Shown here: positions 1 to 52,337 of the stretch, piece by piece
Layout: each line of letters opens with the position of its first letter
How positions within the stretch are numbered: the stretch's first letter is position 1
Assembly: GCA_021812985.1 (NCBI GenBank)
Contig: JAKAMG010000023.1
Coordinates: forward strand, 8,820 to 61,156
Direction of reading: 5' to 3'
Length of the DNA: 52,337 nucleotides
DNA from: Bacteroidota bacterium
GTDB lineage: Bacteria > Bacteroidota > Ignavibacteria > Kryptoniales > JAKASW01
The notes under the pieces: generated by a model
Databases searched by the model: none
The model's input: only the letters and a program-made list of their open reading frames with translations
What the model was told of the DNA's origin: nothing
Translations under genes and position numbers: made by a program

Positions 1-2
1 AA

Positions 3-134
3 AAGGCAAGACAGGGAGACATTAAGCACAGTCTCGCATCGATAGATGATACAAGGCGCTCGTTGGGCTTCAATCCGCAATTTACGCTCCTTGAGGGCCT
101 CAGGGAGACTATCCGGTTTTTCAGAAACCAGTGA
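3..134 (+). CDS. NAD-dependent sugar epimerase/dehydratase, C-terminal fragment (partial at left edge)
   Basis: An open frame enters from the left edge and ends at TGA 132-134, giving the last 43 residues of a protein. The sequence reads GDIKHSLASIDD, then GFNPQFTLLEGLRETIRFF. This is the usual C-terminal signature of the extended short-chain dehydrogenase family (UDP-glucose 4-epimerase and relatives): a GD(I/V)xHS(L/V)ADI segment followed by LGFxPxxxLEEGLxxTxxWF. Only the tail is present, so the substrate cannot be assigned. The next gene starts 57 bases downstream in the same direction, so it may be the upstream member of the same sugar operon. The family call is moderately secure; a role in nucleotide-sugar interconversion follows from the family and is not shown here. 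Confidence 0.7.
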   Translation, partial: KARQGDIKHSLASIDDTRRSLGFNPQFTLLEGLRETIRFFRNQ

Positions 135-191
135 ACCTCAGAGTGAACCTCCGTCACAGCGATTATCCTGTCGGAGTAGGAGCAATCTAAC

Positions 192-1106
192 ATGAGCAAG
201 AGAAGGTCTTTCAACGCGACGAGGTCAGGGGCGTCGGCATGTCACGGCGAATTCGATCACGGTCCGTGGCATGTCGAATATCGTCTGAATGACGGCGGTC
301 GATTAAACAGGCTCACATATCGGGGCTACGACCTCCTCACGCCAGAACCGGAGAATTTCAGACCTCCGGCGAGCGAACACGGCAGGTTTGAAGACCGTCC
401 CGTTTACGGATACGACGACTGCTTTCCGTCGGTTGTCGCATGTTTCTATCCCGGGACACAGACAAGCATACCTGACCATGGCGAAGTTTGCTGGCTTGCG
501 TGGGAGGTCAGGGAAGAGTCGAACGGCTTGATGTTTTCCGTCGAAAGTCAACTCTTTCCGTTGACGTTTGAGCGAACGATGCTGTTCACTGACACCGCGA
601 TAATTTGGAAGTTCAGCGTTAAGAACAATGGGAACAACCCCATCGCTTTTCAACATTCGATGCACCCCCTCATCAAGCTGGATGAATTGAAGGCGATTGA
701 GTTGCCGGGATTCAAATCGGTCTTCGACTGGAATAAGAACCGCGCGTTGGATGGAATGACTCCAGAGAGCCTGGCCGGGTTTCTGCTAGGCCAGCCGAAG
801 GGGGGAGTCGAGATGTTGTTCGTGCAGGAGGTCGAAAAAGGGGAGATGACCTGGACCTACCGCAGCGGCTTCAGGATAAGAATGAGATTCCCCGCCGAAC
901 ACTTCTCCACGATCGGCATATGGTGGGACAACGACGGCTACCCGGCTGAGGATGGCATCCGGAGAAACGAGTGTGCTTTTGAGCCGACACCTGGAAAGAC
1001 GAGCCTTCTGACGCAGGCGTATGCCGAAGGAAATTCCCTCAGCGTCGCCCCGGGTGAAAGATTTTCATGGCAGATGTCGTGGGAAGTGGAGCGTGATTTA
1101 AAATGA
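192..1106 (+). CDS. Aldose 1-epimerase-like (galactose mutarotase fold) protein
   Basis: A 304-residue protein without a signal peptide, so probably cytoplasmic. Expected galactose-mutarotase-like features are present: DHGEV near residues 95-99, the HSMHP segment near 155-159 that matches the conserved active-site His region, and a late NECAFEP segment near 259 where the family's catalytic Glu is normally found. Aldose 1-epimerases interconvert the alpha and beta anomers of free sugars; some family members act on sugar phosphates or are non-catalytic, so the exact substrate is open. The start is supported by a GGAGTAGGAG purine stretch about 9 bases upstream. Its stop overlaps the next start by four bases (ATGA), which suggests translational coupling with the DUF5107/TPR gene. 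Confidence 0.75.
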   Translation: MSKRRSFNATRSGASACHGEFDHGPWHVEYRLNDGGRLNRLTYRGYDLLTPEPENFRPPASEHGRFEDRPVYGYDDCFPSVVACFYPGTQTSIPDHGEVCWLAWEVREESNGLMFSVESQLFPLTFERTMLFTDTAIIWKFSVKNNGNNPIAFQHSMHPLIKLDELKAIELPGFKSVFDWNKNRALDGMTPESLAGFLLGQPKGGVEMLFVQEVEKGEMTWTYRSGFRIRMRFPAEHFSTIGIWWDNDGYPAEDGIRRNECAFEPTPGKTSLLTQAYAEGNSLSVAPGERFSWQMSWEVERDLK

Positions 1107-4100
1107 AAGGAATCATCGTGCGATCCAAGAATATATTCTCTCGCCTGAACCTCTATTTTGTGGAGACCGCTCTGGCCATCCTGTCCCTGTCGATAATTTC
1201 CGTGGCCGGGGAGTCCGGAAAGGATGCCTCCCGGGACCGAGTCCAGGTTAGGGAGTACGAACGCGCCTTCAAGACCTACCCCTATTCGGATCCAAACCCC
1301 GTCCCCTCCATGACACGTATTTATCCCTACTTTAAATACAACGGCTTCACCGACAAGGGAGTCATGAAGAAGTGGCAGATCGTCGAGCTCTCCAACAAAT
1401 ACATAAGAGTTCTGATCACCCCCCAAATCGGCGGGAAGATCTGGGCCGCGATCGAGAAATCAACGGGGAAGCCATTCATATACTTCAACCACGTGGTGAA
1501 GTTCCGCGACATATCGGAGCGTGGGCCGTGGACGAGCGGAGGGATAGAGCCCAACTACGGCATCTTCGGCCACACGCCAGACTGCTTTACCCCGGTTGAT
1601 TATCGGGTTCAGGAGTACCCTGACGGTAGCGCCAGCTGTACCATAGGCGCCCTCGATCTCCTCACCCGTACCACATGGCGGCTCGAAATAAAATTGAATC
1701 CGGACGAGGCCTATTTTACCACGCGCTCGTTCTGGCATAACGGCTCGGGAATGGAGGAGCCTTACTACTCATGGATGAACGCCGCGGTGAAGGCCGGAGG
1801 TAATCTGCAGTTCGTCTATCCCGGCACAAACTGGATCTTTCATACCGGCAGTGTCCATCCATGGCCGGTAGACACTGCAAACGCGCACAATATATCGTGG
1901 TACGATCAGAACAACTTTGACGGCGCGAAGTCATATCACGTCCTTGGCAAATTCAGCCAGTTCTATGGCGCCTATTGGCATGATGACAACTTCGGAATGG
2001 CGCACTACGCCTCATACGGCGACAAGGTCGGACGAAAGATTTGGATCTGGGGATTGTCAGGCCAGGGAATGATCTGGGAGAAGCTTCTGACGGACACGGA
2101 CGGCCAGTACGTGGAACTCCAGTCCGGGAGACTCTACAACCAGGCGCTTCCGCAGAGCACATACACCCCGTTCAAGCACAAAGGATTCTCGCCGTTTGCC
2201 ACTGACACGTGGACTGAATACTGGATGCCCGTGAAGGGGATCGGCGGTTTTGTCACCGCGAGTCCCTACGGCGCGATGAACGTGACCCGGAGCAAAGACA
2301 AACTGACGGTCGGGATTTCTCCGGTACGGCCTTTCGCGGGGAGCCTTCAGCTCTTTGACGGGAAGCGCCTACTTGCCTCGAGGGAAGTTCGGCTCGAGAC
2401 AATGAAGCCCGCCGAAGAAGTCTTCGATCTGAGCGCTGTTCCCGAAAAGCTCCGCGTCTGTCTGGGGGATGACAAGCTGGTTTACGACGCGAGCGGCGAT
2501 GACGACCTTACGAGACCGCTTTTCAGCCCGGCGAATTTCAACTGGAACTCGACCTACGGGCTCTACGTCAGCGGCAAGGAATTGGAAAGGCGCCGGCACT
2601 ACGTCGAAGCGGCGGCCGAATTTTCGAAGTGCATCGCGAGCGATTCAAACTTCGTCCCGGCGCTCGACGCCATGGCCTCTCTTGCCAACAGGAAGGGCGA
2701 TTTTGCGGCCGCTTACGATCTGTCGAGGAGAGCGCTCAGCGTGGATACCTATGACCCCGACGCGAATTATCAGTTCGGCATCGCCAGCGTTGGACTTGGT
2801 CACCACGCAGACGCAAAGGCGGCCTTCAGCGTCGCCTCCATCTCGATGGGGTGGCGCAGCGCAGCTTGGACTCAGCTGGCACAGGAGTATCTGAGAGAAA
2901 AGGAATATGACAAGACCCTGACGTATGCCCGGAAGAGCCTCGACTATGACAAGTACAACCTAACCGGTTTGAGGCTCGAAGCGTGCGTCGACCGCATAAC
3001 GGGCGATACTGCCGCCGCGCGGTCGGTGCTTAAGACAATTCTGCATTACGATCCCCTCAGTCATTTTGCTGAATTTGAAAAGTATCTTCTTGGAATATCT
3101 TCGCCGGCGGACTTCACCGGAATGATCAAAAGCGACATGGCGTATCAGACTTATCTCGAGCTATCATGCTGGTATCACGATGTCGGACTCGACCAGGATG
3201 CGGCGAAAGTCCTTGACCTGGCTCCGCGGGAGTCTGAGGTCCTTTACTGGCAGGCGTATCTCAGTCAGGATACTGCGTTGCTTGCCCGCGCCAATGCCGC
3301 GTCGGCCCAGTTCGTTTTTCCCTACCGTGTTGAATCGATTCCTGTATACGAATGGGCCGTCAGTCACAGCACCGCCTGGCAGCCGAGATACTTCCTGGCT
3401 CTGATCCGCTGGTTCAACGGGGAACTCGGCCGTGCCCGCGAGCTACTCGCGTCCTGCGGCGATAAACCTGACTTCGCTCCGTTCTATGCCACGCGGGCGC
3501 AAATAGAACAAACAGGGACTCTGGCGGACCTGGAACGCGCCGCAAAGCTTGATCCGGACCAATGGCGGTATGGCTCTATGCTGGCAAACTATTACATGGA
3601 CAAGATGGAGGCCGGTAAGGCCGAGGCCGTCGTTGCCCGTTATGCTGAACGCTTTCCGGAGAACAATTCCGTCCTGATCCTCCACGCAAGGACACTCATC
3701 GCCACGGGTCAATATCGTGCTGCGGTCGGAATACTCGTGTCGACCAACCTGCTTCCCGCCGAAGGGGTCAGGCAATCCCACATTCTCTACCGGGAAGCCA
3801 ATCTCATGCTCGCGGTGGAGAGGATGAAGGCCGGAGCTTTCAATGACGCCCTGAAGCTTATCGAAAAGGCGCGCGAGTGGCCGGCGAGTCTGGGCGTTGG
3901 TCAGCCTTACCCTAAAGACATCGATGACAGGCTTGAGGACTGGCTATCATACGAGTGTTATAAATCGCTTGGCAGAAGTACGGACGCGGCGCACGCGCTT
4001 AGGGTGCTCGCGTTTCAACTCTGGCCCAAGACCGGCAACCTGGATGAATCCAGCCCCCGCTCATTCAATGAGAATACACGGGATGACGTCGGCGGGCTCA

Positions 4101-4303
4101 TACACGCGCTGGCGTTGAAGGAAGACGGCCGCACTGCTGAAGCTAAGACGGTATTGGACAACTGGATAAAGGAAGACACGAGTGCCACCGCCGCCAGTTG
4201 GGGAGCGGCAGTCTTCAATGGACGGCATGTAGATCTTTCTCAGATTGTGCAGGAACCGGGGTGCCGGGTTCTCGCGGCATGGCTTCGCAAAGGTAATGAC
4301 TGA
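1103..4303 (+). CDS. Exported DUF5107 domain protein with C-terminal TPR repeats
   Basis: A 1066-residue protein. An N-terminal hydrophobic segment (about residues 17-35, ending near SVAGES) suggests a signal peptide or anchor. Residues about 70-370 match DUF5107 in character: ITPQIGGKIW, a GGIEPNYG segment, and TRSFWHNGSG with repeated aromatic-rich strands, resembling a beta-sandwich of the mutarotase/glycosidase type. From about residue 495 onward the protein is helical and TPR-like, with repeated A-x-Y-x-x-G and A-L-x-x-D-P-x patterns. DUF5107/TPR proteins commonly sit beside carbohydrate genes but their activity is not established. It overlaps the mutarotase-like gene by four bases and is followed 54 bases later by the symporter. 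Carbohydrate binding or processing at the envelope is inference from domain and context. Confidence 0.75.
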   Translation: MKGIIVRSKNIFSRLNLYFVETALAILSLSIISVAGESGKDASRDRVQVREYERAFKTYPYSDPNPVPSMTRIYPYFKYNGFTDKGVMKKWQIVELSNKYIRVLITPQIGGKIWAAIEKSTGKPFIYFNHVVKFRDISERGPWTSGGIEPNYGIFGHTPDCFTPVDYRVQEYPDGSASCTIGALDLLTRTTWRLEIKLNPDEAYFTTRSFWHNGSGMEEPYYSWMNAAVKAGGNLQFVYPGTNWIFHTGSVHPWPVDTANAHNISWYDQNNFDGAKSYHVLGKFSQFYGAYWHDDNFGMAHYASYGDKVGRKIWIWGLSGQGMIWEKLLTDTDGQYVELQSGRLYNQALPQSTYTPFKHKGFSPFATDTWTEYWMPVKGIGGFVTASPYGAMNVTRSKDKLTVGISPVRPFAGSLQLFDGKRLLASREVRLETMKPAEEVFDLSAVPEKLRVCLGDDKLVYDASGDDDLTRPLFSPANFNWNSTYGLYVSGKELERRRHYVEAAAEFSKCIASDSNFVPALDAMASLANRKGDFAAAYDLSRRALSVDTYDPDANYQFGIASVGLGHHADAKAAFSVASISMGWRSAAWTQLAQEYLREKEYDKTLTYARKSLDYDKYNLTGLRLEACVDRITGDTAAARSVLKTILHYDPLSHFAEFEKYLLGISSPADFTGMIKSDMAYQTYLELSCWYHDVGLDQDAAKVLDLAPRESEVLYWQAYLSQDTALLARANAASAQFVFPYRVESIPVYEWAVSHSTAWQPRYFLALIRWFNGELGRARELLASCGDKPDFAPFYATRAQIEQTGTLADLERAAKLDPDQWRYGSMLANYYMDKMEAGKAEAVVARYAERFPENNSVLILHARTLIATGQYRAAVGILVSTNLLPAEGVRQSHILYREANLMLAVERMKAGAFNDALKLIEKAREWPASLGVGQPYPKDIDDRLEDWLSYECYKSLGRSTDAAHALRVLAFQLWPKTGNLDESSPRSFNENTRDDVGGLIHALALKEDGRTAEAKTVLDNWIKEDTSATAASWGAAVFNGRHVDLSQIVQEPGCRVLAAWLRKGND

Positions 4304-4357
4304 CCTGATGGATCATAAACGCCCGAAGTCGTTGCGCGTGCCTGATGGACATTTGAG

Positions 4358-5854
4358 ATGGGATTAGCTGATTACATAGTCATCGGCCTTTTCTTCGGCC
4401 TGATGGTGATGATAGGTTACCTTTCCTCGCGGAAGGTAAAGAACTCCACGGACTTCTTTGTCGCCGGAGGCAAAGTCCCGTGGTGGCTCGCAGGGATATC
4501 TCACCATGTATCGGGGTACAGCGGCGTAGTGTTTGTCGCGTTCGCCGGCGTAGCGTACACCTACGGCTTCACGATTTACGTGTGGTGGGCCGTTGCGATA
4601 TCGATCGCGGTGATAGGGGGAGCCTTTCTCATTGCGCCGAGGTGGAGCAGGCTCAGACAGAACCTGAACATAGGATCTCCCACAGAATATCTGCAGGTGA
4701 GGTACGGAGTTGGAACCCAGCTGCTGACCGCCCTGAGCGGAACCGTGCTGAAGCTGTTCGACGTCGCCGCCAAGTGGGCGTCGATAGGCATTCTGCTCAA
4801 CGTCTTTACCGGCCTTCCGGTTATGGCGGGAGCAGTCATGACCGCGACGATTGCCCTGGCATATACCACCATTGGAGGCCTCTGGGCAGACCTTTATACT
4901 GATTTCGTTCAGTTCCTGATCCAGATAGTAGCCGGTGTGCTCATGTTCGTGACTGTCGTCGGCAAAATGGGGGGTGTCGGAAGCCTCACCGGTATGTGGC
5001 ACAGGCTCCCGGCGGGTCATGGGAGCGCGTTCAATGGGCCTTATACATTCGCTTTTTTCCTCGCGTACCTCATCATGTCCACGTTCAGCTATAACGGCGG
5101 GACGTGGAGTCTGGCTACGCGCTACATTGCCTCCCCTGATACGAAGAGCGCCAGGCGCTCCGGGCTCCTTTCAGGTGCGCTCTACCTGATATGGCCTCTT
5201 ATTCTTTTCATGCCGATGTGGGCCGCGCCCCTTTTCCTGCCCAACCTTGCAGACCCAACCGAGTCCTACGCCCTCATGGTCAGGACGTTTCTCCCTACCG
5301 GTCTTGTCGGGTTGGTCCTCGCAGGCATATTCTCCGCGACGCTTTCCATGGTGACTTCCGATGCCAACACGATATCCGCGGTAATCACTAAAGACATCAT
5401 ACCATTCGTCTCGCGGAAGTTCCGCGGCCTCGACGCGAAGAAGGAGCTGCGTCTCGCAAGGGCCACGACGTTTACGTTCGTCTTCATGACGCTGATGGTC
5501 ACGGCCTTCTACCAGGACTTCGGCGGGGTGATCGGGCTCATCATAACATGGTTCGGTGCGCTGGTCGGTCCGACAGCAATACCCATGATCCTCGGATTGA
5601 TGCCGAAGTTCAGGCACAGCGATTCCAGGGCGGCGATCTCCTCGATCGTTTCGGGTGTCGCGGTTTTCGTGGCGATGAAGATCACGGGGTACTCCGCGAG
5701 TCAGGCCGTCATTCTCGCGGCTCCCACAATCACGTCCGTCATAGTTTTCGTGCTCGCCGGATTATTGAACAGGAATGCTGAAGTGCCAGAGAAAGTGGAA
5801 AGGCTCCTCGGCGAGCTCACGCTTGCCAGTGTGAACGGGAAGGCCGCTGAATGA
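4358..5854 (+). CDS. Sodium:solute symporter (SSS family)
   Basis: A 498-residue polytopic membrane protein, mostly hydrophobic, with the first helix at once after the start (LADYIVIGLFFGLMVMIGY). The early sequence SSRKVKNSTDFFVAGGKVPWW is typical of sodium:solute symporters (SSS/SLC5-like), and the length fits. It would couple sodium entry to uptake of a sugar or related solute across the inner membrane. The next genes (AGE epimerase, NagA-like, NagB) suggest an amino sugar such as GlcNAc, ManNAc or sialic acid as cargo, but no sialate lyase is visible, so that is inference. The ribosome-binding site before ATG 4358 is weak. Confidence 0.85.
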   Translation: MGLADYIVIGLFFGLMVMIGYLSSRKVKNSTDFFVAGGKVPWWLAGISHHVSGYSGVVFVAFAGVAYTYGFTIYVWWAVAISIAVIGGAFLIAPRWSRLRQNLNIGSPTEYLQVRYGVGTQLLTALSGTVLKLFDVAAKWASIGILLNVFTGLPVMAGAVMTATIALAYTTIGGLWADLYTDFVQFLIQIVAGVLMFVTVVGKMGGVGSLTGMWHRLPAGHGSAFNGPYTFAFFLAYLIMSTFSYNGGTWSLATRYIASPDTKSARRSGLLSGALYLIWPLILFMPMWAAPLFLPNLADPTESYALMVRTFLPTGLVGLVLAGIFSATLSMVTSDANTISAVITKDIIPFVSRKFRGLDAKKELRLARATTFTFVFMTLMVTAFYQDFGGVIGLIITWFGALVGPTAIPMILGLMPKFRHSDSRAAISSIVSGVAVFVAMKITGYSASQAVILAAPTITSVIVFVLAGLLNRNAEVPEKVERLLGELTLASVNGKAAE

Positions 5855-5876
5855 AATTCCTATCGGAGGTGGTTTA

Positions 5877-7145
5877 GTGTATTTCGATCCGGGCAACAGC
5901 GGGAAGCTAAAAAGATTCTACGCGAATCAAATCGAAGAATATTTCTTTCCTTACTGGAACTCTGCCGTGGACAGGGTCAGCGGAGGGATCTTCAATTGCT
6001 TCGACAACGCCGGCACAAAGCTCGTCAGTCGAAACAAGTATACCTGGTCACAGGGGCGGTTCGTCTGGATATGGAGCAGGTTGTACGAGCTAAATGAATC
6101 CGGAGCGATTTCGCTCAGGAATAACAGCGTTATGGATGACCTTCGAAGGACCGTCGGCTTCATAGAGAAGCACGCGTTCATGGAAAACGGCAATTGCGTT
6201 TTCCTGACGGATGAGAAGGGAAAGTGGCTGGAGAGCATACCCGGGAAGGGTTACGATACGAGTTTCTACGCTGATTGCTTCGTCGTCTTAGGTTTTGCCG
6301 CATACGCGCGAGTGTTCCAAGATAATCACTTTGCCGACGTCGCTTACAGAATATACGAGCGAATATCGCAGAGGATCGCTGAAGGGAATCTGCGAAGCGA
6401 GCCATACCCCATTCCCACTGGCTACAGGTTCCACTCGGTGCCAATGATAATGCTGAATGTTACCGAAGAGCTCGCGCTGACGCTTGACGGCCTCGGAGAC
6501 GACAGGAGAGGAGTGGTTGACGCGGACAGCGTGAGGTACATGAAGGAAATCATGGAAGAGTTCTATGACGACATGGGGCGCAGAATCATCGAGACCAGGG
6601 GACCCGGAGGGGCGATACTGGACAACGTGTTGTGCAGGCACGTCAATCCCGGCCATGCCATAGAGGATCTATGGTTCGTTATGGAGCTTGCCTCGAGAAA
6701 GAAGAGGGGCGATTATATAGAAAAGGCCGCTGCCGGCGTTAAGTCCGCAATCAACATGGGATGGGACAATGAGTTCGGCGGCCTCTTTAGATTTGTGGAC
6801 GCCTCGGGAGGTAAGCCGAAGGGGAGACTGACCGGAGACGCCTACGAGACTCTGATACTCGACACTTGGGACACAAAACTATGGTGGCCGCATTCAGAAA
6901 TGCTTTATGCCACCTTGCTTGCGTATTATCTCACAAAGGACGGCGAGTTCGTCTCCCTGTATAACTCAGCGCACGAATACGTGTTCTCGACGTTTCCTGA
7001 CACGGAGAATCGAACGGGGGAATGGGTGCAGATAAGAGATCGGGCGGGCCGGCCGATCAATAAGGTGGTCGCGCTTCCGGTGAAGGACCCGTACCATATT
7101 ATGAGAAACATGATTCTGATGATTGAATTGCTTGAGAAGGCGTGA
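5877..7145 (+). CDS. AGE-family epimerase/isomerase (N-acylglucosamine 2-epimerase-like)
   Basis: A 422-residue protein with no signal peptide, the usual length for the AGE family. The (alpha/alpha)6-barrel hallmarks are present: the early YTWSQGRFVWIWSRLY segment, NPGHAIEDLWF with a His near residue 260, and WWPHSEMLYA with a His near residue 339. These match the two catalytic histidines of GlcNAc 2-epimerases and related sugar isomerases. Such enzymes interconvert GlcNAc and ManNAc; relatives act on cellobiose or mannose. I chose the GTG start at 5877 because a strong GGAGGTGG site lies just upstream. Placement directly before nagA-like and nagB genes favours an amino-sugar substrate, channelling ManNAc or GlcNAc into the Nag pathway. 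Confidence 0.8.
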   Translation: MYFDPGNSGKLKRFYANQIEEYFFPYWNSAVDRVSGGIFNCFDNAGTKLVSRNKYTWSQGRFVWIWSRLYELNESGAISLRNNSVMDDLRRTVGFIEKHAFMENGNCVFLTDEKGKWLESIPGKGYDTSFYADCFVVLGFAAYARVFQDNHFADVAYRIYERISQRIAEGNLRSEPYPIPTGYRFHSVPMIMLNVTEELALTLDGLGDDRRGVVDADSVRYMKEIMEEFYDDMGRRIIETRGPGGAILDNVLCRHVNPGHAIEDLWFVMELASRKKRGDYIEKAAAGVKSAINMGWDNEFGGLFRFVDASGGKPKGRLTGDAYETLILDTWDTKLWWPHSEMLYATLLAYYLTKDGEFVSLYNSAHEYVFSTFPDTENRTGEWVQIRDRAGRPINKVVALPVKDPYHIMRNMILMIELLEKA

Positions 7146-7173
7146 GTGAATCTGACTGAATCGGGACTGAAAG

Positions 7174-8529
7174 ATGCGTGAGAAAATAATCGTAAGAGGC
7201 GGCTCTGTTGTGCTCCCTGATGCCGTGGTTGTGGCGGATGTTGAAGTGATTGGTGGAAGGATCGAGCGGATTGGACAAGGGCTGGAGGCTGACGCTTCCT
7301 GCACTGTCCTCGAAGCGCGAGATAAGTACGTCCTCCCGGGCTTTATTGACCTCCACACCAACGGGATAGCCGGGTTTGACCTGACGCAGGGAGTCTACGA
7401 TCCACGGACGAACAGCTTCGATTCGCGGAGGGAGGCTTATATAGGCTGTCTGGATAAAGCCTTGAAGGAGTACGCGAAGACCGGTGTTACCCGGGCTTTC
7501 CTTACGAGCATCGCCGCTCCCGTTCAGAGCCTCAAGAACGTCTATAGACACGTCTACGAATACTCGCAGAGGCCCGACAAGTCCGCCTGGAGCCAAATTC
7601 TCGGCGGTCTTTACAACGAAGGGACCTTCATGAGACTCGCCGAGCACAGGGGGGCGCATAACCAGGCGTACTTCAATCGCCCGACACGTGAGCTCTTCGA
7701 CGAGCTCCAGGATGCTGCAGGAGGTCTCATCAGGGTTGTCAACGTGGTTCCTGAATGGGGTGATGCGGCGCTTGAACTAATTAAGTATCTAAGCGCGAAA
7801 GGAATCGTCTGCGCCGCGGGACACACAGGCGCCACGGGAATTCAGTATGGTGAGGCCGTCGGGCACGGCACGACTCTCGCCATTCATTTTCCGAACGGAC
7901 CGACGGGATCCTCCGTGAAGCCTTTTGACGGGGGCGGCGCAGTGGAGACGGTCTTGCGCGATGACAGACTTTTTGCCGAGATCATAGCGGACGGATACCA
8001 CATGGACAAGTCTTACGCCAGAGATACAATCAGAAGGAAGGGTTACGACAAGATTGTAGTGATCACTGACAGCATGTTTCCAGCACTTCTCGATGGCGTG
8101 ACAGAATTTAGTGTGTTCGGAGTGGAGGGGAGAGTTGGCCCGAACGGCGAGTATCTGCATATCGCGGATCGGAAGAACGCGCTATTCGGGAGCTCCCTGA
8201 CGATGAATGCTGCCTTCGGGAATGTCCTTGATTGGCTCACATCACCGATTGAAGGCGTATGGTACAGAACCCACGAGCCTGTCGGATTTGAGGAGGCGTT
8301 GGTCAGGACATCGGCAATGTGCAGCGGGAACGCGGCGAGGGTCTTGCGGATGTACGGTCCGGGAAGCGGCGCGTCGGCCGGGATGAGCGACCATACGGGA
8401 AGCATAGAAAAAGGGAAATGCGCGGACCTGGTGATTGCCGGGATTCATAGCGTTGGAGGAAAACATCGGGTGGATATCAACGAGGTAATTGTAAAGGGCG
8501 AACGCGTCCTACTAACAGGAGTGAATTGA
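7174..8529 (+). CDS. nagA: N-acetylglucosamine-6-phosphate deacetylase-like amidohydrolase
   Basis: A 451-residue cytoplasmic amidohydrolase. The N-terminal part ends in LPGFIDLHTNG (His61), followed by YNEG (Glu149), AAGHTGA (His217), AIHFPNGPTG (His238), DGYHM (His276) and ITDS (Asp299). These occupy the positions of the NagA metal and substrate ligands. NagA removes acetate from GlcNAc-6-phosphate to give glucosamine-6-phosphate, the substrate of NagB encoded next. Two motifs deviate from the canonical enzyme: the usual HxEG reads YNEG and the usual HLFNAM reads HFPNGP. It may therefore be a diverged subfamily acting on a related amino-sugar phosphate. The protein is longer than E. coli NagA (about 380 residues). 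The nagB start follows one base after its stop. Confidence 0.8.
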   Translation: MREKIIVRGGSVVLPDAVVVADVEVIGGRIERIGQGLEADASCTVLEARDKYVLPGFIDLHTNGIAGFDLTQGVYDPRTNSFDSRREAYIGCLDKALKEYAKTGVTRAFLTSIAAPVQSLKNVYRHVYEYSQRPDKSAWSQILGGLYNEGTFMRLAEHRGAHNQAYFNRPTRELFDELQDAAGGLIRVVNVVPEWGDAALELIKYLSAKGIVCAAGHTGATGIQYGEAVGHGTTLAIHFPNGPTGSSVKPFDGGGAVETVLRDDRLFAEIIADGYHMDKSYARDTIRRKGYDKIVVITDSMFPALLDGVTEFSVFGVEGRVGPNGEYLHIADRKNALFGSSLTMNAAFGNVLDWLTSPIEGVWYRTHEPVGFEEALVRTSAMCSGNAARVLRMYGPGSGASAGMSDHTGSIEKGKCADLVIAGIHSVGGKHRVDINEVIVKGERVLLTGVN

Positions 8530-8530
8530 A

Positions 8531-9319
8531 GTGAAGTCTACAAATTTGAAAAAGAGTTTCAACGTTGACAAGCTGAAAGTTGAGGTGTACGGCGACCGTG
8601 CGTCGATGGGGGCGCAGGCAGCCGGCATGGTCTCAGTAAGATTGCGTGAGCTTCTCTCCAGTAAAGGGGAAGTTAGAATGATTTTCGCCGCCGCTCCCTC
8701 ACAGAATGAGATGCTCGACGCGCTGGCAACATCGCCTGGCATCAACTGGAACAGGGTGACGGCCTTTCACATGGATGAATATGTCGGCCTGATGAAAGGG
8801 GCGGAGGAGTCGTTCGGAACTTTCCTGAACCGCAGAATATTCTCGAGAGTGGAATTCGGAAAGGTCCATTATATAAACTCAGCGCCTGAGAGCGTGACTG
8901 ACGAATGCGAACGTTATTCCAGACTCCTCGGCGAGGCGCCAATAGATATCGTTTGTCTCGGTATCGGGGAAAACGGTCATATAGCCTTCAACGATCCCGG
9001 CGTAGCTGACTTTAATGATCCGCATCTGGTCAAAGTTGTGAGGCTAGATGATAAGTCGAGAAGACAACAAGTAAACGACGGATGCTTCCCGAGTAGTAAT
9101 GACGTTCCCAGGGAAGCTATCAGCCTTACTGTCCCTGCCCTGGTGGGAGGGGGATTCTTGTGCGCCGTTGTGCCGGGCCCCACGAAGGCAGAGGCGGTCC
9201 GCGCGACGCTTAACAGTGATGTAACCACGGAGTGTCCAGCAACCATACTCCGCAGTCATTCGGATGCCGTGCTGTTTCTTGATGTCGACTCAGCCTCCCG
9301 CATCGAACATCTTGGATAG
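8531..9319 (+). CDS. nagB: Glucosamine-6-phosphate deaminase
   Basis: A 262-residue protein of normal NagB length. It carries FHMDEYVGL, the substrate and catalytic loop with the conserved Asp, and GIGENGHIAFNDPG with the catalytic His, both diagnostic of the family. It converts glucosamine-6-phosphate to fructose-6-phosphate and ammonia, the last step feeding amino sugars into glycolysis. The GTG start at 8531 is separated from the nagA stop by one base, and an AGGAG site lies inside the end of nagA, so the two are very likely co-translated. A second possible amino-sugar-phosphate isomerase (the SIS protein at 11650) lies downstream, so this may not be the only deaminase. Confidence 0.9.
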   Translation: MKSTNLKKSFNVDKLKVEVYGDRASMGAQAAGMVSVRLRELLSSKGEVRMIFAAAPSQNEMLDALATSPGINWNRVTAFHMDEYVGLMKGAEESFGTFLNRRIFSRVEFGKVHYINSAPESVTDECERYSRLLGEAPIDIVCLGIGENGHIAFNDPGVADFNDPHLVKVVRLDDKSRRQQVNDGCFPSSNDVPREAISLTVPALVGGGFLCAVVPGPTKAEAVRATLNSDVTTECPATILRSHSDAVLFLDVDSASRIEHLG

Positions 9320-9532
9320 CACTTTGTGAGTTACGGCCGCGTGTCCTTAACCCGGTTCTGAGATGTCGATCTGGGAACAACCGCGCTGCACAGCCAGGGC
9401 CGATCCCCTGCCGTAATTTATCTTCCTGGCTTCTTCTGATGGCCTCCTCCCCAAGCCTCCTCAAGGACGCCGGCAGAGCATCTCCAGCAGGTCAACCCCC
9501 GAAAAATTTTCCGGCCGATGGCAAGAAAGAGC

Positions 9533-9561
9533 TTGACATTATCCAACAGGTTTCCAATATT
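9533..9561 (+). promoter_or_regulatory. Sigma70-like promoter of the DeoR-type regulator gene
   Basis: A perfect TTGACA box (9533-9538) is followed after exactly 17 bases by AATATT (9556-9561), which matches four of six TATAAT positions. It lies about 100 bases upstream of the regulator's ATG and next to a repeated GAAAC motif. The spacing is optimal for a housekeeping promoter of the E. coli type. Bacteroidetes proper use a different -7/-33 consensus, so function depends on the actual lineage. Confidence 0.45.
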
Positions 9562-9564
9562 AGC

Positions 9565-9577
9565 AAACGAAACGAAA
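9565..9577 (+). promoter_or_regulatory. Candidate AgaR/DeoR-type operator (AAACGAAACGAAA)
   Basis: Three A-triplets at 5-base spacing form AAACGAAACGAAA; on the other strand this reads TTTCGTTTCGTTT. As I recall it, the E. coli AgaR operator core is of this form (TTTC-R-TTT-YR-TTT). The site starts three bases after the -10 box, so a bound repressor would cover the transcription start. Its place directly upstream of a DeoR-family gene suggests autoregulation. Flanking bases match the recalled consensus less well, and I saw no second clear copy in the window. Confidence 0.4.
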
Positions 9578-9663
9578 GCAAACCAAAGTATTGGAAAGCA
9601 ACGAGAGGCCAAAACGATACAGTTCGAAAGTTTCAGACCAGGAATAGACCAAAGGGGAAGGCA

Positions 9664-10446
9664 ATGAAACAGGAGAACCACGACAAGATCTTCCAGGAAG
9701 AACGTATCCAGGAGATCGCGAAGCTGCTCGAGAGGGAAAATCGCGTGTTGATAACCGACCTGTGCGAGAGATTCAACACGACTCCCGTGACAATAAGGAA
9801 GGATCTGGACCTGCTTGAGAGCCAGGGGGTTCTGAAAAGGACCCATGGGGGGGCGATACTCCACAGACCGCTGTTCCGGGGCCTGGCCCTTACCGAAAAA
9901 GAAAAGCTGAACTCGGAGGAGAAGGAAAGAATAGCGGGCGCGGCCGTTAAGATGATTTCCGAGGGAGACGTGGTCATACTCGATTCTGGTTCAACGACCA
10001 CTTTCCTGGCGAGGAAGATGAAGAACCTGAAGGGCATCACGGTTATAACCAATGCGGTGAACATCGCCCTGGAGCTTGCCGACACCGAACTGGAGGTTGT
10101 GCTGACCGGCGGGTCGCTGCAGAAGAACTCCTCCACGCTCGTAGGGCCGCTGGCGGAGGACGTGCTTAGGAAAATATCTGCGGACAAGCTGTTCCATGGC
10201 GTTGACGGAATCGATTACGAGCTTGGTCTCACGACTCCGGATATAATCGAAGCCAGCACAAGCCGCGTCATGATGGAACGCGCCGGCGAGAACATACTCC
10301 TCGCGGATTCCTCCAAGTTCGGCAGACGGAGTCTCGGGGTGATTTGCCAGATGAAAGAGGTCGACAAAATTATAACCACAAGAAATATGGGCAAAGCTGA
10401 AGTAAAACAGCTGAACGATATGCACGTGGAAGTACTGATCGTTTAA
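9664..10446 (+). CDS. DeoR-family transcriptional regulator (AgaR-like)
   Basis: A 260-residue protein, the normal size for DeoR repressors. Residues about 10-65 form the N-terminal winged helix-turn-helix: ERIQEIAKLLERENRVLITD, then TPVTIRKDLDLLESQGVLKR and THGGAI. The rest is the DeoR C-terminal effector domain with LDSGSTTTFLAR, the sugar-phosphate-binding segment, and VDGIDYELGLTTPD, typical of AgaR/GlcR relatives. It should repress amino-sugar genes until a phosphorylated sugar binds. I chose ATG 9664, with AAAGGGGAAG just upstream; the frame is open further (to 9439), but the extension would put 75 unrelated residues before the DNA-binding domain. The gene has its own promoter and a candidate operator and is followed three bases later by the next gene region. 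Confidence 0.9.
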   Translation: MKQENHDKIFQEERIQEIAKLLERENRVLITDLCERFNTTPVTIRKDLDLLESQGVLKRTHGGAILHRPLFRGLALTEKEKLNSEEKERIAGAAVKMISEGDVVILDSGSTTTFLARKMKNLKGITVITNAVNIALELADTELEVVLTGGSLQKNSSTLVGPLAEDVLRKISADKLFHGVDGIDYELGLTTPDIIEASTSRVMMERAGENILLADSSKFGRRSLGVICQMKEVDKIITTRNMGKAEVKQLNDMHVEVLIV

Positions 10447-10461
10447 TATTTGAGGGAGAAA

Positions 10462-11394
10462 ATGAGCACCAGCGTTTCACAGAAGAATGGTTACCCAAAG
10501 ATTACAGAGAGCAAAGTCATAATCAGCGGCACCCCGGGGACCTGGGATGAGAACAAGGTACATACGCTTTCAGTTGTTGAGGCGAACAAGGGAGGCTACA
10601 AATACTGGGGATATTACGCCCTGTGCAACTACGGCGGAGATCCGAACGTTAGGCAGGCGGGGCTCATCAGAAGCAACGACCTTGTCAAGTGGGACAAATA
10701 CGATGGCAACCCGATCATCAAGCGGGATTGCAGATGGCCCACTGTCATCCTGGCCAACTCCGTATTTCATATGTTCTACGCCGAGTACGATGAGAACAAC
10801 GACAGCCAGATCGTCATGCTGACGAGCAAGGATGGCGTCGACTTCGGTGACAAGAAGGTGGTCGTCCCGAGAGAGTTCGGAAGACAAAACCAGAATCCTT
10901 TTGCTTTCTTCAACAAGAAGGATGGCTACTTCTATATCGCGTATTACAGCGGCGTCGAGAGGAGCAACGACAAGCCTCTTGTCGGAAGAGACGGAATCGT
11001 CAATAAGAAGGGAGAAGTAGCGGGGAAGAACATATGGCAGATAAAGCTGCGCAAGAGCAGGGATATCGCCGGCCTTGCGACGGCTGAACCGAAAGTGCTG
11101 ATGACTTCGGATTACACCGTGGCTTCTCCTTCGATCATATACTTCAGGGACAGGTATTACCTCCTCGTGGAGGCGATACGCGAAGGGAAGTGGGATGAGA
11201 AGTGGGTAACGCTGGCGTACGAGAGCGACACGATCGACGGCGAATACACGGAGCTCAGAGAGAATCCCCTCTTTCCTGACAACGACGCGTGCGCGTTTCA
11301 GCACATTTTCGACGACAAGCTGTACGTTTTCTATTCCCACTGCCTCGACATAAAGAACTGGTTCTGGGAAATAAGAATGGTGGAATCAGTATAG
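10462..11394 (+). CDS. Five-bladed beta-propeller glycosidase-like protein (GH43/GH32/GH130 type), cytoplasmic
   Basis: A 310-residue protein with no signal peptide. It shows the alternating W/Y-rich strands of five-bladed propeller glycosidases: LIRSNDLVKWDKYDGNPII, HMFYAEYDENND, YFYIAYYSGVE, ASPSIIYFRDRYYLLVEA and HIFDDKLYVFYSH. These repeat the pattern of an Asp-containing loop with a following F/Y-Y-strand. I cannot decide between a GH43-like hydrolase and a GH130-like phosphorylase. A cytoplasmic location in an amino-sugar operon would suit cleavage of an imported disaccharide, which is inference. ATG 10462 has GAGGGAG directly upstream; a TTG twelve bases earlier overlaps that site and is less likely. 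It lies 15 bases after the regulator's stop, so the two are probably co-transcribed. Confidence 0.65.
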   Translation: MSTSVSQKNGYPKITESKVIISGTPGTWDENKVHTLSVVEANKGGYKYWGYYALCNYGGDPNVRQAGLIRSNDLVKWDKYDGNPIIKRDCRWPTVILANSVFHMFYAEYDENNDSQIVMLTSKDGVDFGDKKVVVPREFGRQNQNPFAFFNKKDGYFYIAYYSGVERSNDKPLVGRDGIVNKKGEVAGKNIWQIKLRKSRDIAGLATAEPKVLMTSDYTVASPSIIYFRDRYYLLVEAIREGKWDEKWVTLAYESDTIDGEYTELRENPLFPDNDACAFQHIFDDKLYVFYSHCLDIKNWFWEIRMVESV

Positions 11395-11413
11395 CGATGC
11401 AAGAAACATCCGA

Positions 11414-11446
11414 GGCTTTGGAACAGAGACGATCGGTCCCAAAGCC
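11414..11446 (+). terminator. Possible weak hairpin after the propeller glycosidase gene
   Basis: GGCTTTGG (11414-11421) can pair with CCAAAGCC (11439-11446) around a 17-base loop. No clear T-run follows, so it is a weak attenuator at best. The rest of the 255-base gap (11395-11649) holds no recognised gene. A 42-codon TTG frame (11525-11653) with a GGAGG site upstream ends in an ATGA overlap with the next start, and I cannot tell whether it is real. Confidence 0.3.
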
Positions 11447-11649
11447 GCGGAGGGAGCGCCATTCATGGTGATTCTAACTAAAGAATAAAGAAGAAGTAAT
11501 TCTATAGAGATGGAGGCAGATCAATTGGGAAGTAATAGAGGCCTGCAAACCGAAGCAATCTCTCCTCGAAAATCTGAATTCCGTTCGGATAAACAGGGAC
11601 ATGATGGCGCAGTCTCCACAAAGGGGAACAGCGTGGCAGGGGAAATCGA

Positions 11650-12702
11650 ATGAACCAGTTTGTCACTGAGATACTCGAACAGCCGGAATCCCTCGCCGCA
11701 ACCCTTGACTACTATTTGAGCGATGCAGGGAGGAGGAAGCTCATCGCCATTCGCGATCTGATCCGATCAAGGGATCTCAAGCGGATAATTTTCACAGGGA
11801 TGGGGAGCTCCTACTTCACATCCTACGCGGCGTCCTGCCTTTTCAACAGCTTCGGTATTGACTCCTGCGCGGTAAACACCAACGAACTTCTCTATTATCA
11901 TTTCTCGCTAATATCAAAGGAAACGCTTGTCGTCTGCGTCTCGCAGTCAGGGGAGAGCGTGGAGATTGTCAAATTGCTCGAGAAGCTTCCGGGAGGCATC
12001 TCCTGCATCGGCATAACCAACGAGGAGGGAAGCTCTCTGGCCGGCAAGGCAACTGAATCGCTGTTGAGCAGGGCCGGCCTCGAGAAGATGACTTCCACAA
12101 AGACCTATACCTCCATGCTCCTGGTTAAGTACATACTTGGATGGTATCTGGCTGACCAGTGGAACGAGGAGAAGGTATCGCAGGTAAAAGAAACCATAAA
12201 GGGCACGAGAGAAATTATCGGAAGATACATGGAGTCGATTTCTTCCGAGCTGAATTTCCTTGGGGCCATTGACTTCATCCAGTTTATCGGAAGGGGTCCG
12301 TCCTATGCGACGGCCCTCCAGAGCGAGTTGATGTTCAAGGAAGCCGCGAAGATACCTGCCTCCGGCACGATGGGGGGCGAGTTCCGGCACGGACCTATGG
12401 AAATGATAAAGCCCGGTTTCAAATCGATGCTCTTCGTGGCCGAGGGAAGCACTTACAGCCAAAGCGTCAAGATGGCTTCGGACATATCAAGATATCACGG
12501 CAAAGTTCTGATGGTAACGGACAAGGATCCGAATCTTCACGATGCTAACATCCGCGTGATCACGACGCGGCGTTCCGACGAGTTTCAATTCGGTATACAA
12601 AGCATTATTCCTGCTCAGCTTATGGTGAACGAGCTCGGTCTGGCGAACGGATATACGCCTGGCAACTTCACGCACGGCGGCAAAGTGACGAAGGCTGAGT
12701 AG
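11650..12702 (+). CDS. Double-SIS-domain sugar isomerase/deaminase (GlmS isomerase-like, AgaS/FrlB group)
   Basis: A 350-residue cytoplasmic protein with two SIS domains and no N-terminal glutaminase domain. The first SIS carries IIFTGMGSSYFTS and VVCVSQSGESVE, the phosphosugar-binding Ser-rich loop. The second carries FIGRGPSYATALQSELMFKE and MGGEFRHGPMEMI, matching the GELKHGP active-site segment of GlmS. The C-terminus ends in GKVTKAE, similar to the terminal Lys segment that closes the GlmS isomerase site. Family members interconvert or deaminate 6-phospho-amino sugars, for example AgaS on galactosamine-6-phosphate. With NagB already present, a second substrate is likely. AGGGGA lies six bases upstream of the ATG. 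A ROK kinase follows 80 bases later. Confidence 0.8.
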   Translation: MNQFVTEILEQPESLAATLDYYLSDAGRRKLIAIRDLIRSRDLKRIIFTGMGSSYFTSYAASCLFNSFGIDSCAVNTNELLYYHFSLISKETLVVCVSQSGESVEIVKLLEKLPGGISCIGITNEEGSSLAGKATESLLSRAGLEKMTSTKTYTSMLLVKYILGWYLADQWNEEKVSQVKETIKGTREIIGRYMESISSELNFLGAIDFIQFIGRGPSYATALQSELMFKEAAKIPASGTMGGEFRHGPMEMIKPGFKSMLFVAEGSTYSQSVKMASDISRYHGKVLMVTDKDPNLHDANIRVITTRRSDEFQFGIQSIIPAQLMVNELGLANGYTPGNFTHGGKVTKAE

Positions 12703-12782
12703 CGCATGCTGAGCACCTCTCTTCACAGACACACCGGATCTGCCGACGGAGAATACCGATATGAGCCGGGAGGCTTGAACCG

Positions 12783-13664
12783 ATGAGCAGAGTTTATATC
12801 GGCGTCGATTTCGGAGGCACAAAGATAATGACCGGTGCGATGACCGAGAAGGGCGAGATCGTTTGCGAGCCAGTCAAGGTCCCGACACAGGGTCAGGACG
12901 CGCCGGAGCGGATCATCGCGAGGGTCACTGATTCCATTGAGGAGGTCGCGAAAAGGACCGGCCTTGTCATTGATGATATTGGTGGAATAGGCATGGGTGT
13001 CACCGGCCCGATCGACATAAAGAACGGGAGGATACTTGAATGCCCGCAGCTCCCGACGCTCCATTTCTATCCTCTCAGGAAAATTATAGAAGAGCGCTTC
13101 CGGCGTCCCGTTTTCATGAACAATGACGCGAACTGCCTGATTTACGGCGAGACTTTGTACGGCAGCGGCGTCGGGAAGAGCAATGTAGTCGGGTTTACTC
13201 TCGGCACCGGTGTCGGATGCGCGATAATCATCAACGGAAAGATCTTTGAGGGGCATACGGAATCGGCAGGCGAAATCTGGCCATCACCGTATGGAAAGGG
13301 GACGATAGAGGACCTGGTATCCGGCGCCGGAATTTCAAGGATGTACGAGGAGTTGTCGGGCAACCGCAAATCGGCTCTTGACATTTCACGTCTCGCGGAG
13401 GCGGGTGACCGCAACGCGATTACGACATGGAAACAGTTCGGCGAACACCTGTCGGTCGCAATCTCATGGGTCGTGAACGTCATCGATCCGGAAATCGTGA
13501 TACTCGGAGGATCCATTTCAAACGCGTTCGATCTCTTCTCGCCCTCGATGGAGGAACACTTCCGGAAGCACGTTTGTCCGACACCCGCGGAAAAAACAAA
13601 GATCGTCCGTGGCCAGCTCGGTCCCAACGCAGGTTTCATTGGAGCCGCGGCGCTGGCGCTATGA
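12783..13664 (+). CDS. ROK-family sugar kinase
   Basis: A 293-residue cytoplasmic kinase. It opens with GVDFGGTKI, the ATP phosphate-binding motif. GVTGPID precedes the NNDANC segment with the catalytic Asp115, and GFTLGTGVGCAI follows. ROK enzymes phosphorylate glucose, GlcNAc, ManNAc or related sugars. The usual zinc motif (GH followed by CxCGxxGC) is missing: residues 157-181 read GHTESAGEIW and then a Cys-free stretch. This occurs in some ROK subfamilies and changes substrate expectations. Position after the SIS isomerase and near the AGE epimerase and NagA suggests it makes the 6-phosphate of GlcNAc or ManNAc imported by the symporter. A GGGAGG site supports the start. Confidence 0.85.
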   Translation: MSRVYIGVDFGGTKIMTGAMTEKGEIVCEPVKVPTQGQDAPERIIARVTDSIEEVAKRTGLVIDDIGGIGMGVTGPIDIKNGRILECPQLPTLHFYPLRKIIEERFRRPVFMNNDANCLIYGETLYGSGVGKSNVVGFTLGTGVGCAIIINGKIFEGHTESAGEIWPSPYGKGTIEDLVSGAGISRMYEELSGNRKSALDISRLAEAGDRNAITTWKQFGEHLSVAISWVVNVIDPEIVILGGSISNAFDLFSPSMEEHFRKHVCPTPAEKTKIVRGQLGPNAGFIGAAALAL

Positions 13665-13680
13665 AGAGAAGTAAAGCGCC

Positions 13681-13698
13681 AAGGCTCAGTCGCCTTTT
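13681..13698 (+). terminator. Short hairpin with T-run after the ROK kinase gene
   Basis: AAGGC (13681-13685) and GCCTT (13692-13696) enclose a six-base loop, and the run continues TT. This is a small terminator candidate between the kinase operon and the TonB receptor gene, 17 bases after the kinase stop. The stem is only five pairs, so read-through is likely. Confidence 0.35.
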
Positions 13699-13756
13699 CC
13701 TGGAAAGGGAATGTGCGGTCGTAATTTTCGCAAAGCGATTAACCAAGGAGATTGTA

Positions 13757-16669
13757 ATGAACAAAAGAATCACGAGCATGCTCACGATTTTCGGTCTTCT
13801 CCTTTCCTTGAATCTCGGGGCAGTGCATGCCGGACAGAACGCGACTTTGCATGGACGAGTTACAGACGTGCATTCGGGAGACCCGCTCCCCGGAGCGACT
13901 GTGTACATCGTCGGCACGAGCCTCGGTGCCTCAACCGATCTCAACGGAGCATATACGATTGTCAACGTCCCTCCTGGTAGCTACACCATGCGAACCACAT
14001 ACATTGGCTACAAGACAATCGTCGTCCACGTAAGAGCGGCCGCTGGAGAACTGGTCAGGGAGGATGTCAAACTGGAAGCCGTCGGAGTCCAGGGAAGGGA
14101 AGTTGTGGTGACAGCGCAGGCAGCCGGCCAGAACGCGGCGATCAATCAGCAGCTTGCATCCGACCAGATAGTAAACGTAGTCTCGGCAGCAAAGATACAG
14201 GAACTTCCGGACGCAAACGCTGCGGAGTCTGTCGGCAGGCTGCCTGGGGTTTCAGTCCTCAGAAGCGGCGGCGAAGCATACGCCGTCGTGATACGCGGTT
14301 TGCAGCCGAAATACAATCAGGTCACTATAGACGGCGTGAAGATGGGGTCCTCCAGCTCAAGCAGTGACTACACGAATCTCAGCATGATTTCCTCGAATAT
14401 GCTCGGTGGCATTGAAGTCTTCAAGACGATTTCACCCGATATGAACGCCAACGTTATCGGCGGTGTCGTCAATTTTCAGATGCGCGAGGCGCAGGTCGAG
14501 AAGCCGGGGGTCCCGCAAATCAGTCTCGTCGCGCAGGGGGGCTACAACGCCCTACCCGACGCTTACAACAAATTCAACAATTATAAATACGTCGGTACGA
14601 TCGAAGACCGTTTCTTCGGGGATCGCCTCGGCGTGTTTGCTCAGGCTGATGTCGAAAGGATCAACCTGAGTTCCAACGAGCTCGGGGCCTCCTACGGGGA
14701 GTACAATAACACGCTGACCCAGTACGTCACCAACAGTTTGAACCTTTACGACATTCCGAGGGACAGAAGGCGATACAACGGGGCCCTGGTTCTCGACTAC
14801 AAGCTGCCAGAAGGATCGATCAAGCTTACAAATTTCGTTAATACCGGAACGACAAATGCGACGACCTATAGTGAGTCGTTTGATCTGACCAGCAATATTC
14901 GCTACTACGGAGTTGCCAACTCTAATTCCACCTTGAGCAATATTGTGGACATTCTCGATTTCAAACAGCAGCTCTCGATCTTCAGGGTAAATCTGACGCT
15001 CTCGCATGTGTACTCTTCGACCAGCAGTCCAAACAGCTGGAACGCAAACTTCCAGCAGACGCAGGCAGGGCTCGATCAGTTCACCAACAAGCCGGAGGTA
15101 AATCCTTTGGCAGTGCCTGTAGCGGCCAACAACGACATCACGAACGCCTCACTCTACCAGTTCAACGTCACCAACAGTTTCTACTGGCAGCGGGCCCTGG
15201 ACGCGAAGCTCGATTTGAGCACTAGCGTCAACATTGCTTCCGACGTGACGGCCGAAATCAAATTCGGTGGTGATTACAAGCATTTGATCAGGTCTTACAC
15301 GACAGATGTTCTCAACGGAACTCTGATCGGCAGCAATGTGGCGCAGTTCGTCGCCCCTTATTTCAAGCTGCCGGCGGATGCCGCCAAGATGCAATACTGG
15401 GTTGATCCCAATTTCAAGTTCGGAACTTTCTTGAACGGGAACTACAAGATGGTATCGCCTCTAAATTTCGGAATGTTCTCGCAATTGCTGAACATACTCA
15501 ACTCCAACGTTGACAATTATGCGAAACAGAGCCAGCAGGCGTGGTACGGCGTCAACACGGAAGCGTCGATAACGAATAACTACAGCGGTTATGAGAACAC
15601 AAGCGCTTTTTACCTCATGACGGTTCTGAAGCTAGGTCAGCAGCTGACCCTCATCCCGGGCGTCCGGTATCAGAATCTCGAGACTATCTACACGGCCCCT
15701 CGCGGATTTACAAGCGCCTTGTCATACTTCACCTATAACTACTACGACACGACGGTAACGCAGAATCACGGTTACTGGCTTCCCGACGTGTCTTTGAACT
15801 ACAAGCCGCTTTCGTGGCTGGGCATCAGGCTCGCATATTCGAACACTCTCGCTTATCCGGATTTCAACACCATCACTCCCCGCATCAACGTCGGGTTGAG
15901 CAACTCGATCTCATGGAACAACTTTGCGCTGATTCCCGGACGATCTTCAAACTATGATTTCGCCGTCTCGGTTTATAATGATGCGATCGGTTTGTTTACT
16001 GTGGATCCATTTCTCAAGCAAATCAGCAACCTGATTTATTCGTGGTCATACTGGGTTACGGGTACAAAGGCCTTACAGTACATCCCCGCCAGTCTGCCGG
16101 GTACTCCGCCAAGCCCGTATCAGTCTTATCAGATTAGCACGTACGTTAACAATCCTTACGTAATAAACGATTACGGAGTCGAATTGGATTGGCAGACGCA
16201 CTTCTGGTATCTCCCCGGGGTCCTGTCGGGTGTGGTATTCGGTGCGAACTACACGCACATCTTTTCCAAGGCTCAGTATCCATACACTCTCACGAAGATC
16301 TCCAGCCGCAGCGTTCAGTATGTCGACACATCGTACACGGATCGGCTGATCGACCAGCCTGATGACATTGTCAATCTGACCTTGGGATTCGACTACCGAA
16401 GTTTCTCGGCCAGGGTGGCTTACCTCTACGAGAGCAACGTGTTTTCAGGTGCGAATTTTTGGCCGCAGCTGAGATCGTATTCCCCGATTTACAGGCGGTG
16501 GGACTTTGCTGCCAAGCAGACACTCCCATGGTATGGGCTGGAATTGTATTTGGATCTAAACAACCTCAACGGTGCGAACAATGTCAGCGTCATTCGTGCG
16601 GCCCAGGTTCCAATCTCGGAGCAGGATTACGGCATGACTGCTGACATCGGCATCAGGTGGAAATTATAG
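13757..16669 (+). CDS. TonB-dependent outer-membrane receptor with carboxypeptidase-regulatory-like domain
   Basis: A 970-residue outer-membrane protein. Residues 1-25 are a signal peptide ending in HAG. Residues about 28-110 are a CarboxypepD_reg-like domain (GRVTDVHSGDPLPGATVYIVGT, then DLNGAYTIVNVPPGSYT, split here at residue borders). The plug follows at about 115-245 with ELPDANAAESVGRLPGVSVLR, VVIRGLQPKYNQVTIDG and FKTISPDMNANVIGGVVNF. These plug motifs resemble the Xanthomonas/Caulobacter-type receptors (TIGR01782) more than SusC. The remainder is a long beta-barrel ending in DIGIRWKL with a terminal aromatic/hydrophobic strand. ATG 13757 has AAGGAG upstream; the open frame back to 13427 overlaps the kinase gene and is rejected. 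It would import oligosaccharides with TonB energy. No SusD gene follows. Confidence 0.9.
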   Translation: MNKRITSMLTIFGLLLSLNLGAVHAGQNATLHGRVTDVHSGDPLPGATVYIVGTSLGASTDLNGAYTIVNVPPGSYTMRTTYIGYKTIVVHVRAAAGELVREDVKLEAVGVQGREVVVTAQAAGQNAAINQQLASDQIVNVVSAAKIQELPDANAAESVGRLPGVSVLRSGGEAYAVVIRGLQPKYNQVTIDGVKMGSSSSSSDYTNLSMISSNMLGGIEVFKTISPDMNANVIGGVVNFQMREAQVEKPGVPQISLVAQGGYNALPDAYNKFNNYKYVGTIEDRFFGDRLGVFAQADVERINLSSNELGASYGEYNNTLTQYVTNSLNLYDIPRDRRRYNGALVLDYKLPEGSIKLTNFVNTGTTNATTYSESFDLTSNIRYYGVANSNSTLSNIVDILDFKQQLSIFRVNLTLSHVYSSTSSPNSWNANFQQTQAGLDQFTNKPEVNPLAVPVAANNDITNASLYQFNVTNSFYWQRALDAKLDLSTSVNIASDVTAEIKFGGDYKHLIRSYTTDVLNGTLIGSNVAQFVAPYFKLPADAAKMQYWVDPNFKFGTFLNGNYKMVSPLNFGMFSQLLNILNSNVDNYAKQSQQAWYGVNTEASITNNYSGYENTSAFYLMTVLKLGQQLTLIPGVRYQNLETIYTAPRGFTSALSYFTYNYYDTTVTQNHGYWLPDVSLNYKPLSWLGIRLAYSNTLAYPDFNTITPRINVGLSNSISWNNFALIPGRSSNYDFAVSVYNDAIGLFTVDPFLKQISNLIYSWSYWVTGTKALQYIPASLPGTPPSPYQSYQISTYVNNPYVINDYGVELDWQTHFWYLPGVLSGVVFGANYTHIFSKAQYPYTLTKISSRSVQYVDTSYTDRLIDQPDDIVNLTLGFDYRSFSARVAYLYESNVFSGANFWPQLRSYSPIYRRWDFAAKQTLPWYGLELYLDLNNLNGANNVSVIRAAQVPISEQDYGMTADIGIRWKL

Positions 16670-16815
16670 AGATGGCGGTGAAATGCCGAAGGAGGTGGTT
16701 AACGAAAGTCATCTCGTCATTCGTAACAGAATCACTGAATCATCGGGTGACAGCAACCGCGCTGCTACGCCGAAGAACCACTAACACTAACTCATTTATA
16801 CTGAGGAGTCGTCAA

Positions 16816-18552
16816 ATGAAAAAAATGCTTACAGCGGCCACCATTCTCGCGATGGCGGCATTGTTCTGCATGCCAGGAAAGACGCTGGCGGCCGGGAACG
16901 ATACGCTTGTTGTTTACGCAAACGGGCCGAGTTTGGATGCGGTCATCAACTCGGATACCACTGCGGCGGGCGGACAGGCCCACGCCGTCTACGAACTCGT
17001 TTCGCTGGATACAACCTACCTTTATACCGGCATAATCACACCGAGAGCTACAGAGTTCCAGCTGATAGGTATCCGCGGCGCAGATGGCAGACCGCCTTGC
17101 ATACAACCCGGCATTCTTCAAAACGGATCGCCTGCCGGCGTCTTCGCCACTATCAGCCAACCGGGATCCAATCTTCTGGTCAAGAACATTTACTTCTTCG
17201 GAAGGGACAATAACAACGCCTGGACCGGTAACCCCCTGTTCAAGCTGACAGCGGATTCAACGACAGTAAGAGTGGATAGTATAGTAGTCGACGAGGTCCA
17301 TGGTCAGCCACTGGTTTATACTGGTGTGCACGACAACTTCTTCGTGACCCACAGCATTTTCCGGAACAACGTATGGCCTAATAACTTCACTTCTCCCGGA
17401 TTGCTCGGTCCAGCCTATCCGACCTCTAATCCGGCCGATACTATCGTGGTCGATTTCAACACGTTCTTTTGCCACGAGGCGGGCACTGCCGGTACCGGAG
17501 GATTTCTCACGAAATACATGGAGCTGAACCACAACTCCTTCGTGTACAATTTTGAATACCCGATCGGAAACTATTACTTCCAGTACTTCACGAACTACAA
17601 GATTGAGAATAACATCTTCTACGGTGCGTATGCGGGTGCGGTAACGATCCACAGATACTTTACCACCCACGTAACTCCGCTCCAGCCTGTGGGAGCAGTT
17701 GAATTTGACACACTCACTGCCGCCATGGATTCAACGTTCGATCCTGCCGACACTTCGAGTCCAAATCTCAGGTGGCTGGCAGAGGCGAAAAGAATCGCCG
17801 TTGTAAGGGACAACGTTTGGTTCGAACCGAAGGCAATAACCGATTTCTGGACTGCCTGGAACGACACCGCCTCGACGGCGGACACGCTGATCACGCCGAG
17901 CCTGTTCGGTGCGTCAGCCGATACGTTCTTTGCTCACCCTGACCAGTGGCCGGGATTCCAGCGCTCCGGCAACCTTGTCGACGTTGATCCTGGTTTCGGT
18001 GCCTCCTTCGCGAGCGTGCTCCAACCCGGCGCGACCGCTGGTGTGGTCAGCCTTCAGCAATTTGTCACTGAGGTGTGGCAGGGAAAGATTAAGACGGACG
18101 AATGGGGATATCAGAAGCAAATCGTTACCAGCGGAAACTGGATTCCCCAGTGGCCCCTTCCCGAAGCACAGGATATGCAGTACACGAACGCGCAGGTTAA
18201 GTCGACCAGCACGGATGGCTATGCCTGCGGTGATCCTTCCTGGTTCGGGCCTCTGACCGCAGTGAAGGAAGCCCCCGCTCCTGTGGCGACAAGGTTCAAC
18301 CTGAGCGACAACTATCCTAATCCGTTCAACCCGTCGACAAGCATGAAGGTGACGCTGTCGAAAAACGGTCTGATGAGCCTGAAGGTATACAACGTACTGG
18401 GTCAGTTGGTGAAGGTTGTGGACCAGGGTTTCAAGCCGGCAGGAGAATACACGTACAACGTGAACATGGACAATTTCGCGAGCGGCGTGTACTTCTACAG
18501 GTTGCAGCAGGGAACGAACAACATAACAAAGAAAATGCTTCTTCTTAAGTAA
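16816..18552 (+). CDS. Secreted beta-helix-like protein with T9SS C-terminal sorting tail
   Basis: A 578-residue protein. The N-terminus (MKKMLTAATILAMAALFC, ending near LAAG) is a signal peptide. The central part shows repeated short strands with Asn/Phe ladders (NFFVTHSIFRNNVW, FNTFFCHEAG, LNHNSFVYNF, YKIENNIFYG), as in right-handed parallel beta-helix proteins such as polysaccharide lyases. No catalytic residues can be assigned. The last 90 residues are a type A T9SS tail: NYPNPFNPST, MSLKVYNVLGQLV, FASGVYFYRL and KKMLLLK. It should be exported to the cell surface. ATG 16816 has GAGGAG seven bases upstream; the longer frame from 16657 would overlap the receptor gene. It sits where SusD would be in a classic locus, 146 bases after the TonB receptor, so a role as glycan-binding partner is plausible but unproven. 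Confidence 0.75.
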   Translation: MKKMLTAATILAMAALFCMPGKTLAAGNDTLVVYANGPSLDAVINSDTTAAGGQAHAVYELVSLDTTYLYTGIITPRATEFQLIGIRGADGRPPCIQPGILQNGSPAGVFATISQPGSNLLVKNIYFFGRDNNNAWTGNPLFKLTADSTTVRVDSIVVDEVHGQPLVYTGVHDNFFVTHSIFRNNVWPNNFTSPGLLGPAYPTSNPADTIVVDFNTFFCHEAGTAGTGGFLTKYMELNHNSFVYNFEYPIGNYYFQYFTNYKIENNIFYGAYAGAVTIHRYFTTHVTPLQPVGAVEFDTLTAAMDSTFDPADTSSPNLRWLAEAKRIAVVRDNVWFEPKAITDFWTAWNDTASTADTLITPSLFGASADTFFAHPDQWPGFQRSGNLVDVDPGFGASFASVLQPGATAGVVSLQQFVTEVWQGKIKTDEWGYQKQIVTSGNWIPQWPLPEAQDMQYTNAQVKSTSTDGYACGDPSWFGPLTAVKEAPAPVATRFNLSDNYPNPFNPSTSMKVTLSKNGLMSLKVYNVLGQLVKVVDQGFKPAGEYTYNVNMDNFASGVYFYRLQQGTNNITKKMLLLK

Positions 18553-18606
18553 GAAAAACCGGGTAAGGCGGGATAGCCACTCCATGGCAATCCCGCCGAG
18601 CCCCGG
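18256..18606 (+). repeat. T9SS tail plus terminator, copy 1 of a DNA-level duplication
   Basis: This stretch encodes the last 98 residues of the beta-helix protein plus the hairpin after its stop. It matches 23201-23546 closely. Two blocks are identical by eye: 35 bases (18256-18290) and 95 bases (18448-18542). The encoded 98-residue tails differ at eight positions. The 3' hairpin outside the reading frame is also shared. Other T9SS tails in the window are similar only at protein level. Confidence 0.85.
18559..18606 (+). terminator. Strong two-part hairpin terminator after the beta-helix gene
   Basis: GGCGGGAT (18567-18574) pairs with ATCCCGCC (18590-18597), and the outer CCGGG (18559-18563) pairs with CCCGG (18602-18606). 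It lies six bases after the stop codon. A short TTTT run comes about ten bases later. A near-identical structure follows the DUF4855 gene at 23503-23546. Confidence 0.6.
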
Positions 18607-18746
18607 GTAAAATTTTCGATGGTGTTGGTCCCCGCGCTTCATCATCGGGTCCGGGGACATTGCTGAGGAATTGAAAACGCTGAGGGAGCCGGTTTCGCCG
18701 AGCCCTTTGGTAATTAGTTTTATTAATAGCTTCAATTGGTGGGATA

Positions 18747-21413
18747 ATGAGAACTGCGTTTAGGTTACCGAATTTGTTGTTGCCCGCACGCTGGATGAGT
18801 CTTGTCGTGCTTGTTTCATTCATGGGACTGTTGAGCGAGCCGGCATTTTCCCAGGCGGTGTTCTCATCACCCGTTTCATTGGCGGCCTATGCCACAGACG
18901 CGAACGGTAACCTTTACGTTTGGGGGCAGGACAACTATCTCCATCCAACAGTAAACGCGACTACAACCCAGGACCTTGCGCCGGTCAGAGTGGCATTCCC
19001 GAGCGGTGTAACGTCGTGGGTCTCTGCCTCGGCAGGACTATATCATTCGCTCGCGCTTGGCAACAATGGAGTTGTGTATGCATGGGGATACAACGGCGCG
19101 GGGCAACTGGGTAATGGCACCACAGCGAGTTCAGATACGCTTGTGAAGGTAAAGCTTCCGGCAGGCGTTACGGCCACGGCCATAGCCTGCGGAGTTTCAC
19201 ACAGCCTGGCGCTCGGAAGCGACGGTAATGTCTACGCCTGGGGGGACAATGCGTACGGCGAGCTGGGAAACGGGACCACCGCAAACTCTGATATTCCCGT
19301 CAAGGTCAATTTGCCCGTGGGATTCGCGCCCGCGAAAATATATGCGTACGCCTACAACAACTATGTAATGGGAACAGACGGTAGCGTCTACGCATGGGGT
19401 CCAAATGGGCAGGGACAGTTTGGACTCGGCAATGTCACAGGTCAACCGACCCCCGTCCAACTGCCGCTTCCGACCGGAGTGACCAAGTGGATCGGCGTCT
19501 ATGGAGGATACTATTTTACGTTATTCCAGGGGAACGACGGAAATCTCTACTCGGCGGGTTATAATGACTTTGGCCAACTGGGCGATGGCACTACGACCGC
19601 GAGGACGACCTTTGTCAAGGCAAACAAGCCTGCCGGCGTGACGTCATGGAAAGCGCTCTCCTGTACCGGAAGCTCAGTGTTCGGCATCGCCGACAACGAC
19701 ACTCTATATGCCTGGGGTTACGGCGGTTCGGGAGAAATGGGAAACGGTATCGGAGGTACTCCGGGAAGAATCAACACAGTGCCTGTGAAAGTCGAGTTGC
19801 CGGCAGGAGTAACTGCCAGAGCCGTTGCGGGGTACAGATTTGACGGAGTCGCTCTGGGAAGTGATAACTACTACTATGCATGGGGCCAGGGAACAGAAGG
19901 AGAACTCGGCAACGGCGGAAACGTAAGCTCTTATGTCCCTGTCAAAGTCATTAACCTCGTCCAGATTGAGCCGGGTATCCCTAACCTTCTTTCGCCCACG
20001 AACGGCGATACCGGCGTATCAACTTCACCGATATTGAAATGGAACGCGGCTCCGCAAGCTGCCAGCTACCAGGTCCAGTTGTCGACCGATCCGACATTCC
20101 ATACGGATATAATGGTAAATGATTCCGCCCTTACGGATACCGTCGACACCTTGTCCGGCATTGGAAGCAGCTCAATTTACTACTGGAGAGTCAGATCCTA
20201 CAACAACGGAGTCTTTAGCGCGTACTCCAGCGCAGACACTTTCACGACCGTTGTCGAACCTCCCTCCGCGCCGTCGATCGTCTCTCCGGCGAACGACGCG
20301 GTTAATCTTCCTGCTGTCGACACGCTGGTCTGCCGCAAAGCCGCTGGCGCAGCCAAGTATCATTGGGAGTTATCAACGAATTCTGCTTTCTCAACTTTTG
20401 AAGTGAACGACTCGACAGTAGACACGACGAGGGCCGTTAAGCTGTCGGCAGGCCAGAAATATTACTGGAGAGTATCGGCCGTCAACCTGAGCGGACCGAG
20501 CGCATTCGCCGGGCCGGACTCCTTCACTGTGATGGCCGCCCCCGCGTCATCCCCGATCCTCATCTCGCCGGTGAACAACGCGTCTGACACGCGCGCGGAC
20601 ACGCTTGTGCTAGCGTGGAGCAATGTACAGGGAGCGTCAGGATATGAGTGCCAGATTTCAGAGGATCCGACATTCTCTTCCCTGGTATATACGTCCGATT
20701 CGACGGCGGACACTATCTTCACGGCGATATCACTGCAAAATCTGCAGAAGTACTACTGGAGGGTGCTCGCTTACAACATCGGCGGGGCTTCAGGATTCTC
20801 CCTGACCGATTCATTCACGACTGTTGTTGCCGTTCCGCGCAGGCCGCACCTCGTCTCTCCATTCCTCTCGGCACATGTTACCAGACAGGTTACGCTGACG
20901 TGGAACGAGTCACCATCGGCGACGAGCTATACGCTCCAGGTAGCCTCCGACCAGCTCTTCCGCACTATCATAGTCGACACGACGTGCGCTGATACTTCCG
21001 TCTCTCTGCCTGTGGTATTGCAGGCGAGCACCGACTATTACTGGCGAGTCAGCGCGTCAAATGCCGGTGGGTCGAGCGCCTACTCGGTGCAGGGAACATT
21101 TACGACGGGAACCGGGATAGATGCCCTAAACGAGTCTAATGGTGTTCCTAAGGAGTTCGCCCTTTACCGGAACTATCCGAATCCGTTCAACCCCACTACG
21201 GTCATTCAATATGATGTCCCCAAGGAAGCTCAGGTGACGATCGGGGTCTATAACACGCTCGGTCAGAAGGTGGCGACGCTTGTCAATGAAAGGGAGTCAG
21301 CCGGTAGATACTCGGTCGAGTTCGACGGCTCCAGATTTTCCAGCGGACTTTACTTCTTCCGCATGGCTGCCGGTTCATTCGTGAAGGTTCAGAAGATGAT
21401 GCTGGTTAAGTGA
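18747..21413 (+). CDS. Secreted RCC1-type propeller with four FnIII-like modules and T9SS tail
   Basis: An 888-residue protein. A signal peptide is followed by EPAFSQ near residue 36. Residues about 40-400 carry seven RCC1-type repeats with the signature Y-x-W-G-x-N-x-x-G-Q-L-G-N-G-T; examples start near 57, 109, 161, 213, 266, 319 and 375. This is enough for a closed seven-bladed propeller. Four fibronectin III-like modules follow (about 408-500, 505-596, 600-692, 697-788), each with a YYWRV strand. Residues about 805-888 are a type A T9SS tail (NYPNPFNPTT, KMMLVK). No catalytic site is evident. Surface binding of a glycan or another protein is the likely job. It is closely related along its full length to the protein at 26150. 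The gap before it is 194 bases and mostly terminator plus an AT-rich leader; the GGTGGG site is weak. Confidence 0.85.
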   Translation: MRTAFRLPNLLLPARWMSLVVLVSFMGLLSEPAFSQAVFSSPVSLAAYATDANGNLYVWGQDNYLHPTVNATTTQDLAPVRVAFPSGVTSWVSASAGLYHSLALGNNGVVYAWGYNGAGQLGNGTTASSDTLVKVKLPAGVTATAIACGVSHSLALGSDGNVYAWGDNAYGELGNGTTANSDIPVKVNLPVGFAPAKIYAYAYNNYVMGTDGSVYAWGPNGQGQFGLGNVTGQPTPVQLPLPTGVTKWIGVYGGYYFTLFQGNDGNLYSAGYNDFGQLGDGTTTARTTFVKANKPAGVTSWKALSCTGSSVFGIADNDTLYAWGYGGSGEMGNGIGGTPGRINTVPVKVELPAGVTARAVAGYRFDGVALGSDNYYYAWGQGTEGELGNGGNVSSYVPVKVINLVQIEPGIPNLLSPTNGDTGVSTSPILKWNAAPQAASYQVQLSTDPTFHTDIMVNDSALTDTVDTLSGIGSSSIYYWRVRSYNNGVFSAYSSADTFTTVVEPPSAPSIVSPANDAVNLPAVDTLVCRKAAGAAKYHWELSTNSAFSTFEVNDSTVDTTRAVKLSAGQKYYWRVSAVNLSGPSAFAGPDSFTVMAAPASSPILISPVNNASDTRADTLVLAWSNVQGASGYECQISEDPTFSSLVYTSDSTADTIFTAISLQNLQKYYWRVLAYNIGGASGFSLTDSFTTVVAVPRRPHLVSPFLSAHVTRQVTLTWNESPSATSYTLQVASDQLFRTIIVDTTCADTSVSLPVVLQASTDYYWRVSASNAGGSSAYSVQGTFTTGTGIDALNESNGVPKEFALYRNYPNPFNPTTVIQYDVPKEAQVTIGVYNTLGQKVATLVNERESAGRYSVEFDGSRFSSGLYFFRMAAGSFVKVQKMMLVK

Positions 21414-21532
21414 TGACCCAGCAACATTGCGGTGACGGATTGCGCGAACGTTTCGACATTCCAGCGGATCAGGCAGGTCGCCGATTAGTTCAGCAGTAAG
21501 ATGCATGTGTAGAAATACAAGGGAAGTTTGAG

Positions 21533-23497
21533 ATGAAGAAGATGTTGCAGTTTTACAAAGCGGCCGTAATTGCGGCAATGGCACCTGTTATGATCGCGAC
21601 AGCTTTAGCAGGCTCCCCGGCGCCGCCCCCACCAAGTGGTATGGTGGACTTGGTGCTTGGTAAGCCATATACGATCACACCGCTTGTCTCTATCGAGTAT
21701 TCCTTCCAGTCGGGACAGGACGGCTACTACACTCCCGGGGCCCTGACCGACGGGCAAATAGCATCGTCGCTCGCACTTGCGGATCCGGAGTGGCAGGGGT
21801 ATGAGCGTGGCGGTGCGCGCAGCGTTGTAATAGATATGGGCGAGGTGAACACCGTGCACCAGATGCAGGAGAGGTTTGTGAACGCGCCTTCTGCCGGTGT
21901 CTATTTCCCGAGGTCGGTGACATATTCCGTCTCGATGAATGACACGGACTGGTCAGTTGTGGGAACGGTTAACTCGGCGATACCGCTCAGCAGCACAGCC
22001 AATATCTCGCAAACCTACTCGGTAGCAGGCCTCAATTACAAGGCGAGGTACGTCAAGATGTCATTCCCCGTGGACGTGTTCGTTTTTGCTGACGAGTTCC
22101 AGGTGTTTGGCGATTCGGGCGCGGCGGCAAGCGCGACCGTGCCTCCGATAACCCCTCCGGTGACATATCCAAACGCATACTGCGCTCCCGGCTCACCACA
22201 GATGGCGGGAATCCACGATATGGTTCTTATCCCGAACGGATATTACGCATCGAATCCGGCAATACAAAAGAACAGTTTCTCGCAGCTACTCCCCTACGTC
22301 GGTTATCAGTCGGCTATGGGAAGTATAACTGACTTCATGTTCGATGCGGTCCTGTTTACCCCATACGGCGGCGCTCCATCCGGAGGAAACTACGGCATCA
22401 GCAAAACTAGTCCAGCGAATCTGTCGGACTGGATCTATTTCCTCAACAACACATTCATGCCGTCATACAATCTGGCTGCGCTTGACAGCGCCACTGCTTT
22501 CGTGAAGAAGGCTCTAAACAAGCCGACTTACAGGGAAAAGGTTGAGATTGCGATTCCTTATCCGAATGCTTCGGCTACAAGTTTCGGGGTTCTCAACGGA
22601 GATTCCTTGAATCTGAGTTACCTGTCCGACAGGGAGCAACTCCTGAAGTGGTACGTCGATCAGGTCATAAGTAAATGGGATTCCGCCGGGTATAAGAACC
22701 TTGAGCTTGCAGGATTTTACTGGTACAGCGAGAGTATAGGGTACACCGTGGATGATAGCGAGGCCGCCATGATCGCCTACGTCGCCAATTACATAGTGGG
22801 ACAAAACAAGGTTCTCGACTGGATACCATTTAAGGATGCCTCAGGCTTTGCGGAGTGGAGCAACCTTGGATTTGACGGCGCCTGGATGCAGCCCAATTAC
22901 ACGTTCGGCAGCTACCCGCCACAGGAACTTGAGGAAACAGCCAATGCCTGCAAGAAACTCGGAATGGGAATCGAAATTGAGATTCATTGGAACGCACTTA
23001 CTGATTCAACTCTCCGCGACAAGTATTACCAGTATCTCAATTACGGCGTCAAGGATGGATACATGACGGGTGCGACGCACGCCTACTATCAGAATTCCGG
23101 TCCCGGGACTTTCTATACCTGCGCCCAAAGTACTGATCCGACTCTTCGAGGGATTTACGACGCCACGTACCAGTTCATAAAGGGGACTTACTCCCCCGTC
23201 ACCGCAGTGAAGGAAGCCCCCGCTCCTGTGGCGACGAGGTTCAACCTTAGCGACAACTATCCGAATCCGTTCAACCCGTCGACGGGTATGAAGGTGACGC
23301 TGTCGAAGAGCGGAGTGATGAGCCTGAAGATATACAACGTGCTCGGCCAGTTGGTGAAGATTGTTGACGAAGGGTACAAGCCGGCCGGTGTTTACACGTA
23401 CAACGTGAACATGGACAATTTCGCGAGCGGCGTGTACTTCTACAGGTTGCAGCAGGGAACGAACAACATAACAAAGAAAATGCTTCTCCTTAAATAA
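21533..23497 (+). CDS. Secreted F5/8C-like + DUF4855 protein with T9SS tail
   Basis: A 654-residue protein. Signal peptide to about residue 27. Residues about 37-197 look like a discoidin (F5/8 type C-like) domain: GALTDGQIASS, RSVVIDMGEVNTVHQ, and AGLNYKARYVKMSF followed by DEFQVFG. Residues about 228-550 match DUF4855: MVLIPNGYYASN, LLPYVGY, FMFDAVLF, KVEIAIPYP, AGFYWYSES (Glu400), WMQPNY and EIEIHW (Glu490/Glu492). The pattern suggests a TIM barrel with glutamates at strand ends, as in glycoside hydrolases, but no activity is established. Residues about 565-654 are the T9SS tail, almost identical to that of the protein at 16816. It is one of three paralogues in the window. Confidence 0.8.
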   Translation: MKKMLQFYKAAVIAAMAPVMIATALAGSPAPPPPSGMVDLVLGKPYTITPLVSIEYSFQSGQDGYYTPGALTDGQIASSLALADPEWQGYERGGARSVVIDMGEVNTVHQMQERFVNAPSAGVYFPRSVTYSVSMNDTDWSVVGTVNSAIPLSSTANISQTYSVAGLNYKARYVKMSFPVDVFVFADEFQVFGDSGAAASATVPPITPPVTYPNAYCAPGSPQMAGIHDMVLIPNGYYASNPAIQKNSFSQLLPYVGYQSAMGSITDFMFDAVLFTPYGGAPSGGNYGISKTSPANLSDWIYFLNNTFMPSYNLAALDSATAFVKKALNKPTYREKVEIAIPYPNASATSFGVLNGDSLNLSYLSDREQLLKWYVDQVISKWDSAGYKNLELAGFYWYSESIGYTVDDSEAAMIAYVANYIVGQNKVLDWIPFKDASGFAEWSNLGFDGAWMQPNYTFGSYPPQELEETANACKKLGMGIEIEIHWNALTDSTLRDKYYQYLNYGVKDGYMTGATHAYYQNSGPGTFYTCAQSTDPTLRGIYDATYQFIKGTYSPVTAVKEAPAPVATRFNLSDNYPNPFNPSTGMKVTLSKSGVMSLKIYNVLGQLVKIVDEGYKPAGVYTYNVNMDNFASGVYFYRLQQGTNNITKKMLLLK

Positions 23498-23546
23498 GGG
23501 GGCCGGGTGAGGCGGGAAACTCCATTGCAATCCCGCCGATCCCCGG
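23201..23546 (+). repeat. T9SS tail plus terminator, copy 2 of a DNA-level duplication
   Basis: This is the counterpart of 18256-18606. It encodes the last 98 residues of the DUF4855 protein and includes the downstream hairpin. The exact 95-base block is 23393-23487 and the exact 35-base block is 23201-23235. The proteins upstream of the tails are unrelated, so only the tail and terminator were duplicated or converted. Confidence 0.85.
23503..23546 (+). terminator. Two-part hairpin terminator after the DUF4855 gene
   Basis: GGCGGGA (23511-23517) pairs with TCCCGCC (23531-23537), and CCGGG (23503-23507) pairs with CCCGG (23542-23546). A TCTTTC stretch follows. It mirrors the hairpin at 18559-18606. 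Confidence 0.65.
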
Positions 23547-23639
23547 TCTTTCATCAAGTCGAGTGGAGGGAAATCTTTTCCCCTTTTTAACAATCTGCCG
23601 AACCAAGAATCCAGGGAATCTAAGAGCTTCGTGATTTTC

Positions 23640-25982
23640 ATGAACAAGTTGGTCTCCAGTTTAAATCCGATGTTGCCAAAGTCAGTGGTGGTTATGGCCC
23701 TGCTAACCGGATCGGCGTTCGCGCAGCAAGTGTTCTCCTCCTCAAGCTCCTTTGCCTCCTACGCGATTGACGCAGACGGAAATCTTTACACCTGGGGAGA
23801 AGACGAATACCTCCATACCGTCACTTCGAGTTCGCTGGCGCAGGACCTGACCCCCGCCAAAGTTGGATTTCCGGCAGGCGTGACCTCCTGGCTATCGGTG
23901 GCGGCGGGACACGTCCACACCCTGGCAATAGGGAACGATGGAGATATTTATTCGTGGGGTGACAACGAGTACGGACAGCTTGGCAACGGCTCGCTCGTCA
24001 GCTCAGACACTCTGGTAAAGGTCGTCCTTCCAACCGGCGTTGCTGCAAGACAGGCCTCGTGCGGCTACTGGCACAGTCTCGCTCTTTGCAGCGACGGAAA
24101 CGTCTACGCCTGGGGAGAAAACAACAACGGCCAGCTGGGGAACGGGACGACAACCAATTCGGACATCCCTGTTAAAGTAGATCTCCCTGCTGGGTTTACT
24201 CCTGTCTCTGTTTGCGCCGGCTGGTACTACAGTTTCGCGCTGGGTGCTGACGGAACTCTTTACGCCTGGGGTGGAAATGTGCAGGGTCAGTTGGGCCTTG
24301 GAAATACGACCAACTACTCGATTCCAGTCGAAGTTCCTTTTCCTGCCGGCGTGACAAAGTGGACCGGAGTCTATGGAGGGATCTATTTTGCCGCGGCGAT
24401 GGGCAACGATGGAAACCTTTATACTTCGGGAACAGTCGGTCAGACAAATTACGGCGAAGCGGGCAATGGCAGTACTACGGGCTCGGACTCTCTAGTAAAG
24501 GCGAACCTGCCTCCGGCAGTCACCGGTTGGAACGAGATTGCCTGCACCGGTAGTTCGGTCCTTGCGATCGGTAGCAACGACACGCTTTACGCGTGGGGAT
24601 ACGGCGGCTCCGGCGAAATGGGGAACGGGAGTTCTTTGGGCACCAACCCATCGGCCGTCAAGGTCGCACTTCCTCCCGGTGTGCTGGCGACGTCCATTGC
24701 GGCGGGCCGGAATCACGGCCTTGCCATCGGCAGCGACGGGAACATCTATACGTGGGGTCAGAACGCCCAAGGTCAGCTGGGCAATAACAGCATAAAGAAT
24801 TCCTCCGTCCCGGTTCAGATACTGCTTAACTACGCGACCCAGTCTTCCGGCGTAAGATTGATATCGGTGATACCCGGATGGACCGACCCTGCCATCGAGA
24901 CAGTTCATGGGCCCAGCATTGCAGTTTACGATCCTAAGATCGACACGCTTAACAAACTGGTTCTCTTCCTTGTAGGAACGGGAGGCAGCGCGACTCCGAC
25001 GTGGACCACGGATAGCATATTTGCCTCGATGGGCTACTACGCCGTCACTCTTGATTATGAAAACAACGTCGTCGCCGCGAGTCTCGGCACAGACTCGGAC
25101 ACTGCAGCGTTTGGGAATTACCGGGACGAGATCGTGACCGGGGCTCAGGTCAGCAGCGCGGTGAGCGTGGACAGCGCTAATTCGATACTGAACAGGCTCA
25201 CGAAGCTCCTCGTATATCTCGAACAAACAGATACGGCTGGCGCGTGGGGTCAATTTGTCCAGAACAATCAGCCACTATGGAGCCGCATAATCGTAGCCGG
25301 ACATTCTCAAGGGTCGGGTCACGCCGCATATATAGGTAAGATGTATGATGTGAGCAGGGTCCTCATGTTCTCGGGTCCGCAGGATTACATGAGTGCTTAC
25401 GACCGGCCGGCTCCGTGGCAGTACGACAAGGGAGCCACCCCGCCGACAAGCTATTTTGCATTCCTGCATCAGAACGACCCGTACAACGTAAACCATCAGG
25501 TCGCCAATTGCATGGCGCTAATGAATACTCAACGCCCCGCTACTCTCTCGAATGTCAGTCCAGGGAACACAATAACCGGCAATTGGAGAATACTCATAAC
25601 GGACATATCGACGAACTCGCCACACGCGTCAACGATACTTCCCGAATTTTCCAATGTATGGAATTTTATGCTTACTGCTCCGCTTGGCGTGGATGCTGTG
25701 GCTGAAACGAGAGTCCCGTTGAAATTCAATTTGATGAACAATTATCCGAATCCGTTCAATCCTTCGACGACGATAGAGGCGAATCTGAGCACGGCCGGGG
25801 GGATGAGTCTGAGAATATATGACACGCTTGGCCGGTTGGTGAAGGTGGTCGACGAGGGTTTCAAGGCGCCTGGCGCGTACAGGTACAATGTTAACATGGA
25901 GAGCTACGCGAGCGGAGTTTACTTCTATAGGCTTCGACAGGGAACCATGTCTGTAACGAAGAAGATGATCCTCCTCAAGTAG
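23640..25982 (+). CDS. Secreted RCC1 propeller fused to an alpha/beta hydrolase, with T9SS tail
   Basis: A 780-residue protein. A signal peptide ends near FAQQ. Residues about 37-395 hold seven RCC1-type repeats (YxWGxNxxGQLGNG), as in its neighbours. Residues about 404-680 are not FnIII but an alpha/beta hydrolase: FLVGTGGSA, then AGHSQGSGH with the nucleophile Ser in GHSQG near residue 556, SGPQDYM, HQNDPYN (probable acid) and SPHAST (probable His). The hydrolase part aligns with the separate protein at 45606. Residues about 693-780 are a type A T9SS tail (NYPNPFNPST, KKMILLK). The enzyme could be an esterase or a peptidase tethered by the propeller to its target. Two starts are possible, GTG 23631 and ATG 23640; I prefer the ATG. 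The ribosome-binding site is weak. Confidence 0.85.
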   Translation: MNKLVSSLNPMLPKSVVVMALLTGSAFAQQVFSSSSSFASYAIDADGNLYTWGEDEYLHTVTSSSLAQDLTPAKVGFPAGVTSWLSVAAGHVHTLAIGNDGDIYSWGDNEYGQLGNGSLVSSDTLVKVVLPTGVAARQASCGYWHSLALCSDGNVYAWGENNNGQLGNGTTTNSDIPVKVDLPAGFTPVSVCAGWYYSFALGADGTLYAWGGNVQGQLGLGNTTNYSIPVEVPFPAGVTKWTGVYGGIYFAAAMGNDGNLYTSGTVGQTNYGEAGNGSTTGSDSLVKANLPPAVTGWNEIACTGSSVLAIGSNDTLYAWGYGGSGEMGNGSSLGTNPSAVKVALPPGVLATSIAAGRNHGLAIGSDGNIYTWGQNAQGQLGNNSIKNSSVPVQILLNYATQSSGVRLISVIPGWTDPAIETVHGPSIAVYDPKIDTLNKLVLFLVGTGGSATPTWTTDSIFASMGYYAVTLDYENNVVAASLGTDSDTAAFGNYRDEIVTGAQVSSAVSVDSANSILNRLTKLLVYLEQTDTAGAWGQFVQNNQPLWSRIIVAGHSQGSGHAAYIGKMYDVSRVLMFSGPQDYMSAYDRPAPWQYDKGATPPTSYFAFLHQNDPYNVNHQVANCMALMNTQRPATLSNVSPGNTITGNWRILITDISTNSPHASTILPEFSNVWNFMLTAPLGVDAVAETRVPLKFNLMNNYPNPFNPSTTIEANLSTAGGMSLRIYDTLGRLVKVVDEGFKAPGAYRYNVNMESYASGVYFYRLRQGTMSVTKKMILLK

Positions 25983-26088
25983 GGAGGGAGCGAGAGCGTA
26001 ACGATGTTTGTCATGAGTCATTGCTGTCAGGATATCTGCCGTGGAACTGCGGCGCTGATATAGACCCGGATGGAAGGCAACAGTTACG

Positions 26089-26126
26089 GATGCATGAAAC
26101 TGTCACCGGGGACAGTCCCATGCATC
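26089..26126 (+). promoter_or_regulatory. 38-base imperfect palindrome in the leader of the third RCC1 gene
   Basis: GATGCATG (26089-26096) pairs with CATGCATC (26119-26126), and ACTGTC (26099-26104) with GACAGT (26111-26116). A two-base mismatch separates the two stems and the loop is ACCGGG. It lies 23 bases before the ATG at 26150 and no T-run follows. The core resembles the GGGGACAGTCCC-type palindromes that I recall as REP-like elements linked to tyrosine transposases. It could also be a leader hairpin or an operator. I saw no second copy in the window. Confidence 0.55.
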
Positions 26127-26149
26127 GCAGAAACAGAAAAGGTGACAAT

Positions 26150-28843
26150 ATGAAAAAAGTTAAGACTGCATCGTGGATGCAGGCCTCAAGTTGGAGAGGA
26201 GCGCTTTTCGCGTTCCTCCTTTCCGCCTCCCTTCTGGGAAGGACAGCAATCGCTCAGAACGTCTATACGTCACCCCAGGGTTTTGCGTCATACGCCTTGG
26301 GTGCCGATGGAGTTCTGCATGCGTGGGGAGATGATCAGTACATGCACACGATAGCTACCGGAGCGGCCGTTCAGGATTCTGTTCCCATAGTCATTCCTCC
26401 GCCGAACGGTGTGGCAGGCTGGACTGATGTCGCAACCGGATATTTCTTCACCATTGCGATTGGTACCGACGGGAATGTGTACAGTTGGGGCACTAACAAC
26501 TTCGGTCAGCTGGGTAATGGAACAACCACGAGTTCAAATACTCCCGTTGAGGTCCAACTTCCGGCCGGAGTAACCGCCAAACAGGTCTCCGCCGCGTGGA
26601 CGCATAGTCTCGCGCTTGGTAGCGACGGCAACGTGTATGCCTGGGGAGGAAACCAGTACGGTCAGTTGGGAGACAGCACTAAGGGTGATACTGCTAAGAT
26701 TCCTATTAAGGTAAAGCTTCCTGCTGGATTCACGCCTGTGAAGGTGTTCGCCTCGTTTTATCAGAGTGCGGCCCTTGGTTCAGACGGAAGTCTATACACT
26801 TGGGGCTCCAATGGATTTGGTCAACTGGCCCTTGGAAACACGACCAATCAACTCCTTCCTGTAAAGGTCGCATTCCCATCGGGTGTCACGCAATGGAAAG
26901 ACATCAACGGCGGGCTTTACTGGACGCTTGCGCTGGGAGACGATGGAAATCTTTACTCATGCGGCTCGAATAGTCAGGGCCAATTGGGAAACGGCACCAC
27001 GACTAATTCAACCAGCTTTGTCCTCGTCAACAAGCCTGCGGGGGTCACAAGCTGGAAGACTGCAGGGTGTGCGGCAAGCACGGTGTTGGCGATAGCTAAT
27101 AACGATTCCCTTTACGCATGGGGGTATAATGGGAATGGAGAAATGGGTAACGGTTTGAGCGGCATTGGCATAAACAAAATCCCGGTCGCGACTCTACTTC
27201 CGTCAGGCGTGACTGCAAAGTCTGTCTCCGGAGGAAGAAATCACGCCCTTGCCGTCGGCAGCGATAACTACTATTACGCCTGGGGACAGGGAGTTTATGG
27301 ACAGCTCGGAACGGACAGCCTTAAGAACTCCAGCGTTCCTTTGCGTGTGTACGGGGTTCTCCAGAATCCTCCTTCCGTTCCAGCTTTGACTTCACCCGCG
27401 AACAACGCGGTGGACCAACCGACAGCGTTGACGCTGGCCTGGACATCCGCGACTACAGAGGCGGGTTACCAGTGTCAGGTCTCCACCGATCCGACGTTCG
27501 CTACCGGCATCGTCGCCAATGATTCCGGCCTTGCAGTACTGGCAGACACGCTTAAGTCGCTCGGTTACAGCACGAAATACTACTGGCGTGTGCGCTCATA
27601 CGACAACGGTGTGCTCGGCGCATATTCCGTGACCGACAGCTTCACTACAGTCATGCTTCCCCCCGGGCCGACGGCGCAAGTATGGCCGGCAAGCGGCGCG
27701 ACGGACCAGCCTGCTGTTGACTCGCTGAAATGCGCCACAGCGACCGGCGCGACGCAGTACCACTGGCAGGTTTCCACTGATTTGACCTTTTCAACTTTTG
27801 TCGTGAATGATTCCACGATGGACACCGTGAACGTAGTCTCCAATCTCACGGCAAGCACAAAGTACTACTGGCGAGTCCAGGCTGTGAACCCCGGTGGCGT
27901 GAGCTCATTTGCGGGTCCTGATTCATTCACCGTGATGGCTCTGCCGTCAGTACCTGTCACCGCCGCGCCTTTGAACGGTGCCAATTTCGAGCGCGCAGAC
28001 ACGCTCACGCTGATGTGGCAATCTGCGGCTAACGCCGTTGCATATGGAGTGCAGGTTTCCGATACGATCTCCTTCTCCAGGTTCGTCGTCAACGATTCGA
28101 CGACAGACACGATACAGGTCGTCACAAAGCTTAACAATCTAACGAAGTATTACTGGCGCGTCCTCGCTTACAACTTTGGAGGGGCCAGCGTGTACAGCCC
28201 GATCGACTCCTTCACGACGAGGATTGCGATCCCGGTCACGCCAGGTCTCGTGTATCCTAAGCTGTCGACGGTGAGCATTCCTAGGGAGGCGACCTTCCAG
28301 TGGAGACCGGCCTCGCGCGCTGACAAGTACAAGATTCAGGTCGCCACGAACTCCCAGACCTATAGCTCGGGCGATTCCATGGGTTACTTCAAGACGGCGC
28401 TCTACGACACGACCGTCGCGGATACGTTCGTGACCGTCTCGGTGCCGCTCCAGGCAAGCACTATATACTACTGGCACGTCAGCGCCATCGACACCGCCGG
28501 CATGAGCGGATTTTCAACGACATGGGAGTTCAAGACCGGAACCGGATTGACTGCCGTGACGGAAGAAGGCGGAGTCCCTAAGACATTCGCGCTTAACCAG
28601 AATTATCCAAATCCGTTTAACCCGACGACGGTCATAGGGTACAGTCTTCCGAAGGCACAGATGGTATCGCTCAGAGTCTACAACGTTCTGGGACAGGTGG
28701 TAGCCACGCTCGTTGACGGGAGGCAAAACGCCGGACACTATGAGGTTAACTTCAACGCCAACCTGTTCTCGAGCGGAGTTTACTTCTACGTTCTGAGAAC
28801 GGATAATTTCACCGCGATGCACAAGATGATGCTCTTGAAGTAA
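26150..28843 (+). CDS. Secreted RCC1-type propeller with four FnIII-like modules and T9SS tail (second copy)
   Basis: An 897-residue protein. The signal peptide ends near TAIAQ (about residue 36). Seven RCC1-type repeats span about 40-400 (NVYSWGTNNFGQLGNGT is a clear example). Four FnIII-like modules cover about 407-500, 505-596, 600-692 and 697-797, each with YYWRV or YYWHV. The T9SS tail occupies about 814-897 (NYPNPFNPTT, KMMLLK). Order, length and wording match the protein at 18747, so the two arose by duplication. The fourth module is longer here by about ten residues. ATG 26150 has AAAGGTG upstream; the frame is open back to 26021, but that extension contains the palindrome and has no signal-peptide character. 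It lacks an enzyme domain and probably binds a ligand at the surface. Confidence 0.85.
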   Translation: MKKVKTASWMQASSWRGALFAFLLSASLLGRTAIAQNVYTSPQGFASYALGADGVLHAWGDDQYMHTIATGAAVQDSVPIVIPPPNGVAGWTDVATGYFFTIAIGTDGNVYSWGTNNFGQLGNGTTTSSNTPVEVQLPAGVTAKQVSAAWTHSLALGSDGNVYAWGGNQYGQLGDSTKGDTAKIPIKVKLPAGFTPVKVFASFYQSAALGSDGSLYTWGSNGFGQLALGNTTNQLLPVKVAFPSGVTQWKDINGGLYWTLALGDDGNLYSCGSNSQGQLGNGTTTNSTSFVLVNKPAGVTSWKTAGCAASTVLAIANNDSLYAWGYNGNGEMGNGLSGIGINKIPVATLLPSGVTAKSVSGGRNHALAVGSDNYYYAWGQGVYGQLGTDSLKNSSVPLRVYGVLQNPPSVPALTSPANNAVDQPTALTLAWTSATTEAGYQCQVSTDPTFATGIVANDSGLAVLADTLKSLGYSTKYYWRVRSYDNGVLGAYSVTDSFTTVMLPPGPTAQVWPASGATDQPAVDSLKCATATGATQYHWQVSTDLTFSTFVVNDSTMDTVNVVSNLTASTKYYWRVQAVNPGGVSSFAGPDSFTVMALPSVPVTAAPLNGANFERADTLTLMWQSAANAVAYGVQVSDTISFSRFVVNDSTTDTIQVVTKLNNLTKYYWRVLAYNFGGASVYSPIDSFTTRIAIPVTPGLVYPKLSTVSIPREATFQWRPASRADKYKIQVATNSQTYSSGDSMGYFKTALYDTTVADTFVTVSVPLQASTIYYWHVSAIDTAGMSGFSTTWEFKTGTGLTAVTEEGGVPKTFALNQNYPNPFNPTTVIGYSLPKAQMVSLRVYNVLGQVVATLVDGRQNAGHYEVNFNANLFSSGVYFYVLRTDNFTAMHKMMLLK

Positions 28844-28867
28844 TTCCAAATCAGATGTACCGGAAGA

Positions 28868-28901
28868 GAGCCGGGATGGGGAATTCATCCCGACCCGGCT
28901 C
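28868..28901 (+). terminator. Strong hairpin terminator after the third RCC1 gene
   Basis: GAGCCGGG (28868-28875) pairs exactly with CCCGGCTC (28894-28901); the enclosed bases can form further GGG/CCC pairs. The T-rich stretch ATTTGTTTCTC follows within about ten bases. This is one of the clearest terminators in the window and separates the RCC1 block from the phosphoesterase gene. Confidence 0.7.
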
Positions 28902-28943
28902 CCTCCGGATTTGTTTCTCAGCATATTTTCTATTGCGACATGA

Positions 28944-28959
28944 GGAACGGTTTCGTTCC
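28944..28959 (+). promoter_or_regulatory. Small hairpin directly before the phosphoesterase ribosome-binding site
   Basis: GGAACG and CGTTCC enclose a GTTT loop. The AGGAGGAG ribosome-binding site starts at the next base and the ATG lies at 28974. A stable six-pair stem here could shape access to the ribosome site or be chance. Confidence 0.35.
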
Positions 28960-28973
28960 AGGAGGAGATTCTG

Positions 28974-30470
28974 ATGACTACGATGCCTGATCGAAAGGCG
29001 CTTGAAGGCGGGATGAGGTACGGGTTCCGGCCAATGGCCGTGGCGGCCGGAGCAGCCTTGATTGTTTTTATCGCCTCCTTATATGCGAATCCTGTGACGG
29101 CCCAAACAGGAGGCATTCATAAGATTAAACACATCATTATAATAATGCAGGAGAACCGGACGTTCGATTCTTACTTCGGAACGTTTCCTGGCGCGGATGG
29201 CATTCCGATGAAGAACGGCGTCCCGACGGTCGGGATAGTGGATCCGATCACCGGTAAAATAGTCAGACCGTTCCATGACCCTGACGACAGAAATTTTGAT
29301 TCTCCCCACATGGTGGCGAACGCTTTTGAGGATATCGACGACGGCAAGATGGACGGCTTCATCAGAAGCGCGATGACTGAGTATAAGAGATTTCAAAACA
29401 TGGCTCTCTTGAAAGAGAGCAACAAAAAGCTCCGGAATTCATCGCTGAAAGAATACAAAGAGCTGATGTACACGAACAAAGGGAGACCGGTACAGAGACC
29501 TCTATACCTCGATTGTATGGGATACCACGACCAGCGCGAAATACCAAACTACTGGACCTATGCGAAGGATTTTGTGCTTCAGGATCATATGTTCGAGCCG
29601 ATACTGTCGTGGAGTTTCCCGACCCACCTCTGCATGATTTCCGCGTGGTCCGCGATAACCGAAGTTCCGGGAGACCCCTTGTCCTGCGTCACCAACCTCG
29701 ATCCTCCGGATAGAAGTGAAAAAGACACGGAGCCTTTTGCCTGGACCGACATAACGTATCTTCTGCACAAAAATCATGTAAGTTGGAAATACTATCTCGA
29801 TGAAAAGGAACTCTTGAAGAAGCCTGAGTACAATTGGATCGATATTCCGGAGGAGACTGTCCCGACCATCTGGGATATCCTGCCCGGCTTTGTGGACGTC
29901 CATGAAGATCACGAGGTGAAAAACGATGAGGTGATCGCCAACTTTTTCAAGGCCGCTAAAGAGGGCGCTCTCCCGCAGGTTTGCTGGGTAATTCCCAACT
30001 TCAAAGACTCTGAACATTCCCCGTCGCTGGTAAGCACCGGCCAGGCATTCGTCACAAGAGTCATTAACGCGATTATGAAAAGTCCCGACTGGACAAGTTC
30101 GGCAATTTTTCTTTCCTGGGACGACTGGGGCGGGTTCTACGACCACGTGGTTCCGTCCAGGGTGGATGAATTCGGCTATGGAATCCGCGTTCCGGGATTG
30201 GTGATCAGCCCTTACGCAAAGAAAGGCTATATCGATCGCCAGATCCTCTCACATGACGCGTATCTTAAATTCATAGAGGACGACTTCTGCGGCGGACAGA
30301 GAATAGATCCGAAAACCGACGGCAGGCCCGACTCGCGGCCGGATGTGCGGGAAAACGAACCGCTTCTCGGTGATCTTGTTAAAGATTTTGATTTTTCACA
30401 GACACCGAGACCGCCAATGGTTTTGCCCCCTTATCCCAAGAAGGTCGACGACCTCGGCGGAAGCCATTAA
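28974..30470 (+). CDS. Exported phosphoesterase (PF04185; phospholipase C / acid phosphatase type)
   Basis: A 498-residue protein with an N-terminal hydrophobic segment (about residues 21-43, ending VTAQ), so exported or membrane-anchored. MQENRTFDSYFGTFPGADG near residue 58 is the diagnostic start of the PF04185 family, where Glu and Asn bind the catalytic metal. WVIPNFKDSEHSPS and LSWDDWGGFYDHV carry further conserved acidic and His residues, and GIRVPGLVISPYAKKG closes the fold. Members hydrolyse phosphodiester or phosphomonoester bonds of phospholipids or other phosphate esters. No T9SS tail or twin-Arg motif is visible. It lies between RCC1 and DUF4855 genes, so removal of phosphate decorations from a glycan or lipid substrate is possible; this is inference. 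The strong AGGAGGAG site supports the start. Confidence 0.85.
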   Translation: MTTMPDRKALEGGMRYGFRPMAVAAGAALIVFIASLYANPVTAQTGGIHKIKHIIIIMQENRTFDSYFGTFPGADGIPMKNGVPTVGIVDPITGKIVRPFHDPDDRNFDSPHMVANAFEDIDDGKMDGFIRSAMTEYKRFQNMALLKESNKKLRNSSLKEYKELMYTNKGRPVQRPLYLDCMGYHDQREIPNYWTYAKDFVLQDHMFEPILSWSFPTHLCMISAWSAITEVPGDPLSCVTNLDPPDRSEKDTEPFAWTDITYLLHKNHVSWKYYLDEKELLKKPEYNWIDIPEETVPTIWDILPGFVDVHEDHEVKNDEVIANFFKAAKEGALPQVCWVIPNFKDSEHSPSLVSTGQAFVTRVINAIMKSPDWTSSAIFLSWDDWGGFYDHVVPSRVDEFGYGIRVPGLVISPYAKKGYIDRQILSHDAYLKFIEDDFCGGQRIDPKTDGRPDSRPDVRENEPLLGDLVKDFDFSQTPRPPMVLPPYPKKVDDLGGSH

Positions 30471-30557
30471 TGTCGGATCGGCTGCAGCATGCGCTGTGCG
30501 GAGCGGGGGCATTCAGCTCTCTCTCCTATTTTAGGATCATCTAACTAGGACTACTAT

Positions 30558-32222
30558 ATGCAAAAGTTCCCGACCCTCTTGTCGCTCATCGGCTTTGTTT
30601 TCGCATCGTCAACGTTTGCTTCCGAGCCGGCGCCCGCTCCTCCAAATGGGATGGTTGATCTTGTCTTCGGAAAAAAATATACCGCCACAAGTCTGGTCCC
30701 GATCAAGTACTCCTTCGCGCCGATGGAAGCCGGGCTGCAATTCTCGGGCGGTCTCACGGACGGCAAGATAGCATCATCGACGGACTACCATGACCACCAG
30801 TGGCAACAGTATATTCGCGGAGGAATGCGAAGCATTGTGGTCGATATGGGACAGGTAAACACGGTCCACGGGATGCGGGGAAGGTTCCTGCAGGATATCC
30901 CCCACGGAATCGACTTTCCAAGAGAGGTCGTTTATGCTCTTTCCATGGACGGGAAGCGCTGGGCGGTTGTCGGAACCGTCAAGACCGCGATATCACTGAC
31001 GGTGACAAACCCGATCGTCCAGACTTACGACCTTACGGGTCTCGATTACCGGGCGAGATACGTGAAGATGACATTCGTCGTGGACGTGTTTTCACTTGCC
31101 GACGAATTTCAGGTTTTCGGTAACCGCGGAATCGCCGACGGCGCTACCATTCCGAATGTGACTCCGCCGCCTGTCTATCCGGATAAATACTGTCCTCCCG
31201 GCTCGCCGAAAGTCGGCGGAACCAGGAATATGGTTCTCATCACCAACGGCTATTATAAAAAAGATCCGGCGATTGAGAAGAACAGCGTCGACCAGCTTCT
31301 GCCGTACGTGGGTTACATAAGCCCTTCCGGAAAGATAAAGGACATCATGTTCGACGCGGTTCTCTTCTCCGCATTCGGTGCAGCGCCTTCAGGAGGGCAG
31401 TATGGAGCCGACATAAAGAAGCCGACGGTTCTTTCCGACTGGCAGTACTATATCGATAATACCTTCATGCCCGATTATAACGTTGCGGCTTTGAACATCG
31501 CGACGGGGAAGGTGAAGAAAGCGCTCGACAAACCTTCGTACAGGGAAAAGGTCGAAATCGCGATACCGTACCCCACTCCCACCTCCAAATATTTCGGCGT
31601 GATAGACGGGAAGCCCGTCAACATGGAGAAGCTTTCGGACAGGGAGAGGCTGATAAGGTGGTACGTCGACGAGGTGTTAAGAAAATGGAAAGATGGTCAC
31701 TTCGATAACCTGAAGCTTGTCGGCATGTACTGGATCAGCGAGAAGGCCGCTTTCACAATCAACGACAGCGAGGCTGCTTTGATCAGGTACGTCGGCAGCT
31801 ATGTCAGGAGCAAGGGACTCGTCCTCGACTGGATACCCTTCATCAATGCCGAAGGATTTTACGAGTGGCACTCGCTCGGCTTCGACGCAGCTGAGATGCA
31901 GCCCAATTACTCCTTCCACAACTATTCAGTCCGGGAGCTCGGCGAGGCCGCCGATGCCTGCAGGAAGCTGGGAATGGGCATCGAACTCGAAATACATTGG
32001 GATGCTCTGAAGGTGGACAGCCTCCGTGAGAAATACTACCAGTATCTCAATTGGGGATTGAAGAAGGGCTACATGAAGGGCGCAGCTCACTCCTATTACC
32101 AGAATGCCGGCCCGGGCACTTTCTACCAGAGCTGCATGAGCAAGGATCCCGATATCAGGAAGATTTACGATAAGACTTACGACTTCATCAAAGGGAAGTA
32201 CACAGAGACTAACGTAAAGTGA
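30558..32222 (+). CDS. Exported F5/8C-like + DUF4855 protein without T9SS tail
   Basis: A 554-residue protein with a signal peptide (about residues 1-21, TFAS). The F5/8C-like part (about 31-192) and DUF4855 part (about 222-547) match the paralogues at 21533 and 46581 throughout. YWISEK (Glu395), EMQPNY and ELEIHWDAL (Glu476/Glu478) are conserved. The sequence stops at KGKYTETNVK, exactly where the other two continue into a T9SS tail. It is therefore probably periplasmic or released by another route. The GH92 start (GTG 32219) overlaps its stop as GTGA, so the two are probably co-translated. The start at ATG 30558 has only a weak AGGA site upstream. Confidence 0.8.
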   Translation: MQKFPTLLSLIGFVFASSTFASEPAPAPPNGMVDLVFGKKYTATSLVPIKYSFAPMEAGLQFSGGLTDGKIASSTDYHDHQWQQYIRGGMRSIVVDMGQVNTVHGMRGRFLQDIPHGIDFPREVVYALSMDGKRWAVVGTVKTAISLTVTNPIVQTYDLTGLDYRARYVKMTFVVDVFSLADEFQVFGNRGIADGATIPNVTPPPVYPDKYCPPGSPKVGGTRNMVLITNGYYKKDPAIEKNSVDQLLPYVGYISPSGKIKDIMFDAVLFSAFGAAPSGGQYGADIKKPTVLSDWQYYIDNTFMPDYNVAALNIATGKVKKALDKPSYREKVEIAIPYPTPTSKYFGVIDGKPVNMEKLSDRERLIRWYVDEVLRKWKDGHFDNLKLVGMYWISEKAAFTINDSEAALIRYVGSYVRSKGLVLDWIPFINAEGFYEWHSLGFDAAEMQPNYSFHNYSVRELGEAADACRKLGMGIELEIHWDALKVDSLREKYYQYLNWGLKKGYMKGAAHSYYQNAGPGTFYQSCMSKDPDIRKIYDKTYDFIKGKYTETNVK

Positions 32223-34570
32223 GAACAGTTTCATTGAGAGCGTGGCTCCACGGTGGCGGGAAATTGACGGGATTCAAGCAGAAACTCCTCGCGTCCATTC
32301 TGGTGGCGGGAACTCTTACGGCGCCTGCCTGGGCGGTGAAGAAGGACGCGGGCAGGGTCCGGCGTTATGCCGTCAGAGACTTCGCGAAATTTGTGAACCC
32401 GTTCTCGGGGACGAAGACTAATGGTGAGACTTTTCCCGGCGCTTCAGCTCCTTTCGGAATGATACAATGGAGTCCCGATACCGGGCCGGCACGGCGCCAG
32501 GCTGGATACAAGTATGGCGACTCGTTGATAACCGGATTCAGCCTCGATCGTCTCAGCGGGGCCGGTTGTCCTTACGGCGACAACTTCGGGTTCGTGCCTC
32601 TACTGAACGCGTCCGGGATCAGGCCGCCTGTGGGCCGAGCTGGTTTTCTCCTCCCGTTCTCGCACGCGAATGAAACCGCACGTCCCGGATACTACTCGGT
32701 AAAGCTGGATGACGGAATAAAAGTGGAATTGACGACGACTCAGCGTTCCGGGTTCGGGAGGTTCACCTATCCGGCCAACTGCTCGCCGACTATAGCCATC
32801 AACGCCGGGAGCAATGTCAATGGCACGAGAGACGCCTCCATCCGGATCGATCCGAAGAGCCATTCCATTAGCGGTGCCGTCACTGGCGGTCACTTCTGCG
32901 GATTCCCTGACGTCGGCACGATCTATTTCTACGCCGTCTTCAACCGTCCGTTTTCCACTTACGGGACGTGGGGGGACTCCCTACTGATGAAAGGGAGGAC
33001 CAACTCTGGAGGGAACAGCGCGGGGGCCTGGGTGACCTTTGAACCGGGAGGCGGAAAGACTGTGCTGGCCAAGGTCGCGATATCTTACGTGAGCGTGAGA
33101 AACGCCAGGCTGAACCTTGAAAAGGAGAGTCCGCTCAGCGAATTCACGTCCGGCGCTTTTGAACGAGCGGCAGCCAAAGCGGGCAGCGAGTGGAACTCCT
33201 GGCTGAACCGCATTCAGGTTTCGGGCGGGATCGATGCGGATTATAGGACGTTCTATACGATGCTTTACCATGCCCTCCTCGATCCCACGGTGTGCTCGGA
33301 CGTGAACGGAGAGTACATGGGATACGATGGTAACGTTCACGTCATACAAGATGGCCAGCCCCAGTACGCGGATTTTTCAGGCTGGGACATTTACCGGAGC
33401 GAATGTCAGCTTCTGGCCATTGTTGCACCTGACCGGGCAAGCGCGATGGCACAGTCGCTCGTCCGGGACTACAAGCAGGGGGGCGCGTTCCCAAGATGGG
33501 GCGTCCCAAACATGGACAGCGGCGTAATGATCGGAGACCCGGCCGCGGCTATGATAGCGGACTTCTATGCCTTCGGAGCGAAAAACTTCGACACGAAGGC
33601 GGCGTTGGCAGGGCTGTTGCGTGCTGCAACGGACACATCGGTTTGCGCGCGCCGCACAGGAACTTATGAACGACCGGCCCTCGCAGAATATTTGAAGCTC
33701 GGTTACGTCCCCGCGGACCAGGATGGTGGCAACGTCTCTATGACGCTCGAATACAACTCCGCCGATTTCGCTCTCTCGCAGTTCGCCGGCGCGCTCGGCG
33801 ATTCCGTCGATAGTGCCATTCTACTTCGACATGCACAATACTGGAAAAATCTCTTCAATGAACGGACGGGGCTCTTCGGAATGCGCAAACGGGATGGCAG
33901 CTGGATTCCGGCCTCCGAAGACACTGTCGACTACTTCGGCTCCAGCCAGGCATTCGTGGAGGGAAGCGGCGAGCAGTACGTCTGGATGGTCCCTTTCAAT
34001 CTGAGGGGACTCACCGATAAAATGGGCGGGAGAAAAACCGCACTGGCCCGGCTTGATACGTTTTTCACGCAAATCAATGGCGGCTTCAAGTCCAAGTATG
34101 CCTTCCTCGGCAATGAACCGTGCCTCGAGACCCCATACATCTATTGTTTCCTTGGTGAACCTTACAAAGCCCAGCGGGTCCTGCGCAAGGCGATAAACGA
34201 ATTGTACTCAGCAGCAATCGTTGCGTATCCGGGCAACGACGACCTCGGAGAGATGTCTTCATGGTACATCTTCGGCGCGCTCGGCATGTACCCGGAACTT
34301 CCGGGGTCGGATGTCCTTGTCCTCGGAAGCCCGCTCTTTCGGAAGGCCGTTCTTCATCTGGATGGCGGAGACGTGACGATAATCGGGCACGGAGCGAGCA
34401 GGAACTCGCCGTACGTGCACGCACTGACCATCGATGGCCGCAAGTGGGACAAGGCCTGGATGAGGTTTACAGACATTTCCCACGGCGCGAAAATTATGTA
34501 TGAACTCCGCAGGACTCCCGACACGAAGTGGGGGAGCGCGCCGGACGACGTACCTCCTTCGTACAACTGA
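32219..34570 (+). CDS. Exported GH92 family glycosidase (exo-alpha-mannosidase type)
   Basis: A 783-residue protein of typical GH92 length. A hydrophobic signal segment (about residues 22-38, ending APAWA) follows a basic N-terminus. VNPFSGTKTNGETFPGASAP and PFGMIQWSPDTGP are hallmark GH92 N-terminal motifs. MLYHALLDPTVCSDVNGEY and SGWDIYRSECQLLAIV mark the barrel. GNEPCLETPY (near residue 630, catalytic acid region) and PGNDDLGEMSSWYIFGALG (near 670, base region) complete the active site. The family removes alpha-linked mannose from N-glycans or mannans with calcium. No T9SS tail is present, so a periplasmic or outer-membrane location is likely. The GTG start overlaps the stop of the DUF4855 gene. 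Confidence 0.9.
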   Translation: MRTVSLRAWLHGGGKLTGFKQKLLASILVAGTLTAPAWAVKKDAGRVRRYAVRDFAKFVNPFSGTKTNGETFPGASAPFGMIQWSPDTGPARRQAGYKYGDSLITGFSLDRLSGAGCPYGDNFGFVPLLNASGIRPPVGRAGFLLPFSHANETARPGYYSVKLDDGIKVELTTTQRSGFGRFTYPANCSPTIAINAGSNVNGTRDASIRIDPKSHSISGAVTGGHFCGFPDVGTIYFYAVFNRPFSTYGTWGDSLLMKGRTNSGGNSAGAWVTFEPGGGKTVLAKVAISYVSVRNARLNLEKESPLSEFTSGAFERAAAKAGSEWNSWLNRIQVSGGIDADYRTFYTMLYHALLDPTVCSDVNGEYMGYDGNVHVIQDGQPQYADFSGWDIYRSECQLLAIVAPDRASAMAQSLVRDYKQGGAFPRWGVPNMDSGVMIGDPAAAMIADFYAFGAKNFDTKAALAGLLRAATDTSVCARRTGTYERPALAEYLKLGYVPADQDGGNVSMTLEYNSADFALSQFAGALGDSVDSAILLRHAQYWKNLFNERTGLFGMRKRDGSWIPASEDTVDYFGSSQAFVEGSGEQYVWMVPFNLRGLTDKMGGRKTALARLDTFFTQINGGFKSKYAFLGNEPCLETPYIYCFLGEPYKAQRVLRKAINELYSAAIVAYPGNDDLGEMSSWYIFGALGMYPELPGSDVLVLGSPLFRKAVLHLDGGDVTIIGHGASRNSPYVHALTIDGRKWDKAWMRFTDISHGAKIMYELRRTPDTKWGSAPDDVPPSYN

Positions 34571-34586
34571 GTCAACGGAAGGACCG

Positions 34587-37130
34587 ATGAGAAAAAGAAT
34601 AATAAAGCCTCTCACCTGGACGCTTTCACTCGCCTTTGCAATTGCATTTCTGCCGAAAGGCGGCCGGGCGTCTGAGACGAATGCCGCGGCCTCGCGCGCC
34701 ACGGTGCCGGTGTATATGAATCCCGAATATTCCATCTCAAAGCGCATCGAGGATCTCCTGGGAAGGATGACTCTGAAAGAGAAGATAGAGCTCCTCGGCG
34801 GCAACGAGTTTTCGACGAAGCCGATCCCGCGTCTCGGCATCCCCGCACTTGAAATGTCGGACGGTGCACTCGGCGTGAGAAGATGGGGCAAATCTACGGA
34901 CTTCCCGTGCGGGACGGATCTTGCCGCGACATGGGACACTACCCTTGTCGGTCGGGTCGCAAGATCGATAGGGCAGGAGCTGAGGGCAAAGGGAGGGAAC
35001 GTGCTCCTCGGTCCGAACGTGAACATTGCCCGGATACCGCTCGGCGGGCGAACGTTCGAGGCGTTCGGTGAAGACCCGTACCTCACGTCGAGGATGGCGG
35101 TGAGTTACATAAAGGGCCTCCAGAGCGAGGGAGTGGCTGCCACGGTGAAACACTTCGCCGCGAACAGCAAGGAATATGAAAGGATGTTTGTAAATGAAAA
35201 GATAAGCCGCCTCGCATTAAACGAAATTTACTTACCGGCATTCAAGGCGGCAGTTCAGGAAGCGCACACGCTTTGTGTGATGACTGCATACAACAAGGTG
35301 AACGGAAAGTACTGTTCGGAGAACGAATACCTCCTCGATAAAAAGCTTATACGAAGCTGGGGCTTCAAGGGGATTGCGATGTCTGACTGGGGAGGCGTCC
35401 ATAGCGCTGTTCCAGTTGCCAATGGAGGCCTCGACCTCGAGATGCCGACAGGGAAATTCCTAAACGACAGCCTGTTGCTGCCGGCCATCCGGACAGGCAA
35501 AGTAAAAATCAGTTCCATAAATGAGAAAGTCAGAAGAATCCTCAGGGTCATGTTCGAACTGAAACTGTTTAACCACCCGGCTGTTCCGGATTCCTCGTTT
35601 ATCAACACGCCGGATGACAGGGAGGTGGCCTACCGCGCGGCAGTGGAGGGGATAGTCCTTCTCAAGAATGATCGCGCCGTCCTGCCGCTTGTTCTCAGCA
35701 GGCTGAAGTCGATCGCCGTGATAGGTCCGAACGCGGCCATTGCCAGACCGAGCGGCGGGGGGAGTGCGGCCATCGTTCCGGTTTACACAGTGAGCCCTCT
35801 CGAGGCGCTGCAACAAAGGTTTGGCCCAAACGTAAAGATAAACTTCGCGCAGGGGGCCGAACTTGCCGGCGATGCCTTCCCGATGAGCGCCTCCGATCTA
35901 TATCTCCCCGGAAGCGACAAGCATGGCCTGAGGGCGGAATATTTCAGCAACGAAACACTCGAAGGGAAGCCCGCCTTCAGCCGAGTCGACACATCCGTAG
36001 ACTTCAATTGGGCCGGCGCTTCACCGGCGCCCGGAGTTCCAGGAGACCATTTCTCCGTCCGCTGGACCGGTGACTTCAGGGCACCGGCCTCCGGCGATTA
36101 CATTTTCAATCTCACAAGTGACGACGGGTCGCGAATGTACCTGGATGGGAAGCTTATCATCGATAACTGGGGACCGCATTCTCCAGTCGAACGTGGTTAC
36201 AAAATGATCCTGCAGAAGGGGCGGTCATACGACATCAAGGTCGAATACTATCAGGGCACGGGCGGCGCGATGGTTGTCATGGGGTTGAGAGAGCCTGAAT
36301 CCGCAATGATCGCCAGCGCTGTGGAAGCCGCGAAGCGTTCCGATGCGGCCATTCTGTTTGTCGGCACTTCTAGCTACTACGAAAGGGAAGGTCAGGACAG
36401 GGACAGCCTGGGACTTCCTGCGAATCAGGATGCGCTGATACGAGCGGTTGCGAAAGCAAACAGGAATACCGTCGTCGTGATGATATCCGGCGCGCCTGTG
36501 TTGATGAATAGCTGGGTCGGCGATGTGCCATCCATCCTCCAGGCATGGTTTGGCGGCGACGAATCGGGAAACGCGATTGCCGACGTGCTCCTCGGAAAAT
36601 ATAATCCTTCGGGGAGAGTGCCGCTGACATTTCCGGTGAAGTGGTCCGATTGTTCCGCTTTCGGCACATACAGGAACACAGACAGCATATCAGTTTACAG
36701 CGATGGTGTCTTTGTGGGGTACAGGTGGTTCGACAAGCACGACGTAAAGCCCCTGTTTCCCTTTGGGTTTGGTCTGTCCTACACAAGTTTCAGCTACCAT
36801 GGCTTGAAGATTGTGCCTTATGGAAATAAATATGAAGTGACATTCAATGTAAAAAACGTCGGAAGCGTTCCGGGAGTCGAGATACCACAGTTGTACGTCC
36901 ACGATCCCGAAGGCGGGGCCGACTTACCAGTGAAAGAATTGAAGAGGTTCGACCGCCTCTCGCTTGAACCAGGTCGGACGTCGACCGTGACATTCCTGGT
37001 CGACAAGAACACTTTCTCGCATTTCAATCCGGTCCGGGAAGAGTGGGAGACGCATCCTGGCAAGTATGATATTCTGGTTGGAAGCTCGAGCAGAGACATA
37101 AGACTGCGTGGTGAGATCGAGATCAAATAA
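34587..37130 (+). CDS. Exported GH3 beta-glycosidase with PA14 insert
   Basis: An 847-residue protein. Signal peptide to about residue 28. The GH3 N-terminal barrel starts with RIEDLLGRMTLKEKI and contains VKHFAANSKE and MSDWGG, with nucleophile Asp267. The second domain is interrupted by a PA14 module (about 445-570; LRAEYFSNETLEG, WTGDFRAPASGDYIF, SDDGSRMYLDG). EREGQDRDSLGLP near residue 600 carries the probable acid/base Glu. A C-terminal FnIII-like domain ends in RGEIEIK. Family members are beta-glucosidases, xylosidases or hexosaminidases acting from the non-reducing end; PA14 often shapes the site. ATG 34587 has GGAAGGA upstream; the longer frame from 34500 overlaps the GH92 gene and is rejected. 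The next gene overlaps its end. Confidence 0.9.
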   Translation: MRKRIIKPLTWTLSLAFAIAFLPKGGRASETNAAASRATVPVYMNPEYSISKRIEDLLGRMTLKEKIELLGGNEFSTKPIPRLGIPALEMSDGALGVRRWGKSTDFPCGTDLAATWDTTLVGRVARSIGQELRAKGGNVLLGPNVNIARIPLGGRTFEAFGEDPYLTSRMAVSYIKGLQSEGVAATVKHFAANSKEYERMFVNEKISRLALNEIYLPAFKAAVQEAHTLCVMTAYNKVNGKYCSENEYLLDKKLIRSWGFKGIAMSDWGGVHSAVPVANGGLDLEMPTGKFLNDSLLLPAIRTGKVKISSINEKVRRILRVMFELKLFNHPAVPDSSFINTPDDREVAYRAAVEGIVLLKNDRAVLPLVLSRLKSIAVIGPNAAIARPSGGGSAAIVPVYTVSPLEALQQRFGPNVKINFAQGAELAGDAFPMSASDLYLPGSDKHGLRAEYFSNETLEGKPAFSRVDTSVDFNWAGASPAPGVPGDHFSVRWTGDFRAPASGDYIFNLTSDDGSRMYLDGKLIIDNWGPHSPVERGYKMILQKGRSYDIKVEYYQGTGGAMVVMGLREPESAMIASAVEAAKRSDAAILFVGTSSYYEREGQDRDSLGLPANQDALIRAVAKANRNTVVVMISGAPVLMNSWVGDVPSILQAWFGGDESGNAIADVLLGKYNPSGRVPLTFPVKWSDCSAFGTYRNTDSISVYSDGVFVGYRWFDKHDVKPLFPFGFGLSYTSFSYHGLKIVPYGNKYEVTFNVKNVGSVPGVEIPQLYVHDPEGGADLPVKELKRFDRLSLEPGRTSTVTFLVDKNTFSHFNPVREEWETHPGKYDILVGSSSRDIRLRGEIEIK

Positions 37131-38082
37131 TCCTGTGAGAGTAATGGCAGCGGCTCTCTGTCTGGCGTCCGTCCTGGGCTCGTCACAGGTTTACGCCGGA
37201 GGCGGCACGCAGAAGGTTGTGAAACACGGCGATGATGTGATAGTGTCGTTCAGGTACAGGGACGGGATGGACATGCATCTTGAGATAGGAAGATGCGGCG
37301 TGAACAAATTGATGAACGTGAAGGCGATATACATAGAAAGCGACTCGTCCGGAGATACTTCCCCACGGATCTCTCCGCGCTCCCGCTTGCTCGTGAAATC
37401 CGGGACTGACTGGATTGGCCCTTACACCGTCAGGTCAAATCAGGCCGGTGACACATCCAGACCGTCATTCACAGGCGGGTGGCACGGCGGCAATGGAGAC
37501 GGCACGGGGAATCCTACCGCCTGGATGGAAAGCCTGAGCGTAACGATCGACGGGCAGAGCATGATGGACGATTCTGTATATACCGGAGATGTGCGAATCC
37601 ACGCCGTGAATTACATCACCGCGTATAACACCATCTCGACAGGAAAGCCTGTGCTGAGAGAAGAGGTGACATATTTCATTACTCACGGCGTCGTGAATGT
37701 CCAGGTCGCGTCGTCCGCGCTTAGCTCAATTACTATTTTAAAGTACTATGGCTTGCAGACTCAGGATTTCTCCAACGTTGGAATGGTACGATACGGCAAC
37801 GGAAAGGAGTATGAACTTGGAACGTATTCGGATTGCGGTAGCAAGGGAGATGGAAACATTGTAAATGAGTTCTCAGTGACCGATGCCAAGGACGACTGCA
37901 TGATTGTCGCCGGGATCGACACTTCGGAAGGCCTCGGCCATTTCGACGGTATCTCTGATGACAGGCCGACAGTATTCACCCCCTCATACGGCAAGACTTA
38001 CTTCGACCTAATTTTCGGAAGGTCGAAGGTGATGCGTGAGGGAGACGAAATCAGATGGAAAGGCTGGTACAAGTTTGAATAG
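37108..38082 (+). CDS. Exported protein of unknown function, beta-rich
   Basis: A 324-residue protein that I do not recognise. The N-terminus (NNPVRVMAAALCLASVLGSS, ending VYAGG) is a signal peptide. The rest is rich in short strands and aromatic residues, without an evident catalytic motif; GGWHGGNGDGTGNPTAWME near residue 123 is a distinctive Gly/Asn/His segment. Four cysteines are scattered. The gene starts inside the end of the GH3 gene (GTG 37108; GTG 37135 and ATG 37144 are alternatives that still include the hydrophobic core) and is followed at once by the DUF6259-like gene. Tight packing in the glycosidase run suggests a carbohydrate-related role, perhaps a lyase-like or carbohydrate-binding fold. 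This is inference. Confidence 0.65.
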   Translation: MVRSRSNNPVRVMAAALCLASVLGSSQVYAGGGTQKVVKHGDDVIVSFRYRDGMDMHLEIGRCGVNKLMNVKAIYIESDSSGDTSPRISPRSRLLVKSGTDWIGPYTVRSNQAGDTSRPSFTGGWHGGNGDGTGNPTAWMESLSVTIDGQSMMDDSVYTGDVRIHAVNYITAYNTISTGKPVLREEVTYFITHGVVNVQVASSALSSITILKYYGLQTQDFSNVGMVRYGNGKEYELGTYSDCGSKGDGNIVNEFSVTDAKDDCMIVAGIDTSEGLGHFDGISDDRPTVFTPSYGKTYFDLIFGRSKVMREGDEIRWKGWYKFE

Positions 38083-38143
38083 GATGACGAGTGAGTCCAG
38101 CGGCGTCCGGCAGGTAATGCCGTTTGGAAACCGGGAGTGGAGA

Positions 38144-40330
38144 ATGAAATTGAAGCTGGCGTTGATCGCGGCGGCGGTAGCTTGCATGTCCCTCCTGGCA
38201 ACTGCCAAAGCTGGCACCTTAATAGACCCATCAAAGGGGCTGACGCTCAGGAATGACTTTGTCGAGTTCAGATTCGCGCCGGGCACCATGGGGCTCGTGT
38301 CAATGACCGATCTTAAGACCGGATACGAGCACGTTAAGATCACGAAAGGGAAACCCCTTCTCTGGCAGATCGTGTTTGGAAAAGGACTTCAGAGGGGTAG
38401 CATGACGAACAACCACGGTCCATGCACTCGTGCGTCGCTCGAGAAGCTTCCCGACGGCGCTCAGCGCGTTGTCCTTGAGTGGAACCACATGCAGTGGTGG
38501 AAGGAAAGGAACGCGGTAAGTGTGAAGGTGATTATAGACCTTCCGGCTAACAGCGGCATTGCAAGGTGGAGAATATATGTAACGAACAAGTCTGATTACT
38601 GGGGTTTGTGGAACGTGGACTTTCCGAAAATAAACGGATTCCCGGCGCAGGGAGAGTATGACATTGCCCGTCCCGCTTTCGCCACCGGCGGTCTCCTAAT
38701 AAAGAAATGCCGCGAGAATGTTCAGGGTACGTTTCATGGAAGATATCCCTCTGGCGGCTGGGCGATGCAATTCATGGCCTTCACTCGGGCGACGAACTCG
38801 GTTTATCTGGCGACATTGGATCCATATGGAATGGCCAAGGATTTCCAGGCTGACGGTGCGGCCGGTGAGCTTGCCGTCGTCAATTATCCTGAAAACATGG
38901 ATATCGCAGGCTCCGACTGGCCCGGCTACTACGCGACGGAATTCGGAGTCTATCAAGGCAACTGGCTTCAGGCAGCGCTCCGTTACAGAGAATGGGCAAC
39001 CAGGCAGAAGTGGGCCACGCCGCTCTCGGAAAGGCATGATATCCCGGCCAGCTTAAAGGACCTCGGGTTATGGGTCAGGGACTTCTGGGTTTGGGACAGT
39101 ACTCACGGGACGCCGCAGGAAATGAACGCCCCGCTCGTCAGGGCACAGAAGGAGATGGGTGTGCCGATGGGCATTCACTGGTACTTCTGGAACGAGCACA
39201 AGTTCGACAATCTTTATCCGGAGTTCTTCCCGCCGAAGCCGAAGTTCGCCGCTAGGGTGCGTGATCTTGTCGGCAAGGGTTTCCTCGTGATGCCCTACAT
39301 AAACGGCAGAAGCGCGGACATGAATCTCCCCGACTGGAAGAGGTATGCTCCTCATGCCACCTATGATGAGGCGGGCGGTTTCATAATGGATACGACCGGC
39401 CTCTCCGGAAGACTTGTCGAGATGTGTCCTTCGCAGAAATTCTGGGACGACAAAGTTGTGTCGCAGGTAGACAGCCTTGTGAACCGGTACGAATGCAACG
39501 GCGTCTATGTCGATCAGGTGTCGGCGATGAGAGACGAGCTCTGTTTCAATCCTCATCACGGCCATCCTCTGGGAGGAGGACGATGGTGGACGGACGGCAA
39601 CCGGGCGATGATGACCAAAATAGACCGCATCGCCCGAGGCAAAGGACACGACGTGGTCATAACGTCTGAAGGCGCGGATGAACTGTTCCTCAATAAGGTA
39701 GACGCAAATCTCTTCTGGCTCGGTCCAACGGACAGGGAAATCCCTCTCATTAATGTGGTCTACTCCGGGTACACGATATTCTTCGGGAGTCCCTGTGACT
39801 ATGAGAAGTCCAGCGACCAGCTCTTTAACTTTGCCGAGGGACGTGCTTTCCTGTACGGAATACAGAACGGGTGGATGGACCTTGGGCTATTCAAGCCGAA
39901 GTATGCCGCCAAAGCCGACTTCCTGCGTCAGTGTGGGGAGTATCGAGTCGCGATGAAAGATTTTCTTCTCTACGGGAGGCTTCTCGGCCCCGTCAATCCG
40001 GAGAATAACATCCCGACATTCAGCGACACGAGCTTCGGGCGCTGGAAAGAGAAACATTCTGGCACGGTCCCCGCCGCGGAGGCAAGCCTCTGGAAGTCTT
40101 CGGATGGCAATCTCGCCGTCTTGATTGCGAATTATGTGGACAAGAATGTCTCATTCTCGTTCCACATCGACCCGCGCGAATTCGGAATTGACTCCGGAAA
40201 ATATGAAATGTTTGAGATAACCCCGCATGGGAAACATCTCTTGCGGACCGCTTCCACAACCGCGAAGGTGGCAGTGGATCTCCTCCCTGCTTCACTCAAG
40301 GTGATCGAGATCGTGCCTGTATCGAGGTGA
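38144..40330 (+). CDS. Exported DUF6259-like TIM-barrel glycosidase candidate
   Basis: A 728-residue protein. The signal peptide covers about residues 1-23 (LIAAAVACMSLLATAKA). An N-terminal beta-sandwich of mutarotase type follows (LTLRNDFVEFRFAPGTMGLV). From about residue 310 a TIM barrel is suggested by WVRDFWVWDSTHGTP, MGIHWYFWNEHKFD, FLVMPYINGRSAD, CNGVYVDQVSA, NPHHGHPLGGGRWW and VITSEGADE. This arrangement agrees with proteins annotated as DUF6259. The Asp in YVDQ and the Glu in SEGADE are candidate catalytic residues. Substrate is unknown. ATG 38144 has GGGAGTGG upstream; the frame is open to 38036 but that part overlaps the preceding gene and precedes the signal peptide. Confidence 0.65.
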   Translation: MKLKLALIAAAVACMSLLATAKAGTLIDPSKGLTLRNDFVEFRFAPGTMGLVSMTDLKTGYEHVKITKGKPLLWQIVFGKGLQRGSMTNNHGPCTRASLEKLPDGAQRVVLEWNHMQWWKERNAVSVKVIIDLPANSGIARWRIYVTNKSDYWGLWNVDFPKINGFPAQGEYDIARPAFATGGLLIKKCRENVQGTFHGRYPSGGWAMQFMAFTRATNSVYLATLDPYGMAKDFQADGAAGELAVVNYPENMDIAGSDWPGYYATEFGVYQGNWLQAALRYREWATRQKWATPLSERHDIPASLKDLGLWVRDFWVWDSTHGTPQEMNAPLVRAQKEMGVPMGIHWYFWNEHKFDNLYPEFFPPKPKFAARVRDLVGKGFLVMPYINGRSADMNLPDWKRYAPHATYDEAGGFIMDTTGLSGRLVEMCPSQKFWDDKVVSQVDSLVNRYECNGVYVDQVSAMRDELCFNPHHGHPLGGGRWWTDGNRAMMTKIDRIARGKGHDVVITSEGADELFLNKVDANLFWLGPTDREIPLINVVYSGYTIFFGSPCDYEKSSDQLFNFAEGRAFLYGIQNGWMDLGLFKPKYAAKADFLRQCGEYRVAMKDFLLYGRLLGPVNPENNIPTFSDTSFGRWKEKHSGTVPAAEASLWKSSDGNLAVLIANYVDKNVSFSFHIDPREFGIDSGKYEMFEITPHGKHLLRTASTTAKVAVDLLPASLKVIEIVPVSR

Positions 40331-40453
40331 CTGAAAAGCAGGAACGAAATTCGCGGTCGAGTCATGGCGCACAATATCGGCCTGCATTCTTGCATGCAAA
40401 GAACAGCATTTCCTCCTTCGGGGGGGCGAATCATATAAAAGTCTGAGGTAACT

Positions 40454-41827
40454 TTGAAAAGATTAATCGCAATTATCCTGGGTCTCATTAGCCTGGTAGC
40501 GGTCTCGGCAGCGGGGGTTCGAAACGCCGGAGGCAGGCCGCAAATCGAACTGACGCTCATTCCTCCATCGCTGGTTTCCGATAAGATTGTCTTGGATATA
40601 CGCGGTGGGATATGGAACAGAACTGATACCGCAGGGAAATTCGAGGTCTCCATGTTCCTCGACGAACAGAAACCTGGCACTTTGCTTTATAGGACCACAA
40701 TCGAAGTGCCGGCAAACTCTGCGAAAGAGGTAAGGTACCTTTGGCCTACGAAGAACCACGTCGGACGTCACAAGATTATACTCGTTGCAGGCACGGGGAA
40801 GAGTAATGTTCGTGCGTTGCAGCCGTTGACAGTCGTCTCCTCAGACGTCCGATCGTCGAGACGGATTGGGGGCGCATGGGTCGGGATCGCGCATTGGAGC
40901 GAGCAGGAAGGGCGGCACTGGAACGCAGAGATTAAGAAGATGTCGGATTCCGATTGGCGTCAGCTGGTCCGCGGAATGCACGGCGTCGGAATGAACGTCA
41001 TTGTGATCCAGGAGGTGTTCAGAAACCAGGTTTACAATTATGAGGACTCCGTCATTGCCCAGAAAGGGTATCGCGGTCTGGCGTATTATCCCTCGAAGCT
41101 TTTCCCGGGACGCATGCCGATTGCCGCGAAAGACCCGATCGGTGCGATACTTACAGAGGCGGACAGCCTGGGGATGCACGTGTTCCTCGGAGTCGGGATG
41201 TACGCGTGGTTCGATTACTCGCCTGCTTCGCTGGCGTGGCACGAAAAAGTGGCGAAAGAACTCTGGCAGCTTTACGGTCAGCATCCGTCCTTTTACGGCT
41301 GGTACATAAGCGAAGAGAAGGACGGAGGCCTTGGCGATTCGACTGAGCGTCAACAGATCGTAGACTTCTTCAGCCATTTCACGCCGTACGTGCACAGCAT
41401 GGCACCGGGCAAGCCAGTAATGCTGGCGTCCAATTGTTATCATCTCCGCGGAGCAGAGGCAACCTATCTGAAGCTTCTTCCGAACATTGATATATTATGT
41501 CCGTTCGCATTCGCGCGGATGCCCGAAGGCGACGAGACAGGAGCTGAGGCCGCTTCGCTTCTCGCGAAGCTTTGCCGGGAAAGCGGCACGCACCTCTGGC
41601 TAGATATGGAGGTCTTCGTGTTTGACAAGGAAGGCGGTCTCATACCGCGTCCGATAGACGGAGTCCTGAGCGACCTGAAGGAGTACACAAATTTTGAGGA
41701 AACACTCTGCTATCAGTATCCCGGCCTGCTCACAGCGCCTTCAGCGTCCGTCAGGCTCGGCGGCGAGCCGGCCGTGAAACTCTACCTGGACTACAGGAAA
41801 TATCTGGACGGGCTGAGGGTAAAATGA
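40454..41827 (+). CDS. Exported DUF4434-type TIM-barrel protein
   Basis: A 457-residue protein. A signal peptide covers about residues 1-20. Residues about 28-130 look like an Ig/CARDB-type sandwich (IWNRTDTAGKFEVSMFLDEQ). From about 138 a TIM barrel of DUF4434 type follows: GAWVGIAHWSEQ, MHGVGMNVIVIQEV, MHVFLGVGMYAWFDY, FYGWYISEEKDGG and LCPFAFARMPEGDE. The Glu pair in SEEK lies where retaining glycosidases of this clan place the acid/base. Such proteins are often encoded in polysaccharide loci but remain poorly characterised. The TTG start at 40454 is chosen because CTGAGGTAAC gives a Shine-Dalgarno match directly upstream and the signal peptide begins there. The 123-base gap before it holds only a short TTGCATGCAA palindrome (40390-40399). 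Confidence 0.7.
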   Translation: MKRLIAIILGLISLVAVSAAGVRNAGGRPQIELTLIPPSLVSDKIVLDIRGGIWNRTDTAGKFEVSMFLDEQKPGTLLYRTTIEVPANSAKEVRYLWPTKNHVGRHKIILVAGTGKSNVRALQPLTVVSSDVRSSRRIGGAWVGIAHWSEQEGRHWNAEIKKMSDSDWRQLVRGMHGVGMNVIVIQEVFRNQVYNYEDSVIAQKGYRGLAYYPSKLFPGRMPIAAKDPIGAILTEADSLGMHVFLGVGMYAWFDYSPASLAWHEKVAKELWQLYGQHPSFYGWYISEEKDGGLGDSTERQQIVDFFSHFTPYVHSMAPGKPVMLASNCYHLRGAEATYLKLLPNIDILCPFAFARMPEGDETGAEAASLLAKLCRESGTHLWLDMEVFVFDKEGGLIPRPIDGVLSDLKEYTNFEETLCYQYPGLLTAPSASVRLGGEPAVKLYLDYRKYLDGLRVK

Positions 41828-41881
41828 TCCATCCGGCAATTGAAAAGTGTCTGCGGAAATAATTTTAGAGAAAGGATGATA

Positions 41882-44188
41882 ATGCGTTTCGTGGGGCCTA
41901 GGAGGAAGATTACAAGTCTGTCTGCGGCAATAGCAGTGGTGCTGATCTATGTGGTTTTGAGCCCGGCTCGAACATCGGCAGCGACGAAGGACGGCGGAAA
42001 GGTCAACTTTGAGGTCAGGGCGCTGCTGTCGAAGATGACACTCGAGGAAAAAATCGGGCAGATGACACAGCTAACTATCCAGGCGGTTTCAATAACGAAG
42101 GGGCCCGAGGCCGGCCAGCTCGATACGAAGAAGCTCGAGGAGGCGATAGTCAAGTATCACGTAGGCTCCCTCCTGAACGCGTATGATTCTTCTCTCTCGG
42201 TCGGCGATTGGGATAACGTAATAACAAGGATTCAGGACGTTGCAACCAAGGAGACAAGGCTGAAGATACCGATTCTCTACGGCATTGATGCGATACACGG
42301 CGAAACGTACACGAAGGGAGCAACTCTTTTCCCGCAGCCGTTAAACATGGCTGCCACTTTCAACAAAAGACTTGCCGAAAGAGAGGGTGCCATAACGGCG
42401 CTGGAGACCAGAGCGTCCGGCATTCCGTGGATATTCTATCCTGTTCTCGATCTGGCGAGACAGCCTCTCTGGTCGAGGGTCTATGAGACTTTCGGGGAGG
42501 ATCCCTACTTGTCGGCACAGATGGGGGCGAACTATATCCGTGGCGCGCAGGGTGATGACATTGGCGCGCCGGACAAGGTTGCGACGTGTCTGAAGCATTA
42601 CGTCGGCTACAGCTTTCCTTTGGACGGCAAGGACAGAACGCCTGCATGGATTCCGAGACGCATGATGAAGGAGATGTTCCTTCCACCTTTCGAGAAGGCC
42701 GTCAAAGCGGGAGCGCCAACAGTGATGTGCAATTCATCTGAGGTGAACGGCATTCCGGGTGACGCGAACTACTATCTTCTAACGAAAGTCCTGCGAGGCG
42801 AGATGAAGTTCAAGGGATTCGTCGTCTCGGATTGGGGGGACATCGAGAACTTGTACAAGCGGTTTGGCATCGCGTCTTCTCCGGAAGAGGCAGTCAGGAT
42901 CGCGGTGATGGCCGGCGTGGATATGAGCATGGTCCCGTCCGACTACAGCTTTTACGATCTCCTTCTCAAACTTGTGAAAGAGGGGAAAGTCCCGATGTGG
43001 AGGATCAATCAGGCGGTGAGTCGGATCCTCGCTGTCAAATTTGAACTCGGACTCTTCAAGAATCCGTATCCCGATCGCGGGCTGGAAAAGGGGTTTGCTT
43101 CCGCCTCTTCCGATTCGACGAACCTTCAGGCAGCCGAGGAGTCGATTACTCTCGTTAAAAATGCGGACCATTTCCTCCCCCTCGCTAAGAATATGAAGGT
43201 GCTGGTAAGCGGTCCCACCGCCAACCTTCTTTCGACGATGAACGGAGGGTGGACGATTACATGGCAAGGGAACGTGGAGTCGCTGTACCCGGCGGACAAG
43301 CCGACTCCTCTCAAGGCAATAGAAGACAAAATTGGAAAGAGCAATGTGACGTATCTTCCCGGCGCAAGCTACGATTCCCTCATTGATCTCGACTCAGCGG
43401 TCGGGGCCGCGAAGAACGTGGACGCGGTAATACTCTTCCTCGGCGAGCACACTTACGCGGAGACCCCTGGTAATATCAATGACCTTACTCTTCCCGAGGC
43501 GCAGTTGAAATTGGCTGAAGCCATGATCGAGACGGGGAAGCCGGTCGTCGTCGTGATGCTGGAGGGGAGACCGCGTATAATCGACAGGATAGTCGGCGGT
43601 TCGAAGTCTATACTCGTGGCTTTCCTACCCGGCATGGACGGAGGCGAGGCCCTGGCGAACATAATCTTTGGCGACGCTAACCCGAGCGCGAAGCTGCCGA
43701 TAACCTATCCGAGGTATGTCAACGCTTTGTACCACTACGACCACACGCTGGCAGAGGTCCAGGGCGGGAACGTCTTCGAGCCTCAGTGGAACTTCGGACA
43801 CGGGCTCAGTTACACGACTTTCAAGTACAGCGACCTGACTCTTGACGCGGAGAATGTCAAGAAAGGGAAAACCGTGACGGCAACGGTGAAGGTCACCAAT
43901 ACTGGCAAAATGGCGGGAGAGCATGCCGTTCTCTTATATCTCGGCCAGAAATATCGCCAGGTCACTCATCCCGTTGATCGGCTCGAAGGCTTCGAAAAGG
44001 TATCTCTCCAGCCTGGAGAGGCCAAGCTGTTGAAGTTCGTGATCTCGCCTGAACAGATGTCGTTTATCGGAATAGACAACGAACGTATCATTGAGCCAGG
44101 CGTATTCAGGGTATCGGTCGGTGATTTGTCTAAAGAATTCACCGTCACCGGCAAGCCGGTCGACTACTTTAAGGGCTTTAGTCGCTGA
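41882..44188 (+). CDS. Exported GH3 beta-glucosidase (BglX-like)
   Basis: A 768-residue protein. A signal peptide or anchor covers about residues 9-33 (ending TSAAT). The GH3 domain opens with LLSKMTLEEKIGQMTQL, followed by PILYGIDAIHGETY, YETFGEDPYLSAQMG, CLKHYVGYS and FVVSDWGDIENLY with nucleophile Asp317. The second domain has LFLGEHTYAETPGNINDLTL, where the Glu is the probable acid/base, and a C-terminal FnIII-like domain (VTNTGKMAGEHAVLLYL). The overall layout matches periplasmic BglX-like beta-glucosidases. It differs from the first GH3 in lacking PA14. The start at 41882 is preceded by GAGAAAGG at good distance; ATG 41876 is a close alternative. No T9SS tail is present. Confidence 0.9.
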   Translation: MRFVGPRRKITSLSAAIAVVLIYVVLSPARTSAATKDGGKVNFEVRALLSKMTLEEKIGQMTQLTIQAVSITKGPEAGQLDTKKLEEAIVKYHVGSLLNAYDSSLSVGDWDNVITRIQDVATKETRLKIPILYGIDAIHGETYTKGATLFPQPLNMAATFNKRLAEREGAITALETRASGIPWIFYPVLDLARQPLWSRVYETFGEDPYLSAQMGANYIRGAQGDDIGAPDKVATCLKHYVGYSFPLDGKDRTPAWIPRRMMKEMFLPPFEKAVKAGAPTVMCNSSEVNGIPGDANYYLLTKVLRGEMKFKGFVVSDWGDIENLYKRFGIASSPEEAVRIAVMAGVDMSMVPSDYSFYDLLLKLVKEGKVPMWRINQAVSRILAVKFELGLFKNPYPDRGLEKGFASASSDSTNLQAAEESITLVKNADHFLPLAKNMKVLVSGPTANLLSTMNGGWTITWQGNVESLYPADKPTPLKAIEDKIGKSNVTYLPGASYDSLIDLDSAVGAAKNVDAVILFLGEHTYAETPGNINDLTLPEAQLKLAEAMIETGKPVVVVMLEGRPRIIDRIVGGSKSILVAFLPGMDGGEALANIIFGDANPSAKLPITYPRYVNALYHYDHTLAEVQGGNVFEPQWNFGHGLSYTTFKYSDLTLDAENVKKGKTVTATVKVTNTGKMAGEHAVLLYLGQKYRQVTHPVDRLEGFEKVSLQPGEAKLLKFVISPEQMSFIGIDNERIIEPGVFRVSVGDLSKEFTVTGKPVDYFKGFSR

Positions 44189-44243
44189 ACTACTTGTTAA
44201 GTCATAACAGTGTCGCACAAACTAAATCAGGAGTAAGCACAAC

Positions 44244-45566
44244 GTGAACAAGAACCTTCTGTTTGCAACTGTCGTCTCCGCGCTTGGGAGTTTTCTTTTC
44301 GGCTTCGATACCGCGGTCATATCCGGCACAACGAAGTTCATCACTCAATATTTCAGCCTGACAGATGCCACGCTGGGGATTACAGTGTCGATGGCCTTGT
44401 GGGGAACAGTCGTCGGCTCGATAATAGTCGGAAAGCCCGGTGACATATGGGGGAGGCGGGCGATGCTCCTCCTGACGGGAGCCGCGTATTTCGTGTCGGC
44501 AATCGGCAGCGCGCTCGCCACTGGGTGGTACACACTCCTGATATTCAGATTTCTCGGCGGAGTCGCGATCGGAGCGGCGTCGGTGATGGCCCCCATGTAC
44601 ATCGCAGAGATCGCGCCCGGAAGGATGCGCGGGAGGCTCGTCGCGGTTTCACAGTTCAACATTGTCGTTGGAATACTGGTCGCCTTCTTCTCGAACTACC
44701 TTCTCGTGAACGTCGGGGCCGACAACTGGCGCTGGATGTTCGGCGTGATGGCGATTCCCTCCGCGGCCTTCTTTGGCCTTCTGTTCGTGGTTCCTGAGAG
44801 CCCGCGCTGGCTGATGAAGGTTGGCAAGGCTGACACGGCGCAGAAGGTCCTTGAAAAGGTCGGAGCAGAAAATGTGGCGTCTGAATTGGACGACATCGCC
44901 AGGTCGCTGAAGGAAGAAGGAGGAAAGACGAAACTCTTCCAGAAAAAATACAGCTTTGCCATCTGGTCGGCAGTTCTCCTGGCTTTCTTTGCTCAGATGT
45001 CCGGGATAAACGTGATAATGTATTACGCTCCAATGATATTCGAAAAGGCAGGCGCGAGCACGGGAGACGCCATGCTTCAGGCAATTGCCGTCGGCGTGAC
45101 GAACCTGATATTCACAATCCTTGCGATGTTCTTCATAGACAGGGTCGGCAGAAGACCGCTTCTCCTGATAGGCGCGGTTGGAATGTTCATCTCGCTCGCG
45201 GGGGCGGCGCTTCATTATTATGACGGACATCTTGTCGGTGACCTCGCCATGGTTGGCTGCGTCATCGGGTTCGTGGCTTTCTTCGCCTTCTCCCAGGGCG
45301 CGGTAATCTGGGTCTTCTTGTCCGAAATTTTCCCGAACAAGATAAGATCACAGGGCCAGGCGCTTGGCTCTTTCGTCGACTGGATCGTGAACGCCGTGAT
45401 AGGCCTCGTGTTTCCAATCGCCTTGACAAGCTTCGGCGGCGGAGACGTGTTCATGTTCTTTGCCGTGCTCATGATACCATTCTTCTTCTTCGTTCTCAGG
45501 TTCATGCCGGAGACGAAAGGGAAATCTCTTGAAGAACTCGAGAGACTTGTGGTCGTCGAAGATTGA
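44244..45566 (+). CDS. MFS sugar porter (SP family, XylE/GLUT type)
   Basis: A 440-residue inner-membrane transporter with twelve expected helices. It has the sugar-porter signatures: FGFDTAVISG in the first helix, GRRAML after helix 2, RFLGGVAIGAASVMAPMYIA followed by EIAPGRMRGRL, PESPRWL, DRVGRRPLLL and PETKGKSLEELE at the C-terminus. It would import a monosaccharide, probably with protons. Glucose released by the neighbouring GH3 enzyme or mannose from GH92 are plausible cargos by context. The GTG start at 44244 has CAGGAG about eight bases upstream. It is one of three sugar transporters of different families in the window. Confidence 0.9.
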   Translation: MNKNLLFATVVSALGSFLFGFDTAVISGTTKFITQYFSLTDATLGITVSMALWGTVVGSIIVGKPGDIWGRRAMLLLTGAAYFVSAIGSALATGWYTLLIFRFLGGVAIGAASVMAPMYIAEIAPGRMRGRLVAVSQFNIVVGILVAFFSNYLLVNVGADNWRWMFGVMAIPSAAFFGLLFVVPESPRWLMKVGKADTAQKVLEKVGAENVASELDDIARSLKEEGGKTKLFQKKYSFAIWSAVLLAFFAQMSGINVIMYYAPMIFEKAGASTGDAMLQAIAVGVTNLIFTILAMFFIDRVGRRPLLLIGAVGMFISLAGAALHYYDGHLVGDLAMVGCVIGFVAFFAFSQGAVIWVFLSEIFPNKIRSQGQALGSFVDWIVNAVIGLVFPIALTSFGGGDVFMFFAVLMIPFFFFVLRFMPETKGKSLEELERLVVVED

Positions 45567-45605
45567 AAGGATAATTGATCACGAACGGGAGAATAAGGAG
45601 ACAAG

Positions 45606-46523
45606 ATGAGCCCCAAGAATATGATTAAAAATACTTTTGTCCTGTTGGCAGCAATTATCTTTTTCGCCGCCGGAACGCGAGCCCAGGTAAAGATTCTCCA
45701 GGTCGAGCCAGCTCTGACCGACCCGGCTATCGAGTCCGTTCACGGTCCGCACATCGCGCTCTACGATCCGAACGTCCCTTCACGCCACCTGTTGTACCTC
45801 TTCATCACCGGCACGGGCGGGAGCGCGGTCGGATCAACGCGAATGGACAGCATATTCGCGACTTGGGGATACAACGCCATCAGCGTGGATTACGAAGACA
45901 ACGTGATCGCGGTGGCAAGTGCGCACAGCCTAGACAGCACGAGCTTCGGGCGTTACCGCGACGCAATCGTCACCGGCGCGCCGGTCAGTGACCTGATCAA
46001 AGTGGATACGGCTAATTCCATCCTCAACCGGTTCCAGAAACTCCTCGTTTATCTCGCAAAGCACGATCCGGAAGGAAACTGGGGAGAGTTCCTAAAGGAC
46101 GGACAACCCGTATGGAGCAAGGTGATTGTCGGCGGGCACTCCCAGGGGGCGGGTCACGCTCCTTACATAGCGAAACTGTTCGATGTGAACAGGGTGCTGA
46201 TTTTCTCGGGTCCCCAGGACTTCATGGACGATCTGGGAAGGCCGGCGCCGTGGCAGCGGATGAAGAGTGCCACTCCTGCCTCAAGGTACTTCGCGTTCCT
46301 GGCTATGAATGATCCCTTCAACGTTAAGCACCAGATAGCAAACTGCATGGCGCTGATGCGCCTGGCGAAGCCGGATACGATGATGATACAGCCGGGAGTT
46401 CCTGTCCACGGTCACAGCCACATACTCATAAACGACATCCCGACAAAATGGCCCCACGCGTCCACTTTGTTCCCGGAGTTTGAAAACGTGTGGGCATACA
46501 TGCTGAGCGCCGACGACAAATGA
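45606..46523 (+). CDS. Exported alpha/beta hydrolase, stand-alone homologue of the RCC1-fused domain
   Basis: A 305-residue protein with a signal peptide (FVLLAAIIFFAAGTRAQ). It has an alpha/beta hydrolase core: YLFITGTGGSA, VGGHSQGAGHAPYIA with nucleophile Ser179, SGPQDFMDD, AMNDPFNV (Asp236 probable acid) and KWPHAST (His284). Almost every motif recurs in the hydrolase half of the protein at 23640, including VHGP, NSILNR, the PAPWQ segment and NCMALM. The reaction is unknown; an esterase is most likely by fold. No T9SS tail is present. The next gene is again an F5/8C-DUF4855 protein, 57 bases downstream, which repeats the pairing seen at 21533-25982. AAGGAGACAAG provides the ribosome site. 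Confidence 0.85.
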   Translation: MSPKNMIKNTFVLLAAIIFFAAGTRAQVKILQVEPALTDPAIESVHGPHIALYDPNVPSRHLLYLFITGTGGSAVGSTRMDSIFATWGYNAISVDYEDNVIAVASAHSLDSTSFGRYRDAIVTGAPVSDLIKVDTANSILNRFQKLLVYLAKHDPEGNWGEFLKDGQPVWSKVIVGGHSQGAGHAPYIAKLFDVNRVLIFSGPQDFMDDLGRPAPWQRMKSATPASRYFAFLAMNDPFNVKHQIANCMALMRLAKPDTMMIQPGVPVHGHSHILINDIPTKWPHASTLFPEFENVWAYMLSADDK

Positions 46524-46580
46524 CGATGGCTGGAATCGATGTCGAGTCAAACTTGGCAGTGACCAACGGCGCGAAGAACG

Positions 46581-48593
46581 ATGAAACGCGGCTTGCGTGA
46601 AAGGATTGAAACGGCTTTGAAACGATATCTGAACAGCATCGCCCTCGCGTGCGCCGGACTCCTGTTGGCACAGGCACTCCCCGGTCTGGCAGCGTCACCG
46701 GCGCCCGCTCCTCCCGCCGGGATGGTCAACCTGGTCCAGGGGAAAGCATACTCCGTCACCTCTCTCGTCTCCACAGAGTATTCCTTCGCGCCATCGGAAG
46801 CTAAGTTCTTCGTTCCAGGTGCACTCACCGACGGGGAGATCGGCTCGTCCTCCACGTACAAGGACGGTCAATGGCAGGGATTTCTGCACGGGGGCTCCAG
46901 ATCGGTCGTTATCGACATGGGAGGAGTCAATACGGTTCATCAGCTGCAGGAAAGATTCATACAGCCTGCGATGTCGGGAGTTTATTTCCCGAGGGAAGTG
47001 ACATTCGCGCTGTCCATGAACGACACGGACTGGGCCGTCGTGGGCAAGGTCGATACCAGAATACCGCTGACAGATCCGGTCGCCGCGACCCAGGCATATG
47101 CCGTTTCAGGTCTCGATTACCAGGCCAGATACGTGAAGATGACTTTTACGGTTGATGTCTGGGTCTTTGCCGATGAGTTTCAAGTCTTTGGGGACACCGG
47201 CGTAACGGCCGGTGCCACCGTACCCACGACCATGCCTGAGGCGGTGTACCCCGATGCGTACCTCGCCCCCGGTTCCCAAAGGGTTGGCGGAGTCAAGAAC
47301 CTCGTTCTCATCTATAATGGATATTATCCCACGAATCCTGCGATTGGAAAAAGTAACGTGACTCAGCTGACACCATACGTCGGCTATCAGAACACTTCCG
47401 GGAGAATAACTGACTACATGTTCGACGGATTTCTGTTTCTCCCTTTTGTGGCGGCGGGTGCGCCGTCCGGCGGCAAATATTATTGCGACACTGCCCACCC
47501 CACTGTGATGTCAGACTGGACATACTATCTCGACAATACCTTTGACTCTACGTGCAATCTGTCTTCTTTGAACAGTGCTGTAGGGAACGTGAAGCGGATT
47601 CTGAATGATCCGTCTTACAAGGCCAAGGTGGAGATAGCCATACCTTATCCCACACCGACGGCCACTGACTTCGGCGATGTCCTCGGCACCGGCACTTCTG
47701 AAAATCTGTCGCGACTTTCCGACAGGGAAGCTGTACTCAAGTGGTACATCGGTGAGGTGCTAACGAGGTGGAACACTGCTGCGTACAAGAATCTTAATCT
47801 TGTCGGATTTTACTGGTACGAGGAAGGGGCCGATTTTGACGTCGACGATAGCGAGGCGGTGATGCTCAAAACCACAGGCAACTACGTGAGAAGCCTCGGC
47901 AAGGTCTTCAATTGGATCCCCGCTTACCAGGCATCCGGATTTGCGGAATGGGATTCGCTCGGTTTTGACGCGGCTGTCCTCCAGCCAAATTTCGTTTTCG
48001 ACAACTTCCAGGTGTACGAGCTCGGCGAAGCCGCCGACGCGGCGAAGAAACTCGGCATGGGCGTAGAACTCGAGATTCATTGGGACGCGCTGACAGACTC
48101 GACATACCGGACGAAATACTACGATTATCTCGACTACGGAGCAACGAAAGGGTACATGACCGACGCTGTTCATATGTATTACCAGAACGGCGGGCCAGGC
48201 ACATTTTACTCGAGCTGCATAAGCACCGATCCACAGGTGCGCGAGATTTACGACGCCACGTACGAATTTATCAAGGGTACTTACAGTGGAAGTCCTACCG
48301 GAGTGAATGAGCCGGCGCCGCAAGTCCCGCGCAAGATGAGGCTTGGCGAGAATTATCCCAACCCTTTCAATCCGGAGACCGTGATCAGGGTCGGCCTCGC
48401 GCGTAAAGGAATGATGAGCCTGAAAATTTACAACGTTCTTGGACAACTCGTCGACGTGGTCGATCAGGGTTACAGATCTCCCGGCGAGTACGTCTACGAT
48501 GTTGACATGAAAGATTTCGCGAGCGGCGTTTACTTCTACGCGCTTCGGCAAGACGGTGATGTGGCGTCGAGGAAGATGCTTTTGTTGAAGTGA
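46581..48593 (+). CDS. Secreted F5/8C-like + DUF4855 protein with T9SS tail (third copy)
   Basis: A 670-residue protein. The N-terminus is basic (KRGLRER) followed by a hydrophobic segment ending in LPGLAAS, a signal peptide. The F5/8C-like domain spans about 47-207 (GALTDGEIGSS, RSVVIDMGGVNTVHQ). DUF4855 spans about 238-568 with FYWYEEG (Glu415), VLQPNF and ELEIHWDAL (Glu496/Glu498). The T9SS tail covers about 584-670 (NYPNPFNPET, RKMLLLK). Its tail is not part of the DNA-level duplication shared by the genes at 16816 and 21533. It has an insertion around FLPFVAAGAPSGG and a longer GTGTSE loop relative to its paralogues. It pairs with the stand-alone hydrolase upstream. Confidence 0.8.
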   Translation: MKRGLRERIETALKRYLNSIALACAGLLLAQALPGLAASPAPAPPAGMVNLVQGKAYSVTSLVSTEYSFAPSEAKFFVPGALTDGEIGSSSTYKDGQWQGFLHGGSRSVVIDMGGVNTVHQLQERFIQPAMSGVYFPREVTFALSMNDTDWAVVGKVDTRIPLTDPVAATQAYAVSGLDYQARYVKMTFTVDVWVFADEFQVFGDTGVTAGATVPTTMPEAVYPDAYLAPGSQRVGGVKNLVLIYNGYYPTNPAIGKSNVTQLTPYVGYQNTSGRITDYMFDGFLFLPFVAAGAPSGGKYYCDTAHPTVMSDWTYYLDNTFDSTCNLSSLNSAVGNVKRILNDPSYKAKVEIAIPYPTPTATDFGDVLGTGTSENLSRLSDREAVLKWYIGEVLTRWNTAAYKNLNLVGFYWYEEGADFDVDDSEAVMLKTTGNYVRSLGKVFNWIPAYQASGFAEWDSLGFDAAVLQPNFVFDNFQVYELGEAADAAKKLGMGVELEIHWDALTDSTYRTKYYDYLDYGATKGYMTDAVHMYYQNGGPGTFYSSCISTDPQVREIYDATYEFIKGTYSGSPTGVNEPAPQVPRKMRLGENYPNPFNPETVIRVGLARKGMMSLKIYNVLGQLVDVVDQGYRSPGEYVYDVDMKDFASGVYFYALRQDGDVASRKMLLLK

Positions 48594-48661
48594 GTTTTAA
48601 CCCGGTTGTTCTGAGTTACCCCGCAATTTAAGAAACGCCGGATCGTGATGATTTAGAGGTA

Positions 48662-48688
48662 GGCGGAAATATACGTCCAGGTTCCGCC
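48662..48688 (+). terminator. Hairpin between the DUF4855 and GH20 genes
   Basis: GGCGGAA (48662-48668) pairs with TTCCGCC (48682-48688) around a 13-base loop. Only a weak T-rich stretch follows. It lies in the 130-base gap before the GH20 gene and may be a terminator or a leader structure. Confidence 0.45.
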
Positions 48689-48723
48689 GCTTAATGTTCA
48701 ACCTTTGAAAGAGAGAAACGAAG

Positions 48724-50775
48724 ATGAGATTTCGTAAATCCTTCTTGTGGCTGTCGGCAGTGTCCATCTTTCTGGCTTCGGCCGCGCATGCCGGTCAGAG
48801 CCTAAAGAAGCCTGATCTTATGCCATGGCCCGCTCAGATTCAGATGACCGGAGGAGAGTATAGGTTGGACAGCAGCTTCGTCGTGAAGATCGCCGGCCAT
48901 GCGCCCGCGAGGCTGTATAGCTACGCCGACAGGATGCTGAGGCGCCTCTCCGGAAAAACAGGTCTCTTCTTTTCGCAGGACTATCTCTCTCCCGACTCGG
49001 CTGTCAAATCACCATCGATGGAGATACGTGCCGACCGGCCGGGAAAGCTGAAGCTGAATGAGGATGAGTCGTACAAACTTGACGTAACTCCCAGCGGTAT
49101 CATGTTAACGGCGAAGACCGACATCGGCGCGATGAGGGGCATCGAGACTTTCCTCCAGCTGGTGCAGGGAGACAGCGCGGGATATTTCGTGCCAGGTGTC
49201 AGGATCAATGACTACCCGCGTTTTCCGTGGAGGGGTTTGATGATTGATGCCTCCCGTCATTTCATGCCCTTGGACGTCATCGAGAGAAATATCGACGGGA
49301 TGGCCGCTGTGAAACTGAACGTCCTCCATTGGCATCTGAGCGACGATCAGGGATTCAGGGCAGAGTCGCAAACTTATCCTCTGCTGACCCGTCTGGGATC
49401 CGATGGTCTCTTTTACACGCAGAGAGAGATAAAGGAAGTCATAAAGTACGCAGCAGACAGAGGTATCCGCGTGGTTCCGGAGTTCGATATGCCTGCTCAC
49501 TCGACATCTTGGTTCGTGGGTTATCCACAATATGCCAGCGAGCCGGGGCCCTACTCAGTCGAAAGGAAATTCGGAATATTTAATCCCGTCTTCAATCCGA
49601 CATCGGACAACACGTACAAATTCCTTGACGGGTTTTTCAAGGAAATGTGCAGGCTCTTCCCGGACGAGTATATGGACATAGGAGGGGACGAGAACAACGG
49701 CAAGCAGTGGAACGCAAATCCGCAGATTCAGAGCTTCATGAGGAAGCATAAGATTGCTGACGACCGCGCGCTTCAGACCTACTTTGAAAACAGGCTGATA
49801 CCGATTCTCACGAAATACCACAAGAAGGTCGTCGGATGGGAAGAGATCCTGAGCGGACAGCTGCCGAAGACCGCGATAATACAGTCATGGCGGGGGGCAC
49901 AGTCACTTCAGGAAGCCGCTCGCAAGGGATTCCGAGCGCTCCTGTCAAAGGGGTTCTACGTCGACCATTACATGCCGGCCAGTTTTTATTATCTCAACGA
50001 TCCGCTTCCGGACAGCATTGGCCTGACGGCTCAGCAGAAGAAGCTGGTGATTGGCGGGGAAGCATGCATGTGGTCTGAATTTATCAGTCCTGAAAATATT
50101 GACTCGAGAATCTGGCCCCGGACGGCAGCAATTGCCGAGAGGCTTTGGTCGCAGGACAGCATCAATAACGTGGCTGATATGTACAGGCGGCTGGACGGTA
50201 TCTCGCTGGAGCTCGAGAGCCTTGGCATGACGCAGATGAAGAACCAGGATATGATGCTTCGGAGGCTCTCCGCGGGGTTGAATCCTGCCCCCCTCGCCAA
50301 TCTGGTAAACGTCGTCGTTCCAGTGGAGCTCTACATGCGCGCAAGGACGGGAAGGTACACCTCTTATTGTCCGTTGACGAGAGTCGTAGACGCTGCCGTG
50401 CCGGACCCGGAGATCGCTCGACATTTCTCGAACATGGTGGATCACCTGGTGTCAGGCGGAGCCGTGAGCGGCGAGGAGCTTGCCTCGATAAGGGCAAGAC
50501 TACTCGCGTGGAAGTCAAATGACGCCGCGCTGGAGAATCTGATCGCAAGCTCTCCTGTACTGAGAGAAATTGAGCCGGTGTCGAAGCGCCTCACGGACGC
50601 GGCTTCGTCAGGGTTGGAGGCGGTAGACCGCATACAAAGAGGCGAGACTGCGGACACAAGCTGGGTAAACTCGAAGTTGTCCGGCCTGAAACAGGACGCT
50701 CGACCGGCCGGTGAGGTTGGACTCGTGATCATTTCGCCAATCGAGAAGTTAGTGCGGTTCGCGGGAAGCAGGTGA
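48724..50775 (+). CDS. Exported GH20 beta-N-acetylhexosaminidase
   Basis: A 683-residue protein with a signal peptide (to about residue 23, AHAG). Residues about 33-160 are the GH20b N-terminal domain (LMPWPAQIQ). The catalytic barrel follows with FPWRGLMIDASRHF, LNVLHWHLSDDQGFR, VVPEFDMPAHS and YMDIGGDEN, in which Asp322 and Glu323 are the catalytic pair of substrate-assisted hydrolysis. WEEILSG and a late GGEACMWSE segment complete the site. A C-terminal region of about 180 residues beyond the barrel has no recognised domain. The enzyme releases terminal beta-GlcNAc or GalNAc from chitooligosaccharides or glycoproteins and so supplies substrate to the Nag genes in region 1. No T9SS tail is present. 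AAAGAGAG lies upstream of the ATG. Confidence 0.92.
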   Translation: MRFRKSFLWLSAVSIFLASAAHAGQSLKKPDLMPWPAQIQMTGGEYRLDSSFVVKIAGHAPARLYSYADRMLRRLSGKTGLFFSQDYLSPDSAVKSPSMEIRADRPGKLKLNEDESYKLDVTPSGIMLTAKTDIGAMRGIETFLQLVQGDSAGYFVPGVRINDYPRFPWRGLMIDASRHFMPLDVIERNIDGMAAVKLNVLHWHLSDDQGFRAESQTYPLLTRLGSDGLFYTQREIKEVIKYAADRGIRVVPEFDMPAHSTSWFVGYPQYASEPGPYSVERKFGIFNPVFNPTSDNTYKFLDGFFKEMCRLFPDEYMDIGGDENNGKQWNANPQIQSFMRKHKIADDRALQTYFENRLIPILTKYHKKVVGWEEILSGQLPKTAIIQSWRGAQSLQEAARKGFRALLSKGFYVDHYMPASFYYLNDPLPDSIGLTAQQKKLVIGGEACMWSEFISPENIDSRIWPRTAAIAERLWSQDSINNVADMYRRLDGISLELESLGMTQMKNQDMMLRRLSAGLNPAPLANLVNVVVPVELYMRARTGRYTSYCPLTRVVDAAVPDPEIARHFSNMVDHLVSGGAVSGEELASIRARLLAWKSNDAALENLIASSPVLREIEPVSKRLTDAASSGLEAVDRIQRGETADTSWVNSKLSGLKQDARPAGEVGLVIISPIEKLVRFAGSR

Positions 50776-50884
50776 GCGTTCGGACAACGTTATCGCGACC
50801 TGATCGGTCTTGCCGGGCTCCAATGCGCCGATCGGGAACGTCGCCCATCCGGAACATTCAGCATAGAAGAAAGCGAAGGACAAG

Positions 50885-52072
50885 ATGAAACGATTACTCA
50901 GCATACTGGTGCTGTTGGCACTGTTCGTTGGCGCTTCACCAGCAGGCATGGCGCAGGAAGCTGGCAACACGAAATGCGACTCGGCGAAGTTGTGGAGGGA
51001 GTTGGCGCCCTATTTCAAACCTCCGAAGGAGTACAGGAACAAGTTCGGCAAATATCGCTCGCCACTGGAATTTTATGATGGTAAGATGGTTAAGACCCCG
51101 GCCCAGTGGCAGGAAAGGAGGAAGGAAATTCTCGATCGATGGATGAATATGATGGGTAAATGGCCCCCCTTCATAAAGAAGCAGAAGATGGAGGTCTTGT
51201 CCACTGAGCGCCGCGACGGGTTCACACAGTACAAGATTAGTTTCAAGTGGCTCCCAAACCAAAAGACTACGGCATATCTCCTTGTCCCTGACGGCGGCGG
51301 CAGGAGGCCCGCTGTCATAACGGTCTTCTACACCCCAGAGACCGCGGTCGCGAAGGAGGACGAAAAGAACAGGAACTTCGCGTACCAGCTCGTTAAAAGG
51401 GGATTCGTGACACTTTCGCTCGGTACGACCGAGACCACGGAAGCAAAGACATACTCGCTCTACTATCCCGACATAAAGAACTCTAAGATTCAGCCGATCT
51501 CTGTGCTCGCCTACGCTGCGGCCAACGCATGGTACCTTCTTGCGGAAAACCCGAATGTCGACTCCACGAGAATAGGAATAATGGGATTTTCTTACGGAGG
51601 AAAGTGGGCGATGTTCTCGTCCTGCCTCTTCCAGAAATTTGCGTGCGCCGTTTGGGTCGATCCGGGGCTTGTGTTTTCAGACAGTCATCCGCCTCTCATC
51701 AATTACTGGGAACCGTGGTATCTCGGGTACTACCCGCCGCCGTGGACGGATACCTGGCGGAACAAGGGAATTGTCCCCGGCGCGAAAGGGCTTTATCCGA
51801 AGCTGATCAAGGAAGGATACGACCTACAGGAACTTCACGCGCTGATGGCACCACGGCCGTTTTTGGTCTCAGGCGGGCTCGCTGACGAGCCGAACAGATG
51901 GGAGGTCCTCAACTACACCGTTAAGGTAGACAAGCTCCTCGGATACAGCGACCGCGTTGCGCTCACAAGCAGGGAGGGTCATCTCCCCACCATCGATTCC
52001 AACAAAGCCATATATGAGTTCTTCCAGTACTTCCTCATGTGCAAGAACAACCTGGGAAAGAAAGTGCAATGA
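50885..52072 (+). CDS. Exported alpha/beta hydrolase (dienelactone hydrolase / acetyl esterase type)
   Basis: A 395-residue protein with a signal peptide (MKRLLSILVLLALFVGASPA, cleavage near GMAQ). Residues about 100-390 are an alpha/beta hydrolase: AYLLVPDGGGRRPAVITVFY, IGIMGFSYGGKWAMF with nucleophile Ser236, VSGGLADEPNRW (Asp334 probable acid) and REGHLPT (His366). The layout resembles carbohydrate esterases and prolyl-oligopeptidase-like hydrolases, possibly deacetylating glycan. It is not closely similar to the hydrolase at 45606. The gap before it (50776-50884) has only a weak GATCGG/CCGATC hairpin. GAAGGACAAG supports the start. Confidence 0.8.
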   Translation: MKRLLSILVLLALFVGASPAGMAQEAGNTKCDSAKLWRELAPYFKPPKEYRNKFGKYRSPLEFYDGKMVKTPAQWQERRKEILDRWMNMMGKWPPFIKKQKMEVLSTERRDGFTQYKISFKWLPNQKTTAYLLVPDGGGRRPAVITVFYTPETAVAKEDEKNRNFAYQLVKRGFVTLSLGTTETTEAKTYSLYYPDIKNSKIQPISVLAYAAANAWYLLAENPNVDSTRIGIMGFSYGGKWAMFSSCLFQKFACAVWVDPGLVFSDSHPPLINYWEPWYLGYYPPPWTDTWRNKGIVPGAKGLYPKLIKEGYDLQELHALMAPRPFLVSGGLADEPNRWEVLNYTVKVDKLLGYSDRVALTSREGHLPTIDSNKAIYEFFQYFLMCKNNLGKKVQ

Positions 52073-52175
52073 AACGTCCCGGATTTCTGACGGCCATTGC
52101 CGGATGTCTTGTCCCCAGGATAAGCGTCTGCGATTACCTTTTGAGAATCTTCTAAGCTGAATTAAAGGAGTCTTT

Positions 52176-52337
52176 GTGGAACAACAGAAAGTCGAATCCG
52201 CGTCAAGCAATTATTTCGTCTCGATCAGTATAATCGGGATGCTGTTTTTCATATTTGGGTTTGTCACATGGCTGAACGGCTCGTTGATACCGTTTTTGAA
52301 GATATCGTGCGAGCTCAACTCGGCCGAAGCGTACCTG
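52176..52337 (+). CDS. FHS-family MFS sugar transporter, N-terminal fragment (partial at right edge)
   Basis: An open frame begins at GTG 52176 and runs off the right edge, giving 54 residues. A clear AAAGGAG site lies five bases upstream. The protein has a short polar N-terminus, then a first membrane helix reading GMLFFIFGFVTWLNGSLIPF, and continues with LKISCELNSAEAYL. This is the typical opening of the fucose/glucose-galactose:proton symporter group (FucP/GluP type). It would take up a hexose or an amino sugar across the inner membrane. Nothing more can be said because the rest is outside the window. Confidence 0.8.
   Translation, partial: MEQQKVESASSNYFVSISIIGMLFFIFGFVTWLNGSLIPFLKISCELNSAEAYL

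Follow-up and report, generated by a model that had tools for sequence, protein, structure and literature searches.

Chains that join a propeller to an alpha/beta hydrolase are already known from the S9 peptidases. In the S9 prolyl oligopeptidases and acylaminoacyl peptidases, the hydrolase is C-terminal and an unrelated propeller gates the active site. In solved structures, the partners of RCC1 propellers are mostly proteins. UVR8 is a regulator and the RCC1-like protein BLIP-II is an inhibitor of beta-lactamases, a serine hydrolase target. Such propellers are widespread on the surfaces of bacteria, where, as far as we know, they have no known ligand. Literature searches turned up no paper that links RCC1 to T9SS or to polysaccharide utilization.

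The DNA stretch analyzed here (the window; 52,337 nucleotides of a Bacteroidota genome) encodes a single chain with an RCC1 propeller and an alpha/beta hydrolase, in which neither the hydrolase nor the propeller is of the S9 type. The hydrolase belongs to the BPSS1187 family (NF047580), and a free copy is encoded in the same locus. No known substrate was found for this family and NF047580 carries no assigned function; in one paper on BPSS1187 the gene was used only as a PCR target.

Architecture of the fusion protein

The open reading frame encodes 780 residues from an ATG at 23640 and ends at 25982; a GTG at 23631 is an alternative start. Its modules and the other features of the locus are collected in Table 1. 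An earlier note on this DNA described an RCC1 propeller fused to an alpha/beta hydrolase with a GHSQG motif, and this fusion is real. Pfam detects the RCC1 repeats (PF00415, 207.6 bits; PF25390, 295.4 bits) and NCBIfam detects NF047580 at residues 440-679 (251.7 bits; curated cut-off 125) in one open reading frame that is kept in congeners. Pfam has no match in residues 400-690.

Single-sequence structure prediction of the fusion gave a mean pLDDT of 30. An alignment-based model reached a mean pLDDT of 71, with a good propeller (mostly >90), a moderate hydrolase core and values below 50 for residues 579-631. Structural alignment superimposed residues 25-400 on UVR8 with Z 49.6 and an rmsd of 2.4 over 366 residues, and BLIP-II was among both the sequence and the structure relatives of the propeller (Z 24.6). 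Pfam, the model and the structural alignment together identify a closed RCC1-repeat propeller. UVR8 and BLIP-II share this fold but, unlike the fusion, neither has a fused hydrolase. The Foldseek and VIA-align results for the fusion concerned the propeller and barely probed the hydrolase fold; a search of solved structures with the hydrolase sequence found no relative. The linker at residues 397-403 is variable between congeners and has low model confidence, which is consistent with independently folded modules.

The C-terminal tail scored 41.5 bits with TIGR04183 (cut-off 23) and 43.2 bits with PF18962, Por_Secre_tail (cut-off 27). The genome encodes the T9SS sortase PorU (924.8 bits, cut-off 420). 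A C-terminal sorting domain in the fusion and PorU in the genome class the protein as T9SS type A cargo. The tail is 65% identical to the DUF4855a/16657 type in the window and up to 71% identical to that type in congeners. Its identity is 60-64% to the congeners' fusions and 35-46% to the RCC1-FnIII neighbors. With a tail of one locus type and RCC1 repeats of another, the fusion is a mosaic of parts present in the same locus.

RCC1 repeats in the window genome are confined to three genes, the fusion and its RCC1-FnIII-tail neighbors a and b. The RCC1-FnIII-T9SS tail proteins of the genus resemble the fusion in their propellers (55-63% identity) and in their overall surface-protein plan, but they have no enzyme, several FnIII modules and another tail type. 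By reading and BLAST, the other RCC1 proteins inspected in the genus carry FnIII modules and tails. The earlier proposal that the hydrolase replaces these FnIII modules needs refining, as not all of them are replaced: the congeners' fusions retain the last FnIII between the hydrolase and the tail, and the window copy is without it. Compared with these fusions, the gap in the window copy falls cleanly between '...APL' and 'GVDAV...', and from the sequence it reads as an in-frame loss.

Table 1. Features of the fusion gene and its locus, in window coordinates
Feature	Position	Strand	Evidence or remark
Predicted signal peptide, residues 1-28	23640..23723	+	Sequence inspection: basic n-region, hydrophobic stretch, AFA|Q
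RCC1 propeller, residues 30-400	23727..24839	+	PF00415/PF25390, model pLDDT, UVR8 alignment
BPSS1187-family alpha/beta hydrolase domain, residues 403-680	24846..25679	+	NF047580; identity to free copy
T9SS type A sorting tail, residues 692-780	25713..25979	+	TIGR04183 and PF18962
Ser556 codon, putative nucleophile in GHSQG	25305..25307	+	Ser in 40/40 homologues
Asp613 codon, putative catalytic acid	25476..25478	+	Asp in 36/39 and Glu in 3/39 homologues with letters here
His662 codon, putative catalytic base	25623..25625	+	His in 39/39 homologues with letters here
Free paralogue of 305 residues, with a hydrolase after an apparent signal peptide and neither tail nor lipobox cysteine	45606..46523	+	Sequence, BLASTP, NCBIfam
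RCC1-FnIII-tail neighbor a	18747..21413	+	Propeller 57% identical to fusion's
RCC1-FnIII-tail neighbor b	26150..28843	+	Propeller 55% identical to fusion's
TonB-dependent receptor	13427..16669	+	
GH92-family enzyme	32219..34570	+	
GH20-family enzyme	48724..50775	+	

The hydrolase, its free paralogue and their locus

The free protein also belongs to the BPSS1187 family (NF047580, 246.1 bits; cut-off 125). Fused and free hydrolases both score about twice the cut-off and are the only family copies found in the 3.5 Mb genome. BLASTP bore out the alignment of the two that had been proposed from their motifs (54% identity over 300 aa, 344 bits, E 2e-117). This match is better than expected of any two alpha/beta hydrolases, as the fused hydrolase gave 20 bits (E 0.084) against the unrelated alpha/beta hydrolase at 50885 in the same window.

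Conservation of the triad was read from an alignment of 40 homologues from Bacteroidota, Acidobacteriota and Planctomycetota. S556, D613 and H662 follow one another in the Ser-Asp-His order expected of an alpha/beta hydrolase triad, and the fused and free proteins keep the GHSQG nucleophile, the Asp and the His of their family. Judged by sequence, the triad of the fusion is intact. One homologue (L035:1233-2048) has a GISQG nucleophile elbow in place of GHSQG.

The setting of the fused and free pair is a glycan/amino-sugar utilization locus. It encodes GH92, GH20, two GH3, three DUF4855, DUF6259 and DUF4434 proteins, a TonB receptor and a sugar transporter. Amino-sugar catabolism genes include a GlcNAc 2-epimerase, a glucosamine-6-phosphate isomerase family protein, SIS, an amidohydrolase, a ROK family protein and a DeoR regulator. 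SusD (PF07980) has no match in the genome, and the locus is not classed as a SusCD-type polysaccharide utilization locus. The glycoside hydrolase neighbors fall short of proving a carbohydrate substrate for the hydrolase.

The three DUF4855 genes (21533-23497, 30558-32222 and 46581-48593) comprise two T9SS-tailed copies and one untailed copy, a set that mirrors the tailed and untailed hydrolases. In several separate loci of the genus (window 28974-30470; L072, L074, L078, L084), RCC1 surface-protein genes have a PF04185 phosphoesterase gene next to them or close by.

Conservation in the genus and distribution beyond it

A search of 12 further species of the genus found both the fused and the free copy in three (G002, G009, G012), the free copy alone in one (G001) and neither in the remaining eight. 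In the four species with both copies, the window's included, 17-20 kb separate the two genes, and the order of genes around the pair is conserved apart from some that were gained or lost. The shared order begins with a TonB receptor, a T9SS protein, RCC1-FnIII, DUF4855, the fusion and RCC1-FnIII, and runs onward through DUF4855, GH92, GH3, DUF6259, GH3, a transporter, the free hydrolase, DUF4855 and GH20. A remnant of the fusion was sought in G001 and not found. In G001, the site occupied in congeners by the fusion and the second RCC1-FnIII gene contains a 354-aa open reading frame (L021:3903-4967); by eye, this resembles a truncated group II intron reverse transcriptase/maturase.

Three congeners have the same in-frame fusion as the window, with 79-82% identity in the hydrolase part; one of these proteins is N-terminally cut by a contig end. 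In phylogenetic trees, the fusion hydrolases form one clade and the fusion propellers form one clade (100/100 each), so one fusion event fits. One ancestral fusion within the genus followed by retention fits these trees better than the 'domain swapping' suggested earlier. The reading of the fused and free copies as one in-genus duplication gave a p-AU of 0.40, a value that neither favors nor rejects it. Both the fused and the free copies are under purifying selection. Their dN/dS is about 0.06-0.10 (fused hydrolase), 0.06-0.07 (propeller, pairs involving G012 left out) and 0.03-0.07 (free copy); these estimates are rough, since several pairs approach saturation at synonymous sites.

Beyond the genus, the family was searched for in two samples, 395 genomes from the window's phylum and 396 from that of an acidobacterial homologue. 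Family members above the cut-off outside the genus are free or carry only short C-terminal extensions whose sequences read as Ig-like or T9SS-like; no RCC1 was found in the members inspected from the two samples. Partners of RCC1 were surveyed in long open reading frames of the sampled genomes of the window's phylum, a design in which enzymes outside Pfam escape detection. Of the Pfam families tallied for 31 long RCC1 proteins from this sample, none is enzymatic. Their partners are lectin-like, FnIII, LRR, SprB and similar modules, and 19 of the 31 have T9SS tails, a combination that suggests surface binding.

In Acidobacteriota and Planctomycetota, some free homologues have GH31, GH76, GH116, MGH1-like or rhamnosidase genes as neighbors, and others adjoin DUF5107, GlcNAc 2-epimerase and amidohydrolase genes. 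In two Acidobacteriota loci (L036, L041), a neighborhood of DUF5107, CBM9-like, GlcNAc 2-epimerase, amidohydrolase, hydrolase and DUF4434 genes parallels parts of the window locus. The free-hydrolase relatives in metagenome-assembled genomes of these two phyla (L029-L042) are 51-61% identical to the fused domain. Judging by their names, these genomes may come from common samples (there are SKS5 bins of three phyla, for instance), a hint of transfer between phyla.

Proposed roles of the propeller and the two hydrolases

The reading we favor, although tentatively, is that the fusion is a surface-mounted version of a secreted serine hydrolase, in which docking or binding falls to the propeller, and that the free copy carries out like chemistry in the periplasm. 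The fusion would be exported by its signal peptide, carried over the outer membrane by the T9SS through the sorting tail, and held at the surface alongside its two sister RCC1 proteins. There it would be active as a serine hydrolase, most probably as a carbohydrate esterase removing acyl groups from a glycan. The propeller would bind or dock the protein to a glycan or to other surface proteins, and may target the enzyme to its substrate, as the earlier note proposed. A glycan and a protein partner are equally likely targets of the propeller, because the RCC1 propellers of solved structures are mostly protein-binding. The free paralogue, predicted from its sequence to be periplasmic, would perform the same kind of chemistry on imported fragments. 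The earlier assignment of the two copies to surface versus periplasm is plausible, given a T9SS sortase, no SusD and RCC1 repeats at one locus only. The T9SS tail and PorU supply the surface route of the fusion, and the tailless free copy has what looks like a Sec signal peptide and ends with its hydrolase, but the locations themselves are predictions.

It is rather unlikely that the paralogues have diverged in function, with the fused hydrolase acting on another bond or sugar than the free copy and the propeller serving as a generic surface scaffold. There are 38 fixed differences between fused and free copies, and the stem of the fused clade is long (0.57 in the hydrolase tree). All fused copies replace W464 with M, R604 with S and P532 with T, and the aligned free copies and other subfamily members are invariant at these positions. 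Fixed changes at otherwise invariant positions may mean that the two copies differ in substrate; the earlier note had suggested a shared one. However, the triad and most conserved residues are the same in both, and the model places R604 and its neighbors with low confidence, also in relation to the active site.

More doubtful is a broader reading in which RCC1 propellers are a surface glycan-binding module of utilization loci in the genus, the window genome being without SusD. The fused hydrolase would then be the single observed instance of such a module carrying its own enzyme.

Gating of the kind seen in S9 peptidases, in which the propeller covers the active site so that small substrates alone can reach it, is improbable. 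The fusion has the S9 plan of a propeller and a C-terminal alpha/beta hydrolase in one chain, and acylaminoacyl peptidases align to model residues 26-686, spanning both domains, with Z of about 17. The rmsd of these alignments is 15-18, however, and the relative domain placement is thus unmatched. The S9 catalytic domain PF00326 has no match in P0001 or P0002 (Pfam, E 0.01), the same enzyme also occurs free in the same genome, and the propeller-hydrolase linker is variable. S9 peptidases further differ in their hydrolase family and non-RCC1 propeller, and the T9SS tail is a feature of the fusion.

Built-in regulation is quite improbable. The propeller would bind and restrain its own or a partner hydrolase, as BLIP-II does with beta-lactamases, and the presence of BLIP-II among its relatives agrees with this idea. 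Against it, the sister propellers at 18747 and 26150 have no attached hydrolase, and RCC1 proteins of the phylum occur without a BPSS1187-family enzyme. The draft state of the genome (64 contigs) could suggest that two genes were joined artificially during assembly or annotation, but this is refuted by the same in-frame fusion in three other genomes and by the fully supported propeller and hydrolase clades.

The favored reading remains a surface-mounted hydrolase with a docking propeller and a periplasmic counterpart. The fused and free twins in one glycan locus form a matched pair for finding the substrate of the hydrolase, and the same pair lets the contribution of the propeller be asked directly.
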